Shown one piece after another: positions 1 through 57,352 of a stretch of DNA of 57,352 nucleotides. Position numbers and translations under genes: made by a program. Below the pieces are notes generated by a model. The model made no database searches. It was not told the DNA's origin and was given only the letters and a program-made list of their open reading frames with translations. The DNA comes from Oscillospiraceae bacterium (GTDB lineage Bacteria; Bacillota; Clostridia; Oscillospirales; Oscillospiraceae). The stretch covers positions 1-57,352 of the forward strand of contig JAFTYM010000019.1 in NCBI GenBank assembly GCA_017461585.1, read 5' to 3'. Within the stretch, counting starts at the first letter, position 1. Each line of letters begins with the position of its first letter.

Positions 1-40
1 AGTTTTGCCACAAGCTATTCGAGATAGAATCAATTTACAA

Positions 41-79
41 AAATCCGCCAATACTGGTATGTATTGGCGGATTTTTTAA
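41..79. terminator. Intrinsic terminator hairpin
   Basis: A perfect 14-bp stem (41-54 with 61-74) and a 6-nt loop are followed on the + strand by a run of T. It most likely ends a gene lying left of the window. Apart from this, the first 256 bases hold only the operator and promoter described next. Confidence 0.85.
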
Positions 80-169
80 GTTGCATTATAGCCGAATAGA
101 TAAAGGCAAAACCTTATGTTTTCTTATCGGGTACACCCTAATTGGTCGGTGCTTTTCTAATTCTTAAGA

Positions 170-188
170 TTTATCGAATTTCGATAAA
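170..188. promoter_or_regulatory. Palindromic operator-like site
   Basis: TTTATCGA (170-177) and TCGATAAA (181-188) form a perfect inverted repeat around a 3-bp centre. It ends 6 bases before a TTGACA -35 box. The operon it precedes encodes an Xre-type regulator, so autoregulation is a reasonable inference. Confidence 0.55.
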
Positions 189-194
189 AATATA

Positions 195-224
195 TTGACA
201 AACAGATATACAGCATAATATTAT
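195..224 (+). promoter_or_regulatory. Promoter of the DUF2975 operon
   Basis: TTGACA at 195-200 is a consensus -35 box. The best -10 choices are TATTAT at 219-224 (18-bp spacing) or TAATAT at 216-221 (15-bp). The next gene starts at 257 behind the ribosome site GAAAGGGG. The -10 assignment is not certain. Confidence 0.5.
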
Positions 225-256
225 GGTGCTGTAATAATCGGAAAGGGGCAGAGAAA

Positions 257-730
257 ATGCTTAAAATACCGAGAAAACTGTCAATCAATATTTCCATCGT
301 CATATCCGTAATACTGTTTCTTATATGCATCGCTGCTGTGTTTATCATGCCTATGCTGGTGGATATGCTTATAGATACTCCCGATAATATCGGAAACCGC
401 GATGAGATAACGGCTTTCGGCCGCGTGTTTGTCCATGTCATGGCTTATGTTGTCCTGGCGGCTGTCATACTGGCGGATGGACTAATGTTCATGCTGCTTC
501 TGCGTGTGCGTGACGGAGAAGTTTTTACTTCTCTGAGCGTAGCTTTTATCCGCGGTGTGTCATGGTGCTGCTACCTGCTGTGCGCAGCCTTCTGCGGAAT
601 CGGCATTTACTTCCAGCTTGCTTTTATCGTTGCATTTGCGGCTCTGTTTCTGGGCACCTGTCTGCGCGTTGTGAAAAATGTCATTGAAGAGGCAACCGAG
701 ATAAAGTCCGAAAACGATCTGACAGTTTAA
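257..730 (+). CDS. DUF2975 family membrane protein
   Basis: A 157-residue integral membrane protein with four predicted membrane segments (about residues 10-35, 55-80, 95-115 and 118-138) and a short charged tail. Length, topology and the motif VRDGEVFT in the middle loop fit the DUF2975 family, whose biochemical role is unknown. Family members are very often followed directly by a small Xre/Cro-type regulator, as here, 12 bases downstream, which suggests a membrane protein and DNA-binding partner unit. First gene of a four-gene operon with gaps of 12, 1 and -1 bases. Family assignment is from pattern recognition. Confidence 0.8.
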   Translation: MLKIPRKLSINISIVISVILFLICIAAVFIMPMLVDMLIDTPDNIGNRDEITAFGRVFVHVMAYVVLAAVILADGLMFMLLLRVRDGEVFTSLSVAFIRGVSWCCYLLCAAFCGIGIYFQLAFIVAFAALFLGTCLRVVKNVIEEATEIKSENDLTV

Positions 731-742
731 GGAGAGCATGCC

Positions 743-952
743 ATGGTTGTAATAAATCTTGATGTAATGATGGCAAAGCGGAAAATGTCCTTAAACGAGC
801 TGTCGGAAAAAGTGGGTATCACCCTTGCCAACCTGTCCATTCTTAAAAACAACAAGGCAAAAGCAATCCGCTTTTCCACGCTGGATGCAATTTGCAAAGC
901 GCTGAACTGTCAGGTAGGGGACATTATAGAGTTTGTTCCCGACGAGGAGTAA
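743..952 (+). CDS. Xre/Cro-type HTH regulator (YozG-like)
   Basis: A 69-residue protein that is almost entirely one Cro/C1 helix-turn-helix domain. MSLNELSEKVGIT forms helices 1-2 and LSILKNNKAKAIRFSTL the recognition helix and turn; the end, ALNCQVGDIIEFVPDEE, is typical of short YozG-like regulators. Such proteins bind DNA as dimers. The pairing with a DUF2975 gene is a recurrent arrangement in Firmicutes. It may bind the palindrome at 170-188 and regulate its own operon, which is inference. The start is the ATG at 743 behind AAGGAGAG. Confidence 0.85.
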   Translation: MVVINLDVMMAKRKMSLNELSEKVGITLANLSILKNNKAKAIRFSTLDAICKALNCQVGDIIEFVPDEE

Positions 953-953
953 T

Positions 954-1379
954 ATGAAAAGAATTGCTGTTTTGTTTTCTGTGGTGCTTTTGGTTATTAC
1001 CCTTTGCGGATGCAATGGTGATTGGGAAATTAATTTGCCCGGTGGATTTTCAATAGACAGAATTAACAGTCATCACATTGCCCTTACGAAAGAGGGGCAG
1101 TTTGTAATAAACAATTTCTTTGTGACATCTCTTCAAATCCACGAGCCATATGTTTGCATAAAAGGAATTGAAACGGAAGGCTCATCCGCAACCGAAGATG
1201 AGATAAGAGCCCGCGACACCGTCTGTTACCTTCTGAATACAGAAACGGATGAGCTTGCGGGACCCTATGAAAACGAAGAAGAATTCAGAGCATACTGCAA
1301 AGAAGTAGGCGTCGTAATGGATGAGCTTTGGATGCCTGCGGGTTATAAAGTGTCAGAGCAGTTTAAGGAGGTCAGCTAA
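954..1379 (+). CDS. Small lipoprotein, function unknown
   Basis: The start is taken at 954, one base after the preceding stop, because the protein then opens with a lipoprotein signal peptide: MKRIAVLF, a hydrophobic run, and the lipobox LCGC with the acylated Cys near residue 19. A longer frame from 933 would bury this signal. The mature part of about 120 residues is acidic, has no catalytic motif I recognise, and contains a stretch (TVCYLLNTETDELAGPYENE) resembling small secreted proteins of unknown role. It is probably anchored on the outer face of the membrane. The downstream gene overlaps its stop codon, so the two are translationally coupled. Confidence 0.7.
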   Translation: MKRIAVLFSVVLLVITLCGCNGDWEINLPGGFSIDRINSHHIALTKEGQFVINNFFVTSLQIHEPYVCIKGIETEGSSATEDEIRARDTVCYLLNTETDELAGPYENEEEFRAYCKEVGVVMDELWMPAGYKVSEQFKEVS

Positions 1380-2953
1380 TGGAAAACAACATTCCCATTT
1401 CAAATAATGAAATAGTGATCGAGACTGTACCCGTAAAACCGCCGAGGGAATACAAAGGCTATGAAACTGTTTTTGCATGGCTTTGCCTGTTTGCAGGATA
1501 CCTGTTCTGCAAGTCATTCCCCGTGCGAAACAACCCCTTGGGCGGTTTTATTCTCATTCTGTTTCTGTTCATAACCTCAACTGTGGTTCTTAAGGTAAAA
1601 GGCGCAAAATTCTGCGCCCTGCCCATAATTGCTGCCATATCCGCAGTTTTGGTGTCCAGCGCGCTCATCCTAAGCGCCAACAGAACGGTCTGCTTTTTTG
1701 CATACGCCTATGCAATTGTCATCTACTGCTATTATCTCTATGCCGTCACGGGCAACTCAATAAAAAAGGGATTTACGGATTTTATCGCGATAGATTTCAT
1801 AAAAGCGCTGATCGTAATGCCCTTTGAGTCTCTGGGACTAATTTTCAAGGCTCTGTTTTCGGGCAAAGCCAAAAAGGGCGGCAAATTCGTATTAAAAATC
1901 ATAATCGGTGTAGCCATTGCCGCAATTCCTACCGTTATCGTTCTGGGACTTTTATCATACGACGATAACTTCTGGAACCTGCTGAAAAAGATTTTTGACT
2001 TTGACGGTTTTGACATTTTCTCCCACATCACAAGTATAATCTTCGGTGTACCTGTGGGAATGTATCTGTTTGGTGCGTTCGTCTCGGCTTCTGACAATAA
2101 GTGCAGCACCCACATGACGGCGGAGAGCTGCAGCAATGCATATCAGAAGATGAAAATAGCACCTGCGGTTACTGTGATCGCCGCTGTGCTGCCTGTACTG
2201 TTTTTGTACGTTGTGTTCTTTATCTCCCAATGGAGCTATTACATGTCAGGCTTTACAGGGGTCCTGCCGGAAGCTTTCAGCTATGCCGAATATGCCAGGG
2301 AAGGCTTTTTCCAGCTGTGTATAGTTTCGGTCATCAATCTGCTGATAATTTCCGCGGTCATCGTATTCATGCGCAGAAGAAATAAGGGAATGTCGGTTCT
2401 TCTTAAGATAATCTCTCTTATCTTCTCTGTATTTACGCTTATTCTCATTGCAACTGCAATTTCAAAGCTTGTGATGTATATCGACTACTACGGACTTACT
2501 CCCAAGCGTGTTCATGCAGCTTGGTTTATGGCTGTGCTGGCAGTGATATTTATACTTGTTGCGGTAAAGCAGTTTGTCAAAAAACTCAATGTTGTGGCTG
2601 TGTCCATAGCTGTTCTGGTCGTAATGTTTGCGGCAATTGCCGTTCCAAATACAGACGGCTTTATCGCTGAGTACAATGTGGACAGATATTTAAGCGGCAC
2701 ACTTGAAACTGTTGACGCCGAGGCGATGGAAGATCTCGGACTTGCAGCGGTTCCGCAGATGGTGCGTCTTGCGGAGATACTGCGTGAGCGCGGAGACGAC
2801 AGGGAACTTTATGATGAGACGATGGATTTTCTGCAGAGAATGAACCGCAGATATTTTAGTGAAGAGCCTGATCTGTTCACTTACACGGTTCCGTATGTAA
2901 GGGCAGGAGAGGCGCTGAAAAACATACTAATAACAAAAAAGCCTGCCGCTTAA
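1379..2953 (+). CDS. DUF4153/DUF4173-like polytopic membrane protein
   Basis: A 524-residue protein with about ten or more hydrophobic membrane segments between residues 25 and 420, then a soluble C-terminal part of about 100 residues rich in charged residues. The overall plan and stretches such as LKRVHAAWF-like sequence around residue 380 fit the DUF4153/DUF4173 group of uncharacterised membrane proteins, which often sit beside DUF2975 and Xre genes. Its start overlaps the lipoprotein stop (TAATG). No transport or enzyme motif is evident. The last codons lie inside a terminator hairpin, so the operon ends here. Confidence 0.65.
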   Translation: MENNIPISNNEIVIETVPVKPPREYKGYETVFAWLCLFAGYLFCKSFPVRNNPLGGFILILFLFITSTVVLKVKGAKFCALPIIAAISAVLVSSALILSANRTVCFFAYAYAIVIYCYYLYAVTGNSIKKGFTDFIAIDFIKALIVMPFESLGLIFKALFSGKAKKGGKFVLKIIIGVAIAAIPTVIVLGLLSYDDNFWNLLKKIFDFDGFDIFSHITSIIFGVPVGMYLFGAFVSASDNKCSTHMTAESCSNAYQKMKIAPAVTVIAAVLPVLFLYVVFFISQWSYYMSGFTGVLPEAFSYAEYAREGFFQLCIVSVINLLIISAVIVFMRRRNKGMSVLLKIISLIFSVFTLILIATAISKLVMYIDYYGLTPKRVHAAWFMAVLAVIFILVAVKQFVKKLNVVAVSIAVLVVMFAAIAVPNTDGFIAEYNVDRYLSGTLETVDAEAMEDLGLAAVPQMVRLAEILRERGDDRELYDETMDFLQRMNRRYFSEEPDLFTYTVPYVRAGEALKNILITKKPAA

Positions 2954-2967
2954 GCGACAGGCTTTTG
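2941..2967 (+). terminator. Terminator overlapping the 3' end of the DUF4153-like gene
   Basis: GCCTG-C-CGCTT (2941-2951) pairs with AAGCG-A-CAGGC (2952-2962), followed by TTTT. The stem includes the stop codon of the preceding gene. Confidence 0.7.
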
Positions 2968-2984
2968 CCGTATAAAAAACAAAG

Positions 2985-3055
2985 ACCGCCATCTGCACAT
3001 GGCGGTTTTGTCCTGCAAAGCGGTCTGCACACCGCTTTGCCTCCCCGAGTGGGAG
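2985..3055. repeat. Three consecutive hairpins, intergenic repeat candidate
   Basis: Three inverted repeats follow one another: ACCGCCAT/ATGGCGGT (2985-3006, with TTTT after it), GCAAAGCGGT/ACCGCTTTGC (3015-3040, perfect 10 bp) and CTCCC/GGGAG (3041-3055). The first can serve as a second terminator. The rest of the interval to 3399 is AT-rich and contains only the promoter at 3333-3361; I see no gene there. Whether the hairpin block recurs elsewhere in the genome cannot be seen from one window. Confidence 0.55.
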
Positions 3056-3332
3056 TAAGCATAAAGTTAGGATTAAGTTGGAAAAATGGAAAAGTAAAAA
3101 AGGAAAAAATAAGGAGAATAGAACTTTATGAAATTGCTTTCTTAAGTTCTGACTTTATGATACTAAAGTTTTACAGAAAAATCAATATTGATATTTGTTG
3201 GAAGTTTATAAAAACTGATGTGTAAAATTGTGCATATTAACCAAAATAATGCGAAGTTTTGCACGTTTAGCACAAAAGCGATGGGTGCAATATATGCAAA
3301 ATGACTATGAAAAAGGAAATTATGTAAATATA

Positions 3333-3361
3333 TGTTAATTTGAAAATTTATCTGTTATAAT
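3333..3361 (+). promoter_or_regulatory. Extended -10 promoter of the NAD synthetase gene
   Basis: TATAAT at 3356-3361 is preceded by TG with one base between (extended -10). The -35 region 17 bp upstream (3333-3338) is weak, as is usual for extended -10 promoters. Confidence 0.5.
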
Positions 3362-3399
3362 AATACGTTAGAGAAATTTGAAGTGCCGGAGTGGTGAAA

Positions 3400-5232
3400 A
3401 TGAAGCACGGTTTTTTAAAGGTAATGGCGTCTTCCGTCAACATCAAGGTTGCGGACTGTGAGCATAACAAAGAGAGAATAATTGAAAAGATTTTCGAGGC
3501 GGATGAGAGAGGTGCAGAGCTTCTTGTTTTGCCCGAGCTGTGCATTACAGGTGCTACCTGCGGTGACCTGTTCTATCAGTCTGCTCTTTTAAAGGCAGCT
3601 GAAAATGCGCTGACGGATATTATCGAGAGAACAAAGGCTGCTGAGGTCATAACAGTTTTAGGTCTGCCTGTGTCTGTAGATAACAGCCTTTTAAACTGCT
3701 CTGCTGTTATTTCAAAAGGCGAATTATGGGGACTTGTTCCCAAAATTGGTGATGATTTATTCCTTGAACCGAAAGAGCACCGTGTAATATGGTATAAGGA
3801 AAACTACGTTGTGCCTGTTGACACAAAGCTCGTTTTCAAGTCTGAAAAACACAGCGACTTCTCCTTTACCGTAAACTCCGCACAGGGGCTTATTGCCGTT
3901 TATCCCAAGGCAGAGCCTGAGTATGTGGGTAGGGCAGACTCCCGACGCATCATGGCAAAGGCCGTCTCGGGAATCCAAAACTGCGCTTATATTTATGCAA
4001 ACGCAGGTTACGGCGAGTCCACAACGGATATGGTATATTCCGGTCATTGCATCATTGCCGAAAACGGCACTATTTTAGCCGAGGCGCGCCCCTTTGACGG
4101 TGAGGATGCTGTGTGCGAAATTGATCTTGAAAGACTTATACATGACCGCCGTAAAAGCAAAAAGGATAACAGCGGATTTAACGGCTGGGAGATGCCCGAG
4201 CTTCACGTTGACAATCAAAAAGGCACTTTTGAAAGACACATTCCCATGCTGCCTTTTATCCCCGAGTGTGAAAATGAGCGCAAGTCTGTGTGCCGTGATA
4301 TTTTGATGATGCAGGCATCGGGACTTAAAAAGCGTATAGAGCACACAAACTGTAAGACATGTGTTGTGGGCATTTCAGGAGGACTTGACTCTGCTCTTGC
4401 CCTTATGGTAACGGTCAAGGCCCTCGATATGCTGGGTAGACCCAGAACAGATATCCTTGCGGTTACAATGCCCTGCTTCGGTACAACAAGCCGCACAAAG
4501 TCCAATGCGCAGCTTCTGTGCGAGGCACTTGGAGTTTCCTTCTCTGAGGTGAATATTACAGATGCCGTTTTGCAGCACTTTAAGGATATAGGACACGATA
4601 AGGACACTCTTGATGTTACCTTTGAAAACTCTCAGGCAAGAGAGCGCACACAAGTGCTTATGGATATAGCCAATAAAAACGGCGGTCTGGTTATCGGCAC
4701 GGGCGATCTTTCCGAGCTTGCTCTCGGCTGGGCAACATATAACGGTGACCACATGTCCATGTACGGCGTGAATTCGTCTGTTCCCAAGACTTTAGTGCGT
4801 CATCTGACAGCCTACTGCGCAGAAACAGCGGAAAATGAAGGCGTTGCAAACAGCCTGCGTGATATTCTGGACACACCTGTAAGTCCCGAACTGCTGCCTG
4901 CGGAAAACGGTGAGATATCCCAAAAGACAGAAGATCTTGTGGGTCCTTATGAGCTCCACGATTTCTTCCTGTACTATATGATCCGCTTTGGATTTACACC
5001 TTCAAAAATATTCTATATGGCAAAGCATGCATTCCGCGGTGCTTATGATGATGAGACAATAAAGCATTGGCTTAAAACCTTCATCCGCCGCTTCTTTGCC
5101 CAGCAGTTCAAGCGCTCCTGCGTGCCTGACGGAGTTAAGGTCGGCTCTGTAACATTGTCTCCCCGCGGGGATTGGAAGATGCCAAGCGATGCATCGGCAA
5201 GAGTGTGGCTTGAAGAGGCAGAAAATCTTTAA
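3400..5232 (+). CDS. nadE: NAD(+) synthetase, glutamine-dependent type with defective glutaminase domain
   Basis: Makes NAD from deamido-NAD and ATP, the last step of NAD biosynthesis. Residues 1-285 are a nitrilase-type glutaminase domain and about 290-610 the synthetase domain, with the ATP pyrophosphatase loop SGGLDSA near residue 326 and the downstream motif GTGDLSELALGW. In the nitrilase domain the catalytic Glu (LPELC, residue 46) and Lys (LVPK, residue 115) are present with the usual spacing. The EICEDLW-type motif that carries the nucleophilic Cys is absent: residues 140-195 contain no Cys and the segment is about 20 residues short. The enzyme may therefore use free ammonia. The ATG at 3400 is preferred over GTG at 3391 because GGAG lies 8 bases before it. 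Confidence 0.9.
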   Translation: MKHGFLKVMASSVNIKVADCEHNKERIIEKIFEADERGAELLVLPELCITGATCGDLFYQSALLKAAENALTDIIERTKAAEVITVLGLPVSVDNSLLNCSAVISKGELWGLVPKIGDDLFLEPKEHRVIWYKENYVVPVDTKLVFKSEKHSDFSFTVNSAQGLIAVYPKAEPEYVGRADSRRIMAKAVSGIQNCAYIYANAGYGESTTDMVYSGHCIIAENGTILAEARPFDGEDAVCEIDLERLIHDRRKSKKDNSGFNGWEMPELHVDNQKGTFERHIPMLPFIPECENERKSVCRDILMMQASGLKKRIEHTNCKTCVVGISGGLDSALALMVTVKALDMLGRPRTDILAVTMPCFGTTSRTKSNAQLLCEALGVSFSEVNITDAVLQHFKDIGHDKDTLDVTFENSQARERTQVLMDIANKNGGLVIGTGDLSELALGWATYNGDHMSMYGVNSSVPKTLVRHLTAYCAETAENEGVANSLRDILDTPVSPELLPAENGEISQKTEDLVGPYELHDFFLYYMIRFGFTPSKIFYMAKHAFRGAYDDETIKHWLKTFIRRFFAQQFKRSCVPDGVKVGSVTLSPRGDWKMPSDASARVWLEEAENL

Positions 5233-5251
5233 AAAATTTTTTCAAAAAAAT

Positions 5252-5281
5252 GTGACCTTTCTTGTTTCTGAAACGTGTTTA
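5252..5281 (+). promoter_or_regulatory. Possible ECF-type autoregulatory promoter
   Basis: GTGACC (5252-5257) and CGTGTTTA (5274-5281) are separated by 16 bp just before the sigma factor gene. An AAC/GACC -35 element with a CGT -10 element is typical of promoters read by ECF sigma factors, which often drive their own genes. The match is partial. Confidence 0.4.
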
Positions 5282-5299
5282 TGATAGGAGGGCAGGTCA

Positions 5300-5788
5300 G
5301 TGGCAGATATTATTAGCCTGAAAAACGACATAGAAGCCGTATATGATATGCATGCGGATATGCTGTACAGACTGGCGCTGTCCTATCTTCAGAATAACGA
5401 AGATGCTCAGGATGCCGTGCAGGACGTATTTATAAAATACGCAACTGCATCGGATATATATAGGGATGAGGAGCATAAAAAAGCGTGGCTCATCCGTGTT
5501 ACGGTGAACCGCTGCAATGATATGCTGCGCCGCAGAAAGCTGCGGACACATATTCCCCTGGAGGAAGCATACGATGTTGCCGCAAAGCATGAGGAGAGTG
5601 ACAGCGACATTATGAAATGTCTTGAAAAGATCCCTCTTAAAAACCGCGCGGCAGTTATTCTGCACTATCTTGAAGGCTACTCCGTTGAGGAGACGGCAGC
5701 AGTTCTGAAGATATCCGTTTCTGCTGTGAAAATGCGGCTTAAACGTGGAAGAGAAGCTCTGCAGGAGCTTATAAGAGAGGTGGAATAA
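5300..5788 (+). CDS. ECF-type RNA polymerase sigma factor
   Basis: A 162-residue sigma-70 family protein with only regions 2 and 4. Region 2 (residues 15-75) includes YRLALSYLQNNEDAQDAVQD and KAWLIRVTVNRCND; region 4 (about 105-160) includes the HTH YSVEETAAVLKISVSAVKMR. It has the size of extracytoplasmic-function sigma factors. The start codon is GTG at 5300, 7 bases after AGGAGGG. The next gene overlaps by one base (TAATG) and encodes a single-pass membrane protein, the usual place for an anti-sigma factor. The signal sensed is unknown. Confidence 0.9.
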   Translation: MADIISLKNDIEAVYDMHADMLYRLALSYLQNNEDAQDAVQDVFIKYATASDIYRDEEHKKAWLIRVTVNRCNDMLRRRKLRTHIPLEEAYDVAAKHEESDSDIMKCLEKIPLKNRAAVILHYLEGYSVEETAAVLKISVSAVKMRLKRGREALQELIREVE

Positions 5789-6321
5789 TGTTCAGTAATG
5801 AACAGGTAAATGCATATAAGAATATAACCGCTCCGGAGGAAATGCGCGAAAAAGTGCTGAGCTCTGTCGGAACAAAGAAAAAGAGCCGTACTGCGGCTTA
5901 CAGATATGCAGGTCTTGCTGCGTGTCTCGTAGTGATCATTGCGCTTTCCCTTGTATTTTCGTCAATGGGCGGTGCGACGACAATATATACAGACGGACAG
6001 GTCATAACAGAAAACGGAGTGCCTGTTTACTCTGCAGTTTCCGCAATGAGCGCACGTGGAGTGTTCGGCATAGAGCTTGAAGCTGAGCTTGAGGGCAAGA
6101 CAGTTATATCAAGCGCAGACGGAACCGTTTATGTTTATGATGAAAACGGTGAGCTTACAGAAGGCGAAACAGACGCTGAAAAGGTGAGCATAATATGGGA
6201 CATTGTTCCCACAGACACGGAAAAGACTTATGTCTTAACTTTTGAAAACAGCAGAGGTGTAACGGAAGTTACTCTCCTGTTTGATGAGACGGCAGGCTGG
6301 ATGCTCTGCTGCGATAAATAA
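5788..6321 (+). CDS. Single-pass membrane protein, probable anti-sigma factor
   Basis: A 177-residue protein with a cytoplasmic N-terminal region of about 45 residues, one membrane helix (about 46-66, GLAACLVVIIALSLVF) and an outer domain of about 110 residues. The N-terminal stretch NITAPEEMREKVLSS resembles the start of membrane anti-sigma proteins found next to clostridial ECF sigma genes. No HHCC zinc anti-sigma motif is present. Translational coupling to the sigma gene supports the role, which is otherwise inferred from position and topology. Confidence 0.65.
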   Translation: MFSNEQVNAYKNITAPEEMREKVLSSVGTKKKSRTAAYRYAGLAACLVVIIALSLVFSSMGGATTIYTDGQVITENGVPVYSAVSAMSARGVFGIELEAELEGKTVISSADGTVYVYDENGELTEGETDAEKVSIIWDIVPTDTEKTYVLTFENSRGVTEVTLLFDETAGWMLCCDK

Positions 6322-6352
6322 AGAAAACAACTGATTTTAAAGGAGTATAAAA

Positions 6353-7012
6353 ATGAAAAGAATTCTCGCACTTATCCTTGCACTTGTTATGGTATTTACA
6401 TTTATTTCCTGCGGCAAGAAGGATGAACCCGCAGGCAGCGACGCAACAACAAACGACACAACAGTAGGCGACGGTACGGTTGGTGACGGTACGGTTGGTG
6501 ACGGTACAGTAGGTGACGGTACAGTAGGTGACGGTACAGTAGGTGACGGTACTGTTGAAGACGGTACAGCTGCAGATGACACAGGTGCAGATGACGGTGC
6601 AGCTTCCGGCGACACACTTGGCACAACACTTCTCGGTGTATTCAAGGCAACAGCAGAGGCAAACCCCGATATGACAGCTGAAGAGATCGCAAACGCAGTT
6701 ATCTCCGACCCTGTTATCCAGTTCGGTCCTGCAACAATGCCCGTTGAAGAAGGTTTCCTCTCCGGTTTTGACAACTTTGAGGTTAAGGGCTTTGAAGAGG
6801 GCGTAATGTTCGCTCCCATGATCGGCTCCATCGCATTCGTTGGCTATGTATTCACACTTGCAGACGGCGCTGATGTTGATGCATTTATCGCTGACCTTGA
6901 GGCAAACGCAAATCCCAGATGGAACATCTGCGTTGAGGCTGAAGAGACAGTTACAGGTTCTGTAGGCAACAAGGTATTCTTCCTTATGTGCCCCAAGTCC
7001 ATCGAAGGCTAA
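6353..7012 (+). CDS. Lipoprotein with VGDGT repeat linker
   Basis: A 219-residue lipoprotein: signal peptide MKRILALILALVMVF, lipobox FISC with Cys near residue 20, then a low-complexity linker made of seven 5-residue units (VGDGT and variants), an acidic spacer, and a C-terminal domain of about 130 residues. The domain contains VFTLADGADVDAFIADLEANA, reminiscent of small surface-anchored proteins that measure or bind at the cell envelope; no catalytic motif is evident. The linker DNA is a near-perfect 15-bp tandem repeat, so copy number could vary between strains. It lies 31 bases after the anti-sigma gene and could be a target of the ECF sigma factor, which is inference. Confidence 0.7.
   Translation: MKRILALILALVMVFTFISCGKKDEPAGSDATTNDTTVGDGTVGDGTVGDGTVGDGTVGDGTVGDGTVEDGTAADDTGADDGAASGDTLGTTLLGVFKATAEANPDMTAEEIANAVISDPVIQFGPATMPVEEGFLSGFDNFEVKGFEEGVMFAPMIGSIAFVGYVFTLADGADVDAFIADLEANANPRWNICVEAEETVTGSVGNKVFFLMCPKSIEG
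6464..6568 (+). repeat. 15-bp tandem repeat, seven units
   Basis: Seven head-to-tail units of GTAGGTGACGGTACA and close variants encode VGDGT repeats; the last unit reads VEDGT. All units are multiples of three, so expansion or contraction keeps the frame. Confidence 0.9.
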
Positions 7013-7035
7013 AAAACATTCAACCTGGTATAAAC

Positions 7036-7062
7036 GGGTGCGGTGAAAATCACACCGCACCC
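7036..7062. terminator. Intercistronic hairpin
   Basis: GGGTGCGGTG (7036-7045) pairs perfectly with CACCGCACCC (7053-7062). There is no clear T run after it, so it may be a weak terminator or an mRNA-stabilising hairpin between the lipoprotein and MBOAT genes. Confidence 0.5.
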
Positions 7063-7091
7063 ATATTAATGTAAAAAGGAGCTGAAATACT

Positions 7092-8486
7092 TTGCTTTTT
7101 TCAAGCATTCCTTTTCTGTATTACTTTTTGCCGTGCGTACTGATACTCTATATCATCGCACCGAAAAAGCTTAAAAACTCCGTACTGCTCCTCTCCAGTC
7201 TGTTTTTCTACTGGTGGGGCGAGCCTCGTTACGTAATACTTATGGTCATCAACATAGTCTTCGGCTATGTCTGCGGTCTGCTAATTGAAAAGTTTCGCGG
7301 AAGGGCGGCATCAAAATGGTTTTTGACGCTGTCTGTTGTTGTAAGTATCGGACTTTTGGGATACTTCAAATACGCAGATTTTCTTATTGATAACTTCAAT
7401 GCCGTTACAGGACTTTCTGTACCGCTGCTTAAAATAGCGCTGCCCATCGGCATCAGCTTTTACACATTCCAGCTTTTAAGCTATACCATAGATGTGTACA
7501 GAGGCGATGTCCCTGCTCAGAAGAATCCGATAACGCTGGCAGCATACGTTGCGCTGTTTCCTCAGCTTATCGCAGGACCTATCGTCCGTTACAGCGATGT
7601 GGCACTGCAGCTTAACGAGAGAACACACAGCTTTGAGTATATCTCTCTTGGTATCCGCAGATTTATAATAGGTCTTGCAAAGAAGGTGCTCATAGGAGAT
7701 GCAATGTTTGCCCTGTGTGATGTGTTCAGAGCATCGGGCGATAAATCCGTCCTGTTTTACTGGATGTACGCCATAGCCTTCTGCCTCCATGTTTACTTTG
7801 ACTTCTCAGGCTACAGCGACATGGCGATAGGTCTCGGCAAAATATTCGGATTTGATTTTCTGGAAAACTTCAACTATCCGTTTATATCCAAAAGCGCATC
7901 CGAATTCTGGCGCAGATGGCACATGTCCCTGGGCTCATGGTTCCGTGACTACGTATACATCCCCATGGGCGGCAACCGCGTAGGTAAATACCGCCTGGTA
8001 CTTAACCTGCTCGTTGTCTGGATGCTCACAGGCCTGTGGCACGGCGCTGCATGGAACTTTGTGATCTGGGGTCTGTACTTCGGTATACTGCTGATGATCG
8101 AAAAACGCTTTTTGGCAAAGTTTTTGGAGAAAAACCCCGTCATCGGACATATTTACACCCTGTTTCTCGTAATAATCAGCTTTGTTATCTTCAACGCAGC
8201 GGATATGCGCGGAATTTTCTCTGATATCGGCGGCCTCTTCGGTGCAGGCGGAATTCCCCTGATTTCAAAGGAAACTGTGTACTGTCTGAAAGACTACGGC
8301 GTTCTCCTCATAATGGGTATTGTCGGTGCAACACCTCTCATGAAGAACATAGCTTTAAAGCTGCGCGAGAAGAAAGAGTCTGTGATGAACGTGGCAGAGA
8401 TAGTATTCCTTGCAGTACTGCTCATTATGGTAACAGCTTACTTTGTGGACGGCTCCTTCAGCCCGTTCCTGTATTTCCGTTTTTAA
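7092..8486 (+). CDS. MBOAT family O-acyltransferase (AlgI/DltB-like)
   Basis: A 464-residue polytopic membrane protein of the MBOAT family. The opening MLFSSIPFLYYFLP and the segment EFWRRWHMSLGSWFRDYVYI with PMGGNR are hallmarks of AlgI-type proteins, and the conserved His lies in LWHGAAWNF. Such proteins pass acetyl groups across the membrane to a partner that O-acetylates a surface polysaccharide. The partner here is probably the DHHW protein downstream. The start is TTG at 7092 behind AAGGAG. The stop codon TAA coincides with one copy of the presumed target duplication of a MITE-like element. Confidence 0.9.
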   Translation: MLFSSIPFLYYFLPCVLILYIIAPKKLKNSVLLLSSLFFYWWGEPRYVILMVINIVFGYVCGLLIEKFRGRAASKWFLTLSVVVSIGLLGYFKYADFLIDNFNAVTGLSVPLLKIALPIGISFYTFQLLSYTIDVYRGDVPAQKNPITLAAYVALFPQLIAGPIVRYSDVALQLNERTHSFEYISLGIRRFIIGLAKKVLIGDAMFALCDVFRASGDKSVLFYWMYAIAFCLHVYFDFSGYSDMAIGLGKIFGFDFLENFNYPFISKSASEFWRRWHMSLGSWFRDYVYIPMGGNRVGKYRLVLNLLVVWMLTGLWHGAAWNFVIWGLYFGILLMIEKRFLAKFLEKNPVIGHIYTLFLVIISFVIFNAADMRGIFSDIGGLFGAGGIPLISKETVYCLKDYGVLLIMGIVGATPLMKNIALKLREKKESVMNVAEIVFLAVLLIMVTAYFVDGSFSPFLYFRF

Positions 8487-8760
8487 GCCTGAGCAATACA
8501 ATCCCCAACACGTTTTTGAGATGCCTGTTCGCCCCGATGCATCGTTATCGCTTTTTAACGGGAACAAATCCCGTCTGCAAAGCGATGCCTCGCATCAAAA
8601 ACGAACTGACAGCTCAAAAATCTACGACCTGATAGAGCTGGATGATTGGTTCAGGAGAAATTGAATGAAGCAGATGGGCGGTAAGGTCCATCAATGAATG
8701 AAATAAAGACTGAGCCTATCAGACACACTATCAGGCGTGTTTGGATTGTATTGCTCAGGC
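8487..8760. mobile_element. MITE-like element with terminal inverted repeats
   Basis: The 18-bp sequence GCCTGAGCAATACAATCC at 8487-8504 is repeated exactly in inverted orientation at 8743-8760, and the match continues imperfectly (AACACG/CGTGTT) inward. The 274-bp unit is flanked by TAA on both sides (8484-8486 and 8761-8763), consistent with a 3-bp target duplication. No transposase or credible coding sequence lies inside. It separates two genes that are normally adjacent. Alternatives are a long-range RNA hairpin or a palindromic intergenic repeat. Confidence 0.6.
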
Positions 8761-8773
8761 TAAGGGGTGCGAC

Positions 8774-9883
8774 ATGACAACGAAAACAAAAAATATCGTT
8801 CAGACCGCCGTCTTCGCGGTACTGCTTTTTGCCCTTGCTTTTGCCTGCTGGTTCGGCAGAGATAAGGACTTTTCCAACGATGAAAGACGTGTGCTGGCAT
8901 CTTTCCCCGAAATCACATGGGAGAGGTTGTTAAATGTCGAATTCATGAAGGATTTTGACACATACTCGCAGGATCAGTTCCCTCTGAGAGATACATTCAG
9001 AGGCGTAAAAACTGCAGCTCAGTTTTATGTGTTTGGCCGTGCCGAGACAAATGACCTCTACATGGCAGAAGGTCACATCTCAAAGCTGGACGGCGAGGCA
9101 AGCTATCCCATGCTTGACCATGCCGCAGAACGGTTTCAGTATCTGTACGACACCTATCTTGCGGACAAAAATATGAACATCTATTTCTCCGTAGTGCCCG
9201 ATAAGAACTATTTTATGGCAGAAAGCAACGGATATCCCGCACTTGATTACGCAAAGCTCACAGGCTATATGTTGGATAAAACTCAGTATATGGAGTATAT
9301 CGACATTTACGATAAGCTTTACCTTGACGACTATTATTGCACCGATTCCCATTGGCGTCAGGAAAATCTGCCGAGAATTGCGGCATACATCGCTGACAAA
9401 ATGGGTGTAAAGCTTGATGCGGAATATACGGAGAACGTTCTTAACATTCCATTTGAGGGCGTTTATGTGGGTCAGTCTGCGCTGCCTTTAAAGCCTGACA
9501 CCATCGTGTACCTCACAAATGAGATTTTGGAGAATTGTATTGTCACGAGCTACGATACAGGCACAGCAAAGCCGGGTGTGATGTACGACTTTGAAAAAGC
9601 GGAAAAGGGCGATGCTTACGACCTGTACCTGTCGGGAGCAAATCCCTTTGTCACCATTGAAAACCCCAATGCGGAAACCGACAGAGAGCTCTATATTTTC
9701 AGAGACTCCTTCGGAAGCAGCATTGCGCCTTTATTTGCAGAAGGTTATGCAAAGGTAACGGTAATTGACATCCGTTATGTGCAGAGCGCGTTTCTTGGAA
9801 GTCTCATTGATTTCACAAATGGCAGCGATGTGCTGTTCCTTTACAGTACAGGAATGCTGAATTCAAGTCTTGGATTAAGATAA
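8774..9883 (+). CDS. DHHW family protein, AlgX/AlgJ-like O-acetylation partner
   Basis: A 369-residue protein with one N-terminal membrane helix (about residues 8-26) and an outer SGNH/AlgJ-like domain. The motifs YYCTDSHW (Asp-His pair of the DHHW family) and FRDSFGSSIAPLF (nucleophile-like Ser block) are visible. Such proteins take acetyl groups from an MBOAT partner and put them on extracellular polysaccharide. The start is taken at 8774, where AAGGGGTG precedes ATG; an upstream extension would run into the MITE-like element. Probably one operon with the MBOAT gene before the element inserted. Confidence 0.85.
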   Translation: MTTKTKNIVQTAVFAVLLFALAFACWFGRDKDFSNDERRVLASFPEITWERLLNVEFMKDFDTYSQDQFPLRDTFRGVKTAAQFYVFGRAETNDLYMAEGHISKLDGEASYPMLDHAAERFQYLYDTYLADKNMNIYFSVVPDKNYFMAESNGYPALDYAKLTGYMLDKTQYMEYIDIYDKLYLDDYYCTDSHWRQENLPRIAAYIADKMGVKLDAEYTENVLNIPFEGVYVGQSALPLKPDTIVYLTNEILENCIVTSYDTGTAKPGVMYDFEKAEKGDAYDLYLSGANPFVTIENPNAETDRELYIFRDSFGSSIAPLFAEGYAKVTVIDIRYVQSAFLGSLIDFTNGSDVLFLYSTGMLNSSLGLR

Positions 9884-9888
9884 AAGAA

Positions 9889-9921
9889 AATCCCGTATCT
9901 CCTTGAGATACAGGATTTATT
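9889..9921. terminator. Bidirectional terminator
   Basis: A 12-bp stem with one mismatch (9889-9900 with 9906-9917) and a 5-nt loop lies between two converging genes, with A runs on the left and T runs on the right, so it can act in both directions. Confidence 0.8.
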
Positions 9922-11403
9922 TTATTTGTGATAAAGTCTGCTGTTCTGATAAACAGGCTCTGAGGTAAGCTGTGCGCCCAGCTTTTTGAATACATTTTCG
10001 TCAACAGAGGAGAGGATAACAGAGGTGTGTACCTGACAATCTCTTATCTCATCAAGCTTTTCAAGGGCAAGGGCGGCAACCGGGTTGTCCACAGCGCTCA
10101 TTGAAAGGGCGATAAGAACCTCGTCTGTGTGAAGTCTGGGGTTGCGGCTTCCAAAGTGCTGTGTTTTGAGATTCTGTATAGGTGTGATGGCTGCAGGGGA
10201 GATAAGCTCCACCTTGTCATCAATTTTTGCAAGATGCTTAAGTGCATTGAGAAGTGCTGCGGAGACAGCACCCAGAAGGTCTGTCGTCTTTCCTGTGATA
10301 AGTGTGCCGTCCTGCAGCTCGATAGCTGCTGCAGGTCCGCCTGTAACTTCCGCTGCGGTAAGAGCGGCAGGGACAGTTCTGCGGGCAGAGCACTCAAGAT
10401 CAAGAGACTCCATCAAAACTTCAAGCTTCTGCACCTGAGAGGGATCTGCGTTTCCCTTTCTCACAGCACACTGAGTGTTGTAGAAACGGCGGATGATCTC
10501 CTGCTTTGATGCCTCGCAGCATATATCGTCGTCTATGATGGCATCGCCTGCTGCATTGACGCCCATGTCTGTGGGACTCTTGTAGGGGCACTTGCCGTGG
10601 ATCTTGCGGAACATAGCCTCCAAAACGGGGAATATCTCAATGTCACGGTTGTAGTTAACCGCTTTTTCGCCGTAAGCTTCCAAATGGAAGGGGTCGATCA
10701 TGTTAACATCGTTTAAGTCTATGGTAGCGGCTTCGTAGGCAAGGTTTACAGGGTGCTTGAGGGGGATGTTCCAGATGGGGAATGTCTCAAACTTTGCATA
10801 GCCTGCGCCGATACCGCGAAGGTGATCGTGGTAGAGCTGGCTGAGGCAGGTTGCCATCTTGCCGCTGCCGGGGCCGGGAGCTGTGACAACTACGATAGGA
10901 CGGGTGGTCTGGATATAGTCGTTTCTGCCAAAGCCTTCATCGGATACGATAAGGGAGATATTTGTGGGATATTCGGGGATGGTGTAGTGGCGGTATGTCT
11001 TGATGCCCAGATTCTGCAGCTTACGCTCAAACTTTTCAGCAGATGCCTGACCTGCAAACTGAGTGAGGACAACGCTGCCGACGTAAAATCCGTACTCACG
11101 GAAAGCGTCAATAAGGCGCATTGTGTCCAGATCATAGGTGATGCCCAGATCGCCTCTGACCTTGTTCTTCTCAATATCACCTGCATTGATGGCGATGACG
11201 ATCTCAGCCTCATCCTTTATCTTAAGAAGCATCTGCATCTTGCTGTCGGGATGGAAGCCCGGCAGAACACGGGACGCATGATAATCGTCAAAAAGCTTGC
11301 CGCCGAATTCAAGGTAGAGCTTGCCGCCGAAGGAGTCAACTCGCTCACGGATGCGCTGGGTCTGAAGTGTTAAGTATTTTTCGTTATCAAAGCCGATTTT
11401 CAT
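9922..11403 (-). CDS. DUF1846 family protein
   Basis: A 493-residue cytoplasmic protein that matches the DUF1846 family along its whole length: start MKIGFDNEKYLTLQTQRIRE, the glycine-rich VVVTAPGPGSGKMATCLSQ block (a P-loop-like nucleotide site, about residues 180-200) and the closing LTSEPVYQNSRLYHK. Structures of the family show a Rossmann-type core, and the cellular function is not established. The start at 11403 is chosen over a longer frame because GGGAGGCGG lies just before it. It stands alone, read leftward, between two terminators. Confidence 0.85.
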   Translation of the reverse strand: MKIGFDNEKYLTLQTQRIRERVDSFGGKLYLEFGGKLFDDYHASRVLPGFHPDSKMQMLLKIKDEAEIVIAINAGDIEKNKVRGDLGITYDLDTMRLIDAFREYGFYVGSVVLTQFAGQASAEKFERKLQNLGIKTYRHYTIPEYPTNISLIVSDEGFGRNDYIQTTRPIVVVTAPGPGSGKMATCLSQLYHDHLRGIGAGYAKFETFPIWNIPLKHPVNLAYEAATIDLNDVNMIDPFHLEAYGEKAVNYNRDIEIFPVLEAMFRKIHGKCPYKSPTDMGVNAAGDAIIDDDICCEASKQEIIRRFYNTQCAVRKGNADPSQVQKLEVLMESLDLECSARRTVPAALTAAEVTGGPAAAIELQDGTLITGKTTDLLGAVSAALLNALKHLAKIDDKVELISPAAITPIQNLKTQHFGSRNPRLHTDEVLIALSMSAVDNPVAALALEKLDEIRDCQVHTSVILSSVDENVFKKLGAQLTSEPVYQNSRLYHK

Positions 11404-11486
11404 ACTACCGCCTCCCAAAAAATCACCTGAATATTTTACTGCATAAACGGACAAATTGCAACGGAAAGATAGTGCAAAATATTAAA

Positions 11487-11526
11487 AACCGCCGTATCTG
11501 TGTTAGCAGATACGACGGTTTTTTCG
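11487..11526. terminator. Bidirectional terminator after the spore protein gene
   Basis: A 14-bp stem with one mismatch (11487-11500 with 11507-11520) is flanked by A and T runs. It lies just downstream of the leftward spore protein gene and ahead of the DUF1846 gene. Confidence 0.8.
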
Positions 11527-11527
11527 G

Positions 11528-11728
11528 TTACTTGCTGAGGTTGTTCTCGTAAGCTTCGATCATCTTCTTGACCATCTGACCGCCGATGCTGCCAGCCTGA
11601 CGGGAAGTGAGCTCGCCGTTGTAGCCGTTCTGAAGATTTACGCCAACCTCGCTGGCTGCCTCCATTTTGAAGCGGTCCATAGCCTCGCGTGCGTTGGGGT
11701 TCATGATCTGATTAGAACTCTTAGACAT
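11528..11728 (-). CDS. Alpha/beta-type small acid-soluble spore protein
   Basis: A 66-residue protein with the alpha/beta SASP signatures: EVGVNL, followed by GELTSRQAGSIGGQMVKKMI. These proteins coat spore DNA, force it towards an A-like form and protect it from UV and chemical damage; the EVGV-region Glu is the site cut by germination protease in the family. It shows the organism forms spores. The start at 11728 is set by AAGGAGATG, and the longer reading frame upstream is spurious. Expression would be forespore-specific; a sigma-G-like element (GCATAA and a -10 like sequence) lies upstream but matches poorly. The 310 bases up to the recombinase gene hold no other gene that I can support. 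Confidence 0.95.
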   Translation of the reverse strand: MSKSSNQIMNPNAREAMDRFKMEAASEVGVNLQNGYNGELTSRQAGSIGGQMVKKMIEAYENNLSK

Positions 11729-12037
11729 AATTCTTACATCTCCTTTTCTTTTTATGGGATCTTTCCCGACATTATCTTTGCCCGCCAAAGTTTTATTATG
11801 CGGTTTCGGAGATATGTAATTTTTGATAATTATTATGGGCAGCTGATAAAATAAAATAAAATAAATCAAATGTGTCAAAAATAAAAATGTCTGATATAGT
11901 TTTGTGCAAGAGAAAAGGGCGCGGGAGTATGGCGCTAAAGTAGTCATATAGGCGATTTACTCAACCAAGGCACATTGTACAAATATGCTTCCGTAACAGG
12001 TAAAATGGGAGCGCCGTCTTAATGCGGAGGAGAAAAT

Positions 12038-12874
12038 ATGGAAAGACGAGTTCTGACTGATGTTATTATTATTGGCTATTCTGAGTTTTTAATAACAGAA
12101 GAAAAAAGCAAAGCGACTTGTGAAAAGTACATCAGGGATGTGCGCAGATTTAAAGTATATACAGGAGGTGAACCGGTTACAAAGGAAATGGTTGTGGCAT
12201 GGAAAAACAGCCTTGTAAATAACTACGCCGTTCGCTCGGTAAATTCCATGCTGGCTGCAGTAAACAGTCTGTTTGACTTTTTGGGCTGGAGCGACTGTAA
12301 GGTCAAAAACTTAAAGCTTCAGAAGCAGATGTACTGTGCAGAGGAGAAAGAACTCAAGAAAACGGAGTATTTGCGTCTGCTTGAGGCTTCAAAGAAAAAT
12401 ATACAGCTGAATCTGGTTTTGCAGACGATCTGCGGAACGGGTATAAGAGTTTCTGAGCTGAAGTATTTCACAGCTGAGGCAGTTGCGGCAGGTGAGGTGA
12501 ATATTAATTGCAAAAGCAAAGTGCGCAGAATACTGATCCCCGGTAAGCTCAGGAAGCTGCTTTTGGATTATGCAAGAAAGAGGAAAATTACAGAAGGTGC
12601 GATTTTTGTGGGCAAAAACGGAGCGCCGCTGGACAGAAGCTGTATATGGCGGCAGATGAAACGCCTGTGCGAAGCTGCAAACGTCAAAGAATCAAAAGTA
12701 TTTCCCCACAATCTGCGAAAGCTGTTTGCACGGTCATTTTACATAGTGGAAAAAGATATAGCCCAACTGGCGGACGTTCTGGGGCACAGCAATATAAACA
12801 CAACGCGAATTTATATTATGACCACGGGAGAGGAGCATCTTAAGAAGATAGAACGGCTTGGGCTGGTTGTATAA
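12038..12874 (+). CDS. Tyrosine recombinase (phase-variation type, XerC/D-like)
   Basis: A 278-residue tyrosine recombinase. The N-terminal SAM-like DNA-binding domain spans about residues 8-85 and the catalytic domain 105-275. The catalytic set is complete: R137 (GTGIRVSEL), K159 or K161 (CKSKVRR), H224 and R227 (FPHNLRKLF), H250 (LGHSN) and nucleophile Y259 (TTRIYI). No excisionase, phage or conjugation gene lies next to it. Twelve bases after its stop begins the first of two 22-bp inverted sites enclosing a promoter, so it is probably the dedicated invertase of that switch. The start ATG follows GCGGAGGAG. Confidence 0.92.
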   Translation: MERRVLTDVIIIGYSEFLITEEKSKATCEKYIRDVRRFKVYTGGEPVTKEMVVAWKNSLVNNYAVRSVNSMLAAVNSLFDFLGWSDCKVKNLKLQKQMYCAEEKELKKTEYLRLLEASKKNIQLNLVLQTICGTGIRVSELKYFTAEAVAAGEVNINCKSKVRRILIPGKLRKLLLDYARKRKITEGAIFVGKNGAPLDRSCIWRQMKRLCEAANVKESKVFPHNLRKLFARSFYIVEKDIAQLADVLGHSNINTTRIYIMTTGEEHLKKIERLGLVV

Positions 12875-12886
12875 AAACAAAAAAGC

Positions 12887-12908
12887 CACATAATCAGCAT
12901 TATGTGAC
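12887..12908 (+). other. Left recombination site of invertible segment
   Basis: CACATAAT-CAGC-ATTATGTGAC: two inverted arms around a 4-bp asymmetric centre, the usual form of a tyrosine recombinase core site. Its exact reverse complement is at 13137-13158. A further half-site CACATAATG lies 15 bp to the right at 12924-12932. Confidence 0.75.
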
Positions 12909-12951
12909 AAATATCGCACGGTGCACATAATGTTTTGGCGCTGAAGACATA

Positions 12952-12992
12952 AAAAGTACACCCCCATTACGTTTTTAGTGAATGAGGGTGTA
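12952..12992 (-). terminator. Terminator-like hairpin inside the invertible segment
   Basis: TACACCCCCATT (12957-12968) pairs with AATGAGGGTGTA (12981-12992) with one mismatch. Read on the minus strand it is followed by CTTTTTA, so it terminates only leftward transcripts in this orientation. Confidence 0.55.
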
Positions 12993-12998
12993 GTGATT

Positions 12999-13145
12999 AT
13001 GCGCTTTTTTAAAGAAGCAAAAAATACCAACAATTTAATGTTTATTTTAGCTTACTTGCCCTTGCTTTTTGATATGCGCTGGTGTATAATTTTATCCGTC
13101 TTATTATGCGTATTTTTTAATAATAGTATTTTCGAAGTCACATAA
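12999..13145 (+). CDS. Possible 48-residue hydrophobic peptide inside the invertible segment
   Basis: An ATG at 12999 behind GAGGGTG opens a 48-codon frame that ends at a TAA within the right recombination site. The peptide starts with MRFFKEAKNTNN and continues as a hydrophobic stretch (LMFILAYLPLLF and CIILSVLLCVFF). It overlaps the promoter at 13062-13090. Because T-rich DNA easily gives hydrophobic frames, it may be chance. Confidence 0.25.
   Translation: MRFFKEAKNTNNLMFILAYLPLLFDMRWCIILSVLLCVFFNNSIFEVT
13062..13090 (+). promoter_or_regulatory. Strong promoter in the invertible segment
   Basis: TTGCTT (13062-13067), exactly 17 bp, then the consensus TATAAT (13085-13090). It points to the zinc-ribbon gene and would give a leader of about 110 nt that includes the palindromic right site. 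Confidence 0.75.
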
Positions 13146-13160
13146 TGCTGATTATGTGAC
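13137..13160 (-). other. Right recombination site of invertible segment
   Basis: GTCACATAAT-GCTG-ATTATGTGAC is a perfect 10-bp-armed palindrome with a centre that is the reverse complement of the left site's CAGC. 13137-13158 is the exact inverted copy of 12887-12908. A related half-site, TACATAGTG, lies 15 bp to the right (13176-13184), the same spacing as at the left site. Confidence 0.75.
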
Positions 13161-13206
13161 AAACGAAATCAAGCTTACATAGTGCAGACGAGGCGGAAGT
13201 ATAAAA

Positions 13207-14298
13207 ATGCATGAAACATTGAGGGAATATTGCCTGAAGAGCGGAAAAGAAGCCCTGCTTGAGCAATGGCATCCCACCAAAAACGGAATACTGACGCCTG
13301 ATGATGTGTCACACGGCAGCTCTAAAAAAGTCTGGTGGAGGTGCAGCGAGGGACACGAATGGCAGAGCACACCTTACGCCAGAACAGGCAAGGGCAACGG
13401 CTGTCCTTACTGTACAGGTAAAAAGGTTTCTGAGGAGATGTCGCTGGAGGCAGTTTACCCCGATGTTGCCGCCCAATGGCACCCCACAAAAAACGAACGA
13501 CTTATGCCGAATTCCGTTCTGCCGAACAGCCACAGATCCGTCTGGTGGAAGTGCGGCAAAGGGCACGAGTGGAAAGCTCTGATAAAATCACGCGTGGAAG
13601 GCAACGGCTGCCCCGTATGTGCAAACAAGGTGGCAGTGCAGGGCACGAACGATCTTGAGAGTACCCATCCACACCTTGCAAAAGAATGGCATCCTACAAA
13701 AAACGGCAAGCTTAAGCCGTCACAGGTGGTGGGAGGCTCAAACAGAAAAGTCTGGTGGAAGTGCGAAAAAGGTCATGAGTGGCAGACAGAGATATTCGCA
13801 CGAACCGCAGGCAACGGCTGCCCCGTGTGCACGGGAAAAACCGTAGTTGCAGGCGAAAATGACCTTGAGAGCAATTTCCCTGAGATCGCAAAGCAATGGG
13901 ATTTTGAAAAAAACGGCACACTCCGTCCTGACAGTGTCTCCGCATACAGCAACAAGCGAGTGTGGTGGAAATGCAAGCTGGGACATGAGTGGCAGAGTGC
14001 GGTTTCAAGCAGAACTGCTGAGAGAACAGGCTGCCCCTACTGTACGGGTCACAAAGTTCTGCAGGGCTTTAACGATCTGAAAACAGTTCAGCCTCTGGTT
14101 GCGGCGCAATGGCACCCCACCATGAATGAGGGACTTGAGCCCACCATGGTGACCGCAGGCTCACGAAAGAGAGTCTGGTGGCGCTGCTCTGACGGACACG
14201 AGTGGAAGGCTGTTATCTACTCAAGAGCAGGCGCGGACAAATGCGGCTGTCCCGTATGTGCAGGAAAACCTGCCAGAAAGAACAGACGCTGGTATTAA
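13207..14298 (+). CDS. Five-repeat treble-clef zinc-ribbon protein (DUF4379-like)
   Basis: A 363-residue protein made of five repeats of about 70 residues. Each repeat reads QWHPTKN, then VWWKC-x-x-GHEW, then GCPxC, giving one Cys, one His and a CPxC pair as zinc ligands per repeat. This is the pattern of the DUF4379 probable zinc-ribbon (treble clef) domain, which occurs in proteins with nuclease or unknown roles; no nuclease domain is attached here. Only the fourth repeat deviates (QWDFEKN). It has no signal peptide, so it should be cytoplasmic and may bind nucleic acid. It is the first gene after the invertible promoter and thus its probable target. Confidence 0.85.
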   Translation: MHETLREYCLKSGKEALLEQWHPTKNGILTPDDVSHGSSKKVWWRCSEGHEWQSTPYARTGKGNGCPYCTGKKVSEEMSLEAVYPDVAAQWHPTKNERLMPNSVLPNSHRSVWWKCGKGHEWKALIKSRVEGNGCPVCANKVAVQGTNDLESTHPHLAKEWHPTKNGKLKPSQVVGGSNRKVWWKCEKGHEWQTEIFARTAGNGCPVCTGKTVVAGENDLESNFPEIAKQWDFEKNGTLRPDSVSAYSNKRVWWKCKLGHEWQSAVSSRTAERTGCPYCTGHKVLQGFNDLKTVQPLVAAQWHPTMNEGLEPTMVTAGSRKRVWWRCSDGHEWKAVIYSRAGADKCGCPVCAGKPARKNRRWY

Positions 14299-14309
14299 AT
14301 AAGGATTAT

Positions 14310-14336
14310 TTCGAAAACACCCCACGGCGTTTTTGA
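14310..14336 (+). terminator. Weak terminator between zinc-ribbon and surface protein genes
   Basis: AAAACACC and GGCGTTTT form an 8-bp stem with one mismatch around CCAC, followed by more T. Some transcription from the switch could read through it into the large surface protein gene. Confidence 0.4.
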
Positions 14337-14373
14337 TTTAAATAAACACTTTGAAAAAGTGGAGGTATAAATT

Positions 14374-17300
14374 ATGACCAAGAAGAGAATTTTGTCGTTT
14401 TTCATGTGCATAATGCTCATCGTCGGCTTACTGCCCATGGGCGCTATTGCATTTGCTGCAAGCGACACAGAGTATCTGTTCATCGCAACAGACCGCCATG
14501 CCAATACTTCTATTATTGGTAACATTATCAATAATATTGAAAGTAATATCGGCGAGAATGAGATTGATTATCTTGCACTTGGCGGCGACATGGTAGGCTC
14601 AGGTAACTCTCATCCTGCTTACAACAGTTCCGAGGTGCTGGGTGAGGCAACAGGTGCTACAACCAGTCTGTCTGCTGCTAATGTAGACATCGTTGCGGGC
14701 ATTCACGATATGAACGTAACTGATGATGCGGGCATCGTTCTGCCTTATCAGGGCGGCTGCGCAGAAATCTACGCAGGTGACAAGTACTACGTCTATGGTG
14801 TAGAGGAGTACTGCATCTCCGAGGACTCTAATGAGAGCAACTGGTCTGCTCAGGCTCAGAAGTTTGTTGATTGGGCAAACGGCTCTGCTATTGATAAGTC
14901 CAAGGCTATTATCGTTGTATCTCATTATCCTCTTCACGCAAAGCGTGACGACAACGATGGTGCTTACTACTGGCATCAGGCGCTGAATGAAGTTGCAACA
15001 GGCGGCGGCATAACCGTTGAGCGCGATATCGTATTCTTCCACGGTCATAACCATACTGTAGACGGAAACGAGTATGTCTACAATGTAGGCGATACTATGG
15101 AAATTCAGAACGGCAGCAGCACCACAAGCGATACAATTTATTATACATACGCTACTGCAGGTTATCTGAACCAGAACAGCAAGGCAACGCTTGTATCCAT
15201 CACAGATAATGAGATCGTACTGCAGAAGTACTCAACAAGCGGAAGCGGCACAGCTATGGCTGCCATCACCCGTGTTGCGCCCACACTCAGCTCTATCGCA
15301 ATCTCCGGTACAACAGAGTACACAGTAGGCGATGCGCTTGCTCTCACAGTAACCGCCACATACTCTGACGGCACAACTGCGGATGTAACTGCGGACGCAA
15401 CACTTACAGGCTATGATATGAGCGTTGCGGGCACACAGACCGTAACTGCGGCTTATGAAGAGCTTACTGCGACGATCAATATCACAGTTACAGATCCCTC
15501 CACAACATTAAATACAGTTACATGCTGGGACGATACTGATACAGTTTCCGTACAGGCAACAGCTATAGGTCTGACAGATATCTCTGCGACAAACATGTCC
15601 TTTGATTACGATGTTTTCAACAACGCATTTACAGACCACATGGCATTGGAAATCGCTCTTACAGGTCATACTGAAGGCAACGAGGTAAAGTATTCCATCG
15701 CAATGGTCGAAAATATGGATACTACCAACCTTAAGGTATATTACCTTGACGGTGAGGAAGCAGTTGAGATCGAGTGTGAAGTTGTGACCGATGCACAGGG
15801 CAACAAATATGTCGAGTTTACAACAGCGTATGTCGGCACATTTGCCTACGGCTCTCCCGTAGTTCCCGAGGGCTATGAGATCTACTCTGTAGAGCTTTCC
15901 AATATCCCCACAGATGTTTTCGTAAACGACAGCATTGACATGACCGAGGCGCAGATCAAGGTCACATATAAAATGGACGGCGCTGAGGACTTTATCCGCA
16001 TGCTCACCGTATACGACTATGATTTTTCAAACTTCAACGAATTCAGCACAAGTGAGGTCGGCGAAGAAGAGATAATCTTTACATTTGAGGGCATATCCAC
16101 ATCATTCTACGTTGATGTTTGGAACAATGAGTTCGAAGTAAACGGCGTAACAGTTCAGGTCGGCAGCGCTGACTTCGGCGTAACAAGCGCAAACGTTGCA
16201 GAGAGCACAAATGAAAATGTCAAGAGCGCTGTTGCATACGTTATCAGCGGTGATAAGTATGTTGCTTATGATATCTCTCTGAACTTTGAAAGCGGTTATA
16301 CTCAGACCGCAACCGAAAAGACAGTTATACTTCCCGTTCCCGACGGTGTAGCAAACCCTGTTGTTTACTACGTTTCCGAGGACGGCTCTGCAGTTGAACC
16401 GATGAATGCAACGCTCGATGACAACGGTACAGTAACATTTACAACAACTCACTTCTCTACATACGTTGTAGGTGAGTCTACCGAAATCGAGGTTGCAGAT
16501 CCCAATACTGAGGAAGTAACCACAGGCTCTACAACAAAAAAGACTGTATATGTTTTAACAAGCAGTATTTCTGCCGGCAACTCATATCTGATTGTTAACT
16601 CTAACTCTGCGGGAGACAGACAGGCACTTGCTAACAACAATGGCTCTGTTGCTGCAACAGGTGTAACAGTAAGCTCAGGCGATGTTGATGGCGATGGTGA
16701 CTCCGAGACATACATCGAGCTTAATGATGCAGCTGATGAGCTGTGGGAAGTTGGCAGCGGCTATACTTTTGAAAACGGTGGATATTATTTAGGTTATACT
16801 ACATCAGGCAATAACTGGAATCAGTCATATACCTTTGGTTTAAGCACTACATCCAGAAACTGGAGTTACTCCACCAGCAATAATCGTCTGTCAACTTCAG
16901 TTGGAAACTGGAATTCAACTACGTACTACCTCCGTTACAACAACGGATGGACATGGACCAGCAGTAATAATGGTAATACATCCGGCAGAAGCATCTATTT
17001 CTATGTACCAACAGAAATAACGATTGATACCACCACAACAGGTACATACGCTATTGCAGGTAACCCTGAAGAAGTCAAAACTGTTGTAGATGAAGACGGA
17101 ACCACCACAACAACACTTAGCAGCAATATTACATTTACCGACAGTAACGGCAGCGAGAGCACACTTACAGCAGACGAAATTGCTGCTCTGGGCGGTACAT
17201 TATCTTATGAAGTTTATACAAACGGTTCTGTAACCGGTGACCCCAACGGAGTTATTACCAGCATCTCTGCGGACGGTACTGTCACATTCTCAGGTGAAAT

Positions 17301-20300
17301 CGGTAAAGCGCTGGTCAAGGTTTCCTATACATGGGGCGACAATAATGAGTATACGATCGATAACTACATCACCGTTTATGCTTCCGCACCCTACTACACC
17401 ATTGATCTGCACAAAGCTGAGGTTGCCTACACAGAGGCTTCCATTACAGAGTTTGCAGAAGGTGAGACATACTACACTCTGACAGACGGTGTTTACTCCG
17501 TTGCAACAGAGTATGTAGAGGGCACAACATACTACACAGCATCCGTAACAGTAGGTGAGGAGATCACAGCTCCCGTTGCGCTTAAGGGCGTTCAGGCAAA
17601 CGACACTTACTCCGTATGGGCTGTTATCAAAGCGTACACAAGCGAAAATCCCGACGGCGAGGATCTTGAGGACGTTGCAGACGACAGAATCTACTGGACG
17701 GTCTCCGATACAACTATCGCAACCATCGACAAGCACACAGGTGTGCTCACATTCACAGGCGAAAACTACGGTACATTCACAGTAACCGCACGTTACCTTG
17801 ATGAAAACGGCGAGACACTTTGTGAAGACACAATTACAATTTCCGTTACAGAGTCTGAGTACGTAGTTCCCGGTGACGGCACAGACGACTTCCCCGAGTA
17901 CCCCAACGAAGGTTCTGTCCGTTTCGACAAGACAGCAACTGCAGTCGGTAACTACTCCGAGACAGGTATCGCCAAGGTCGAGCTTTCCATGACCGGCGTT
18001 CCCTATACAACAGGTTCCGAAATCGATGTTGTCATCATGCTGGATATGACCGGTTCTATGTCCGACACAGCAATGGCAGCCGCAGAGGAATCCGCTATTG
18101 CTTTTGCTGAGCAGATCGTCAAGAACGAGGACGGTACATTCAACGATAACCGTATCTGCGTTATGGCGTTCAACAGCGGTTCCAAGTCTCCCTATACTTA
18201 TTGGGAGCTGGGCACTATCACCGCTGATCAATGGGACGACTTCTGCACCGCAGTTCGCGGCGCTAGCGAAGATCAGGTAAGCGGCGGTACGCCCTATGAT
18301 GCGGCGCTTGAGAAGTGTAAAGATGTACTTGCTGCTGCCAAGACCGACGGTACAGGCAATGACCGCCAGCAGTTCTGCGTATTCGTCTCCGACGGTGGTC
18401 CTACTTCCTATGAGTACATTACAAACTATGACGCGGTGAAGGCTGGTACTGCTACTGAATATACCACATCTTCTGCATCCGCAACGGGCGGCGCCAACCA
18501 GAGTGACAGCAACTTTGCAACCATCGCTACCTACACTCACGAGTATTACTCTACTCTGATGAAGGACGCTGGTGTTACCATGTTCTCCGTCCTGACAGGT
18601 CTGAGTGCTGACAGTTATCCCAACTGTGCTACCATCATGGAGAACATCGCATCCAGCTCTGACAACGCATATGTGGTTGAGGATGGCAGTGATACTTCTG
18701 CGATTACTGGTGCTTTAAGCAGCATCGCACAGAAAATCCTTGAAGCTGCAAAAAATATTGTTGTTGAAGATAAGATAGGTGAAAACTACACTATCAACTT
18801 CTCCGTTCCCGGTTACGGAACAGATAATGCACTTACTTCAGAAGAGCTTGATAATACAACCAATTTCTATATTCAGGTTGTAGAGTACACCCTCGATGAG
18901 AACAAGAACCGTACAGGCGATCCCACAGTTCTTGAAAACTTCACCTTTAATGAAGACGGCACACTTAAGAGCCATACAGTTGACGGTGCAGCCTGCGGCG
19001 ATACTTGCAGCCATATAACGTTTGCAGCAGATGGTGTAACAATTACTGCAATCGACGGTACTTACTTTGAGTATAAGTCTGATGACAGCGGCGAGTATCT
19101 GACTTGGAAGGCAGAAAAGCTCACAACTACAGAGCTTGCTCTCCAGTACTTCGCATATCTTGACAACTCTTCCGGTCTGTCTGAAGAAGAAATCAAGAAC
19201 GGCGAGCAGATCCCTGCAGGTACTTATTACACAAACGAATACGCAACACTTACCTATGAAAACTATAAGGGAAATACTGTTCAGCAGGAGTTCCCCGTTC
19301 CTCAGATGACATGGAACGGTGCTCAGGTTTCTTACGTATTCTATCTGGTAAACGAGGCAGGTCAGCCTGTTAACCGCGCAGGTAAGGTAGTTCCCTTTGC
19401 AGAGGCTGTATACGTAACAGATGTATATACTCACCATATTATCTGGAACGACCTTGAGCAGGCTGCAGGTCTGGATGCATCTTATCTGGCAGAAGATATA
19501 GTTCCCGATGTATATGCATTGTACGACAATGACGCATCATACTCCATCCACGTTTATGAAGATGAATCCGAGGTCAACCTGAATAACCACTTTGTAATCG
19601 GCGGTGATGTAACCGACGAGTACAACACAATAACAAACAGTTGGACTAATGCAAATACTACCTATGTATTCAATACAAAGGCAGACGCAAACAAGTACAA
19701 CGGTGCCGGCGCATATATCGCCTACGATGATACTCAGGTGGCAACAGCATACTTCTGTAAGAGTGCGGCTATCGAAGGCGCAACATACACTACAAGTATC
19801 GATGCTGCAACAGGCGCAACTCTTTACACCGTTAACCTTAACGGCAATAGCTATACTCCTGTAGACGGTGAGACACAGGTTACAGAAGAGTATATCCAGA
19901 GCAAGGGCGGCATTACCACAAACGCAACTGTAATTGACGGCTACGTTTACTATGTAGACGAAAACGGCGCTGTTTATACAATCGTTGAAAAGACTGACGG
20001 CAGCGAAGTACACGAAGGCTTTGACTTCCACAACACAACAGTTGCTTTCGCAGTTGTCTGGAAGCCTGAACTCGCGGAAGATGCAGTTGTTGTTGACTAC
20101 GGTCTCGACGTTGTTATCGATGTAACTGCAAACGACGCTATGGCAGCAGGTGTTGTCGGTGTCCGTGCAGATGCTCCTGCAGACGTTGAGATTAACAGCG
20201 GTAACTACACAGCGGCTAAGAGTACAAGCGCTGATGTTACAATCGACGGATACAAGATCGGTACTGCAACTGTTGAAGCTAATTCCATTACATCAGTTCG

Positions 20301-22041
20301 TTTCTCTCTTGATAAGACATACGGCATGCAGTTTACTGAGCCTGCTAAGTTCTACTATGAAGCTGATGTAAACTACTACGATTCGAATAACGTACTGAAG
20401 ACAGAAAGCATGTACTCTTCCGTTACAGTTATCCCTGCAACAACTGTCTACTATGAGGATGACTTCGTAACGCTGACAACATACGCTAAGAATGATGAAG
20501 GCGTATACGCAGGAACTCTCGGCAACGGTTGGGATACAAACTCCGTATCTACAACAAAGCATCAGGACACAGACCGTCCCGGTGAAAACAAGCTGGGCAG
20601 CGGATATGACGCTGACAACATCTACGGATACGACAGCGCATACAAAACTCTGTCCACATACTCCATGAACAACTCAGCGAAGATAACCGTCAACGCAGAT
20701 AAGCGCGGTGAGGCAACCTTCACATTCTGGGGTACAGGCTTTGATGTTGTCTCCATGACAAGCAACACAACGGGCAGCATCACGGTTGAGGTATTTAATG
20801 CAGACGGTGAAAATGTAAAAACTACATTTGTTGACACATACTACGGTATGAATCATGATGGTACAGTTAATGAAAATGCTGTAAACGATCCCACAATGAT
20901 CTATCAGGTTCCTGTTATCAAGATTTTTGATCTGCCTTACGCTCAGTATAAGGTAACGATCACAGCAGGTTATAACAAATACTTTGATCATACAGGCAGC
21001 GGCAGTTACGACTTCTATCTTGATGCTATCCGCATCTACGATCCCACAGGAAACCTTAATGAAATAGCAAATGATGCTTACAAGGCAGACGGCGAAAGCG
21101 GACCTGTTTACACAGAGCTGAGAAACAATATCATCGCAGCTACCGGCTATACAGTTACAGAAAATGCTGACGGCACAGTAACAGTTACAGGCAGTGCAAT
21201 TAACGGCGCTGTATTTATTGATTGCACAGACAGTACTTCTGTCATTGCAGACTACGTAAACCACGGACCCAATAATGAACTGTATTTGAAGAATGGTCAG
21301 GCAATCGCATTTAATGTTGTTACCACAGGCGCTGCAGATGTTCAGCTGGGTATCAAGATGGCAAACGGTGATCCCGTAACATATACGATCTCTGCGACAA
21401 ACGGCACAGATACCATCAGCGAGAGCGTTACTGTTTCCACCGCAACAGACATGTACTACAGCATCCTCAAGTATGCAAAGTACGGTACTGTTACAATTAA
21501 AAATACATCAGGCGGCATCCTGTCTCTGACCAATATCAAGGTAACACAAGAGCAGGCTTCTTCCGATGTCGCAGCTGCAAATCTGCTGTGGATGGATGCG
21601 GAGACAACAGGATTTGCACTTATGAGCTTCAGAGCATACAGCCCTGAGAGCACAGAGCCTGAGGACACAACCACAGAGGACACAGAGTCCGACGTAACAG
21701 AGCCTGAGGACACAACCACAGAGGACACAGAATCCGACGCTGCAGAGCCCGAAGACACAACAACAGAGGATACAGAATCCAATGTAACAGAGCCTGAGGA
21801 CACAACAACAGAGGATACAGAGTCCGACGCAACAGAACCCGAGGACACAACAACAGAGGACACAGAATCCGATGTAACAGAACCCGAGGACACAACAACA
21901 GAGGATACAGAGTCCGATGTAACAGAACCCGATGACACAGAGACAGAAGAAACTGAGTCCGGCTTTGCCGCAACAGTCAAGACAGTTGTCAATGCTATTG
22001 CTAACTTCTTTAAGAATCTGTTCGGCTGGTTGTTCAACTAA
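14374..22041 (+). CDS. Giant secreted protein with metallophosphoesterase, Ig-like and VWA domains
   Basis: 2555 residues. A signal peptide (1-28) ends at AIAFA. Residues 30-310 are a calcineurin-like metallophosphoesterase: DRH, GGDMVG, GIHD in place of GNHD, SHYP and GHNH. Residues about 307-373 look like a bacterial Ig-like (Big_3) domain. After several unassigned beta-rich parts, a von Willebrand A domain begins near 1210 with a complete MIDAS start (DMTGS). A beta-rich module opening VYYEDDF follows near 2020. The C-terminus has six 15-residue repeats (TEPEDTTTEDTESDV) and a tail ending NFFKNLFGWLFN. There is no LPXTG, SLH or dockerin motif, so the anchoring mode is unclear. Possible adhesin or extracellular enzyme. 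The RiPP precursor gene starts 18 bases downstream. Confidence 0.85.
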   Translation: MTKKRILSFFMCIMLIVGLLPMGAIAFAASDTEYLFIATDRHANTSIIGNIINNIESNIGENEIDYLALGGDMVGSGNSHPAYNSSEVLGEATGATTSLSAANVDIVAGIHDMNVTDDAGIVLPYQGGCAEIYAGDKYYVYGVEEYCISEDSNESNWSAQAQKFVDWANGSAIDKSKAIIVVSHYPLHAKRDDNDGAYYWHQALNEVATGGGITVERDIVFFHGHNHTVDGNEYVYNVGDTMEIQNGSSTTSDTIYYTYATAGYLNQNSKATLVSITDNEIVLQKYSTSGSGTAMAAITRVAPTLSSIAISGTTEYTVGDALALTVTATYSDGTTADVTADATLTGYDMSVAGTQTVTAAYEELTATINITVTDPSTTLNTVTCWDDTDTVSVQATAIGLTDISATNMSFDYDVFNNAFTDHMALEIALTGHTEGNEVKYSIAMVENMDTTNLKVYYLDGEEAVEIECEVVTDAQGNKYVEFTTAYVGTFAYGSPVVPEGYEIYSVELSNIPTDVFVNDSIDMTEAQIKVTYKMDGAEDFIRMLTVYDYDFSNFNEFSTSEVGEEEIIFTFEGISTSFYVDVWNNEFEVNGVTVQVGSADFGVTSANVAESTNENVKSAVAYVISGDKYVAYDISLNFESGYTQTATEKTVILPVPDGVANPVVYYVSEDGSAVEPMNATLDDNGTVTFTTTHFSTYVVGESTEIEVADPNTEEVTTGSTTKKTVYVLTSSISAGNSYLIVNSNSAGDRQALANNNGSVAATGVTVSSGDVDGDGDSETYIELNDAADELWEVGSGYTFENGGYYLGYTTSGNNWNQSYTFGLSTTSRNWSYSTSNNRLSTSVGNWNSTTYYLRYNNGWTWTSSNNGNTSGRSIYFYVPTEITIDTTTTGTYAIAGNPEEVKTVVDEDGTTTTTLSSNITFTDSNGSESTLTADEIAALGGTLSYEVYTNGSVTGDPNGVITSISADGTVTFSGEIGKALVKVSYTWGDNNEYTIDNYITVYASAPYYTIDLHKAEVAYTEASITEFAEGETYYTLTDGVYSVATEYVEGTTYYTASVTVGEEITAPVALKGVQANDTYSVWAVIKAYTSENPDGEDLEDVADDRIYWTVSDTTIATIDKHTGVLTFTGENYGTFTVTARYLDENGETLCEDTITISVTESEYVVPGDGTDDFPEYPNEGSVRFDKTATAVGNYSETGIAKVELSMTGVPYTTGSEIDVVIMLDMTGSMSDTAMAAAEESAIAFAEQIVKNEDGTFNDNRICVMAFNSGSKSPYTYWELGTITADQWDDFCTAVRGASEDQVSGGTPYDAALEKCKDVLAAAKTDGTGNDRQQFCVFVSDGGPTSYEYITNYDAVKAGTATEYTTSSASATGGANQSDSNFATIATYTHEYYSTLMKDAGVTMFSVLTGLSADSYPNCATIMENIASSSDNAYVVEDGSDTSAITGALSSIAQKILEAAKNIVVEDKIGENYTINFSVPGYGTDNALTSEELDNTTNFYIQVVEYTLDENKNRTGDPTVLENFTFNEDGTLKSHTVDGAACGDTCSHITFAADGVTITAIDGTYFEYKSDDSGEYLTWKAEKLTTTELALQYFAYLDNSSGLSEEEIKNGEQIPAGTYYTNEYATLTYENYKGNTVQQEFPVPQMTWNGAQVSYVFYLVNEAGQPVNRAGKVVPFAEAVYVTDVYTHHIIWNDLEQAAGLDASYLAEDIVPDVYALYDNDASYSIHVYEDESEVNLNNHFVIGGDVTDEYNTITNSWTNANTTYVFNTKADANKYNGAGAYIAYDDTQVATAYFCKSAAIEGATYTTSIDAATGATLYTVNLNGNSYTPVDGETQVTEEYIQSKGGITTNATVIDGYVYYVDENGAVYTIVEKTDGSEVHEGFDFHNTTVAFAVVWKPELAEDAVVVDYGLDVVIDVTANDAMAAGVVGVRADAPADVEINSGNYTAAKSTSADVTIDGYKIGTATVEANSITSVRFSLDKTYGMQFTEPAKFYYEADVNYYDSNNVLKTESMYSSVTVIPATTVYYEDDFVTLTTYAKNDEGVYAGTLGNGWDTNSVSTTKHQDTDRPGENKLGSGYDADNIYGYDSAYKTLSTYSMNNSAKITVNADKRGEATFTFWGTGFDVVSMTSNTTGSITVEVFNADGENVKTTFVDTYYGMNHDGTVNENAVNDPTMIYQVPVIKIFDLPYAQYKVTITAGYNKYFDHTGSGSYDFYLDAIRIYDPTGNLNEIANDAYKADGESGPVYTELRNNIIAATGYTVTENADGTVTVTGSAINGAVFIDCTDSTSVIADYVNHGPNNELYLKNGQAIAFNVVTTGAADVQLGIKMANGDPVTYTISATNGTDTISESVTVSTATDMYYSILKYAKYGTVTIKNTSGGILSLTNIKVTQEQASSDVAAANLLWMDAETTGFALMSFRAYSPESTEPEDTTTEDTESDVTEPEDTTTEDTESDAAEPEDTTTEDTESNVTEPEDTTTEDTESDATEPEDTTTEDTESDVTEPEDTTTEDTESDVTEPDDTETEETESGFAATVKTVVNAIANFFKNLFGWLFN
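21652..21960 (+). repeat. 45-bp tandem repeat at the 3' end of the giant gene
   Basis: Six in-frame units of 45 bp encode TEPEDTTTEDTESDV with small changes, and a seventh degenerate unit (TEPDDTETEETES) follows. This is an acidic, Thr-rich stalk likely to vary in length. Confidence 0.9.
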
Positions 22042-22059
22042 GAGGAGGGAGGAATAAAC

Positions 22060-22317
22060 ATGAAAAAAGTATATAACAAGCCCCAAATCATGTTTGAGAG
22101 CTTCATTCTCAGCACAAATATTGCAGGCGACTGTGAAGTGGATACTGACCTTAAGAGCAACGATGATTGCGGTCTGGACTTTTCGGGCAAAGTAGTATTT
22201 CTTGACACCATGAACGGCTGCAAAGGCGGTATCGAAGTCGAAGATGTAGGCGGAGATGGAATACATAACGGTATATGCTATCACATTTCCCAAGGTCAGA
22301 ATCTCTTTAACTCTTAA
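22060..22317 (+). CDS. Probable RiPP precursor peptide, four cysteines
   Basis: An 85-residue peptide without a signal sequence. The first 20 residues (MKKVYNKPQIMFESFILSTN) follow a leader pattern I associate with clostridial small peptides encoded beside radical SAM genes: a KxYxKP start and an FESF segment. The rest holds Cys 25, 37, 54 and 73 and is rich in Gly and Asp, as expected for a thioether-modified core. It is followed by a strong hairpin and then by genes for a kinase-like protein, a radical SAM/SPASM enzyme and a PqqD-like protein. Modification, possibly Cys thioether bonds as in ranthipeptides or sactipeptides, is inferred from these neighbours. Start: ATG behind GAGGAGGGAGG. 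Confidence 0.7.
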   Translation: MKKVYNKPQIMFESFILSTNIAGDCEVDTDLKSNDDCGLDFSGKVVFLDTMNGCKGGIEVEDVGGDGIHNGICYHISQGQNLFNS

Positions 22318-22326
22318 TCAACTCAA

Positions 22327-22358
22327 GAAAGCCACGCCAAATGGCGTGGCTTTCCTTA
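22327..22358 (+). terminator. Attenuator hairpin between precursor and maturation genes
   Basis: A perfect 12-bp stem (22327-22338 with 22343-22354) with a 4-nt loop, then TTTCCTTAAT. Such hairpins allow more precursor than enzyme mRNA in peptide clusters. The weak T run suggests partial readthrough. Confidence 0.75.
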
Positions 22359-22376
22359 ATAGTGCGAGGTAACCCT

Positions 22377-23147
22377 ATGAGTAAGAACAAACATAAGGCA
22401 AAGGGTAAAAATAGCGGCAAAGTACTCCCGTGGGTAGTTTGCGTACTGCTTATTGTTGTAGTTGTTGTGCTTGCGGTACTGATACGCAATGCATCTGCAG
22501 CGCAGGATTTACAGGACGATACAGGGGGAACTGAGAATACCGATACAGCAGTATCTGTGCCTGTTGTGACCATGAAGGATGAGTCCTTGGCATATAACCT
22601 CGGCAGCGGTATATGTATTGACGGCCTGCTGTCATACGCAGGACCTTATGCAGAGGACAAGACCGACGAAGTTGTCGTTGATGTCATGGCGATAAAAGTG
22701 ACGAACAACGGAAGCGAATATATTCAGACGATGGATATTATCCTTACTGACGGTACTACAGAAGCTCGCTTCTCTCTGTCAACACTTATGCCCGGCGATA
22801 CGGTGATCGTACCTGAGAGAAACCGTATGAGCTATAGTGATGAATTTGAGTTCAGTGAGGCAAAAACCGAAAATGTGGCATTCTTTGGATTTGTGCCTAC
22901 CATGTGTGAGGATAAGCTTGAAATAGTTTGCCTTGACGGTGTTATCAACGTGACAAATATTTCCGGTGAAGATATAACGGAAGATATTTTCGTTTATTAC
23001 AAGACCGAGAGCGACGGCATTTTCTATGGCGGAGTTACATACCGCGTCAGAATTTCGGGAGGCCTGAAGGCAGACGAGATAAGACAGGGCGCAGCTTCTC
23101 ATTTTAACACCGAAAGCAGCGCTGTTGTCTTTGTGACCTGCGGTTGA
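22377..23147 (+). CDS. Single-pass membrane protein in the RiPP locus
   Basis: 256 residues: a very basic cytoplasmic start (MSKNKHKAKGKNSGK), one membrane helix (about 17-38), then an outer domain of about 215 residues with beta-rich character. The domain contains KVTNNGSEYIQTMDIILTDG and later VTNISGEDITEDIFVYYKTE, which look like two related beta-sandwich halves, as in FxLYD-type domains. No peptidase or transporter motif is visible. The start at 22377 is chosen because it opens the signal-anchor and excludes the hairpin; GCGAGG lies upstream. It might assist display or secretion of the peptide, which is inference. Confidence 0.65.
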   Translation: MSKNKHKAKGKNSGKVLPWVVCVLLIVVVVVLAVLIRNASAAQDLQDDTGGTENTDTAVSVPVVTMKDESLAYNLGSGICIDGLLSYAGPYAEDKTDEVVVDVMAIKVTNNGSEYIQTMDIILTDGTTEARFSLSTLMPGDTVIVPERNRMSYSDEFEFSEAKTENVAFFGFVPTMCEDKLEIVCLDGVINVTNISGEDITEDIFVYYKTESDGIFYGGVTYRVRISGGLKADEIRQGAASHFNTESSAVVFVTCG

Positions 23148-23151
23148 CGAT

Positions 23152-24018
23152 ATGGAAAAGTATTACAGCTTTGCGGGAGTTGATTTAACGGTAATCATCC
23201 CGAAAGATAATATATACACACACGAGCGCCTGCTTGAGCCTTTTTCTGCGGAAAAAGGCAGCGACCCAAGCGTGTTTGTGTTTGAAGTTACCGACAAAAT
23301 AGACGCCCCTGCAGGAAACTGTGCCGGAACAGCCCCCGGTTTGCGCGTATACAGAGAAGGAGAGCTAACAGTCAAGTACTTCGGCTCTGTAAAAGACACA
23401 TGGGAAGGCGCGTATGCCCGCGTTGAAAGCTGCGGAAAAAACAATGAAGTGCAGCTGCTTAAGGCACGTTTTCCCCGCGAAGTGGGGGTGAAAACTGTTC
23501 TGAACTGTATCGGCGCAGAGCACCTTGTACCAAGAGCAGGCGGATTTGTTTTCCATTGTTCTTATGTGGACATAGGCGGCAGAGCGATAATCTTTACCGC
23601 TCCGTCCGGCGTCGGCAAATCCACTCAGGCGGAACTGTGGAAAAATCTGCGCGGTGCGGAGATCATAAACGGTGACCGCGCGGTGATTCGGTGCACAGAG
23701 AGCGGCGTATATGCCTGCGGAATTCCCTTTGCGGGAAGTTCGTCCTACTGCATAAATCGTGACCTGCCCCTTGCGGCTGTTGTGTATCTCGGACAGGCGC
23801 CTGCGACGAAAATACGCCGTCTTCATGGATATGAAGCTTTTTCAAGGATCTGGGAGGGCTGCAGCATAAATACATGGGATGAAGAGGATGTAAAAACAGT
23901 ATCTGACCTCGTCGCGCGCGCAGCTCAGAGTGTTCCCGTTTTTCATCTTATGTGCACACCCGATGAGTCGGCAGTTGCGGCATTGGAAAACATACTGGCG
24001 GAGGTGGAACGGAAATGA
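23152..24018 (+). CDS. HprK-like P-loop kinase of the RiPP locus
   Basis: A 288-residue protein with a C-terminal nucleotide-binding domain: Walker A TAPSGVGKST near residues 148-157 and GDRAVIR about 20 residues on. This is the layout of HPr kinase-like proteins found in peptide and pqqD-containing clusters, where their substrate is usually unknown. The N-terminal 120 residues are not assignable. Its stop overlaps the radical SAM start by four bases, so production of the two is coupled. Possible roles are phosphorylation of the precursor or of a carrier; neither is shown by the sequence. Confidence 0.75.
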   Translation: MEKYYSFAGVDLTVIIPKDNIYTHERLLEPFSAEKGSDPSVFVFEVTDKIDAPAGNCAGTAPGLRVYREGELTVKYFGSVKDTWEGAYARVESCGKNNEVQLLKARFPREVGVKTVLNCIGAEHLVPRAGGFVFHCSYVDIGGRAIIFTAPSGVGKSTQAELWKNLRGAEIINGDRAVIRCTESGVYACGIPFAGSSSYCINRDLPLAAVVYLGQAPATKIRRLHGYEAFSRIWEGCSINTWDEEDVKTVSDLVARAAQSVPVFHLMCTPDESAVAALENILAEVERK

Positions 24019-25136
24019 TACGCAGAACCAGCGAACCTCAGTTTTCAACATATTTTCATAGCCGCGGCAGAGCCTTGGGACTTCCCATAGCGGGGAATTT
24101 TGAGCTTACGGCGAGATGTAATTTCAACTGTCCAATGTGTTATATCCACCACAGCAAAGAGCAGATAGCCGCCAGCGGACGAAAGGAGCTTACGGCTGAG
24201 CAGTGGCTTGGAATCGCAGAGAGCGCAAAGAACAACGGTATGATCTTTGCGCTTTTAACAGGCGGAGAGCCCCTTTTGCGTGAGGACTTTTTTGAGATAT
24301 ACGGCGGCATGAAAAAGATGGGTCTAATGATCTCAATCAATACAAACGGCTCACTTTTGAAAGGTGAGATACTTGAGCGCTTTTTGAAAGATCCGCCTTT
24401 CAGGTTCAATATATCTCTCTACGGCGGCTGCAATGAAACGTATGAGCGCATGTGCGGCAGACCTGTATATGAACTGGTAAAGGAGAATATCCGCACGCTT
24501 AAAAACGCAGGGGTGGAAGTGAGCCTTAATCTCTCGGTAACTCCGTATAACTGCGGTGATCTTGAGCGCATTTATAAAGATGCGGAAGAGCTGGATGTGG
24601 GCGTGAAAATGACAACTTACATGTATCCGCCCGTACGTATAAAAGGCGACGGATGCGAGGCAAATGATCGATTGTCAGCACATGATGCGGCAAAATACAC
24701 CGTAATGTGGGATAAGCTTCGTTTGACGGACGAGATGTTTGCACAGCGCGCGGAAAATATGGCAAAATGCATTTCGGACGAACCTCTGTCCTGCCCAATG
24801 GAGGAGGGAGAGGGAGTTCGATGCAGAGCCGGAAGCAGCAGCTTCTGGATGACATGGGATGGCAAAATGCTGCCCTGCGGACTTATGACAGAGCCTGCGG
24901 CGTACCCGCTTGAGGTCGGCTTTGACAATGCGTGGAAGACCATCCGCGAGAAAACTGCTGAGATACGCATGCCGTCCAAGTGTGCTGCCTGCGGATATAA
25001 GGATATCTGCGGCGTGTGCGCTGCTGTGTGCAGCGCAGAGACGGGGGCATTTGATGCAGTTCCCGAATATGTTTGCGAGAAGATCTGTGAAACGGTAAGA
25101 ATAACACAGGAGTATTGTTCGGAAAGGAATTTGTAA
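24015..25136 (+). CDS. Radical SAM/SPASM peptide-modifying enzyme
   Basis: A 373-residue radical SAM protein. The [4Fe-4S]-SAM motif CxxxCxxC is C35-NFN-C39-PM-C42, the GGEP motif (TGGEPLLRED) follows, and a C-terminal SPASM region carries the auxiliary cluster ligands: RCRAG, LPCGL, KCAACGYKDICGVC and YVCEKIC. Enzymes of this kind make thioether or C-C bonds in ribosomal peptides, usually with help from a RiPP recognition element, here the PqqD-like protein encoded next. The probable substrate is the four-Cys peptide at 22060. The stop codon overlaps the next start (TAATG). Confidence 0.9.
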   Translation: MIRRTSEPQFSTYFHSRGRALGLPIAGNFELTARCNFNCPMCYIHHSKEQIAASGRKELTAEQWLGIAESAKNNGMIFALLTGGEPLLREDFFEIYGGMKKMGLMISINTNGSLLKGEILERFLKDPPFRFNISLYGGCNETYERMCGRPVYELVKENIRTLKNAGVEVSLNLSVTPYNCGDLERIYKDAEELDVGVKMTTYMYPPVRIKGDGCEANDRLSAHDAAKYTVMWDKLRLTDEMFAQRAENMAKCISDEPLSCPMEEGEGVRCRAGSSSFWMTWDGKMLPCGLMTEPAAYPLEVGFDNAWKTIREKTAEIRMPSKCAACGYKDICGVCAAVCSAETGAFDAVPEYVCEKICETVRITQEYCSERNL

Positions 25137-25396
25137 TGGTCATCAAAAAGGAAGTTATAAAACGAGAGATCGCGGGAGATACGATATTGGTCCCCGTTGG
25201 CGCGGCTGTGTATGATTCAAACGGACTGTATGCCTTAAATGAGCTTGGTGCCTTTATATGGGACATGCTGCCTGATGTAAGCGGCGCGGAGGAAATATGT
25301 GAACGCGTTGTTGCGGAATATGATGTATCGCCAAAAGAGGCAATGGATGATATTAATGAGTTTTTAGACACTCTGGGAAAACTCGGTATAATATGA
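25136..25396 (+). CDS. PqqD-like RiPP recognition protein
   Basis: An 86-residue protein of PqqD fold: beta-strand segment VIKREIAGDTILVPVG, the characteristic YALNELGAFIWDML turn-helix, and a final winged-helix part. Stand-alone PqqD-like proteins bind the leader of a precursor peptide and bring it to the radical SAM enzyme. The ATG at 25136 is preferred to TTG at 25115: it overlaps the upstream stop and AAAGGA lies 7 bases before it. Confidence 0.85.
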   Translation: MVIKKEVIKREIAGDTILVPVGAAVYDSNGLYALNELGAFIWDMLPDVSGAEEICERVVAEYDVSPKEAMDDINEFLDTLGKLGII

Positions 25397-25426
25397 TAAT
25401 GAGCGTTGCTGCTTAAATAAAAAATT

Positions 25427-25457
25427 AATCCCTTGACATTTTCGTCAAGGGATTTTC
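25427..25457. terminator. Bidirectional terminator
   Basis: A perfect 11-bp stem (25427-25437 with 25444-25454) with A and T runs ends the RiPP operon from the left and the YwlG-like gene from the right. Confidence 0.85.
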
Positions 25458-26003
25458 TTACAGAAGATTTTCGTCGTAAACAGCGCGAATGCCGCCGATG
25501 AACTTCGGGCGGACACGGGCGCAGAGGATGATTGCCTCGCCGAGATGGTCAGCAGAAAGCCTTATGGGGACAGCGACCTTTTTAAGGTGCATGCCGATAA
25601 GGGTGCCGCCTATATCAAGTCCTGCGTCGGCTCTTATCTCCTCAACAGCAACAGGGTCAGAAAAGGTTTTGTACGCAGTTGTGGCAAAAGAACCGCCTGC
25701 TTTAGGCTGGGGAACAACATTGACAATGTCGCTGTCCTTCACCGCCTCGCGCTCGATGATTATGGCGCGGTTTAAGTGCTCACAGCACTGTGCGGCAAGG
25801 TAAATACCCTTCTCTTTCAAAACGTCGTATATGCCCGAAAAAACGGCTCCTGCGACGTCAATATTTGAATCGGTGCCTATTCTGCTGCCTGCCACCTCGC
25901 TGGAGGAGCAGCCGACCACCATGATATTTCCTTTCTTAAGACCGGCCTTTTCGCAAAGCTCTGTTGTTATATTTTTTGCCTGTTCATACAGGGTTTTGTA
26001 CAT
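25458..26003 (-). CDS. YwlG/TIGR01440 (DUF436) family protein
   Basis: A 181-residue protein matching the YwlG family along its length: VVGCSSSEVAGSRIG, QCCEHLNRAI, VPQPKAGGSFATTAY and a final IGGTLIGMHLKKVAVP block. The function is not established. The start is placed at 26003 because GGAG lies 8 bases upstream; a GTG nine bases earlier would put it too close to that site. Single gene transcribed leftward. Confidence 0.85.
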   Translation of the reverse strand: MYKTLYEQAKNITTELCEKAGLKKGNIMVVGCSSSEVAGSRIGTDSNIDVAGAVFSGIYDVLKEKGIYLAAQCCEHLNRAIIIEREAVKDSDIVNVVPQPKAGGSFATTAYKTFSDPVAVEEIRADAGLDIGGTLIGMHLKKVAVPIRLSADHLGEAIILCARVRPKFIGGIRAVYDENLL

Positions 26004-26071
26004 ATAGATCACTCCAAAAAGAAACTATATAGAGTATAAAACAAGTGCTGCAAAACCGCAAGTGTTTTGCA

Positions 26072-26099
26072 TTGACATAAGAATTCATGGTGTTATAAT
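26072..26099 (+). promoter_or_regulatory. Promoter of the ECF S-component gene
   Basis: TTGACA (26072-26077), 16 bp, TATAAT (26094-26099): both boxes match the consensus. The leader up to the gene at 26144 is short and shows no riboswitch. Confidence 0.75.
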
Positions 26100-26143
26100 C
26101 ACAGATAAAGTAGAAGCCGGTTTACCAGAGGAGGTTTTACTTT

Positions 26144-26653
26144 ATGAAAGATCAGAAAATTAAAAAACTTGTGCTTTCATCCATATTTGCAGCAATTGTC
26201 TGCGCGGCGACTGCGGTAGTCTCGTTTCCGCTGCCCGGGCGCGGCTTTGCAAACCTTGGAGATTGCTTTGTCATCATCTGCGGCGGACTTATCGGCTCGT
26301 GGTGGGGCTTTGCGTCAGCTGCCATTGGCTCTGCGCTGTCTGATATTATTTTAGGCTATGCCGTATATGCGCCTGTTACTTTTATAATCAAAGGCTTAAT
26401 GGCGCTTGCGGTATATTACATAGCTGCCAAAAACGGTAAAACATCGGTTTTAAAAACAGCTTTGTCCGCTGTTGCAGCTGAGATAATCATGATAGCAGGT
26501 TATTTCCTGTTTGAGCTTGCGGTTTTCGGCGCAGGTGTTGCGATACCAGACCTTGTGGGCAACGGAATGCAGGCGGTCGTAGGCGCTGTAACAGGTACCG
26601 TTTTGCTGTCGGTATTTCTCAAAAACAAAAAGCTGTATTCTTTCTTTGAATGA
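26144..26653 (+). CDS. ECF transporter substrate-binding (S) component
   Basis: A 169-residue membrane protein with five or six helices. The N-terminal KLVLSSIFAAIVCAATAV resembles the AxxxA-containing helix that docks S components on the shared EcfT module, and LGDCFVIICGGLIG with GSALSDIILG is typical of vitamin-type S components. The ligand cannot be told from the sequence. No energising module is encoded nearby, as expected for group II ECF systems. The next gene is close behind, and its RBS overlaps the stop. Confidence 0.8.
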   Translation: MKDQKIKKLVLSSIFAAIVCAATAVVSFPLPGRGFANLGDCFVIICGGLIGSWWGFASAAIGSALSDIILGYAVYAPVTFIIKGLMALAVYYIAAKNGKTSVLKTALSAVAAEIIMIAGYFLFELAVFGAGVAIPDLVGNGMQAVVGAVTGTVLLSVFLKNKKLYSFFE

Positions 26654-26664
26654 GGAGAAATAAA

Positions 26665-27204
26665 ATGGTATTGGAAACAGAAAGACTGCTTCTCAGACCA
26701 TGGTTTGAGTCTGATGCCGAGGAGCTTTATAAATATGCGCAAAACCCAAAAGTCGGCCCCATGGCAGGCTGGCCCGTACATACATCGGTGGAAAACAGCC
26801 GCGAAATAATCCGCACGGTACTGTCGGGGCTGGAAACTTATGCTGTTGTTTTGAAAGAGACGGGTAAACCCGTGGGCAGTGTGGGTATAATGTTTGCGAA
26901 AAACAGCAATTGCAAGATTTCGGAAACAGAGGCTGAGATAGGCTACTGGATAGGCGAGCCCTACTGGGGCAGAGGACTTATCCCCGAGGCGGCACATGCT
27001 CTTTTAAGCCGTTGCTTTGACACGTTTAATTGCACAGCTGTCTGGTGCTGCTATTTTGACGGCAATGAAAAATCAAAAAGAGTACAGGAAAAGTGCGGTT
27101 TTAAATATCAGTTTTCAGAGGATAATGTTGAGGTTTTGGGAGAACTTTTGACTCAGCACTATACAAAACTGACCCGCGAAGAATATTTTGATAAGGAGAA
27201 CTGA
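26665..27204 (+). CDS. GNAT N-acetyltransferase (RimJ/RimL type)
   Basis: A 179-residue acetyltransferase. The start ETERLLLRPW is the family hallmark; IGYWIGEPYWGRGLIPEAA is motif A, which binds acetyl-CoA, and the end FKYQFSEDNVEV is typical. Family members acetylate the N-terminus of ribosomal proteins or small amines; the substrate here is unknown. The ATG at 26665 is chosen over 26650 because GAGGAG lies 7 bases before it. Confidence 0.85.
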   Translation: MVLETERLLLRPWFESDAEELYKYAQNPKVGPMAGWPVHTSVENSREIIRTVLSGLETYAVVLKETGKPVGSVGIMFAKNSNCKISETEAEIGYWIGEPYWGRGLIPEAAHALLSRCFDTFNCTAVWCCYFDGNEKSKRVQEKCGFKYQFSEDNVEVLGELLTQHYTKLTREEYFDKEN

Positions 27205-27205
27205 A

Positions 27206-27718
27206 ATGGCAATTAAGGCGATAGTTTATACATCAAACACAGGTTACACAGCAGACTATGCAAAGCTTCTGCACGATCATACAGACCTTCCCGTATACTC
27301 TCTTGAGGATTCCAGAAGAAAGCTGAAAGAGGGCACGGAGATAGTTTACCTGGGCTGGCTCATGGCAGGCAGCGTAGTTGGCTACAAAGAAGCTGCAAAG
27401 CTCTATAAGATCAAAGCTGTCTGCGGCGTTTGTCTTGCTGCCAGCGGCTCTCTCACGGAATCTGTCCGTAAAACTCATTCCATCCCCAATGATGTTGCCG
27501 TTTTTACAATTCAGGGCGGCTTTGATATGAAAAAGCTTAAGGGCGGTTACAAACTGGGCATGATGGTTATGTCCAAGATTTTAAAGAAAAAGCTTACTGC
27601 AGATACAGAGGAAAACAGACGCATTATCAATATGCTTGATAACGGCGGCAGCTGTGTTTCCGCAGATAATCTTAAAGACGTGATCTCACTTGTAAAGGCA
27701 GAAAAGTCAAATGGATAA
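27206..27718 (+). CDS. Flavodoxin-like protein
   Basis: 170 residues. The start AIKAIVYTSNTGYTADYA is a flavodoxin-type FMN phosphate-binding loop (TSNTGYT), but the spacing and the later GFDMKKLKGGYKLGMM part resemble HemG-like or domain-of-unknown-function flavodoxins rather than electron-transfer flavodoxins. Probably a cytoplasmic FMN protein. The start at 27206 follows AAGGAG. It overlaps the asparaginase gene by 8 bases. Confidence 0.7.
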   Translation: MAIKAIVYTSNTGYTADYAKLLHDHTDLPVYSLEDSRRKLKEGTEIVYLGWLMAGSVVGYKEAAKLYKIKAVCGVCLAASGSLTESVRKTHSIPNDVAVFTIQGGFDMKKLKGGYKLGMMVMSKILKKKLTADTEENRRIINMLDNGGSCVSADNLKDVISLVKAEKSNG

Positions 27719-28718
27719 AGTACTGATTCTGAATACAGGCGGCACAATCGGCATGGCACTCACCGCCAACGGATATACACCCATAAAAGGCTATTTCCGC
27801 ACAGAGCTTGAGCGTATCGAAGAGTTGGAACACGAGAATATGCCAAAATGGGATATGATAGAGATGGACCCTATTTTAGACTCTTCAAACATCACCGTTA
27901 ACGACTGGAACAAGATAGGCGAGGTCATACGCGACAATTACGATGACTACTGCGGCTTTGTAATCGTCCACGGAACAGACACCATGGCGTATACAGCCTC
28001 TGCGCTTTCTTTTATGCTCAGAAATCTGGACAAGCCTGTTGTTCTCACAGGCTCGCAGATACCTCTGTGCGAGCTTCGCAGCGACGGCAGAGACAACCTT
28101 ATCACATCTCTGGTCATTGCCAAGGATGCTGTTGTAAAAGAGGTGTGCCTCTATTTCGGCGGCAAGCTCATGCGCGGAAACCGTGCCACAAAGTTTTCCG
28201 CAGACAAGCTTATCGCCTTTAAATCCTGCAATTACCCCTATCTTGCAGACGCGGGCATAACCATAAAATATAATCCCAACCTTTTAAGACAGCCCACAGG
28301 CGGAAAATTTGAGCTGCAGAAGCTGGACGATGTGCCAATCGGCGTTCTCAAAATCTTCCCCGGCATCCAGTTCGGACTTTTTGAGTCCATGATAACTGAA
28401 AACCTGAAGGGCATAGTCTTTGAGACCTTCGGTTCGGGCAATGTCCCCGGAAACGGCGGAGAGCTTATTCCCATAATCAAAAGCTCCTTTGACCACGGAG
28501 CAGTAATCGTGGTTTGCTCGCAATGCCCGCAGGGAACAGTTTCTTTGGGAACTTATGAGACAAGCTCGGGACTTAAAAAAGCGGGTGCTGTAGCCGGGCA
28601 TGACTTGACAACAGAGGCTGCTGTTGCTAAACTTTATTATCTGTTCAGCTGCGGATATTCAGCTGAAGAGGTAAAGAAATACATGGAGATAGATCTGGTG
28701 GGCGAGCTCACCGAATAG
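27711..28718 (+). CDS. ansA: L-asparaginase, type I (cytoplasmic)
   Basis: 335 residues, the usual length. Hydrolyses asparagine to aspartate and ammonia. The two catalytic threonines are visible in LNTGGTIGM (near residue 12) and VHGTDTMAYTASALSFM (near residue 88), and the following LTGSQIPL is also conserved. There is no signal peptide, which fits type I. Coupled by overlap to the flavodoxin-like gene and followed after 23 bases by lysA. Confidence 0.92.
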   Translation: MDKVLILNTGGTIGMALTANGYTPIKGYFRTELERIEELEHENMPKWDMIEMDPILDSSNITVNDWNKIGEVIRDNYDDYCGFVIVHGTDTMAYTASALSFMLRNLDKPVVLTGSQIPLCELRSDGRDNLITSLVIAKDAVVKEVCLYFGGKLMRGNRATKFSADKLIAFKSCNYPYLADAGITIKYNPNLLRQPTGGKFELQKLDDVPIGVLKIFPGIQFGLFESMITENLKGIVFETFGSGNVPGNGGELIPIIKSSFDHGAVIVVCSQCPQGTVSLGTYETSSGLKKAGAVAGHDLTTEAAVAKLYYLFSCGYSAEEVKKYMEIDLVGELTE

Positions 28719-28741
28719 CGCAGATTTCAAAGGGTGACACA

Positions 28742-30022
28742 ATGAGCAAAGAACTTATTATCGACGGCGTAAATATGGTGAGCCTTGCAAAAGCTACCGG
28801 CACACCTGTAATGGTTTTCAGTCAGACTGAAATGGAAAACAAGCTTGCTGCTTTCAAGAAGCACTTGGTTTCAGATAAGTTTGAAACACAGGTGCTTTAC
28901 GCAGGCAAGGCATTCACTTGTCCTGCCATGCTGGAGCTTGTAAAGGCAGCAGGCTGCGGACTTGACACAGTATCGGGCGGAGAGGTTGATATTGCTTTCA
29001 GAGCGAACTTTCCCATGGAGAAGATATTCTTCCACGGAAACAACAAAACGCCTTTTGAGATACATCAGGCGCTTTTGAGCGGCGTTGGCACATTCGTAAT
29101 AGACAGCGAAATCGAACTTGAAAATGTGATCGCAATCGCAAACGAAACAGGCATGAGCACACAGGCGGTCATCCGCATAAATCCCCACATTTCCGCCCAT
29201 ACACATAAGTATGACGTTACAGCGGACAGGGACAGCAAGTTCGGCATTTCCATAGACAAGCCTGAAGTTATGTTAGGGATGATAGAGAAAATCAATGCCT
29301 GCGGCAAACTTGTGTTTAAGGGCTTCCATGCCCACATAGGCAGCCAGATTTTTGATAAGGGTGCCTTTGTCACAGAGATAGATACAATGGTCGGACTTAT
29401 GGCAGACCTTGAAAAACAGGGAGTAAAAATCCCCTGGCTGGACATCGGCGGCGGATTTGCGGCTACATATACGGAAGATGACGCACCTATTCCCGTGCCT
29501 GAGGTTTGTGAGACTATTATCACAGCTGCAGAAAGTGCAGTTGAGAGATACGGTGTTTCCCTTGAAAAGCTGTTTATCGAGCCGGGCAGAAGCATCGTTG
29601 CCGAGGCGGGCATAACACTTTACACGATCGGCGGTTTTAAGAATACATACAGCAAGAAGTATATTTTTATCGACGGCGGTATGAGCGACAATATCCGCCC
29701 TGCGCTGTATCAGGCGAAGTACAACTGCGATGTTGCAAACCGCATGGACGAAGAAAAATGCGATGTTGTCACCGTTGCAGGTAAGTGCTGCGAAAGCGGA
29801 GACGTTATAATCGAGGATATCGCGGTTCAGGAAGCGGAAGTGGGCGATGTGCTGGCAGTTTACACCACAGGTGCTTACGGCTACTCTATGGCAAGCAACT
29901 ATAACCGCATCGGCAGACCTCCTGTCGTATTCGTAAAGGACGGCAGCGCAAGATGTGTAATTAGACGCGAAACATACGCCGATATGGCAATTTTGGAGTG
30001 CAGCGAACAGCTTGATGTATAG
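28742..30022 (+). CDS. lysA: Diaminopimelate decarboxylase
   Basis: 426 residues, fold-type III PLP enzyme that makes lysine from meso-diaminopimelate. The PLP-binding Lys lies in LYAGKAF (near residue 57), the glycine loop in WLDIGGGF, the phosphate-binding EPGRSIVAEAG near residue 290, and the partner-subunit active-site Cys in GKCCESGD near 345. Last gene of a run that begins at 26144; a terminator follows. Confidence 0.95.
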   Translation: MSKELIIDGVNMVSLAKATGTPVMVFSQTEMENKLAAFKKHLVSDKFETQVLYAGKAFTCPAMLELVKAAGCGLDTVSGGEVDIAFRANFPMEKIFFHGNNKTPFEIHQALLSGVGTFVIDSEIELENVIAIANETGMSTQAVIRINPHISAHTHKYDVTADRDSKFGISIDKPEVMLGMIEKINACGKLVFKGFHAHIGSQIFDKGAFVTEIDTMVGLMADLEKQGVKIPWLDIGGGFAATYTEDDAPIPVPEVCETIITAAESAVERYGVSLEKLFIEPGRSIVAEAGITLYTIGGFKNTYSKKYIFIDGGMSDNIRPALYQAKYNCDVANRMDEEKCDVVTVAGKCCESGDVIIEDIAVQEAEVGDVLAVYTTGAYGYSMASNYNRIGRPPVVFVKDGSARCVIRRETYADMAILECSEQLDV

Positions 30023-30041
30023 CTTATGAGAAAAGTGAGAA

Positions 30042-30069
30042 AAACCCTGTAAAATACAGGGTTTTTCTT
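30042..30069 (+). terminator. Terminator after lysA
   Basis: A perfect 10-bp stem (30042-30051 with 30055-30064) with a 3-nt loop, followed by TTTCTTT. Confidence 0.85.
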
Positions 30070-30090
30070 TGAAAAATATTGAAAAAAGTG

Positions 30091-30119
30091 TTGACATGAA
30101 TGATAATATCTGTTATCAT
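30091..30119 (+). promoter_or_regulatory. rplJ-rplL promoter
   Basis: TTGACA (30091-30096), 17 bp, TATCAT (30114-30119), just ahead of the L10 leader. Confidence 0.75.
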
Positions 30120-30124
30120 AATCG

Positions 30125-30229
30125 AGCGTTCCAAAGACAGCAGGTGGGTAAAGGCCCGTAAGTCCTGCCGAGGATAGCTTACATGATATGTTTGCTTTGT
30201 ATCCTTACGTCTTGGCGTAAGGGTTTTTT
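30125..30229 (+). ncRNA. L10 (rplJ) leader, autoregulatory
   Basis: The conserved core of the L10 leader is visible: CAAAGACAGCAGGTGGG, then AGTCCTGCCGAGG, which fold together to mimic the rRNA binding site of L10 (with L7/L12). It ends with a terminator: stem CCTTACG/CGTAAGG at 30203-30222 and a T run. In Firmicutes binding of L10 to this leader lowers expression of its own operon. Confidence 0.85.
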
Positions 30230-30271
30230 ATTTGGACGCGTTTTGACCAATATTTTCGGAGGTGAAAATGT

Positions 30272-30799
30272 ATGCCTAACGCAAAGGTTCTTTCTGAAAA
30301 GCAGGCAATCGTTGCTGCTCTTACAGAAAAACTTCAGGGTTCTGTAGCCGGTGTTATCGTAGACTATTCCGGTATTACAGTTGCTGAAGACACAGAGATG
30401 CGCCGCAAGCTCCGCGAAAACAACGTTGATTACGCAGTTGTAAAGAATACACTTCTCCGCTTCGCTATCAACAACGCAGGTCTTAATGAGCTGGATCCCC
30501 TGCTCAACGGTACAACATCTCTCGCAGTCAGCGTAGACGATCCCGTTGCTCCCGCAAAGATCATCAAGGAATATGCTGACAAGCTCAACGGCCGCTTCGA
30601 AATCAAGGGCGGTTACATGGACGGCAAGGTTATCTCTCTCGATGAGGTAAATGCCCTCGCAAGCATCCCCGCACTGCCCGTACTTCAGGCACAGGTTCTT
30701 GGTACAATGCTGGCTCCCATCACAAGCTTCGCAGTTGTTATCAAGGCTATCGCAGAGAAGCTGGGTGGCCCCGTAGAAGCAGAAGCTGCTGCGGAATAA
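30272..30799 (+). CDS. rplJ: 50S ribosomal protein L10
   Basis: 175 residues, full length. The start MPNAKVLSEKQAIVAALTEK, the RNA-binding DYSGITV segment and the conserved YAVVKNTLLRFA are present; the C-terminal helix region that carries L7/L12 dimers follows after residue 130. It forms the base of the ribosomal stalk. It is followed after 45 bases by rplL in the usual order; rplK-rplA are not in the window. Confidence 0.97.
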   Translation: MPNAKVLSEKQAIVAALTEKLQGSVAGVIVDYSGITVAEDTEMRRKLRENNVDYAVVKNTLLRFAINNAGLNELDPLLNGTTSLAVSVDDPVAPAKIIKEYADKLNGRFEIKGGYMDGKVISLDEVNALASIPALPVLQAQVLGTMLAPITSFAVVIKAIAEKLGGPVEAEAAAE

Positions 30800-30844
30800 T
30801 CATTATTTATTTATTATTGAATTACTTACAGGAGGATTTTAATT

Positions 30845-31219
30845 ATGGCAAGCGAAAAGATTGTCGCTCTTATCGAAGAAGTTAAGGCTCTTACAGTTAT
30901 TGAGCTTTCTGAGCTGGTTCACGCTCTTGAGGAAGAATTTGGTGTTTCTGCTGCTGCTATGGCTGCTCCCGCTGCAGGCGGCGCAGCTGCTCCCGCTGCA
31001 GAGGAGAAGACAGAGTTTGATGTTGTTATGACATCCTTCGGCTCTGAGAAGATCAAGGTTATCAAGGAGATCCGTGGTATCACAGGTCTCGGCCTTGCTG
31101 AAGCTAAGGCTCTTGTTGAAGGCGTTCCTGCAAAGGTTAAGGAAGGCATTTCCAAGGAAGATGCAGAAGCTATCAAGGAGCAGCTCACAGCTGTTGGCGC
31201 AACAATCGAAATCAAGTAA
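30845..31219 (+). CDS. rplL: 50S ribosomal protein L7/L12
   Basis: 124 residues. An N-terminal dimerisation domain ([20 protein letters not shown]), an Ala-rich hinge (about residues 37-53), and a C-terminal domain with [20 protein letters not shown] that contacts translation GTPases. Strong ribosome site ACAGGAGG. A perfect terminator follows. Confidence 0.98.
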
Positions 31220-31243
31220 GTTTGCGCTTCACAAGAAGCATGA

Positions 31244-31276
31244 AAACACCCGTACATTCGTACGGGTGTTTTTTTA
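31244..31276 (+). terminator. Terminator after rplL
   Basis: A perfect 12-bp stem (31244-31255 with 31260-31271) with loop ATTC, followed by seven or more T. Confidence 0.92.
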
Positions 31277-31366
31277 TTTTGAAATTACTTGCTCAGTATA
31301 TGACGTAAGGAGAGGCGTTTTTGTAGGGGAGGGTCTCTGTGCCCTCCCGTTATGTGAATTTAAACT

Positions 31367-32374
31367 CTAAAAATCAACTTCGTACTCAAAGAATCTTCGG
31401 GATTCGTTTTGTACTTCGCTGGTAACTGTGGTATTTCCGGAAATTTTCATTGCTTTTAATGCGGCGTCAATCTTAATGGCATCTTTCTCTTTTATACCGG
31501 AAGAGTTGCTTAACTTCAAAGTGTACTTTTGGTGAGAGATAGGGGAATCTTTATCCATTCTCAGAGTAATCAGAGATTGTATACTGGGCTCACGCTGAAG
31601 ATAATGCAATGTTGGTTCGGAAGGTTCGTGTCCGGGACAATCCATTTCTGCGGCAACTTCTACTGCTGATACAGCTGTAGAAGTGAGGTCGTGTGACGCG
31701 TCAGCGGTAACTGAAACACCCGATATTTTGGCGTTTGCCTTTGCCTTTGCAGAGTTTGCTGAAAAACTGCTTTTCTGTTCTTTATAAGTAACTCTGAAAT
31801 GCTTTGCACCTAAATCTTGAGCAATTTTTTGCAGCTCGTTTACACGGGCAACTTTTAAGTAACTGAAGTAATCATCCAGTGCGATATACTTGTCCCTGTC
31901 ACTGGGATCGACATAGTAAAGTTCGCAATCAGCATCGGGATAAAAAGTCAATCCGAACACGTCAAGCTTGTCTTTAAATATATTAATAATTTTAAGATCT
32001 TTTTGCTCGGAAATATAACCAATTGATCCCTTGCATACTTCACTTTCAGCTCGTCTTTTGTCAATTTCTGTAACGCGTATCATTTTAGTAAGTGTAAAAT
32101 CAGCACTATCCAAGTCATCCGAGAATATTGGCTGAAGAAGCTGTCGTTCTTTTTCTCTGTTCCATGCTTCTGCACTTGCCTTAAATGCACTGACAGTATT
32201 TTTGGCAGATGTTTCGATGCTTTCTGCGATTGCAGAAACGTCACTCATGTCAAAATTACCGTCGTCATTTTGGTCGACGGCATTTACAAGTCCGTCTTTT
32301 GCTTTTTCAAAAAGAGATTTTGCTCCTTTTCCAACTGCTTTAGCGGCTGAACCAATGTCTATTTTTTTGTCCAT
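31367..32374 (-). CDS. Hypothetical protein with an EF-hand-like loop
   Basis: 335 residues, no signal peptide and no convincing membrane helix. The start at 32374 follows AGAAAGGAAA. Residues about 33-45 (DQNDDGNFDMSDV) match a calcium-binding EF-hand/dockerin loop (D-x-N-x-DG-x-x-D-x-SD). The rest is not assignable; the middle has ARVNELQKIAQDLGAKHFRV, and the C-terminal part looks like a folded alpha/beta domain. Single gene, leftward. The function is unknown. Confidence 0.6.
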   Translation of the reverse strand: MDKKIDIGSAAKAVGKGAKSLFEKAKDGLVNAVDQNDDGNFDMSDVSAIAESIETSAKNTVSAFKASAEAWNREKERQLLQPIFSDDLDSADFTLTKMIRVTEIDKRRAESEVCKGSIGYISEQKDLKIINIFKDKLDVFGLTFYPDADCELYYVDPSDRDKYIALDDYFSYLKVARVNELQKIAQDLGAKHFRVTYKEQKSSFSANSAKAKANAKISGVSVTADASHDLTSTAVSAVEVAAEMDCPGHEPSEPTLHYLQREPSIQSLITLRMDKDSPISHQKYTLKLSNSSGIKEKDAIKIDAALKAMKISGNTTVTSEVQNESRRFFEYEVDF

Positions 32375-32498
32375 AATTTGATTTCCTTTCTGTTTGTAGT
32401 CTATAGAACAAGAAGTAAATCTCGCGAATTTGTTATAATGATAACATTGGCGTTTGCGTTGTGCAAGCTTAAATGAGGCAAACTCATTACCACAACAA

Positions 32499-32531
32499 AA
32501 AAGCTGTCGGACTAACCGACAGCTTTTCTTA
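32499..32531 (-). terminator. Terminator of the parE-fumarase operon
   Basis: A perfect 12-bp stem (32499-32510 with 32516-32527); read on the minus strand it ends in TTTTTTG. It lies 1 base after the stop of the fumarase-like gene. Confidence 0.85.
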
Positions 32532-33083
32532 TTATCTCTTATATTTTTCCCGTGCTTCTTTAAAAATGTTGCCGCCAAATGCGTCAACGCCAACGGTAAG
32601 GGGCAGCTTTTCAACGGTAAGCTTTTTTACTGACTCACATCCGAGATGCAAAAACGCAATCTCTTCCGCGGCGGTGATGTGCTTTGAAATAAGCGCGCCT
32701 GCACCGCCCACAGCACAGAGGTAAACAGCGCCGTTTCGGACGATAGAGTCTATAACAGCCTGATTTCTCTCGCCCTTGCCGATTGTGGCTGCAAGACCCA
32801 GATCGTAAAGCCTTGGTGCAAAGCCGTCCATTCGTGAAGATGTGGTAGGACCGCATGAGCCTGTGGCGCAGTCGTCTCTTCCGGGAGTGGGACCTGCGTA
32901 ATAGATGACGGCATCCTTTACGTCAAAGGGAAGCTCTTTGTTTTCATCAAGCAGACGAAACAGCTCTTTATGTGCTGCATCACGGGATGTGTAAACAGTT
33001 CCCGTAAGCAGAACTCTGTCTCCTGCGTGGAGCTGAGAAATCACCTTGCACAGCTCCGATGTATGTACATCAATAGTTGCCAT
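32532..33083 (-). CDS. Fumarate hydratase class I beta subunit-like protein
   Basis: 183 residues, the length of the separate beta subunit (C-terminal domain) of class I fumarase or tartrate dehydratase. AGPTPGR and GSCGPTTSSRMD, then GKGERNQAV, are the hallmark blocks that bind the substrate and complete the active site over the iron-sulfur subunit. The alpha subunit, which carries the [4Fe-4S] cluster and normally is encoded just upstream, is not in this window. The start at 33083 has GGAG 9 bases upstream and overlaps the preceding gene by 14 bases. Confidence 0.85.
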   Translation of the reverse strand: MATIDVHTSELCKVISQLHAGDRVLLTGTVYTSRDAAHKELFRLLDENKELPFDVKDAVIYYAGPTPGRDDCATGSCGPTTSSRMDGFAPRLYDLGLAATIGKGERNQAVIDSIVRNGAVYLCAVGGAGALISKHITAAEEIAFLHLGCESVKKLTVEKLPLTVGVDAFGGNIFKEAREKYKR

Positions 33084-33555
33084 TTTCATCTGCTCCGTTT
33101 GTGTAATGGTCAATAAGAACTACGGCTTCCTCAATCTCAGTATGTGCCAGCTCCAGACGCTTGCCAAACTCCGTAAGCTGCTGTCCCATGGTGCGGATGG
33201 CAGCTTCAACACCGCCTGCTTTAACTCTGATGGGGTTAAGTCTGCGGCTCTTTTCACCGTCAGCAGCGTCAAGCTTTTCTGTGAGCTCACGGACCTGTTC
33301 TCTCAATTCATGGATGAGCTGATCCTTTTCGGCAATTGCTGCGTTGAACTCATCAGCTGCGGCAGTTTTCTTTTCCTCTTCTTCGAAAAGCTTGTCTTTC
33401 AGGTTTCTTATTGCTTCTTTTGCATCTTCGACTGCCAAAGCGTTATCCTCAGCGGCTTTCTCAGCCTGAGTCTTTTCGTGTGTGAGCTTTCGGATGTAAT
33501 CAATTACTTCTTCACGGTTGAATCCGTTGAAGCTGTGTCTGAATTCTACTTTCAT
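33070..33555 (-). CDS. DivIVA-like coiled-coil protein
   Basis: 161 residues. The N-terminal FRHSFNGFNREEVIDYI resembles the membrane-binding and dimerising start of DivIVA/GpsB proteins, in which a compact FxxxxxGYxxxEVdxfl motif is followed by a coiled coil; here residues 20-105 form a charged coiled coil. DivIVA-like proteins mark curved membrane or septa and recruit cell-wall or division factors. The assignment rests on the first 25 residues. Start at 33555 behind AAAGGAG. Confidence 0.65.
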   Translation of the reverse strand: MKVEFRHSFNGFNREEVIDYIRKLTHEKTQAEKAAEDNALAVEDAKEAIRNLKDKLFEEEEKKTAAADEFNAAIAEKDQLIHELREQVRELTEKLDAADGEKSRRLNPIRVKAGGVEAAIRTMGQQLTEFGKRLELAHTEIEEAVVLIDHYTNGADENGNY

Positions 33556-33577
33556 AATATAAGCTCCTTTTATTGTT

Positions 33578-34756
33578 TTACGGCTGTTCTTCATCTGCAG
33601 GAATATCCGTCTCCGTTTCGGTTACGGGAGTTTCAGTTTCTGCAACGATATAGTCGGCAGCGCAGAGAGGAACTGTGCTGCTGTCCCACCAGTAGTTTTC
33701 GCGCATGGATTCATCGCCGCGCAAAAACGTTGTGATTTCTTCTGCGGGAAGTGTGGTCACGTCAATGTGATAGCTGCCGCCATCAATGGTGACGATATTC
33801 CAATAGTGCTCCTCACCCCTGTACTTGCCCGAAACAACTGTGCAATCTATAAGCAGCTTATCGCACAGCGCCTTGAATGCCATGGCAAAGCCTTCGGAAT
33901 CTCCGGAGCGGTTGACAATGACGTTATATGCCGTGGATGCAAGCTTTGTGGCAGCGTTTGTAAGGTAGAGATAAGAACCTGCCATGTGGTTATACACGGC
34001 GGAGAGAAGCTGATAGTCGTCTGCGTCGGGCAGCTCACTGATAATATTCTGTATCTCGTCGCTTAAATCGTTGTCCATACTTGTCAGTACGCTGCGAGTG
34101 TAGTTGTTAAAAACGAAAGACACTTCCATTATCCTGTTGCCCTCTGCCTCAGGATAAGAGGTGACGGTAATGTCGGGCACTATTATTACGTTGAGAGGAT
34201 TGGAGTAATACTGCTCAAGGACTATCTCCTTGATATAGTCTGCCGTTACGGGCGGAAGATTTGTGTAGAAGGTGCACGAGGATGCGTAGTCTGTAAGGGA
34301 GGACTCAAGCAGTACCTGAAGATAACGCTCTGTGGATACTGTTGAAATATTTGAGATATCGCTGAGATCCTTTTTAAAGACGATATTGACTGTGACATCC
34401 TTGTAGCCGACGATGGGAGTTATCTGGCAGCTGATATAATATGTTGCGTAGCTGCCCAACGGGTCGGAGGATGACAGCTCACGGCATATCTCGTTTACTG
34501 AACCTTCGAGATCCTCTCTGTCAAAAGTGGTGATGCGGAAAGTGGCAGTCTCTGTGTGACTTTTCACCATGTTGTATACTTCCTGCCTGAAGCTGTCGTA
34601 TGTAGACACTTCTATGGCGCTGTCAGGCATAGAGGTATCTCCGCTCTGTGAATATGGAGTTATCTCAGTAACTTCTCCCTCCAGTATGGAGGCACAGCCT
34701 GTACAGGAAAGAAGAAGCATCACGGCGAGAAAAGATGAAAGGAGTTTTCTGCCCAC
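33578..34756 (-). CDS. Lipoprotein with transglutaminase-like domain, catalytic Cys replaced
   Basis: 392 residues. A signal peptide with lipobox LSCTGC (Cys near residue 21) shows it is anchored on the outer membrane face. Residues about 235-345 match the transglutaminase-like fold found in clostridial surface proteins: a helix SAVYNHMAGSYLYL, then GDSEGFAMAFKALCDKLLI, where active homologues have GVCEGYA, then EEHYWNIVTIDGGSYHIDVT with His and Asp. The nucleophilic Cys position is Ser, so a protease or transferase activity is doubtful. It probably acts as a binding domain. Confidence 0.75.
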   Translation of the reverse strand: MGRKLLSSFLAVMLLLSCTGCASILEGEVTEITPYSQSGDTSMPDSAIEVSTYDSFRQEVYNMVKSHTETATFRITTFDREDLEGSVNEICRELSSSDPLGSYATYYISCQITPIVGYKDVTVNIVFKKDLSDISNISTVSTERYLQVLLESSLTDYASSCTFYTNLPPVTADYIKEIVLEQYYSNPLNVIIVPDITVTSYPEAEGNRIMEVSFVFNNYTRSVLTSMDNDLSDEIQNIISELPDADDYQLLSAVYNHMAGSYLYLTNAATKLASTAYNVIVNRSGDSEGFAMAFKALCDKLLIDCTVVSGKYRGEEHYWNIVTIDGGSYHIDVTTLPAEEITTFLRGDESMRENYWWDSSTVPLCAADYIVAETETPVTETETDIPADEEQP

Positions 34757-34767
34757 GTTAAGCCTCC

Positions 34768-35640
34768 TTATTTTATATCGGCAATATCGGAGAAGCCGTC
34801 TCCGAAAACTTCACGGGAGTCTGTTATGATGATAAACGCATCGGGAGCTATACATTTTATGGATGCGCGAAGCTCTACTATCTGCTGGGGTCTGATGGCG
34901 CACATTACTATTTTCTTGTCCTTTTCGGAATAGCCGCCTGAACCGTGAAGAAATGTTACACCGCGGTCAAGAGACTGGAAAATGAAATCGCGCACCTCAT
35001 CTCCGTGGTCAGAGATGATTATGCACAGCTTGGCAACATCTGCGCCGTAGAGCACAAGGTCAATGACCTTTGAGGAGAGAAACATTGTAATGAGAGCATA
35101 CATTGCACTCTCCATTTTGTCAAATATGACGGCATAAAGGCTGATGATTATAATATCGAGAATGAGCATAGCCGTGCCGAAGTTCATAAAGGGATAGCGG
35201 ACACGGATAAGCTTTGCGATAATATCAGAGCCGCCTGTTGTGGCGCCGCCTCGGTAGATGATGCCGAGACCTGCGCCGTAGATGACACCGCCGAAAATGC
35301 TGGTGAGGAAAGGATCCTGTGTCAGAGTATGGGGGAAGAGTGACAGCAGGTCAATGCATACAGAGGACAGGATGGTACCCATAACGCTGGAAACCATAAA
35401 CTTAAAGCCCAGCTTTTTCCATGCCAGAATAAAAAGCGGAATATTTAAAATGATGATAAGAGTACCGATGGGAAAGCCTGTGAACTTATTAATGATCATT
35501 GAAATACCGCCGATGCCGCCTGTGGGGACGGAGTTGGGCAGCAGGATGTACTGGAAGCCTGCTGCGTATACAAGACTTCCGATAAACATCAGTATCAGGT
35601 TTTTAATAAGCCGTTTAGGCTCAACTCTTAAATTCTTCAT
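34768..35640 (-). CDS. YitT family membrane protein
   Basis: 290 residues. An N-terminal region with five to six membrane helices (about 10-200) contains SVPTGGIGGISMI, GAGLGIIYRGGATTGGSDI and other glycine-rich family motifs. The C-terminal soluble DUF2179 domain (about 205-290) includes GVTFLHGSGGYSEKDKKI. Family function is unknown. Its ATG overlaps the parC stop (ATGA), so the two are coupled. Confidence 0.9.
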   Translation of the reverse strand: MKNLRVEPKRLIKNLILMFIGSLVYAAGFQYILLPNSVPTGGIGGISMIINKFTGFPIGTLIIILNIPLFILAWKKLGFKFMVSSVMGTILSSVCIDLLSLFPHTLTQDPFLTSIFGGVIYGAGLGIIYRGGATTGGSDIIAKLIRVRYPFMNFGTAMLILDIIIISLYAVIFDKMESAMYALITMFLSSKVIDLVLYGADVAKLCIIISDHGDEVRDFIFQSLDRGVTFLHGSGGYSEKDKKIVMCAIRPQQIVELRASIKCIAPDAFIIITDSREVFGDGFSDIADIK

Positions 35641-37883
35641 ATATCAAAAAGATCCATCTGTTTTTCTTCCATGTCCTCAGGCTTTAAAATCGCACCTGCG
35701 GCAGGAACGGTTTTTACTCTGTATCGTGAGAAGTTTTTGACGGTAGCATCCTTGAGAAGCATTGCCTTGTCAAGGGTGTATTTCTTTTTAAGTGCCATTA
35801 CCGCAACGCCCTGAGAGTTTCTTGTGGCTTTTGCTGCGATAAGAGAAGAGTTGAAGATGAGAAGTCTGCCGTCTGTGGAGTATACGGCAAGGTCGATATC
35901 CCCGTTTATAGGTACGATGGAGCGCAGGGGAGACTTGTCGCTGTATGCGCCTGTGAGCTTTTTGCGGTTTGTCTTTGTGGCGTATGCGGAAAGCTCTACC
36001 TTTGCTGCTTTGCCGTTTTCGAAGAAGAATATGAGCTGTCCCGTATAATCTCCCGGGAGCATCATATAAAGGGGAGTTTCGCCCTCGTCCATTCCCAGTA
36101 CAGAGGGGAGATAAGAGCCTAATGCCGATGCCTTTGTATCGTCAAAATCAGAAACTCTTGTCTTGTAAACCTGACACTTGTCGGTAAATACAAGGAGCTC
36201 GTTTCTGTTGGACGTCTCAAAGGTCATAAGCAGGCTGTCATTTTCCTTGAATTTCTGCTCACCGCCCATGCGTAAGGAAAGGGGAGTTATCTTCTTGAAG
36301 TAGCCCTCTTTGGAAAGGAACAGGTGAACTGCGTAGTCCTCTACCTGAACCTCTTCTTCGACCTCTTCGATCTCATCATCGTAGACGATGTCTGTCTTTC
36401 TGGGCTGACCGTACTTTTTAATTATGCCCTTCAGCTCAGAAATAATTACGTTTTTGATTCTGCGCTTACTGTTTAAAAGATCCTCAAGGTCTGCAATCTC
36501 ATCCTTTAAGGATGAAGTCTCCTGTGTGCGCTTTAAGATATATTCGCGGTTGATGTTGCGAAGCTTTATTTCAGCAACATATTCAGCCTGTATCTCGTCG
36601 ATACCGAAGCCAATCATGAGGTTGGGGACAACCTCAGCTTCTTCTTCGGTGTTGCGGATTATCTCAATTGCGCGGTCGATATCCAGCAGTATCTGCTCAA
36701 GACCGAGAAGCAGATGCAGCTTGTCCTTTTTCTTTGTGAGATCGTTGTATACACGGCGTTTGACACATTCCATGCGCCATGCGCACCACTCGGAAAGAAT
36801 ATCGCGGATACCCATAACACGGGGCATGCCTGCGACGAGGACGTTGAAGTTGCAGGAGAAACTGTCCATTAAAGGAGTCATGCGGAAAAGACGCTGCATC
36901 AGCTTTTCAGGGTCAGCTCCGCGCTTTAAGTCGATCGCCAGCTTAAGACCTGAAAGGTCTGTCTCATCTCGCATATCGGAGATCTCTTTTACCTTGCCTG
37001 CCTTCTGAAGCTCGGCCACCTTGTCGATGATGGCTTCGGCAGTTGTGGAATAGGGGATCTCGTAAATTTCAATAAGGTTTTCGCTTTTTAAGTATCTCCA
37101 CTTTGAACGCACCTTTACGCTGCCGCGGCCTGTCTCGTAGATGGAGGCGATATCGTTTACATTGAAGATAAGCTCGCCGCCTGTGGGGAAGTCGGGCGCT
37201 AAAAGGGTGGTCATGATATCGTGGTTGGGGTCGTTTAAGTACTCAATAGTGGTCTGGCAGACCTCGGTCAAGTTAAAGCCGCAGAAGTTGGACGCCATAC
37301 CGACGGCGATACCTGTGTTTGCGCTGACCAGAACATTGGGGAAAGCCGTGGGCAGGAGCGTGGGCTCTTTTGTGGTGCTGTCATAGTTGTCCACAAAGTC
37401 CACGGTGTCCTTGTCGATATCGCGGAAAATCTCAGAGCAGATATCGGAAAGCTTTGCCTCTGTATAACGGGATGCAGCGTAAGACATGTCTCGGGAGAAT
37501 ACCTTACCGAAGTTACCCTTGGAGTCTACAAAGGGTGTCAAAAGGGCTGAGTAACCCTTGGAAAGACGAACCATTGTCTCATAAATAGCTGCATCACCGT
37601 GGGGGTTTAAGCGCATTGTCTGACCGACGATATTGGCGGACTTTGTTCTGCCGCCTGTTAAAAGACCCATCTTGTACATAGTGTACAGCAGCTTTCTGTG
37701 AGAGGGTTTGAAGCCGTCTATCTCAGGGATAGCACGGGAGACGATAACACTCATGGCATAGGGCATGTAGTTGGTCTCAAGTGTCTCTGTGATGGGCTGC
37801 TCAAGGACTTCTGCACGAAGTCCTATAACATTGGGATTATCTTTTCTCTTGGGAGTGTTTTCAGTGCTTTTCTTCTTTGCCAT
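35637..37883 (-). CDS. parC: DNA topoisomerase IV subunit A (ParC)
   Basis: 748 residues. The catalytic Tyr lies in AASRYTE (near residue 135), the quinolone-pocket region in NPHGDAAIYE, and the opening ALPEIDGFKP-like segment is VSRAIPEIDGFKPSHRKLL. The C-terminal beta-pinwheel is short. With ParE it decatenates daughter chromosomes by passing duplexes through double-strand breaks. The gene follows parE by 23 bases. GyrA is the alternative, but the shortened C-terminus and the parE neighbour support ParC. Confidence 0.93.
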   Translation of the reverse strand: MAKKKSTENTPKRKDNPNVIGLRAEVLEQPITETLETNYMPYAMSVIVSRAIPEIDGFKPSHRKLLYTMYKMGLLTGGRTKSANIVGQTMRLNPHGDAAIYETMVRLSKGYSALLTPFVDSKGNFGKVFSRDMSYAASRYTEAKLSDICSEIFRDIDKDTVDFVDNYDSTTKEPTLLPTAFPNVLVSANTGIAVGMASNFCGFNLTEVCQTTIEYLNDPNHDIMTTLLAPDFPTGGELIFNVNDIASIYETGRGSVKVRSKWRYLKSENLIEIYEIPYSTTAEAIIDKVAELQKAGKVKEISDMRDETDLSGLKLAIDLKRGADPEKLMQRLFRMTPLMDSFSCNFNVLVAGMPRVMGIRDILSEWCAWRMECVKRRVYNDLTKKKDKLHLLLGLEQILLDIDRAIEIIRNTEEEAEVVPNLMIGFGIDEIQAEYVAEIKLRNINREYILKRTQETSSLKDEIADLEDLLNSKRRIKNVIISELKGIIKKYGQPRKTDIVYDDEIEEVEEEVQVEDYAVHLFLSKEGYFKKITPLSLRMGGEQKFKENDSLLMTFETSNRNELLVFTDKCQVYKTRVSDFDDTKASALGSYLPSVLGMDEGETPLYMMLPGDYTGQLIFFFENGKAAKVELSAYATKTNRKKLTGAYSDKSPLRSIVPINGDIDLAVYSTDGRLLIFNSSLIAAKATRNSQGVAVMALKKKYTLDKAMLLKDATVKNFSRYRVKTVPAAGAILKPEDMEEKQMDLFDI

Positions 37884-37906
37884 TGAAACTCTTTCTCCTT
37901 AGTTTT

Positions 37907-39886
37907 TTAGGAAATGTCTGCCAGATCGAGGAACTCGTGTCCGTGATCGGCGATGTGCTGTTTTCTGCCCTGGAGGTTGTCGCCTAAGAGCAGATCAAAC
38001 ATTGCTGCTGTTCTCTCCACATCCTCGGGCATGACCTTGATAAGTCTGCGTGTCTCGGGGTTCATTGTGGTGAGCCACATCATCTCAGGATCGTTTTCAC
38101 CAAGACCCTTGGAACGCTGGATGGTGAACTTGGCGCCGTCCAGAGAAGCTAAGATCTCAGCCTTCTCGCGCTCTGAATATGCAAAATATGTCTTGTTTTT
38201 GCTGTTGATCTCAAAGAGGGGAGACTCTGCGATGTAAACAAAGCCCTCTTCTATAAGTGTGGGAGTAAGACGGTACAGCATTGTCAGGATAAGTGTTCTT
38301 ATCTGGAAACCGTCAACGTCGGCGTCGGTACAGATGATTACCTTGTTCCAGCGAAGGTTAGCAAGGCTGAAGCTGGAAAGCTCCTTGTTCTTCTTGGTTT
38401 CAACCTCAACACCGCAGCCCAAGACTTTCAGCAGATCGGTGATGATCTCACTTTTGAAGATTTTGGTGTAGTCGGCCTTGAGGCAGTTGAGGATCTTGCC
38501 TCGTACGGGCATGATGCCCTGAAACTCCGCGTCACGGCTCTGCTTACATGCGCCCAGAGCAGAGTCACCCTCAACGATGTATATCTCGCGCTTGGATACA
38601 TCCTTGGAGCGGCAGTCAACAAACTTCTGAACGCGGTTTGCAAGGTCAATATTGCCTGAGAGCTTTTTGCCGATGTTGAGACGTGTCTTTTCGGCAGCCT
38701 CACGGCTTCTTCTGTTTATAAGGACCTGATCGACGATTTTTTCAGCTTCTTGAGGATGCTCGATGAAATAGACCTCCAGCTGAGAGCGGAAAAACTCCGT
38801 CATTGCCTCCTGAATAAACTTGTTGGTGATCGCCTTTTTGGTCTGGTGATCGTATGCGGTCTGTGTGGAGAAACAGTTGGTTACGAGAACAAGGCAGTCC
38901 TGAACATCTGTGAAAGTGATCTTGCTCTCGTTTTTCTGATATTTGTTTGTTTTGCGTATCTGTGCGTCAATAGCGGAGACAAAGGCGCTTCTTGTAGCCT
39001 TGTCGGGAGAGCCGCCGTGCTCCAGCCATGAGGAGTTGTGGTAATACTCGATCTTGTTTATCTTGTTTGAGAAACAGAACGCAGCGGTGATCTTGACCTT
39101 ATAATCCTGCATGTCCTCGCGGTCGCGTCCGACACGCTCTGTTTCGATATAAACAGGAGCGGAGATATACTGCATGTCAACGATTTCGTCCACATACTGG
39201 GAGATACCGTTTTCATACAGGAATATTGTCTCTTCAAAGCCATTTTCGGTCTGGTTGCGGAAAATAAACTTAATGCCGGAGTTTGTGACAGCCTGCTTTT
39301 TAAGTGTGTCGGTAAAGAACTCAACAGGAATATCAATGTCGGTAAATACTTCAAGGTCGGGCTTCCAGCGGGTGAGCGTACCTGTGCGCTTGCCCTTGTA
39401 AGGCTCTTTTATCATGTCGCCTGCGATGTAACCCTTTTCAAAGTGCAGGGAGTATTTAAAGCCGTCACGCCATACGGTTACGTCAAAATACTCGGAAGAG
39501 CTCTGTGTTGCGCAGGCACCGAGGCCGTTAAGACCGAGAGAGTAGCCGTAGTTTTCATCGTCCAGCTTACCGCCTGCGTAAAGTTCGCAGTAAACAAGGT
39601 CCCAGTTCCATCTCTCCTGCACAGGGTTCCAGTCAACAGGGCAGCCGCGGCCGAAGTCCTCTACCTCAATGGAGTGATCCATGTAGCGGGTAACGATGAT
39701 CTCGGTGCCGTGGCCTTCTCTTGCTTCGTCTATGGAGTTTGAAAGTACTTCAAAAGCAGTATGCTGACATCCGACGATATCGGAAGAGCCAAGCATAACG
39801 CCGGGGCGTTTTCTTATTCTTTCGGCACCGACCAAAGCGCCGATACTGCTGTTGTCGTATTCTTGCTTCTTTGTTGTTTTTTTCAT
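37907..39886 (-). CDS. parE: DNA topoisomerase IV subunit B (ParE)
   Basis: 659 residues. A GHKL ATPase domain (NSIDEAREGHG, VEDFGRGCPVDW, GLNGLGACA), a transducer domain (about 230-400) and a Toprim domain with IYIVEGDSALGAC and TDADVDGFQIRT. It supplies ATP hydrolysis for topoisomerase IV. The GRGCPVD form replaces the usual GRGIPVD. First gene of a compact leftward operon of six genes down to 32532, and its own promoter lies just upstream. Confidence 0.93.
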   Translation of the reverse strand: MKKTTKKQEYDNSSIGALVGAERIRKRPGVMLGSSDIVGCQHTAFEVLSNSIDEAREGHGTEIIVTRYMDHSIEVEDFGRGCPVDWNPVQERWNWDLVYCELYAGGKLDDENYGYSLGLNGLGACATQSSSEYFDVTVWRDGFKYSLHFEKGYIAGDMIKEPYKGKRTGTLTRWKPDLEVFTDIDIPVEFFTDTLKKQAVTNSGIKFIFRNQTENGFEETIFLYENGISQYVDEIVDMQYISAPVYIETERVGRDREDMQDYKVKITAAFCFSNKINKIEYYHNSSWLEHGGSPDKATRSAFVSAIDAQIRKTNKYQKNESKITFTDVQDCLVLVTNCFSTQTAYDHQTKKAITNKFIQEAMTEFFRSQLEVYFIEHPQEAEKIVDQVLINRRSREAAEKTRLNIGKKLSGNIDLANRVQKFVDCRSKDVSKREIYIVEGDSALGACKQSRDAEFQGIMPVRGKILNCLKADYTKIFKSEIITDLLKVLGCGVEVETKKNKELSSFSLANLRWNKVIICTDADVDGFQIRTLILTMLYRLTPTLIEEGFVYIAESPLFEINSKNKTYFAYSEREKAEILASLDGAKFTIQRSKGLGENDPEMMWLTTMNPETRRLIKVMPEDVERTAAMFDLLLGDNLQGRKQHIADHGHEFLDLADIS

Positions 39887-39928
39887 TATAATTCCCCTAT
39901 ATGTAGAGTTAATTCACAAAATTATCCA

Positions 39929-39956
39929 ATTATATAGTATATAGCATGGAAAACAA
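39929..39956 (-). promoter_or_regulatory. parE operon promoter
   Basis: On the minus strand TTGTTT (39956-39951), 16 bp, TATAAT (39934-39929), about 40 bases before the parE start codon. Confidence 0.65.
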
Positions 39957-39999
39957 ATATTCAACAGAAATTTGTATTATACATTAAAATATAATAATA

Positions 40000-40160
40000 G
40001 TGCTGTCCCATATTCGGGACAGCACCATCCTGTACAGTATTTTATGCTCTGTACATGCCTTTAGGCAGGTGACCTTTCGCCGCGTCTTTCATCTGCAAAC
40101 TCCGGTGAAGTATTTCATTCACCACAGATGTTCGGCACCGGTCTGATGTCCTGCCGACCG
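40000..40160 (-). ncRNA. Candidate structured RNA upstream of parE
   Basis: Read leftward, a rod of nested helices is followed by two hairpins. The rod has GGCAGG/CCTGCC (40064-40069 with 40150-40155), GACC/GGTC, GCCG/CGGC, CATCTG/CAGATG and GGTGAA/TTCACC, one inside the other. Next comes TGTACAG/CTGTACA (40031-40055) and last a perfect 10-bp stem (40000-40009 with 40016-40025) followed by a T/A-rich run. The last hairpin could be a terminator. I do not recognise an Rfam class; it could be a stand-alone small RNA or a leader. The other strand can form the same helices. Confidence 0.45.
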
Positions 40161-40261
40161 GCTGATAGTATTATTGACTGTGAAAATAAAAATATACTGG
40201 AAAAATAATGCTTAAAATGGTATATACTTGTAAAGAATCTAACTTTGAGGAGTTGATACTG

Positions 40262-40564
40262 ATGAACGCTGAAGATATCGTACAGGGCGTAGAGTTCGTT
40301 GCGGCAAACCCATGGGTGATAGCAGCGGCAGTTGCTGCTCTGCTTGTGATATTTTTTATAATATTCAAAGCATCTCTGAAGCTTGCGGCAAAAGTACTTA
40401 TAAACGCAGTAGTCGGATTTGTGCTTTTGTTTGTGTTCAACGGCATCGGAAGCCTGTTCGGAATTGCCCTTGAAATAAGCTGGTTCAATGCCATAATCTC
40501 AGGAGTTTTGGGAATTCCGGGCGTTGCGCTGCTGCTTATTTTAAAGTGGATGGGAATAATGTAA
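40262..40564 (+). CDS. bofA: BofA-like pro-sigmaK processing inhibitor
   Basis: 100 residues with two to three membrane helices. Features such as KVLINAVVGFVLLFVFN, then a loop and LGIPGVALLLILKWMG at the end, are typical of BofA. In Bacillus it holds the SpoIVFB protease inactive in the mother-cell membrane until the forespore checkpoint is passed. The start at 40262 is set by GAGGAG 9 bases before it; an in-frame ATG at 40208 lacks a site. Together with the SASP gene it indicates a sporulating organism. Confidence 0.8.
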   Translation: MNAEDIVQGVEFVAANPWVIAAAVAALLVIFFIIFKASLKLAAKVLINAVVGFVLLFVFNGIGSLFGIALEISWFNAIISGVLGIPGVALLLILKWMGIM

Positions 40565-40603
40565 AAAACCTTGGAAAATATAAGAAAAAGTTGATTTTTC
40601 CTA

Positions 40604-40632
40604 TTGATTTTCATATATCGTTTTGATATAAT
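40604..40632 (+). promoter_or_regulatory. rpsB-tsf promoter
   Basis: TTGATT (40604-40609), 17 bp, TATAAT (40627-40632). The transcript would have a leader of about 100 nt, with possible S2 autoregulation; I cannot identify a conserved leader motif. Confidence 0.75.
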
Positions 40633-40738
40633 ACCAAGGCATTACGCACGAAACCCGACTTTTCGCCATGTGCCGATTCGGTTGGCGTGGGGGATGAAGG
40701 TTTCGGAGGTAAAAACAAATTTAGGAGGAAAACAAACA

Positions 40739-41476
40739 ATGGCAGTAGTATCCATGAAGCAGCTGCTTGAGGCTGGTGTACACTTCGGTCACCAGACAAG
40801 ACGCTGGAACCCCAAGATGGCTCCCTACATTTATATGGAGCGTAACGGCATTTACATCATCGACCTTCAGAAGACTGTAAAGAAGCTCGAAGAGGCTTAC
40901 AACTTTGTTCGCGACACAGCAGCAGAGGGCGGCACAGTTCTTTTCGTAGGTACAAAGAAGCAGGCTCAGGAAGCAATCCGTGAAGAGGCAGAGCGCGTAG
41001 GCATGTACTATGTAAACGCAAGATGGCTCGGCGGTATGCTCACAAACTTCAAGACAATGCGCACAAGAATCGACCGTCTTGCACAGCTCCGCAAGATGCA
41101 GGAAGACGGCACATTCGATATGCTTCCCAAGAAGGAAGTTATCAAGCTCACAAACGAGATCGCAAAGCTTGAGAAGTACCTGGGCGGCGTTAAGGAAATG
41201 AAGAAGCTTCCTTCCGCTATCTTCATCATTGACCCCCGCAAGGAGCGCAACGCAATTGCTGAGGCTAAGAAGCTGAACATCCCCGTTGTAGCTATCGTTG
41301 ACACAAACTGCGATCCCGATGAGATCGACTATGTAATCCCCGGCAACGACGACGCTATCCGTGCTATCCGCCTGATCACAGGTGCTATGGCAAGCGCAGT
41401 TGTTGAAGGCAGACAGGGTACAGAAGAGGTAGAGACAGAAGCTGTTGAGGCTGCTGCAGAAGTGGAGGCAGAATAA
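40739..41476 (+). CDS. rpsB: 30S ribosomal protein S2
   Basis: 245 residues. The conserved start [25 protein letters not shown]-type block, [20 protein letters not shown] and [22 protein letters not shown] are all present. S2 bridges head and body of the 30S subunit. The start at 40739 lies behind TTAGGAGG; a longer frame from 40604 would cover the promoter. A basic-free, acidic C-terminus ends with EVEAE. Confidence 0.98.
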
Positions 41477-42390
41477 TGGCATTTACCGCACAGGACGTTA
41501 AGGCTCTCAGAGAGATGACAGGCGTTGGTATGATGGACTGCAAGAAGGCACTCCAGGCTACCGACGGTGATATTGATAAGGCAGTAGACTGGCTCCGTGA
41601 AAAGGGTCTTGCTGCTGCACAGAAGAAGGCTGGCAGAATCGCTGCTGAAGGCGTTGCTTATGCAGACGTATTTGGTGGTGTTGGCGTTGTTGTTGAAGTT
41701 AACGCTGAGACAGACTTCGTTGCTAAGAACGATAAGTTCCTTGATTTCGTTAAGGGCGTAGCAGCAGTTGTAGCTAGCGAGAAGCCCGCAGATCTCGAGG
41801 CTCTTATGGCTGCACCTTACGGTGACGGCAAGTCTGTTGTTGAGATGCAGCAGGAGATGGTTCTCGTTATCGGTGAGAACATCAACGTTCGCCGCTTCAA
41901 GTTCTATGACACAGGTGTAAACGTACCCTACATCCACGCAGGTGGTAAGATCGGTGTTATCGTAAACATGGAGCTCGAAGGCATCGAGGCTGATGCTGTT
42001 GTAGAGCTTGGTAAGGACATCGCAATGCAGATCGCTGCTATGCGTCCTTCCTTCCTCGACAAGTCCGAGGTTGATTCTTCCACTCTCGATAAGGAGAGAG
42101 AGATCCTCACAGCTCAGGCAAAGCAGGATCCCAAGAACGCAAATAAGCCCGACAATATCATCGAGAAGATGGTTATGGGTCGTATCGGCAAGTACTACGA
42201 AGAGAACTGCCTCCTTCAGCAGGCTTTTGTTAAGGAGAACAAGGTCTCTGTAGAAAAGCACGTTGCTGAAGTTGCAAAGCAGCTCGGCGGCAAGATCGTT
42301 GTTAAGTCCTTCACACGTTTCGAGAAGGGCGAGGGCATCGAGAAGAAGCAGGACAACTTCGCAGAAGAAGTTGCATCCATGGTAAAATAA
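41476..42390 (+). CDS. tsf: Translation elongation factor Ts
   Basis: 304 residues. The N-terminal UBA-like domain has VKALREMTGVGMMDCKKAL, the core contains VVEVNAETDFVAKND, and LREKGLAAAQKKAGR follows the N-terminal domain. It recycles EF-Tu by GDP release. The ATG overlaps the rpsB stop (TAATG), the usual operon. Confidence 0.98.
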   Translation: MAFTAQDVKALREMTGVGMMDCKKALQATDGDIDKAVDWLREKGLAAAQKKAGRIAAEGVAYADVFGGVGVVVEVNAETDFVAKNDKFLDFVKGVAAVVASEKPADLEALMAAPYGDGKSVVEMQQEMVLVIGENINVRRFKFYDTGVNVPYIHAGGKIGVIVNMELEGIEADAVVELGKDIAMQIAAMRPSFLDKSEVDSSTLDKEREILTAQAKQDPKNANKPDNIIEKMVMGRIGKYYEENCLLQQAFVKENKVSVEKHVAEVAKQLGGKIVVKSFTRFEKGEGIEKKQDNFAEEVASMVK

Positions 42391-42399
42391 GTTACCGAA

Positions 42400-42427
42400 A
42401 AGGCGGTTCGAAAGAACCGCCTTTTTT
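42400..42427 (+). terminator. Terminator after tsf
   Basis: A 10-bp stem (42400-42409 with 42414-42423) with loop GAAA, followed by a T run. Confidence 0.9.
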
Positions 42428-42446
42428 ATTTTCTCAGGCTAACCTA

Positions 42447-42475
42447 TTGCTTTTAGTGGTATTATATACTATAAT
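42447..42475 (+). promoter_or_regulatory. Promoter of the permease gene
   Basis: TTGCTT (42447-42452), 17 bp, TATAAT (42470-42475). It starts a leader of about 250 nt. Confidence 0.7.
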
Positions 42476-42481
42476 ATCCCT

Positions 42482-42734
42482 GTAATTTAATTACTGACGT
42501 AAGTGGTGGAGTCTGTCATAAAGCCGTTTGGCTTTATTTATGTCGGTAAAGTGCGTTTTTGCACTTTTGTGACAGAACCGTGTGTTCTGTCTTTTTGTTT
42601 TAGTGGTTATATTTTTATCACTAACTGACAGTCCACCGTCTATCCGCAGTGTATTTGTATCTGCAGATAGGCGGCTTTTTTGCTGTGATTTTTCCACCGC
42701 TGCGGCAGAATTTTTAAAGCTTAAGGAGATAAAA
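42482..42734 (+). promoter_or_regulatory. Candidate riboswitch leader with two terminators
   Basis: TCTGTCA (42512-42518) can pair with TGACAGA (42570-42576), enclosing two hairpins (42517-42541 and 42548-42567). The same 3' strand instead forms a terminator with its own downstream copy: GACAGAAC/GTTCTGTC (42571-42591) followed by TTTTTGTTTT. A further stem, GGTGGA (42505-42510) with TCCACC (42632-42637), can embrace the whole. A second terminator (stem about 42636-42675, then TTTTTT) precedes the gene. Mutually exclusive folds are the logic of a transcriptional riboswitch. I do not recognise its class. Confidence 0.55.
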
Positions 42735-44054
42735 ATGATCGTCGCACTGGTAATTTTTCTTGTAATGTATGCGCTGATGCTTGCTTTCCAGAAATATCGT
42801 CCATGGATAGCACTTTCCACAGCTGCTATATTCATTATCCTCGGAATTGTCGGAGTATATGACATGGGCATTTTGGCAGCATTAAAAGCTGTTGACTACA
42901 ATGTCCTTCTTATGATAGGCGGAACAATGGGCATTGTAACTTTGTTCATTGAGAGCAAAATGCCTGCCCGTTTAGCTGAGATACTTATAACAAAGGTTCC
43001 AAATATAAAGTGGGCGGTTACGGCTCTTGCTCTGTTTGCCGGTATCGTCAGTGCGTTTGTTGATAATGTTGCTACTGTTCTTATGGTCGCACCTGTTGGT
43101 CTTGCAATTTCACGCAAGCTGAAAATATCACCTGTTCCCGTTATAATCGCAATCGCTGTTTCATCAAACCTTCAGGGTGCAGCTACAATGGTAGGTGATA
43201 CAACAAGCATGCTTCTCGGCGGCTTTGCAGGAATGAACTTTCTTGACTTTTTCTGGATGCAGGGAAAGCCGGGTATTTTCTGGGGCGTTGAGCTTGGCGC
43301 ACTTGCTTCTGTTGTCGTTCTGCTTATCTTATTCCGCAAGGATAAGCAGAAAATAAGCGCAAAGGTTGAAACTGTAGTTGAGGATTTCTTTCCTTCGTGG
43401 CTCATGATCGGCGTTGTCGTCCTTCTCATCATCGCATCCTTCCTGCCCGCACCTGCATCTCCCGCACTTCTTGCGATTTATAATCTCAGAAGCGGTCTTA
43501 TCTGCGTTGTGCTCTGTGTCATTGGTGTTATCAGAGCATGTGCAAAGCAGAAGGGTTCAGAGCCTTTTAAGCAGGTCATCCGTGACCTTGATAAGGACAC
43601 ACTTCTCCTTCTCTTCGGTCTGTTTATCGTAATCGAAGGTATCACAGCCGCTGGCGTTATCGACGCTGTAGCAGGTCTGTTCTATAACATCGCAGGTGAC
43701 GATCCATTTCTGCTGTTCACACTTATCGTATTTGCATCCGTTGTTCTTTCGGCGTTTATTGATAACATTCCCTACGTTGCAACAATGCTTCCTGTTGTAC
43801 AGAGTATTGCCTTACTTATGAACGGCGGTGCGGGAATGGATCCCAATGTCTTCTATTTCGGACTTTTAACAGGCGCAACTCTTGGCGGCAACCTGACACC
43901 CATTGGTGCATCCGCCAATATTGCGGCTATCGGAATTCTGAGAAAGAACGGCGAAGAGGTAAAAACATCAGACTTCCTGCGCATTGGAATTCCATTCACT
44001 CTTGCTGCGGTTCTTGCAGGATATGTCTACATCTGGCTTGTCTGGGGAATATAA
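42735..44054 (+). CDS. ArsB/NhaD-type SLC13 family ion permease
   Basis: 439 residues with about eleven to twelve membrane helices. The fold repeats an inverted half: SNLQGAATMVGDTTSMLLGGF in the first half and GGNLTPIGASANIAAIGI in the second, with AFVDNVATVLMVAPV and AFIDNIPYVATMLPV as matching pieces. These are marks of the ion-transporter (IT) superfamily that includes ArsB, NhaD and citrate carriers. The ion cannot be named from the sequence. The start at 42735 follows AAGGAG; a longer frame from 42582 would run through a terminator. Confidence 0.85.
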   Translation: MIVALVIFLVMYALMLAFQKYRPWIALSTAAIFIILGIVGVYDMGILAALKAVDYNVLLMIGGTMGIVTLFIESKMPARLAEILITKVPNIKWAVTALALFAGIVSAFVDNVATVLMVAPVGLAISRKLKISPVPVIIAIAVSSNLQGAATMVGDTTSMLLGGFAGMNFLDFFWMQGKPGIFWGVELGALASVVVLLILFRKDKQKISAKVETVVEDFFPSWLMIGVVVLLIIASFLPAPASPALLAIYNLRSGLICVVLCVIGVIRACAKQKGSEPFKQVIRDLDKDTLLLLFGLFIVIEGITAAGVIDAVAGLFYNIAGDDPFLLFTLIVFASVVLSAFIDNIPYVATMLPVVQSIALLMNGGAGMDPNVFYFGLLTGATLGGNLTPIGASANIAAIGILRKNGEEVKTSDFLRIGIPFTLAAVLAGYVYIWLVWGI

Positions 44055-44072
44055 AAATAGGGGGATAAAGAT

Positions 44073-44219
44073 ATGAAACCGTTAAAAAGAAAGGTAAGCA
44101 TAACCCTCGATGAAGATGTCATCGAAAAGGTAAAGAAGCTGTCCGAAGACTGCGACAGATCTTTCTCGCAGTACATAAACCTTATACTGAAAGAGCACCT
44201 TTCAAAGATAGAGAAATAA
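44073..44219 (+). CDS. Ribbon-helix-helix protein, 48 residues
   Basis: A short protein: a basic start (MKPLKRKVS), ribbon strand VSITLDEDVIEKVKKL, and helix RSFSQYINLILKEHL. This is the plan of CopG/Arc-type DNA-binding proteins, often antitoxins or small repressors. It lies 18 bases after the permease with the ribosome site GGGGAT, so it is probably co-transcribed. No toxin is evident next to it. It may regulate the permease operon. Confidence 0.7.
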   Translation: MKPLKRKVSITLDEDVIEKVKKLSEDCDRSFSQYINLILKEHLSKIEK

Positions 44220-44239
44220 AGCAAAAAGCCACTACGAAA

Positions 44240-44294
44240 AGGCGCGGTGAGATAAGAATACATATGCTTTCTTATTTCACCGCGCCTAAGCTTT
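44240..44294. terminator. Long bidirectional terminator hairpin
   Basis: A 19-bp stem with a single mismatch (44240-44258 with 44269-44287) lies between two converging genes, with A-rich sequence before it and TTTTT after. Confidence 0.85.
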
Positions 44295-44720
44295 TTAATG
44301 TAGATTAATAACACACTTGCATAAACGACACGCTTTTTCTGCAAATTTTGCAGCACCTCCATAAGAGCGCGATACATAAGTAACAACATACTCGGCGTGG
44401 TCAAGCATCCAGTTGTTGCGCCACGAGATGGCAAAACGCTTCGGTACATTTTCAATGCCCTCGGGGAATATGGTGCTGTTGTATTCGGGATTGCAATCCT
44501 TCTGCGGAAGATATGCAAGAACTGTGAAACATGAAATATGAGGATAAATCGTATTTAAATCACGGAGAGTTCTTGCGGCAATTTTGTCAAAAGCGCCGTT
44601 ATTTCCTACATAAAACACATTAACATTTTTGTGTTCGATAAGATCGATAAGCACTTCTCTTAGGTGAGCTTCAATCGAAGCAGGACAATCTCGGTGCCCA
44701 AAAAATGTACAGCTTGGCAT
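44295..44720 (-). CDS. SLOG family nucleotide-binding protein (DUF1273-like)
   Basis: 141 residues. MPSCTFFGHRDCP is the starting strand and loop, followed by VNVFYVGNNGAFDKIAART and YVVTYVSRSYGGAAKFAE, a Rossmann-like pattern of the SLOG superfamily. Members are thought to bind nucleotides or related signalling ligands; those in defence or prophage settings are sensors. The start at 44720 follows AGAGGTG. It is divergently transcribed from an HTH regulator, and four related operator-like sites lie between them. Confidence 0.75.
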   Translation of the reverse strand: MPSCTFFGHRDCPASIEAHLREVLIDLIEHKNVNVFYVGNNGAFDKIAARTLRDLNTIYPHISCFTVLAYLPQKDCNPEYNSTIFPEGIENVPKRFAISWRNNWMLDHAEYVVTYVSRSYGGAAKFAEKACRLCKCVINLH

Positions 44721-44735
44721 ATTTTCACCTCTTTT

Positions 44736-44836
44736 GTGGGATATATCGTAATTATAACTTGTTTTGTGCAAAAATGCGATATATCCCACACGATTTATCG
44801 TAAATTTGGCTAAACTTAAATTACGATTTATCGCAC
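44736..44836. promoter_or_regulatory. Operator cluster between divergent genes
   Basis: GTGGGATATATCG (44736-44748) and CGATATATCCCAC (44777-44789) are a perfect 13-bp inverted repeat. ACGATTTATCG (44790-44800) and ACGATTTATCG (44823-44833) follow as a direct repeat. The common core is CGAT-[AT]-TATC. These sites fit binding of the neighbouring HTH protein to repress both genes. Confidence 0.6.
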
Positions 44837-44851
44837 AGGAGGGGAGGCGGA

Positions 44852-45094
44852 TTGAACACAAAAGAAGCTGTTGCAAAACGCATTCTCGAGTTATGCGAAG
44901 CGCGCCATTTAGCTGTTAATGCGTTGGCTACTGCGGCAGGCGTTTCGCCGTCCACAGTTTACAGCATGCTTAATGAAAAAAGTAAAAATCCGGGTGTTGT
45001 ATCATTGAAGAAGCTTTGCGACGGTTTTGAGATAAGCATACGAGAATTTTTTGATAGTGATCTGTTTGACGATCTTGAACAGGAAATAAAGTGA
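44852..45094 (+). CDS. Xre-type HTH regulator
   Basis: 80 residues. The Cro/C1 HTH spans residues 10-65: KRILELCEARHLAVNALATA, GVSPSTVYSMLNEKSKNPGV, then LKKLCDGFEISIREFFDSD. Family members bind DNA as dimers. The start is TTG at 44852 behind GGAGGCGG. Divergent from the SLOG gene with shared operator sites, so it probably controls both. Confidence 0.85.
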   Translation: MNTKEAVAKRILELCEARHLAVNALATAAGVSPSTVYSMLNEKSKNPGVVSLKKLCDGFEISIREFFDSDLFDDLEQEIK

Positions 45095-45099
45095 TAAAC

Positions 45100-45135
45100 A
45101 AAGAGAGTGAAGTTTTAGACTTCACTCTCTTTTTC
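45100..45135. terminator. Bidirectional terminator
   Basis: A perfect 14-bp stem (45100-45113 with 45119-45132) with a T run, ending the HTH gene and, on the other strand, the HAD gene whose last codons it includes. Confidence 0.85.
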
Positions 45136-45969
45136 GCTCAAAAGCTTATAAATAAACTGTCCCACACCGTTTTCTGTGTTTTTGGGGATAATAATGTCAG
45201 CCGCTGCCTTACAGCTTTCCGTTGCATTTTCAACGGCGGCGCCAATAGCGGCGCTGAGTATCATGTCAATATCGTTGTCGGCATTTCCGCAGGCACAGGT
45301 TGCAGGCAGGGGAATATTCAGCATTTCACAGACCTTGCGCATGCCGCTTCCTTTGCCTGTGTGCTTATTGGAAATCTCCAGAAGATGACCGATAGAACTG
45401 GTGAGATAGACATCGTCAGTCTGCTCTTCAATACGCTTTTGGAAAGCAATACGGTCATCTGCGCTTGTAAACGTGATGTTTACGCAGTCAAGGTTTTGCG
45501 CATTTTCCTCTGCAAATCCGTAAAAATCATCCACAGGATGACGCGTGGTCTTTAAATACTCCACAATATGAGGTGAGATGGTGGGAGGACTGAATTTTAG
45601 AGGGTCATCAAGATAATCTGTAGGTGCATAGGCTATACTGTCTATGATAACCTCGGCACGGCAGGCTTCAAAACTTTTCACCTCGCGTAAAATCAGCGCC
45701 ACAGCCTCCTTTGGAAGGGGAAAACCTACAATGCGCTCATTTTTGGTCACATCATAGATAGAAGCTCCGTTTGAGACGATGGCATAGCGTATGCCTGAAA
45801 GCTCGGTTATGCATTTTGGCAGGGAAGTGTAGTTTCTGCCGCTGGCGACCACAACCTCAATGCCGTGTGCCATGGCATCCAGCAAAGCCTGCCTGTTGTA
45901 ATCTGTCAGCACACCGCCTGTAGAAAGAGTGGTATCGTCAAGGTCAAGGGCTAAAAGTTTTATGTTCAT
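45115..45969 (-). CDS. HAD superfamily hydrolase, Cof-type
   Basis: 284 residues. Motif I DLDDTTL near the N-terminus (LALDLDDTTLSTGG) supplies the nucleophilic and acid/base Asp, motif II is VVASGR, and the end of the core is GNADNDIDMI with the Mg-binding acids. Cof-type phosphatases act on sugar phosphates or nucleotides; the substrate is unknown. Its ATG overlaps the stop of ruvX. Last gene of a three-gene leftward operon. Confidence 0.9.
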   Translation of the reverse strand: MNIKLLALDLDDTTLSTGGVLTDYNRQALLDAMAHGIEVVVASGRNYTSLPKCITELSGIRYAIVSNGASIYDVTKNERIVGFPLPKEAVALILREVKSFEACRAEVIIDSIAYAPTDYLDDPLKFSPPTISPHIVEYLKTTRHPVDDFYGFAEENAQNLDCVNITFTSADDRIAFQKRIEEQTDDVYLTSSIGHLLEISNKHTGKGSGMRKVCEMLNIPLPATCACGNADNDIDMILSAAIGAAVENATESCKAAADIIIPKNTENGVGQFIYKLLSEKESEV

Positions 45970-46373
45970 ATACTTGCAAGGTATCCTTCCAGAATGAGGG
46001 ATGCGGCAACGGCGTCAACATTTTTTCTGTGGTTTTTCATCTTCTTTCCGTTGCTGTGGAGAATTCTGTGAGCGTCAACGGTAGTTCTGCGCTCGTCCCA
46101 CATTATAACGGGCAGACCTGTTTTCTCTTTCAGAATTTCGCAAAGTGCAAGACTCTTTTCTGCTCTGGCGCCCATGGTGCCGTCCATGTTTTTGGGAAGA
46201 CCGAGAACCAATGTGCCCACACCGCGTATTCTTGCCTCGGCTGCGACTTTTTCTGCGATAACCTCAGGGTTCCATTCTGTAATAACAAAGGCATCTCCGG
46301 TCATCATATTCATAAGGTCGGATACGGCAATGCCTGTTCTTGCGTCACCGTAGTCAATAGCCATTATTCTCAT
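45966..46373 (-). CDS. ruvX: RuvX-like Holliday junction resolvase / rRNA maturation nuclease
   Basis: 135 residues. MRIMAIDYGDARTGIAVSD is the RNase H-like opening with a catalytic Asp, VLGLPKNMDGTMG follows, and DERRTTVDAHRIL is the second signature. In Bacteria this YqgF/RuvX family resolves recombination intermediates and is tied to 5'-end maturation of 16S rRNA. The start at 46373 is set by GGAGGTGG; the longer frame from 46412 lacks a site. Confidence 0.92.
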   Translation of the reverse strand: MRIMAIDYGDARTGIAVSDLMNMMTGDAFVITEWNPEVIAEKVAAEARIRGVGTLVLGLPKNMDGTMGARAEKSLALCEILKEKTGLPVIMWDERRTTVDAHRILHSNGKKMKNHRKNVDAVAASLILEGYLASI

Positions 46374-46849
46374 GCTTCCACCTCCGGCAGCTTGCACACG
46401 TCGATCCAGCATTTGGCGTTTGAGTATTTGTAAAGCTCCTCAAGGTTCAGCTCTATTGCGCTGTTGGAGCTTCCCGCTGCGGGGAATACAGTCTCAAAGC
46501 GCTGCATTGAAACGTCGAGATAAACATCAATACCATCGTTTATTGCAAAGGGACACACTCCGCCGACGGCATGTCCGATGTTTTCCAGAACCTCATCGGC
46601 AGAGGGCATTTTTGCCTTGAAGCCGAACTGATCTTTAAATTTGCGGTTATCTATCTTGGCATCGCCTGCGCAGAGAATGAGAATGTAGCCCTCGTTTCCC
46701 TTGAAAGACAAGGTCTTTGCTATGCGCTCAGGCGCAGTACCTACGGCAATAGCTGCCAGCTCTACTGTTGCGCTGGAGAGTTCGAACTCCAAAACGCGGT
46801 TTTCCATACCGAAATTTGCAAAATATGCTCTGACTTTATCGATTGACAT
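46370..46849 (-). CDS. YbaK/EbsC family aminoacyl-tRNA deacylase
   Basis: 159 residues, single-domain YbaK fold. Blocks RIAKTLSFKG, CAGDAKIDNRKFKDQF and AVGGVCPFAIND fit the family, whose members hydrolyse mischarged aminoacyl-tRNAs such as Cys-tRNA-Pro or Ala-tRNA-Pro in trans. Overlaps ruvX by four bases. First gene of the operon that also contains the HAD gene. Confidence 0.88.
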   Translation of the reverse strand: MSIDKVRAYFANFGMENRVLEFELSSATVELAAIAVGTAPERIAKTLSFKGNEGYILILCAGDAKIDNRKFKDQFGFKAKMPSADEVLENIGHAVGGVCPFAINDGIDVYLDVSMQRFETVFPAAGSSNSAIELNLEELYKYSNAKCWIDVCKLPEVEA

Positions 46850-46922
46850 GCTTTTCTCCTTGAAATATCGTAAAATGTATAGTAAAATTAAAAAGTTGAA
46901 CTATCAACAACACACAAAAAGC

Positions 46923-46951
46923 TTGTGTTTTCAATGGTTATATAATATAAT
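46923..46951 (+). promoter_or_regulatory. Promoter of the Asp23/FakA operon
   Basis: TTGTGT (46923-46928), 17 bp, TATAAT (46946-46951), upstream of the gene at 47012. Confidence 0.65.
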
Positions 46952-47011
46952 ATATGAACGAATATTGCAAATTTTTAAATCAGTAACATTTTCAAAGGTG
47001 GGAGTGTTTTT

Positions 47012-47365
47012 ATGGTCAAGTTATATACAGGGCTTGGATACATTCAGATTTCCAATGAAGTACTCACAAGACTTACCGGTGAAGCTGCCATGAGCTGCTT
47101 CGGCGTTAAGGGTATGACAGTCCACTCCGTCACAGACGGACTTGTTCATCTGCTCAAGAAAGAGGCAATGGGCAAGGGTGTAAAAATCAGATACAACAGC
47201 AACGGAACTATCTCCATAGAACTTCACATTGCCGTAGACCAGTGCGTAAATCTGCCTGTTCTCTGCAGCAACGTTATGAAAGAAGTGCGCTATAAGATGG
47301 AGAGCACAACCGGCGTAAAGATCGACACCATTGATGTTTACGTTGATTCAATCATCGAAGGATAA
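47012..47365 (+). CDS. Asp23/Gls24 family envelope stress protein (YloU)
   Basis: 117 residues. Matches the YloU-type Asp23 family, e.g. GYIQISNEVLTRLTGEAAM and the closing VKIDTIDVYVDSI. The protein is thought to sit at the membrane and respond to cell-wall stress. It is followed by a FakA-like gene with a one-base gap, the conserved yloU-yloV order of Firmicutes. Confidence 0.9.
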   Translation: MVKLYTGLGYIQISNEVLTRLTGEAAMSCFGVKGMTVHSVTDGLVHLLKKEAMGKGVKIRYNSNGTISIELHIAVDQCVNLPVLCSNVMKEVRYKMESTTGVKIDTIDVYVDSIIEG

Positions 47366-49012
47366 ATGGAGGAGTCGATCGTGACAGAGATACTTACAGG
47401 TGCAGTGTTTGCCAATATGATCCACAACGGAGCTGCGGCAATCGAACTGCATAAGAACGAGATTAACGAGCTTAACGTTTTCCCCGTGCCTGACGGAGAT
47501 ACAGGTACAAATATGAGCCTTACAATGAACAACGGCTCAAACGAAGTTAAAAAGATTTCCGCTGAGTCCGTAACAAAGGTTGCAGATGCTGCAGCAAGCG
47601 GACTTTTAAGAGGCGCAAGAGGTAACTCCGGTGTTATCCTCTCTCTGCTGTTCCGCGGTATTTCCAAGTCTCTCAAGGGCAAGGAAACAGCAACTGCAGA
47701 AGACTTTGCAAAGGCAATGTCTGCAGGTGTTGAGGCTGCATATAAGGCTGTTATGAAGCCTGCAGAGGGCACTATCCTCACAGTTTCCCGTCTGTCTGCA
47801 GCCGCAGCTGTAAAGTGTGCGGAAGACGAAAAAGATGTTGAGGCTGTAATGCAGTATGCGATCGAAGAGGCAAAGGTAGCTCTTGCGGATACAATCAACT
47901 TAAACCCCGTTCTCAAAAAAGCAGGCGTTGTAGACTCCGGCGGTAAAGGCTTTATCTACATTCTTGAGGGCATGCTCCGTGCTGTCAAGGGTGAGATCAT
48001 GGAGCGCGTAGAAGTTGAAGATGTGGAAATGGCAGCAGACTTCACAGAGTTTGACACAGAGGACATCACCTTCACTTACTGCACAGAGTTTATCGTAAGC
48101 CGTGAGAACAACAAGGATCCCGATATCCTTCGCGGCTTCCTCAACGAAATCGGCGACAGCATCGTTGTTGTTGATGACGATGAGATCATCAAGACTCACG
48201 TTCACACAAACCAGCCCGGTGATGTTCTCACAGCAGCTTTAACATACGGCAGCCTGCTGACGGTTAAGATCGAGAACATGCGTGAGCAGCATACAGCAAA
48301 GGTTGTCGAGGCAACAGCTGAGACAGAGACTGAGGATAAGGTCGCAGCTCCCGAGAAGCAGTACGGTTTTGTAGCTGTCTGCGCAGGTGAGGGCATGGCA
48401 GAGATATTCCGCAGCGTTGGCGTTGACGCTATCGTAACAGGCGGACAGACAATGAACCCCTCCACAGAGGACATTTTAAAGCAGATCAACAGCGTTCCTG
48501 CTGAGGTAGTATTTGTTCTTCCCAACAACAAGAACATCGTTATGGCAGCACAGCAGAGCATTCCTCTCTCTGAGAAGAGAGTAATCGTAATCCCCACAGG
48601 CACAGTTCCCCAGGGTATCACAGCCGCTTTGGTATTTGACGAGAGCGCATCTCCCGAGGAGAACGAGCAGATGATGACAGATGCTGCTGCAACAGTACAC
48701 ACAGCTTCCGTCACTTATGCAGCCCGAGACTCCGAATTTGACGGACACAGCATTACAGCAGGTGAATATCTTGCACTTCTTGACGGATCTCTCGTTTCCA
48801 ATGACAGCGAGATCGCAAATGTTGTAACAGGTACAGCAGATGCCCTCGAAAAGCACTCTCCCGAAATCATCACCGTTTATTACGGCGAAGATGTAACAGA
48901 GGAGGATGCGGAAAAGGTCGGAGGTATGCTTTCTGAAAAGTATCCCGATGCAGACGTAATGGTTCTCTACGGCGGACAGCCCGTTTACTATTACGTAATC
49001 TCCGCAGAATAA
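47366..49012 (+). CDS. fakA: DAK2 domain fatty acid kinase FakA-like (YloV)
   Basis: 548 residues. The N-terminal DAK2 kinase domain has NVFPVPDGDTGTNMSLTM, which binds Mg-ATP, and ASGLLRGARGNSGVILSLL; the middle has CTEFIV and VHTNQPGDV blocks; and the C-terminal DegV-like part ends with YGGQPVYYYVISAE. In staphylococci the FakA kinase phosphorylates host fatty acids carried by a FakB protein. ATG at 47366 is used, but GTG at 47381 has a better-spaced GGAGGA and could be the real start. Confidence 0.88.
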   Translation: MEESIVTEILTGAVFANMIHNGAAAIELHKNEINELNVFPVPDGDTGTNMSLTMNNGSNEVKKISAESVTKVADAAASGLLRGARGNSGVILSLLFRGISKSLKGKETATAEDFAKAMSAGVEAAYKAVMKPAEGTILTVSRLSAAAAVKCAEDEKDVEAVMQYAIEEAKVALADTINLNPVLKKAGVVDSGGKGFIYILEGMLRAVKGEIMERVEVEDVEMAADFTEFDTEDITFTYCTEFIVSRENNKDPDILRGFLNEIGDSIVVVDDDEIIKTHVHTNQPGDVLTAALTYGSLLTVKIENMREQHTAKVVEATAETETEDKVAAPEKQYGFVAVCAGEGMAEIFRSVGVDAIVTGGQTMNPSTEDILKQINSVPAEVVFVLPNNKNIVMAAQQSIPLSEKRVIVIPTGTVPQGITAALVFDESASPEENEQMMTDAAATVHTASVTYAARDSEFDGHSITAGEYLALLDGSLVSNDSEIANVVTGTADALEKHSPEIITVYYGEDVTEEDAEKVGGMLSEKYPDADVMVLYGGQPVYYYVISAE

Positions 49013-49017
49013 TATTT

Positions 49018-49052
49018 AAAGCTCCGATGCATTTTGCATCGGAGCTTTTTGT
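49018..49052. terminator. Bidirectional terminator after fakA
   Basis: A perfect stem of about 14 bp (49018-49031 with 49035-49048) with T runs on both strands separates fakA from the converging UroD-family gene. Confidence 0.9.
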
Positions 49053-49072
49053 ATAAGAAATAAATATTGAGC

Positions 49073-50206
49073 TTATGCTTCGATCTCGCCGCTGAAGATC
49101 TTACGGCTTTCAACGTACATCTCTTCACGAACTGCAGGTGTTACAAAGTGAGTTGCGTAGAAGTTATATGCGCTGGGCTTGCCAATCTTGTTTGTACGGT
49201 GGATGTACTCGCGAGCGATGCGGCGCTGCTCTTCTTCGGGAAGCTTTGCAAATGCTTCGCCGCGTGCTGCATCGGAGCCGAGTGCCATGATATCCTCAGG
49301 GATGTTCATGGGGAATGTGCAGATGATGATCTGATCGCCGAAATCGTCGTAGATTTTGTAGCAATCGTTCATGAGCTGGGGAGCCCACATATCCCAGCCT
49401 GCCTTGATCATGTTGGGAACCTGCTTGTAGTTGTTGCCGCAGGAGTGGAACTCGCAGAAAATGTTCTTGGAGTGGAGGAAATCTGTGATTCTCTTCATGT
49501 AAGGTACGATCATTTCCTCAACAAGTGCAGGGGAGAAGAATGTTTCCTTCTGAGAGCCCCAGTCATCGTGGAAGAATACTGCGTTTACATCGGGGAAATA
49601 GTCAGCGACGTGCTGGAAAATGTCGATGTAAAGATCTGTGAGCTTGTCAAAGAAAGCGTGAACTTCTTCCTTGGAATCTTCGTCAAAAATAGCCATAAGA
49701 GCGTTTTCGAACTCCATAAGAGCGATCAGACGCTCGAAGTAACCTGTGTGGAACCACAGCTGGTTGAAGTTTTCGGGCTTGAGGTATGTGCCGTTGTTAG
49801 CTTTTGCACAGCCTTCCCAATCCCAGGAATCAACGTCAGGCCATACTACCTTCTCACGCCACTCGTCAATTTCTTCCATAAAGGGAACGCCGGGGCGAAC
49901 CATAGAGCCGCCAGCCTGCTCGACCCACTCCCACTCGATGCCGAACATATCGGGGCCGCCCTTCTGGTCCATATACTTCGGTGTCTCTGCCTCGAAAACA
50001 AAGCCGCGTGCGATATCATCGGGAATGATGTGGGGTGTGAAAACTGTTGTGTCAGATGCCTGATACATCTGCCACCAAGGCTCTCTCTTGAAAGCTGCTG
50101 TGCAGGAATCGTGCTGATTCAGGGGGAAGCTGAACTGCTCAACAGGCATACCGAAAATAAATCCCGGCTTCTTTTCTAACTCTTTGGGATCGAATTTTGC
50201 AATCAT
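49073..50206 (-). CDS. Uroporphyrinogen decarboxylase family protein (methyltransferase-like)
   Basis: 377 residues with the UroD-like TIM barrel. The motif FHSCGNN contains the His-x-Cys pair typical of the MtaA/CmuA-type branch, in which Zn binds and a methyl group is moved to a corrinoid; a second conserved part is FHDDWGSQ. Genuine UroD has different substrate residues, so a methyl- or demethylase-type role is more likely, but a corrinoid protein is not encoded beside it. The start is behind AAAGGAG. Expression probably depends on a palindromic operator. Confidence 0.8.
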   Translation of the reverse strand: MIAKFDPKELEKKPGFIFGMPVEQFSFPLNQHDSCTAAFKREPWWQMYQASDTTVFTPHIIPDDIARGFVFEAETPKYMDQKGGPDMFGIEWEWVEQAGGSMVRPGVPFMEEIDEWREKVVWPDVDSWDWEGCAKANNGTYLKPENFNQLWFHTGYFERLIALMEFENALMAIFDEDSKEEVHAFFDKLTDLYIDIFQHVADYFPDVNAVFFHDDWGSQKETFFSPALVEEMIVPYMKRITDFLHSKNIFCEFHSCGNNYKQVPNMIKAGWDMWAPQLMNDCYKIYDDFGDQIIICTFPMNIPEDIMALGSDAARGEAFAKLPEEEQRRIAREYIHRTNKIGKPSAYNFYATHFVTPAVREEMYVESRKIFSGEIEA

Positions 50207-50232
50207 TAGAGTAACTCCTTTATATTATATTG

Positions 50233-50260
50233 ATTATAAAACTTGTTCATAATCTGACAA
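50233..50260 (-). promoter_or_regulatory. Promoter of the UroD-family gene
   Basis: On the minus strand TTGTCA (50260-50255), 16 bp, TATAAT (50238-50233). The -35 box lies in one arm of the large palindrome. Confidence 0.7.
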
Positions 50261-50293
50261 TTCAATTATATTATAATTGAATTGTCAGATTAT
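50249..50293. promoter_or_regulatory. 45-bp perfect palindrome (operator)
   Basis: Two 22-bp arms (50249-50270 and 50272-50293) are exact inverted copies around one base and contain CTGACAATTCAATTATA. The site covers the -35 box of the leftward gene and is symmetrical enough for a dimeric or tetrameric regulator. The rest of 50207-50531 is AT-rich with no gene that I can support. Confidence 0.7.
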
Positions 50294-50531
50294 TTCAATT
50301 TTGCAATTATACATATTTTGTCTGATTGTTATGTCATAGTTTGGTGTAATGGTAGAAAATAGTACATATTTTCTACTTAATAAAGAATAATTATTTTTAT
50401 GTGCTTTTTGTACAAAATCACACAATCAAATTTAGCTAAATATACAAATGTGAAAAATTTGAAGATTAATGTCACATTTTGCTTTTTTCGCATCATATAT
50501 AAGTGTAAAATATTTTTATGGAGGTGCTGAA

Positions 50532-53500
50532 ATGAGACCGAAGCTGTCGCTGAAAACTCTATACCGAAGTCCCGTAAGGACAATTTTGACCTTCATTCTC
50601 CTTGCAGCGGTCACATTTGCACTCGTATCACAGGTGCTTGAGTATTCCGTTGCCAAGCGTGAAACTGAAAAGGCTGTTGAATTATACGACGGCATACTTA
50701 ATATTGAGAGCGGAAAATTTACAGGTACAAACGAGAGTGTTCCTGCCTACATATACTCAGATAAAAGAGTTTCACAAGGTGTACTTCCGACAACATTCTA
50801 TGAACGCTATCAAAATTTGGGATATGCTCCGCTGTCGCAAGAACAGATTGATACATTATCTGCGCTTCCGTATGTCACCTACATTGATACGCGCTATATG
50901 ACAGCAGGTGTATCAGAATACCGCCGCCTCGATGAAGGTGTTAAGTATTATGAATACACAAATATCTGTGTTGTTGAAGCAACTGTGAAATTCTATAATT
51001 CTACAACAATGGCACTTGTGGTAAGTGATCTTAGCCTTGTTGGAGGAGAACCCATACGAAACAGCGGATTTGGTGATTACGATATTTTTATCATGGGTGA
51101 AGCTTCGTATATGCTCGAAGACGGTGGCCGTGAGTTGTACTATTTGAAAAATGCCGACCGAACAACAACTGTTGCGACCAAAGACAGCATTTATGATTCG
51201 GAATATCTTGAAACACTTAATGTGGGTGAGCGGTATGTTTTTGTACTGCGATATGAGGATGAGCTTGTACAGCAGGACACATATACATATTTTCTGACAG
51301 ATCCATTCGTATACGGACAGTGTGATGCTGTGTATTCTCTCAAGGGTGAACCTGAAAACTATCTTGAAACGGAGAAGTTTGCGCCACTTAGAGAATATAT
51401 CAACATTATAGAAACAGACCAATATACCCTTGATGTTGTATATGCGAAGAATATGAATTCTATCCGATATTTTGCGGATAAGACTATCGGCATCTCTGAG
51501 GGACGTGCGCTTACACTTGAAGATACAGAAAACGAAAACAATGTATGCGTGATACATCACGACTTTGCTCTTGAATATGGGGTGGAAATCGGAGACACAA
51601 TAACCGTAGAACTTGGTAATAAGCTGTTTTCACAAAACAAAGCGGTTGGTGCAGTTTCGGTTGTAAAGGAGAGAATGTCAACCTCTTACACTACTGCAGA
51701 ACTTGAAATCGTTGGTATATTTAAAGACAACCGAAATAAATATGCTGACATAATGGAAGTTGATACTGCATGGGCATATGGCAAAAATACTGTATTTGTA
51801 CCTCAACATCTTTTAAATGTCGAAAAATCGGAACTTGAAAATCACAAGTTTTATCCGGGTGAGGTAAGCTTTGTTGTAGAAGAGGCGTGGGAGACACCGA
51901 ATTTTGAAAAAGAGATAGTGCCGAAGCTTGAGAGTGAAGGATACACTGTATACTTTGAAGACGGTGGATTTAAGGATTTGATTTCACCCATTAAGGCATC
52001 GGAAAGAATAGCTGCAATCAAGATGCTTGTTCTTATGATTGCAGTGTTTGCGGTCACATATTTTGTATCTGTACTGTATGTAGCAGGCAGAAAACGCGAC
52101 TATGCCATAATGCGTCTTTTGGGCACGACGAAATCAAAATCTGCAAGAGCATTACTGCTGCCCCTTCTTGTTATTGCGGCTGCCGCAGCAATTATAGGAA
52201 GTACAGCGGCGTATATCTATACTGTGCTTAATATTGCCGACAGTCAGGCGATAAGTGCAATCGCGGGATATGATGCTGATCTGAGTATACCTGTGTATCT
52301 GATCATTGTGTGTCTTTGCGGTGAAATAGCACTAACACTTATTCTTATGCTTGCATCTGTGTCAAGCCTCAGCAAAAAATCACCTCTTGCCCTTATGCAG
52401 GCAAACAGTCAAAAACACCGCAGACAGAGAAAGAAGAAAAATTATGTGGCAGAGCCTGCTGAACCTGTTGTTTTGGGTGAGTGGGAAAGTATTGAGCGCC
52501 TTGTGCCAAGCGGTAAAAAGTACAAAGGAAAGTTTGTTTTCCGATATGTTTTAAGACATATCCGCCGCACGGTGGGAAAAGCGGTACTGTTTATTTTGAT
52601 TGCTGTTTTGCTTATAAATCTTTTGGGACAGCTGCTTATAATGAGAAATTCTTATCTTGAGATTTTTAACGGTACAGAGATAAGATCAAACTATGCGGGA
52701 CTTCTCAACTTGAGCTATGTTGATAAGCTGCAGCAATCGGGATACGTAAAAGACTTGTACTACTGTGGTAAAACTGATCTGATGATTGACTTCTTGCCAA
52801 AACAGGGAGCTATTGTCTGCAGCGACATTTATATGTATGCGAAAGAGAATGGTATAACAGAACCGAAAGTAACATATCTCGAAGGGTATGATGATACCTC
52901 AACTCATAAACTCAGTAGTGTTATATTAATGGGCGAAGACTATATGAAAGAGTGCGGATATGAGTTGGGTGATGTTGTTGAGATAATGTCTTACGACACA
53001 TATCAGCAAATGGTTGTTTGGGCAATCATAAATTTTGAAACGTTGAAAAGTAATGGAGAAGTATACACAGACGAGGAGATACTTGAGATTGAAGGCGAAG
53101 AGTTATACAGACGCTTCAGAAAGTATCATACCGAAAACTTTACAATAATCGGAAGTGTTTCCGGTGAGGACAAAATGTTAAACAGTATTGCATTCTTACC
53201 GGGCAGTACTAAAAACAGTAAAGACTTTGGACAACTGGTAATTGTTCCCAGTGTAACGGCGGTATTGGAAGATAACTGGCAAGCTGAAGAGTACCGTGCT
53301 TTTGGAGAGGAATTGGCGGATGCTAATGGAACGGGTGAAGTTGCATTTGTAATGGACACATCCAAGCTTGATAATGTAAAAAACAACATCGAACTTATGA
53401 ACACCCTGTACCCAATAATGATAGCCGCTGTTATGGTAATCGGTGCGTTCCTGTGCGGCATGCTGATAGTTCAAAATTCCAAGGATATTGCCATAATGCG

Positions 53501-53732
53501 TGTGCTTGGTACGTCCAAACGCCGAGTAAGAGCCATAATGGTACTTGAACATATGATTTTATGCATTGTCGGTATTGCGCTTGCGGTTGCGGTACTTGCT
53601 GCTCGAGGAGTGCTCACTCAAATGCTATTGGTAATTGTACTCTATGTGGTCGTAATTTTCGCTGCATCTTATGTTGCGTCAGTACTGGCTTCCCGCAAAA
53701 ATGTACTTGAGCTTCTGCAAACCAAAGAATAA
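50532..53732 (+). CDS. FtsX-like ABC transporter permease, two-module
   Basis: 1066 residues in the layout of a large FtsX/MacB-type permease: a membrane helix near residues 18-40, an outer domain of about 430 residues, three helices (about 495-620, with YAIMRLLGTTKSKSARALL at the coupling loop), a further membrane helix near 680, a second outer domain and three final helices (955-1050, with IAIMRVLGTSKRRVRAIM). The two IMRxLGTxK repeats are the coupling helices. No ATPase gene lies next to it. Such proteins export peptides or drugs or control cell-wall hydrolases. The start at 50532 follows GGAGGTG. Confidence 0.85.
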   Translation: MRPKLSLKTLYRSPVRTILTFILLAAVTFALVSQVLEYSVAKRETEKAVELYDGILNIESGKFTGTNESVPAYIYSDKRVSQGVLPTTFYERYQNLGYAPLSQEQIDTLSALPYVTYIDTRYMTAGVSEYRRLDEGVKYYEYTNICVVEATVKFYNSTTMALVVSDLSLVGGEPIRNSGFGDYDIFIMGEASYMLEDGGRELYYLKNADRTTTVATKDSIYDSEYLETLNVGERYVFVLRYEDELVQQDTYTYFLTDPFVYGQCDAVYSLKGEPENYLETEKFAPLREYINIIETDQYTLDVVYAKNMNSIRYFADKTIGISEGRALTLEDTENENNVCVIHHDFALEYGVEIGDTITVELGNKLFSQNKAVGAVSVVKERMSTSYTTAELEIVGIFKDNRNKYADIMEVDTAWAYGKNTVFVPQHLLNVEKSELENHKFYPGEVSFVVEEAWETPNFEKEIVPKLESEGYTVYFEDGGFKDLISPIKASERIAAIKMLVLMIAVFAVTYFVSVLYVAGRKRDYAIMRLLGTTKSKSARALLLPLLVIAAAAAIIGSTAAYIYTVLNIADSQAISAIAGYDADLSIPVYLIIVCLCGEIALTLILMLASVSSLSKKSPLALMQANSQKHRRQRKKKNYVAEPAEPVVLGEWESIERLVPSGKKYKGKFVFRYVLRHIRRTVGKAVLFILIAVLLINLLGQLLIMRNSYLEIFNGTEIRSNYAGLLNLSYVDKLQQSGYVKDLYYCGKTDLMIDFLPKQGAIVCSDIYMYAKENGITEPKVTYLEGYDDTSTHKLSSVILMGEDYMKECGYELGDVVEIMSYDTYQQMVVWAIINFETLKSNGEVYTDEEILEIEGEELYRRFRKYHTENFTIIGSVSGEDKMLNSIAFLPGSTKNSKDFGQLVIVPSVTAVLEDNWQAEEYRAFGEELADANGTGEVAFVMDTSKLDNVKNNIELMNTLYPIMIAAVMVIGAFLCGMLIVQNSKDIAIMRVLGTSKRRVRAIMVLEHMILCIVGIALAVAVLAARGVLTQMLLVIVLYVVVIFAASYVASVLASRKNVLELLQTKE

Positions 53733-53810
53733 AAATACCCGTCTCAAGGTGGACTCGCATAGGAATTTACACGCTCCAAACCGTATCTTTTCCAGCAATA
53801 CTTCATCAAA

Positions 53811-53850
53811 AAACCACGGTAGGCGTCAGCCTTACCGTGGTTTCTTTCTT
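53811..53850 (+). terminator. Terminator after the FtsX-like gene
   Basis: AAACCACGGT (53811-53820) pairs with ACCGTGGTTT (53834-53843), enclosing AGGC/GCCT, followed by CTTTCTT. The stretch 53850-54004 shows no gene. Confidence 0.75.
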
Positions 53851-54004
53851 CGTTTTGCCGAAAAATCTTTCGTTTTGGAGTGCCTTGCAGTTTTGAACTG
53901 AAGATTTTTTCTTACAGATATATTTGGAGGATGCTGAAATACTTTGTGTATTTTAAAGGCGACAAATTTTCTGTGGGAAAAAAAGATTTGTTCAAAACCG
54001 TATA

Positions 54005-54042
54005 AATCCCTGTGTGAGTCCGCCTAAAGAGGCGGGGATTTG
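54005..54042. terminator. Hairpin downstream of the leftward small gene
   Basis: AAATCCC (54004-54010 region) pairs with GGGATTT near 54034-54041, and CCGCCT/AGGCGG (54020-54035) lies inside. It ends the leftward gene whose stop is at 54047. Confidence 0.6.
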
Positions 54043-54046
54043 TATC

Positions 54047-54481
54047 TTATTTGCCGTATTTCAAAAGCTCAGGCAGAAGCTCGTTGGCTTTTATACGGAT
54101 CTCGTCAGCGGTGGGGTAGTTGAGGGCAGGTGTCATGTCCAGCTCGATAAAGCCGAGAACGCAGTAAATTGCGCGGTATTCGGGTTTTCTGAAAATGCTC
54201 TTGTAGCGCTTAAGATCCTTAGCGAGACACTTGATAGCATAGTCTCTGTGCTCAGGCATGTCGATGATCTTGTGTACGCGCTCCGCAATCTCCTTAGCAG
54301 TCAGCAGGCATACTTTTGCTACCTGAGGAGACTCTTTGGGGTCAAGCTCTTTGAGAAGTGCGGTGACCTTTTCCTCGTGCTCTTTACCGTAGGGGAATGC
54401 CCACTCAGCATATTCGCGCTCGTCGCGCTCTCTAGTCTTTTTATTTTTAAACTGCAGCCACTGAATCTCACCAAGTGCCAT
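54047..54481 (-). CDS. Conserved-looking hypothetical protein
   Basis: 144 residues, helical and charged, without signal or membrane segment. It starts MALGEIQWLQFKNKK and ends ELLPELLKYGK. The start at 54481 follows GGAAGGAG. I do not recognise the family. Single leftward gene between two rightward units. Confidence 0.6.
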   Translation of the reverse strand: MALGEIQWLQFKNKKTRERDEREYAEWAFPYGKEHEEKVTALLKELDPKESPQVAKVCLLTAKEIAERVHKIIDMPEHRDYAIKCLAKDLKRYKSIFRKPEYRAIYCVLGFIELDMTPALNYPTADEIRIKANELLPELLKYGK

Positions 54482-54581
54482 AATTTTTCTCCTTCCGGTG
54501 CTTAAAAATTTATGTAGAAAGTATATCATAGGTTAAAAATTAATGCAACACAGGTAGTCATTTTTAACATTTTTGTTGCAA

Positions 54582-54609
54582 TTGACAGGCGTTTGTTATA
54601 GAATATAAC
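54582..54609 (+). promoter_or_regulatory. Promoter of the small membrane protein gene
   Basis: TTGACA (54582-54587), 16 bp, TATAAC (54604-54609). Confidence 0.65.
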
Positions 54610-54642
54610 CATAATTATGACAGATTCAAGGAGGTTTAATAT

Positions 54643-54831
54643 ATGAAAAACAAAAAGACCATTATCGGAATCATCATCGCAGTTGTGGCTGTTGCCGTCG
54701 CTGTAACTCTTGCCATCATCTACAAGAACGAGCTCATGGAGATCATCAACGTTGTTAAGGAAAAGATCGACGAGAAAAAGCGCGTTTATTTTGCAAGAGA
54801 AGAGTTTGACGACTACGCAGACGTAGAGTAA
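54643..54831 (+). CDS. Small single-pass membrane protein
   Basis: 62 residues: a short basic start (MKNKKT), one helix (about 7-26, IIGIIIAVVAVAVAVTLAII), then a helical, charged tail (VVKEKIDEKKRVYFAREEFDDYADVE). The ribosome site AAGGAGG, own promoter and terminator make it a real gene. I do not know a function. Confidence 0.7.
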   Translation: MKNKKTIIGIIIAVVAVAVAVTLAIIYKNELMEIINVVKEKIDEKKRVYFAREEFDDYADVE

Positions 54832-54838
54832 AAACACA

Positions 54839-54870
54839 CAGCACCTGTGAAAACAGGTGCTGTTTTTTTA
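54839..54870 (+). terminator. Terminator
   Basis: A perfect 10-bp stem (54839-54848 with 54853-54862) with loop GAAA, followed by TTTTTTT. Confidence 0.9.
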
Positions 54871-54930
54871 CGCTTCCTATTGACATTGATTTGCTTTTGT
54901 GATAATTTATTTAAGCACTAAATTGAATGT

Positions 54931-55006
<76 letters not shown>

Positions 55007-55043
55007 AAAAGACCCGGAATCGAAAGATTCCGGGTCTTTTTCC
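55007..55043 (+). terminator. Terminator after tRNA-Ala
   Basis: A 15-bp stem (55007-55021 with 55026-55040) with loop GAAA, followed by TTTT. The remaining bases to 55141 carry no gene. Confidence 0.9.
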
Positions 55044-55141
55044 ATTGTTTTCGGATAAAAAGATTAGGGGTGTGGCTCGTTCGGTTGTTTTGCCGGTGAC
55101 TAAGCTGCACCCCTGTGCTTTTTGCATCGACAACGGGTGGT

Positions 55142-56332
55142 TTACTTCAGTTCCAACAGCTTGCGCCATGTTTGCTCTCCGGCAGTAATCTCGCCGTCCG
55201 CTTCTCCGTTATTATCCGCCTGAAAAGCCTTTACTGCATGCTCAAATCCGCTGCCGGCGATACCGTCTGCATTGCCGACTTGGGTATAACCTAATGTGTA
55301 CAAGCGCTTCTGAACAGGTATAACGGCAGGATGGGTGCTGTTGACCAGACGTGAAATTGTTGGGACTTTACTCAACGTTTCAGGACCGGCAATGCCGTCC
55401 ACCGCTGCGCCGACAGCAGTCTGAACATCCAGAATAAACTGCTTGAGCGTGTAACTCTCCGGCTCGGACGAAGGTTCATTGATAGCTTGTGTGGTGATAT
55501 ACGCATCAAGACCTGCTGCCTTGACTTCGGACAGATACGCTTCGGCATTGCCTTTAACACGGAAAGCGCCCGTCTGAATTCGGTACAATGTGTCATTCTC
55601 ATTAGAAGATGTGATATATGCGTCAAAGCCTGCCGATTTTACTTTCGTTAAATGTTCCTCGGCATTGGTTCTGACACGGAATGCACCGGCTTGAACACGG
55701 TATAATACACCATGTTCAACGGGTGTATCGGGAGCAGGTACGTCAAAATATTCAGCAATTACGACTGCTTCTTCCTCTGCTAAACGGGCCAGATTTGCTT
55801 CTTTCATCAGCCAGTGCGTGGATTGCGTATTGGTGTGGAAAGAATGCTCTAAAATCAAGCCGACTGTCCCAACAGCGACTGCACCACGGATTACCCCGTA
55901 ATAATCACCATTGCTGCCTTCTCTGGTCGCGATCCGGCCTTTCTGTTGTGTGCCCATGATAAGACTGATCTGATCCGCAAGCAACCGACCGATTTCATCG
56001 CCGCTTCCGTCCAGCGGTACATATACCATAACACGATCTACAGTATCATTAACATCGGAGCCAACAGCATTGGAGTGGAGAGACAGGAATAGATCACAGC
56101 CTTTGGACGCCGCTCCTCGCTCGTATACGCCTAACATCGTATCTTGTGTTGCCCTCGTGGTTTTTACCACGATGCCGTAACGCTCAAGTGCAGTTTTCAA
56201 CAACAGATGAAGTGTCCAACTCATATCGGATTCATAGTACTCTGGAACTGCAGGGCTGCGGTTATAATCACCTGAATGACCTGCATCCAAGCATACAACA
56301 GGATGCGTATGACCGGGTTTTACATGTTTCAT
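55142..56332 (-). CDS. N-acetylmuramoyl-L-alanine amidase with two SPOR repeats
   Basis: 396 residues. An Amidase_3 catalytic domain (about 10-200): the zinc ligands are in CLDAGHSG, later DLFLSLHSN, and the catalytic Glu in LILEHSFHTN. Then come two SPOR-like repeats of about 35-40 residues (LYRVQAGAFRVRTNAEEHL and LYRIQTGAFRVKGNAEAYL), which bind glycan strands. A C-terminal peptidoglycan-binding-like region (AVDGIAGPETL and NADGIAGSGFEHAVKAFQ) follows. No signal peptide, which suits a phage-type endolysin or a spore-lysing enzyme. Together with the next gene it could be a prophage or spore-coat unit. The start overlaps GGATGAA only weakly. Confidence 0.85.
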   Translation of the reverse strand: MKHVKPGHTHPVVCLDAGHSGDYNRSPAVPEYYESDMSWTLHLLLKTALERYGIVVKTTRATQDTMLGVYERGAASKGCDLFLSLHSNAVGSDVNDTVDRVMVYVPLDGSGDEIGRLLADQISLIMGTQQKGRIATREGSNGDYYGVIRGAVAVGTVGLILEHSFHTNTQSTHWLMKEANLARLAEEEAVVIAEYFDVPAPDTPVEHGVLYRVQAGAFRVRTNAEEHLTKVKSAGFDAYITSSNENDTLYRIQTGAFRVKGNAEAYLSEVKAAGLDAYITTQAINEPSSEPESYTLKQFILDVQTAVGAAVDGIAGPETLSKVPTISRLVNSTHPAVIPVQKRLYTLGYTQVGNADGIAGSGFEHAVKAFQADNNGEADGEITAGEQTWRKLLELK

Positions 56333-56344
56333 AGGATGAAAACC

Positions 56345-57352
56345 TCACTGAATTTGAGTGATGACAAGGTGCGCGGATACAGACCGCGGACCACCTGCAA
56401 CCGGTGTGATGGTGAGGGCTGCTGCATTTCCGGCAGGATTTCGAACAGTTAATACAGAATTGATTGCGGTCGTCGTCACGAGAGCCATGCCAATAATCTG
56501 GGAGGCTCCGGTCGCACGACCTACCACGGTGTATTCCAAATCTTCACCGTTCAAAGTCAGGATCAACTGACCTGCTTCCGTTACACTTACTTGGAATAGC
56601 ACCTGATAGGTGCCGATCAGCGCAAGGTTGAAAGAATCCGGTCCGGTTCGGGCAATATCCGATCCGCTGTTTGGGCCATCTTGCGGGAAGCTTACATCCG
56701 TACCCGGAGCAACTGTTACGGCATTATCGGGCGGCATTAATGCATAGAAATCTGCAAAATTAAGCACACCACCGGCAGGTCCTTGCGGGCCGATGGGACC
56801 GGTCTCACCAACAGGCCCCTGTGGACCGACGGGACCGGTCTCACCGGCAGGTCCTTGAGGGCCAACGGGACCGGTTTCACCGACAGGACCTTGAGGGCCG
56901 ACGGCACCGGTCTCACCAACAGGCCCCTGCGGACCAACGGGACCAGTCTCACCGGCAGGACCCTGCGGGCCGATGGGACCAGTCTCACCAATGGGACCCT
57001 GTGGACCAATGGGGCCAGTTTCACCAACAGGACCGTGAGGGCCGATGGGACCAGTCTCACCGGCAGGTCCTTGCGGGCCGATGGGACCAGTCTCACCGAC
57101 AGGTCCTTGCGGGCCGACGGGACCGGTCTCACCAACAGGACCCTGTGGGCCAACGGGACCAGTTTCACCAACAGGCCCCTGCGGGCCGATAGGACCGGTC
57201 TCGCCAGCAGGTCCTTGCGGGCCGATGGGACCAGTCTCACCGGCAGGTCCTTGCGGGCCGATGGGACCAGTTTCACCAGCGGGGCCCTGAGGGCCGACGG
57301 GACCAGTCTCACCGGCGGGTCCCTGAGGACCGATGGGGCCAGTTTCGCCAGC
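56345..57352 (-). CDS. Collagen-like protein with BclA-like C-terminal domain, 5' part outside window
   Basis: The frame is open to the window edge, so the start lies beyond 57352. The part seen is about 190 residues of Gly-X-Y repeats in 12-residue units ([12 protein letters not shown] and variants), then a 145-residue C-terminal domain: [16 protein letters not shown], then SFPQDG and [20 protein letters not shown]. The domain resembles the trimer-forming C-terminal of BclA-type exosporium proteins and also some phage tail fibres. It probably forms hair-like triple helices on the spore surface or a virion. The frame and lack of stops are clear; the host structure is uncertain. Confidence 0.8.
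56776..57352 (-). repeat. Collagen-like 36-bp tandem repeat
   Basis: About sixteen units of 36 bp encode GETGPxGPQGPx. Frames on both strands stay open because of the repeat, which produces artefact ORFs. The array continues beyond the window. Confidence 0.9.

Follow-up and report, generated by a model that had tools for sequence, protein, structure and literature searches.

Organization of the locus

The stretch of DNA analysed here (the window, 57,352 nt) contains a tyrosine recombinase gene followed by two inverted sites, which enclose a short putative invertible segment, and then by genes for a DUF4379 protein and a giant secreted protein. Positions of these features are listed in Table 1. 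An Rfam scan of the window at gathering thresholds returned nothing beyond an L10 leader and a tRNA.

Table 1. Features of the recombinase locus and of the genes behind it
Feature	Position	Strand	Remarks
Tyrosine recombinase, Xer-like	12038..12874	+	278 aa; PF00589 2.2e-21, PF02899 4.1e-7
Left recombination site, CACATAAT-CAGC-ATTATGTG plus AC	12887..12908	+	exact inverted partner at 13137-13158
Left site read on minus strand: intrinsic-terminator-like hairpin, then TTTTTTGTTT	12885..12908	-	match in terminator scan
Putative invertible segment, 228 bp	12909..13136	.	inverted sites on both flanks
Hairpin upstream of promoter, probable insulator/terminator	12954..12997	+	folding compared with shuffles
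Predicted sigma-A-type promoter, TTGCTT-17-TATAAT, toward DUF4379 (ON orientation)	13062..13090	+	position; weak -35
Right recombination site, inverted copy of left site	13137..13158	+	22/22 match to left-site complement
DUF4379 protein, first gene behind switch	13207..14298	+	363 aa, five treble-clef zinc-finger repeats; PF14311 1.6e-106, 5 stretches
Giant secreted protein	14374..22041	+	2555 aa; signal-like N-terminus by eye; Big_3, VWA

The recombinase frame is intact. R137, K159/K161, H224, R227, H250 and Y259, which we take to be its catalytic residues, occupy nearly invariant alignment columns: of 81 sequences, that of the window among them, 80 or 81 share the residue. The full catalytic set ascribed to the enzyme in an earlier, sequence-only reading is thus borne out. 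Identity with XerA, XerD or XerC was rejected, since all three scores fall under the curated NCBIfam equivalog cut-offs (126 against 220 bits, 98 against 330 and 91 against 335, respectively). The enzyme stands alone at this locus and is likely the invertase of the adjoining segment.

A paralogue with sites of its own is located on another contig of the same genome (locus C33). Its recombinase is 60% identical to that of the window, and its sites have the same arms, with core TCTC versus CAGC, and are 210 bp apart, enclosing positions 1823-2032 of C33. The hairpin between them is similar to that of the window; no clear promoter was found in the C33 segment. No other loci with such arms occur in the assembly, whose completeness is 79%.

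Inverted sites behind related recombinases

The first site of the window begins 12 nt behind the recombinase stop codon. Both sites are 22 nt long, 100% complementary to each other and separated by 228 nt, and the core between their arms, CAGC at the left and GCTG at the right, is not palindromic. Exact inverted sites made of two arms and an asymmetric 4-bp core had been proposed from this sequence before, and the proposal holds to the base. No third site with three or fewer mismatches occurs across the whole window (shuffled versions contain 0.31 sites on average).

Testable loci of relatives number 114, of which 75 belong to a first set and 39 to a second, class-wide set. The first set started from 82 sources (80 regions of relatives, the window and C33) and comprised 77 loci after exclusion of L130, which lacks a recombinase match, and of L059, L074, L094 and L121, which have less than 300 nt behind the recombinase. 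The second set, reduced from 40 to 39 loci by removal of the too short L196, consists mainly of the best matches of a longer list and includes five loci from G024, whose genome belongs to the same family as that of the window.

At a threshold of at least 18 of 22 matching positions, 61 of the 77 first-set loci (window and C33 included) show an inverted pair where the recombinase gene stops; the offset control gave 2 of 64 and shuffling 0 of 77. Lowering the threshold to 17 of 22 raised the number to 67 of 77, versus 6 in the offset control and 3 in shuffles; one of these pairs (L051, 74 nt apart) is spurious, and 10 of the 77 loci have no pair. In the second set, 33 of 39 loci contain an inverted pair at 17 or more of 20 positions and 6 contain none, while offset control and shuffles gave 0/34 and 0/39. 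Judged by these counts, the inverted pair beside the recombinase is not a product of chance. Together with the second copy in the window's own genome, the testable loci of relatives mark the arrangement as the usual one among recombinases of this family.

Some relatives are uninformative or missing. No full close relative was found in the four other genomes of the genus examined; in one of them, G001, a 57-aa match lies at the edge of a contig, but the region concerned (L130) was without a match at a stricter threshold. Two further relatives have no visible sites: L020 is truncated, and the viral contig of L050 stops at the recombinase. Viral contigs were also scanned for two sites with these arms at a spacing of 215-245 nt, and none turned up.

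PF00589 tyrosine recombinases also serve as integrases, and the sites could accordingly be attachment or resolution sites of a small mobile element carrying the segment as cargo. The sites are inverted and not direct, however, the segments of the family (158-491 nt) are too short for a recombinase gene, and throughout a whole class the arrangement keeps its place after the recombinase, which makes such an element very improbable.

The core is shared by partner sites and differs between loci

The family consensus consists of arms NACANAAT and ATTNTGTN around four variable positions, and the left site of the window fits it. Cores were compared in 97 loci: 65 of the first set (67 pairs less L051 and less L086, which failed the consensus register) and 32 of the 33 second-set pairs. 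Partner sites have identical cores in 96 of 97 loci, and cores are near-random from locus to locus. Within the first set, partners differ in a single one of 390 cells at positions 8-13, but outer arm positions are mismatched between partners in as many as 23 of 65 loci; the second set has 5 differing cells out of 216 at positions 8-13, rows without acceptable pair being counted too. Such a partner-identical but locus-variable core is the mark of tyrosine-recombinase crossover.

Every site comes close to being a perfect palindrome, and the left one shares sequence with the recombinase gene's end in many loci of the family. Both features would also suit binding sites at which a recombinase-like or other protein merely regulates transcription, with no exchange of strands. 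Identity of the core between partners and not between loci argues against binding only, because it is needed for strand exchange and not for binding. Catalytic residues are moreover conserved and one relative has a flipped pair (see below), so that pure regulation seems highly unlikely.

Selection for different cores within one genome was also considered and is not upheld. Cores differ in 31 of 36 within-genome locus pairs and are shared in 5, as against 0.54 expected from between-genome pairs; two of the five are near-identical duplicates (L118/L119 and L197/L198).

Hairpin and predicted promoter within the segment

Most segments of relatives contain a hairpin and a clear promoter, the latter located 20-60 nt from an end of the segment; both orientations occur. 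In the second set, the promoter often reads TTGACA-17-TATAAT. Among segments with an orientation call, 56 of 59 in the first set and 28 of 31 in the second have their strongest hairpin upstream of the promoter. In the window, 71-nt stretches around the hairpin fold with z of -4.50 (plus strand) and -6.05 (minus strand) against shuffles.

The promoter sequence that the sequence-only reading placed in front of the DUF4379 gene (there a zinc-ribbon gene) is present as described, with TTGCTT at 13062-13067 and TATAAT, after a 17-nt spacer, at 13085-13090, 46 nt from the segment end. It is nevertheless weak: its -35 agrees with the consensus in only 3 of 6 positions, so that a standard promoter scan does not list it, and its score, reached by 10% of 30 shuffled segments, is not significant alone. 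The prediction draws its support from a position fitting the family, not from its own score.

A strong hairpin combined with a weak promoter might mean that the segment inverts under a promoter located outside it (e.g. by readthrough from the recombinase promoter), each flip placing or removing a leader terminator, which is how C. difficile CwpV works according to PMC2784873. This is unlikely in view of the clear promoter in most relatives' segments, with the hairpin on its far side, and of the similar distance of the window TATAAT from the segment end. The same weak -35 and non-significant score might alternatively betray a decayed or locked switch, in which the anatomy of the family persists and the window copy flips no longer. 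Under drift one would expect the two cores to diverge, yet the partner sites are identical over 22 nt and the recombinase retains its frame and catalytic set; we consider a locked copy quite improbable. A promoter within a segment still able to invert is the reading we prefer.

On its minus strand the left site gives a terminator-like match, the number of such matches there being within shuffle expectation. Of 65 first-set loci, 11 have a T-rich tract beyond the left site and none has one beyond the right site; a looser criterion gave 20 of 33 versus 4 of 33 in the second set. Read on this strand, the left site might stop OFF-state transcripts before they reach the recombinase gene.

A 48-codon ORF noticed by eye (12999-13145), which overlaps the promoter, was rejected as a gene, as the segment interior checked for comparison, that of C33, contains no ORF of 40 aa or more.

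Both orientations occur in relatives

Two loci on one 3.67-Mb contig (L118 and L119) contain a 218-bp segment that is 100% identical but inverted between the copies. Their flanks match on the same strand, over 960 bp at the recombinase (100%) and over 4347 bp behind the segment (99.2%). This flipped pair indicates that segments of the family invert. The promoter points forward in 16, backward in 43 and in unclear direction in 7 of 66 first-set segments; the respective numbers in the second set are 12, 19 and 2 of 33. Among alignable segment pairs of both sets, 8 of 29 are in opposite orientation, and another duplicated pair of loci, L197 and L198, carries identical segments that point the same way. 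The window segment was seen once, in one orientation (ON as assembled). In L059, L074, L094, L121 and L196 the contig breaks off no more than 100 nt past the recombinase match. Such ends at the left site are suggestive, no more, of a sequenced population in which both orientations were present.

DUF4379 and the secreted protein

A DUF4379 gene is the first downstream gene in 10 of 98 switch loci (window included). The 98 genes represent 99 pairs, L184 having no downstream ORF; they were chosen mechanically and some picks are perhaps wrong. All nine such first-set loci (window included) have a secreted-looking protein behind DUF4379, after a gap of at most 100 nt in eight and of about 550 nt in L062. 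When the search was started from DUF4379, a secreted-looking protein came next at 12 of 15 recombinase-linked loci (7 of the 15 were already in the first set); one of the 12 proteins resembles a membrane protein. These counts strengthen the earlier guess that switching extends to the giant surface protein, and suggest that the window segment would drive both genes. Neither recombinase nor inverted pair is present at 8 or more of 30 DUF4379 loci with ample upstream sequence, and pairing of DUF4379 with a switch is therefore not obligatory.

Proposed mechanism

The locus is very probably a phase-variation switch, in which a recombinase encoded in cis flips a hairpin-promoter segment. An invertible promoter driven by the recombinase had been suggested from the window alone, and 114 loci of relatives, C33 and the flipped pair now support it well. 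The recombinase would bind the pair of inverted sites that lies directly after the gene encoding it, and cutting and swapping of strands within the CAGC/GCTG core would flip the 228 bp between them. In the ON state (as assembled), the promoter would point to the right and transcribe DUF4379, the giant secreted protein and perhaps further genes. In the OFF state it would face the recombinase, the left site with the T-run on that strand would stop the transcript, and the hairpin would then separate the recombinase from the operon. The benefit would presumably be cell-to-cell variation of a surface protein.

Comparison with known systems

The closest known elements are inverton group 139 and invertase group 35 of the hCom2 survey (PMC11892184), a likeness of description and not of compared repeat motifs. 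Group 139 consists of 33 invertons called from reads, 32 of them from Clostridia; almost every one has a tyrosine-type recombinase in its vicinity, belonging to group 35. Unlike for the family presented here, the passages describing group 139 give neither a core rule nor a hairpin-promoter layout, and DUF4379 is not named in the survey.

The E. coli fim switch (FimB/FimE) likewise combines inverted repeats, a promoter in the segment and recombinases in the vicinity (PMC2784873). It has two recombinases, whereas the window has one, immediately before the left site; a fim-type switch, which needs two near the segment, was therefore rejected. The cwpV segment of C. difficile (195 bp) is located upstream of a large surface protein (PMC2784873, PMC5903667). 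Its promoter is described as lying outside the segment (PMC2784873), the predicted one of the window being inside, and RecV serves several switches genome-wide, cwpV and flagellar (PMC5903667, PMC5386303, PMC7446863), whereas the window recombinase adjoins its own segment; the two enzymes are likened by description, not by sequence. Cdi7 of C. difficile R20291, compared in the same manner, is also an invertible site with an adjoining recombinase gene, which is only suggested to act there (PMC5903667). A recurrent first gene is known from Bacteroides invertible promoters, where it encodes UpxY antiterminators (PMC11892184) instead of a DUF4379 zinc-finger repeat protein. An inverton of Mpi type was rejected, since Mpi is a serine-type recombinase serving many regions (PMC5903667), and the window has a tyrosine-type enzyme and just one further locus with its arms in the 79%-complete assembly.

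Implications

Switches of this kind are known; new are the anatomy of the family and the recurrent pair of DUF4379 and secreted protein behind such switches. Tentatively, and as a possibility rather than a firm expectation, these elements may be class-wide self-contained modules (recombinase, left site, hairpin, promoter, right site) placed before many unrelated operons. Shared arms would bind alike and the 4-nt core would act as an address keeping the switches of one genome apart; DUF4379, in one branch, might be a dedicated zinc-finger partner of the giant secreted protein, for example an elongation or antitermination factor like UpxY.

Invertons have mostly been found by read mapping. Owing to the regular layout of recombinase, sites and promoter, a switch, and often its ON/OFF state, can be predicted from sequence without deep reads, and core identity between partners against near-randomness between loci provides a cheap sequence footprint of live recombination. 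For DUF4379, a family of unknown function, the recurrent pairing with a secreted protein suggests a testable role in phase-variable surface proteins.

Organization of the probable switch locus

The sequence-only reading had described a tyrosine recombinase gene followed by two inverted sites that enclose a promoter. This observation holds for window 12038-13207, where an exact pair of 22-nt sites, 228 nt apart, encloses TTGCTT-17-TATAAT. No further copies occur in the window at up to 3 mismatches (2 sites; shuffle mean 0.31). The promoter, ending 46 nt before the segment end, is weak alone: its -35 box has 3/6 matches and its score is reached by 10% of 30 shuffles. The hairpin followed by a promoter near the segment end is the order seen in related segments, so the segment is assembled in the ON orientation, with the promoter facing the downstream gene. 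An ORF of 48 codons with a hydrophobic product (12999-13145, by eye) also lies in the segment, overlapping the promoter and stopping in the right site.

Features of the window and of the second switch locus (L005, contig C33) of the same genome
Feature	Position	Remarks
Tyrosine recombinase, 278 aa	12038-12874	
Left site CACATAATCAGCATTATGTGAC	12887-12908	12 bases past recombinase stop codon
Hairpin in segment	12954-12997	upstream of promoter
Promoter TTGCTT-17-TATAAT	13062-13090	faces DUF4379 gene
Right site	13137-13158	exact reverse complement of left site; 228 nt separate both sites
DUF4379 gene	13207-14298	PF14311, 1.6e-106, five stretches
Secreted-looking protein, 2555 aa, Big_3 and VWA domains	14374-22041	75 nt past DUF4379 gene
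Ribosomal protein L10 leader	30113-30239	
tRNA	54931-55003	
Cobalamin riboswitch	L005 (C33) 1564-1791, minus strand	between second switch and HNH_repeat gene

The genome assembly comprises 54 contigs (2.07 Mb, 79% complete). At up to 2 mismatches, it has the site pattern only at the window locus and at C33:1803-2052. The C33 recombinase is 60% identical to that of the window, and its inverted sites have the same arms (one base off in one outer arm) around the core TCTC. The C33 segment carries a similar hairpin; no clear promoter was found in it. Behind this switch lie the cobalamin riboswitch, an HNH_repeat protein (PF18780) and the first part of a protein with signal-like N-terminus, cut off by the contig edge. 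B12 sensing may thus be layered over phase variation.

Inverted sites across the recombinase family

Of 400 genomes sampled from the taxonomic family, 118 contained recombinase matches (E <= 1e-25); of 391 sampled from the class, 61 did (E <= 1e-55). Both counts include the window's own genome. The first set comprised the window, C33, 79 recombinase regions ranking high in the family match list (some contig-edge ones skipped) and one from genome G001. From -40 to +200 nt around the recombinase stop, inverted 22-mers at most 900 nt apart and matching at >=18/22 were present at 61/77 loci (window and C33 included), versus 2/64 at 2-kb offset and 0/77 shuffles. At >=17/22, pairs were found at 67 loci versus 6 offset controls and 3 shuffles. 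Of the 66 pairs kept, 64 had their sites 178-336 nt apart.

A second set of 40 regions was taken off the class list; the settings had been chosen on the first set before any second-set site was inspected. Here 33/39 loci contained pairs (>=17/20), versus 0/34 offset controls and 0/39 shuffles. One of these loci, L190, has the same arms and core as the window.

At five loci (L059, L074, L094, L121, L196) the contig stops near the left site, less than 100 nt past the recombinase match; mixed orientations may have broken these assemblies. L151 (2441-2752) and L155 (289-581) have three sites instead of two, the third beginning 52 or 32 nt away from one of the others and oriented directly to it, so that deletion besides inversion could occur.

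Partner sites share their cores

Aligned in 8-4-8 register, the sites have the arms NACANAAT and ATTNTGTN. Within 65 first-set loci, partner sites differ in 1/390 cells at positions 8-13 and in up to 23/65 loci at outer arm positions. When loci are compared with each other, the four core bases differ in 69-74% of cases, most arm positions being conserved. In the second set, partners differ in 5/216 cells at positions 8-13, rows without acceptable pair counted too. Among accepted pairs of both sets, partner cores are identical in 96/97 loci; palindromic cores are found in 2/97. Strand exchange by tyrosine recombinases demands identical partner cores, and this general mechanism suggests that strand exchange itself would maintain core identity.

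Several genomes possess two to four loci with similar arms and distinct cores, e.g. CTAT, CAGC and TCTT in genome G478. No sign of core avoidance within genomes was seen: 5/36 within-genome pairs share a core versus 0.54 expected, an excess due in part to duplications.

Segment anatomy and inversion in relatives

In 48/57 first-set segments (score >=9 bits) and 31/33 second-set segments, the best promoter is placed 20-60 nt from a segment end. When a promoter was required 25-65 nt from the segment end, 16 of 66 first-set segments pointed toward the downstream gene, 43 toward the recombinase and 7 were unclear; the second set (n=33) gave 12, 19 and 2, respectively. The strongest hairpin stands upstream of the promoter in 56/59 and 28/31 segments, partly because there is more sequence on that side. 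For the second set, the median hairpin energy is -13.9, versus -10.0 for shuffles.

On the minus strand, the window left site reads as a hairpin followed by TTTTTTGTTT, resembling a terminator, the scan's total being within shuffle expectation. T-rich tracts occur past the left site in 11/65 first-set loci and past the right site in 0/65; a looser criterion gave 20/33 and 4/33 in the second set. Their position mostly beyond the left site suggests that, in the OFF state, this site may stop antisense transcription into the recombinase gene in part of the family.

Two duplicated loci in one 3.67-Mb contig, L118 and L119, are 100% identical over 960 bp at the recombinase and match at 99.2% over 4347 bp behind the switch, both on the same strand. 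The 218-bp segment between is 100% identical and inverted, with inner half-sites exchanged, and its promoter TTGCAA-17-TAGAAT points toward the downstream gene in one locus and toward the recombinase in the other. The pair provides direct evidence that the segment has flipped in this relative. Among alignable segment pairs of both sets, 8/29 are in opposite orientation, including L088 versus L067, L076 and L087. In another duplicated pair, L197/L198, both segments have the same orientation.

The invertible-promoter mechanism proposed for the window locus, by which its segment is predicted to flip and to control expression, is therefore well supported from comparative sequence data, namely the pairs at 61/77 and 33/39 loci, the core rule and the flipped L118/L119 segment.

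Relation to known systems

This type of system is already known. A survey of a defined gut community, in which invertons were called from reads, describes an inverton group (33 invertons, 32 of them in Clostridia) tied to one adjacent tyrosine-type recombinase group (PMC11892184), which may be the same family as the window switch. In the cwpV switch, the promoter lies outside the invertible segment (PMC2784873). Within the literature searched, DUF4379 occurs in 3 papers, with titles that concern gene transfer to fungi and phage group II introns. In this literature (titles and abstract starts, covering few subscription journals), we found no description of a DUF4379-linked switch, nor of the family anatomy, the core rule or the pairing of DUF4379 with a secreted protein.

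Genes behind the switches

First downstream genes (n=98) were chosen mechanically and up to 400 N-terminal residues were searched against Pfam. They included DUF4379 (10), integrase N-terminal domain (10), response regulator (4), SPFH/Band 7 (4), pilin-type N-methylation (4), GGDEF (3), S-layer homology (2) and BspA-type LRR (2).

Wherever the sequence extends far enough, a secreted-looking protein (by eye) follows DUF4379 at the first-set switch loci (9/9, the window being one of them), after a gap of <100 nt at 8/9 and of ~550 nt at L062. A DUF4379 query matched 58/400 family genomes. The recombinase is directly upstream at 15/30 loci fetched in this way, and 7 of these 15 belong to the first set as well. 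When a simple rule for signal peptides was applied, the gene following DUF4379 matched it at 12/15 recombinase-linked loci (one rather a membrane protein) and at 6/15 others. At eight DUF4379 loci for which 1.2 kb or more of upstream sequence was available, neither recombinase nor inverted pair was found; the gene pair thus occurs without the switch, too. L137 (1-1911) has two divergent DUF4379 genes that flank an inverted pair of sites and a promoter-like sequence (by eye). The stretch retrieved contains no recombinase, and the arrangement looks like an either/or switch.

In the window, the N-terminal part of the giant protein (14374-15100) has what we take, by eye, to be metallophosphoesterase-like motifs; its best-scoring domain matches lie outside this part. 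Behind the giant gene, after an 18-nt gap, follows a peptide-modification-like cluster (22060-25396), which may belong to the switched operon. It encodes an 85-aa peptide, a 268-aa protein, a protein with weak HprK/ScmC-type matches, a radical SAM protein and PqqD. A hairpin (~22328-22353, by eye) follows the peptide gene, and C13:37521 has a relative (42%) of this peptide. Upstream of the switch, the minus-strand product of 11528-11728 resembles a small acid-soluble spore protein (by eye), which would suggest a spore-forming lineage.

In L118, L119, L078, L089, L095, L101, L111, L116, L128 and L129, the first gene resembles a distant tyrosine recombinase, 28-31% identical to that of the window where measured. 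Switches in front of such genes would control a second recombinase.
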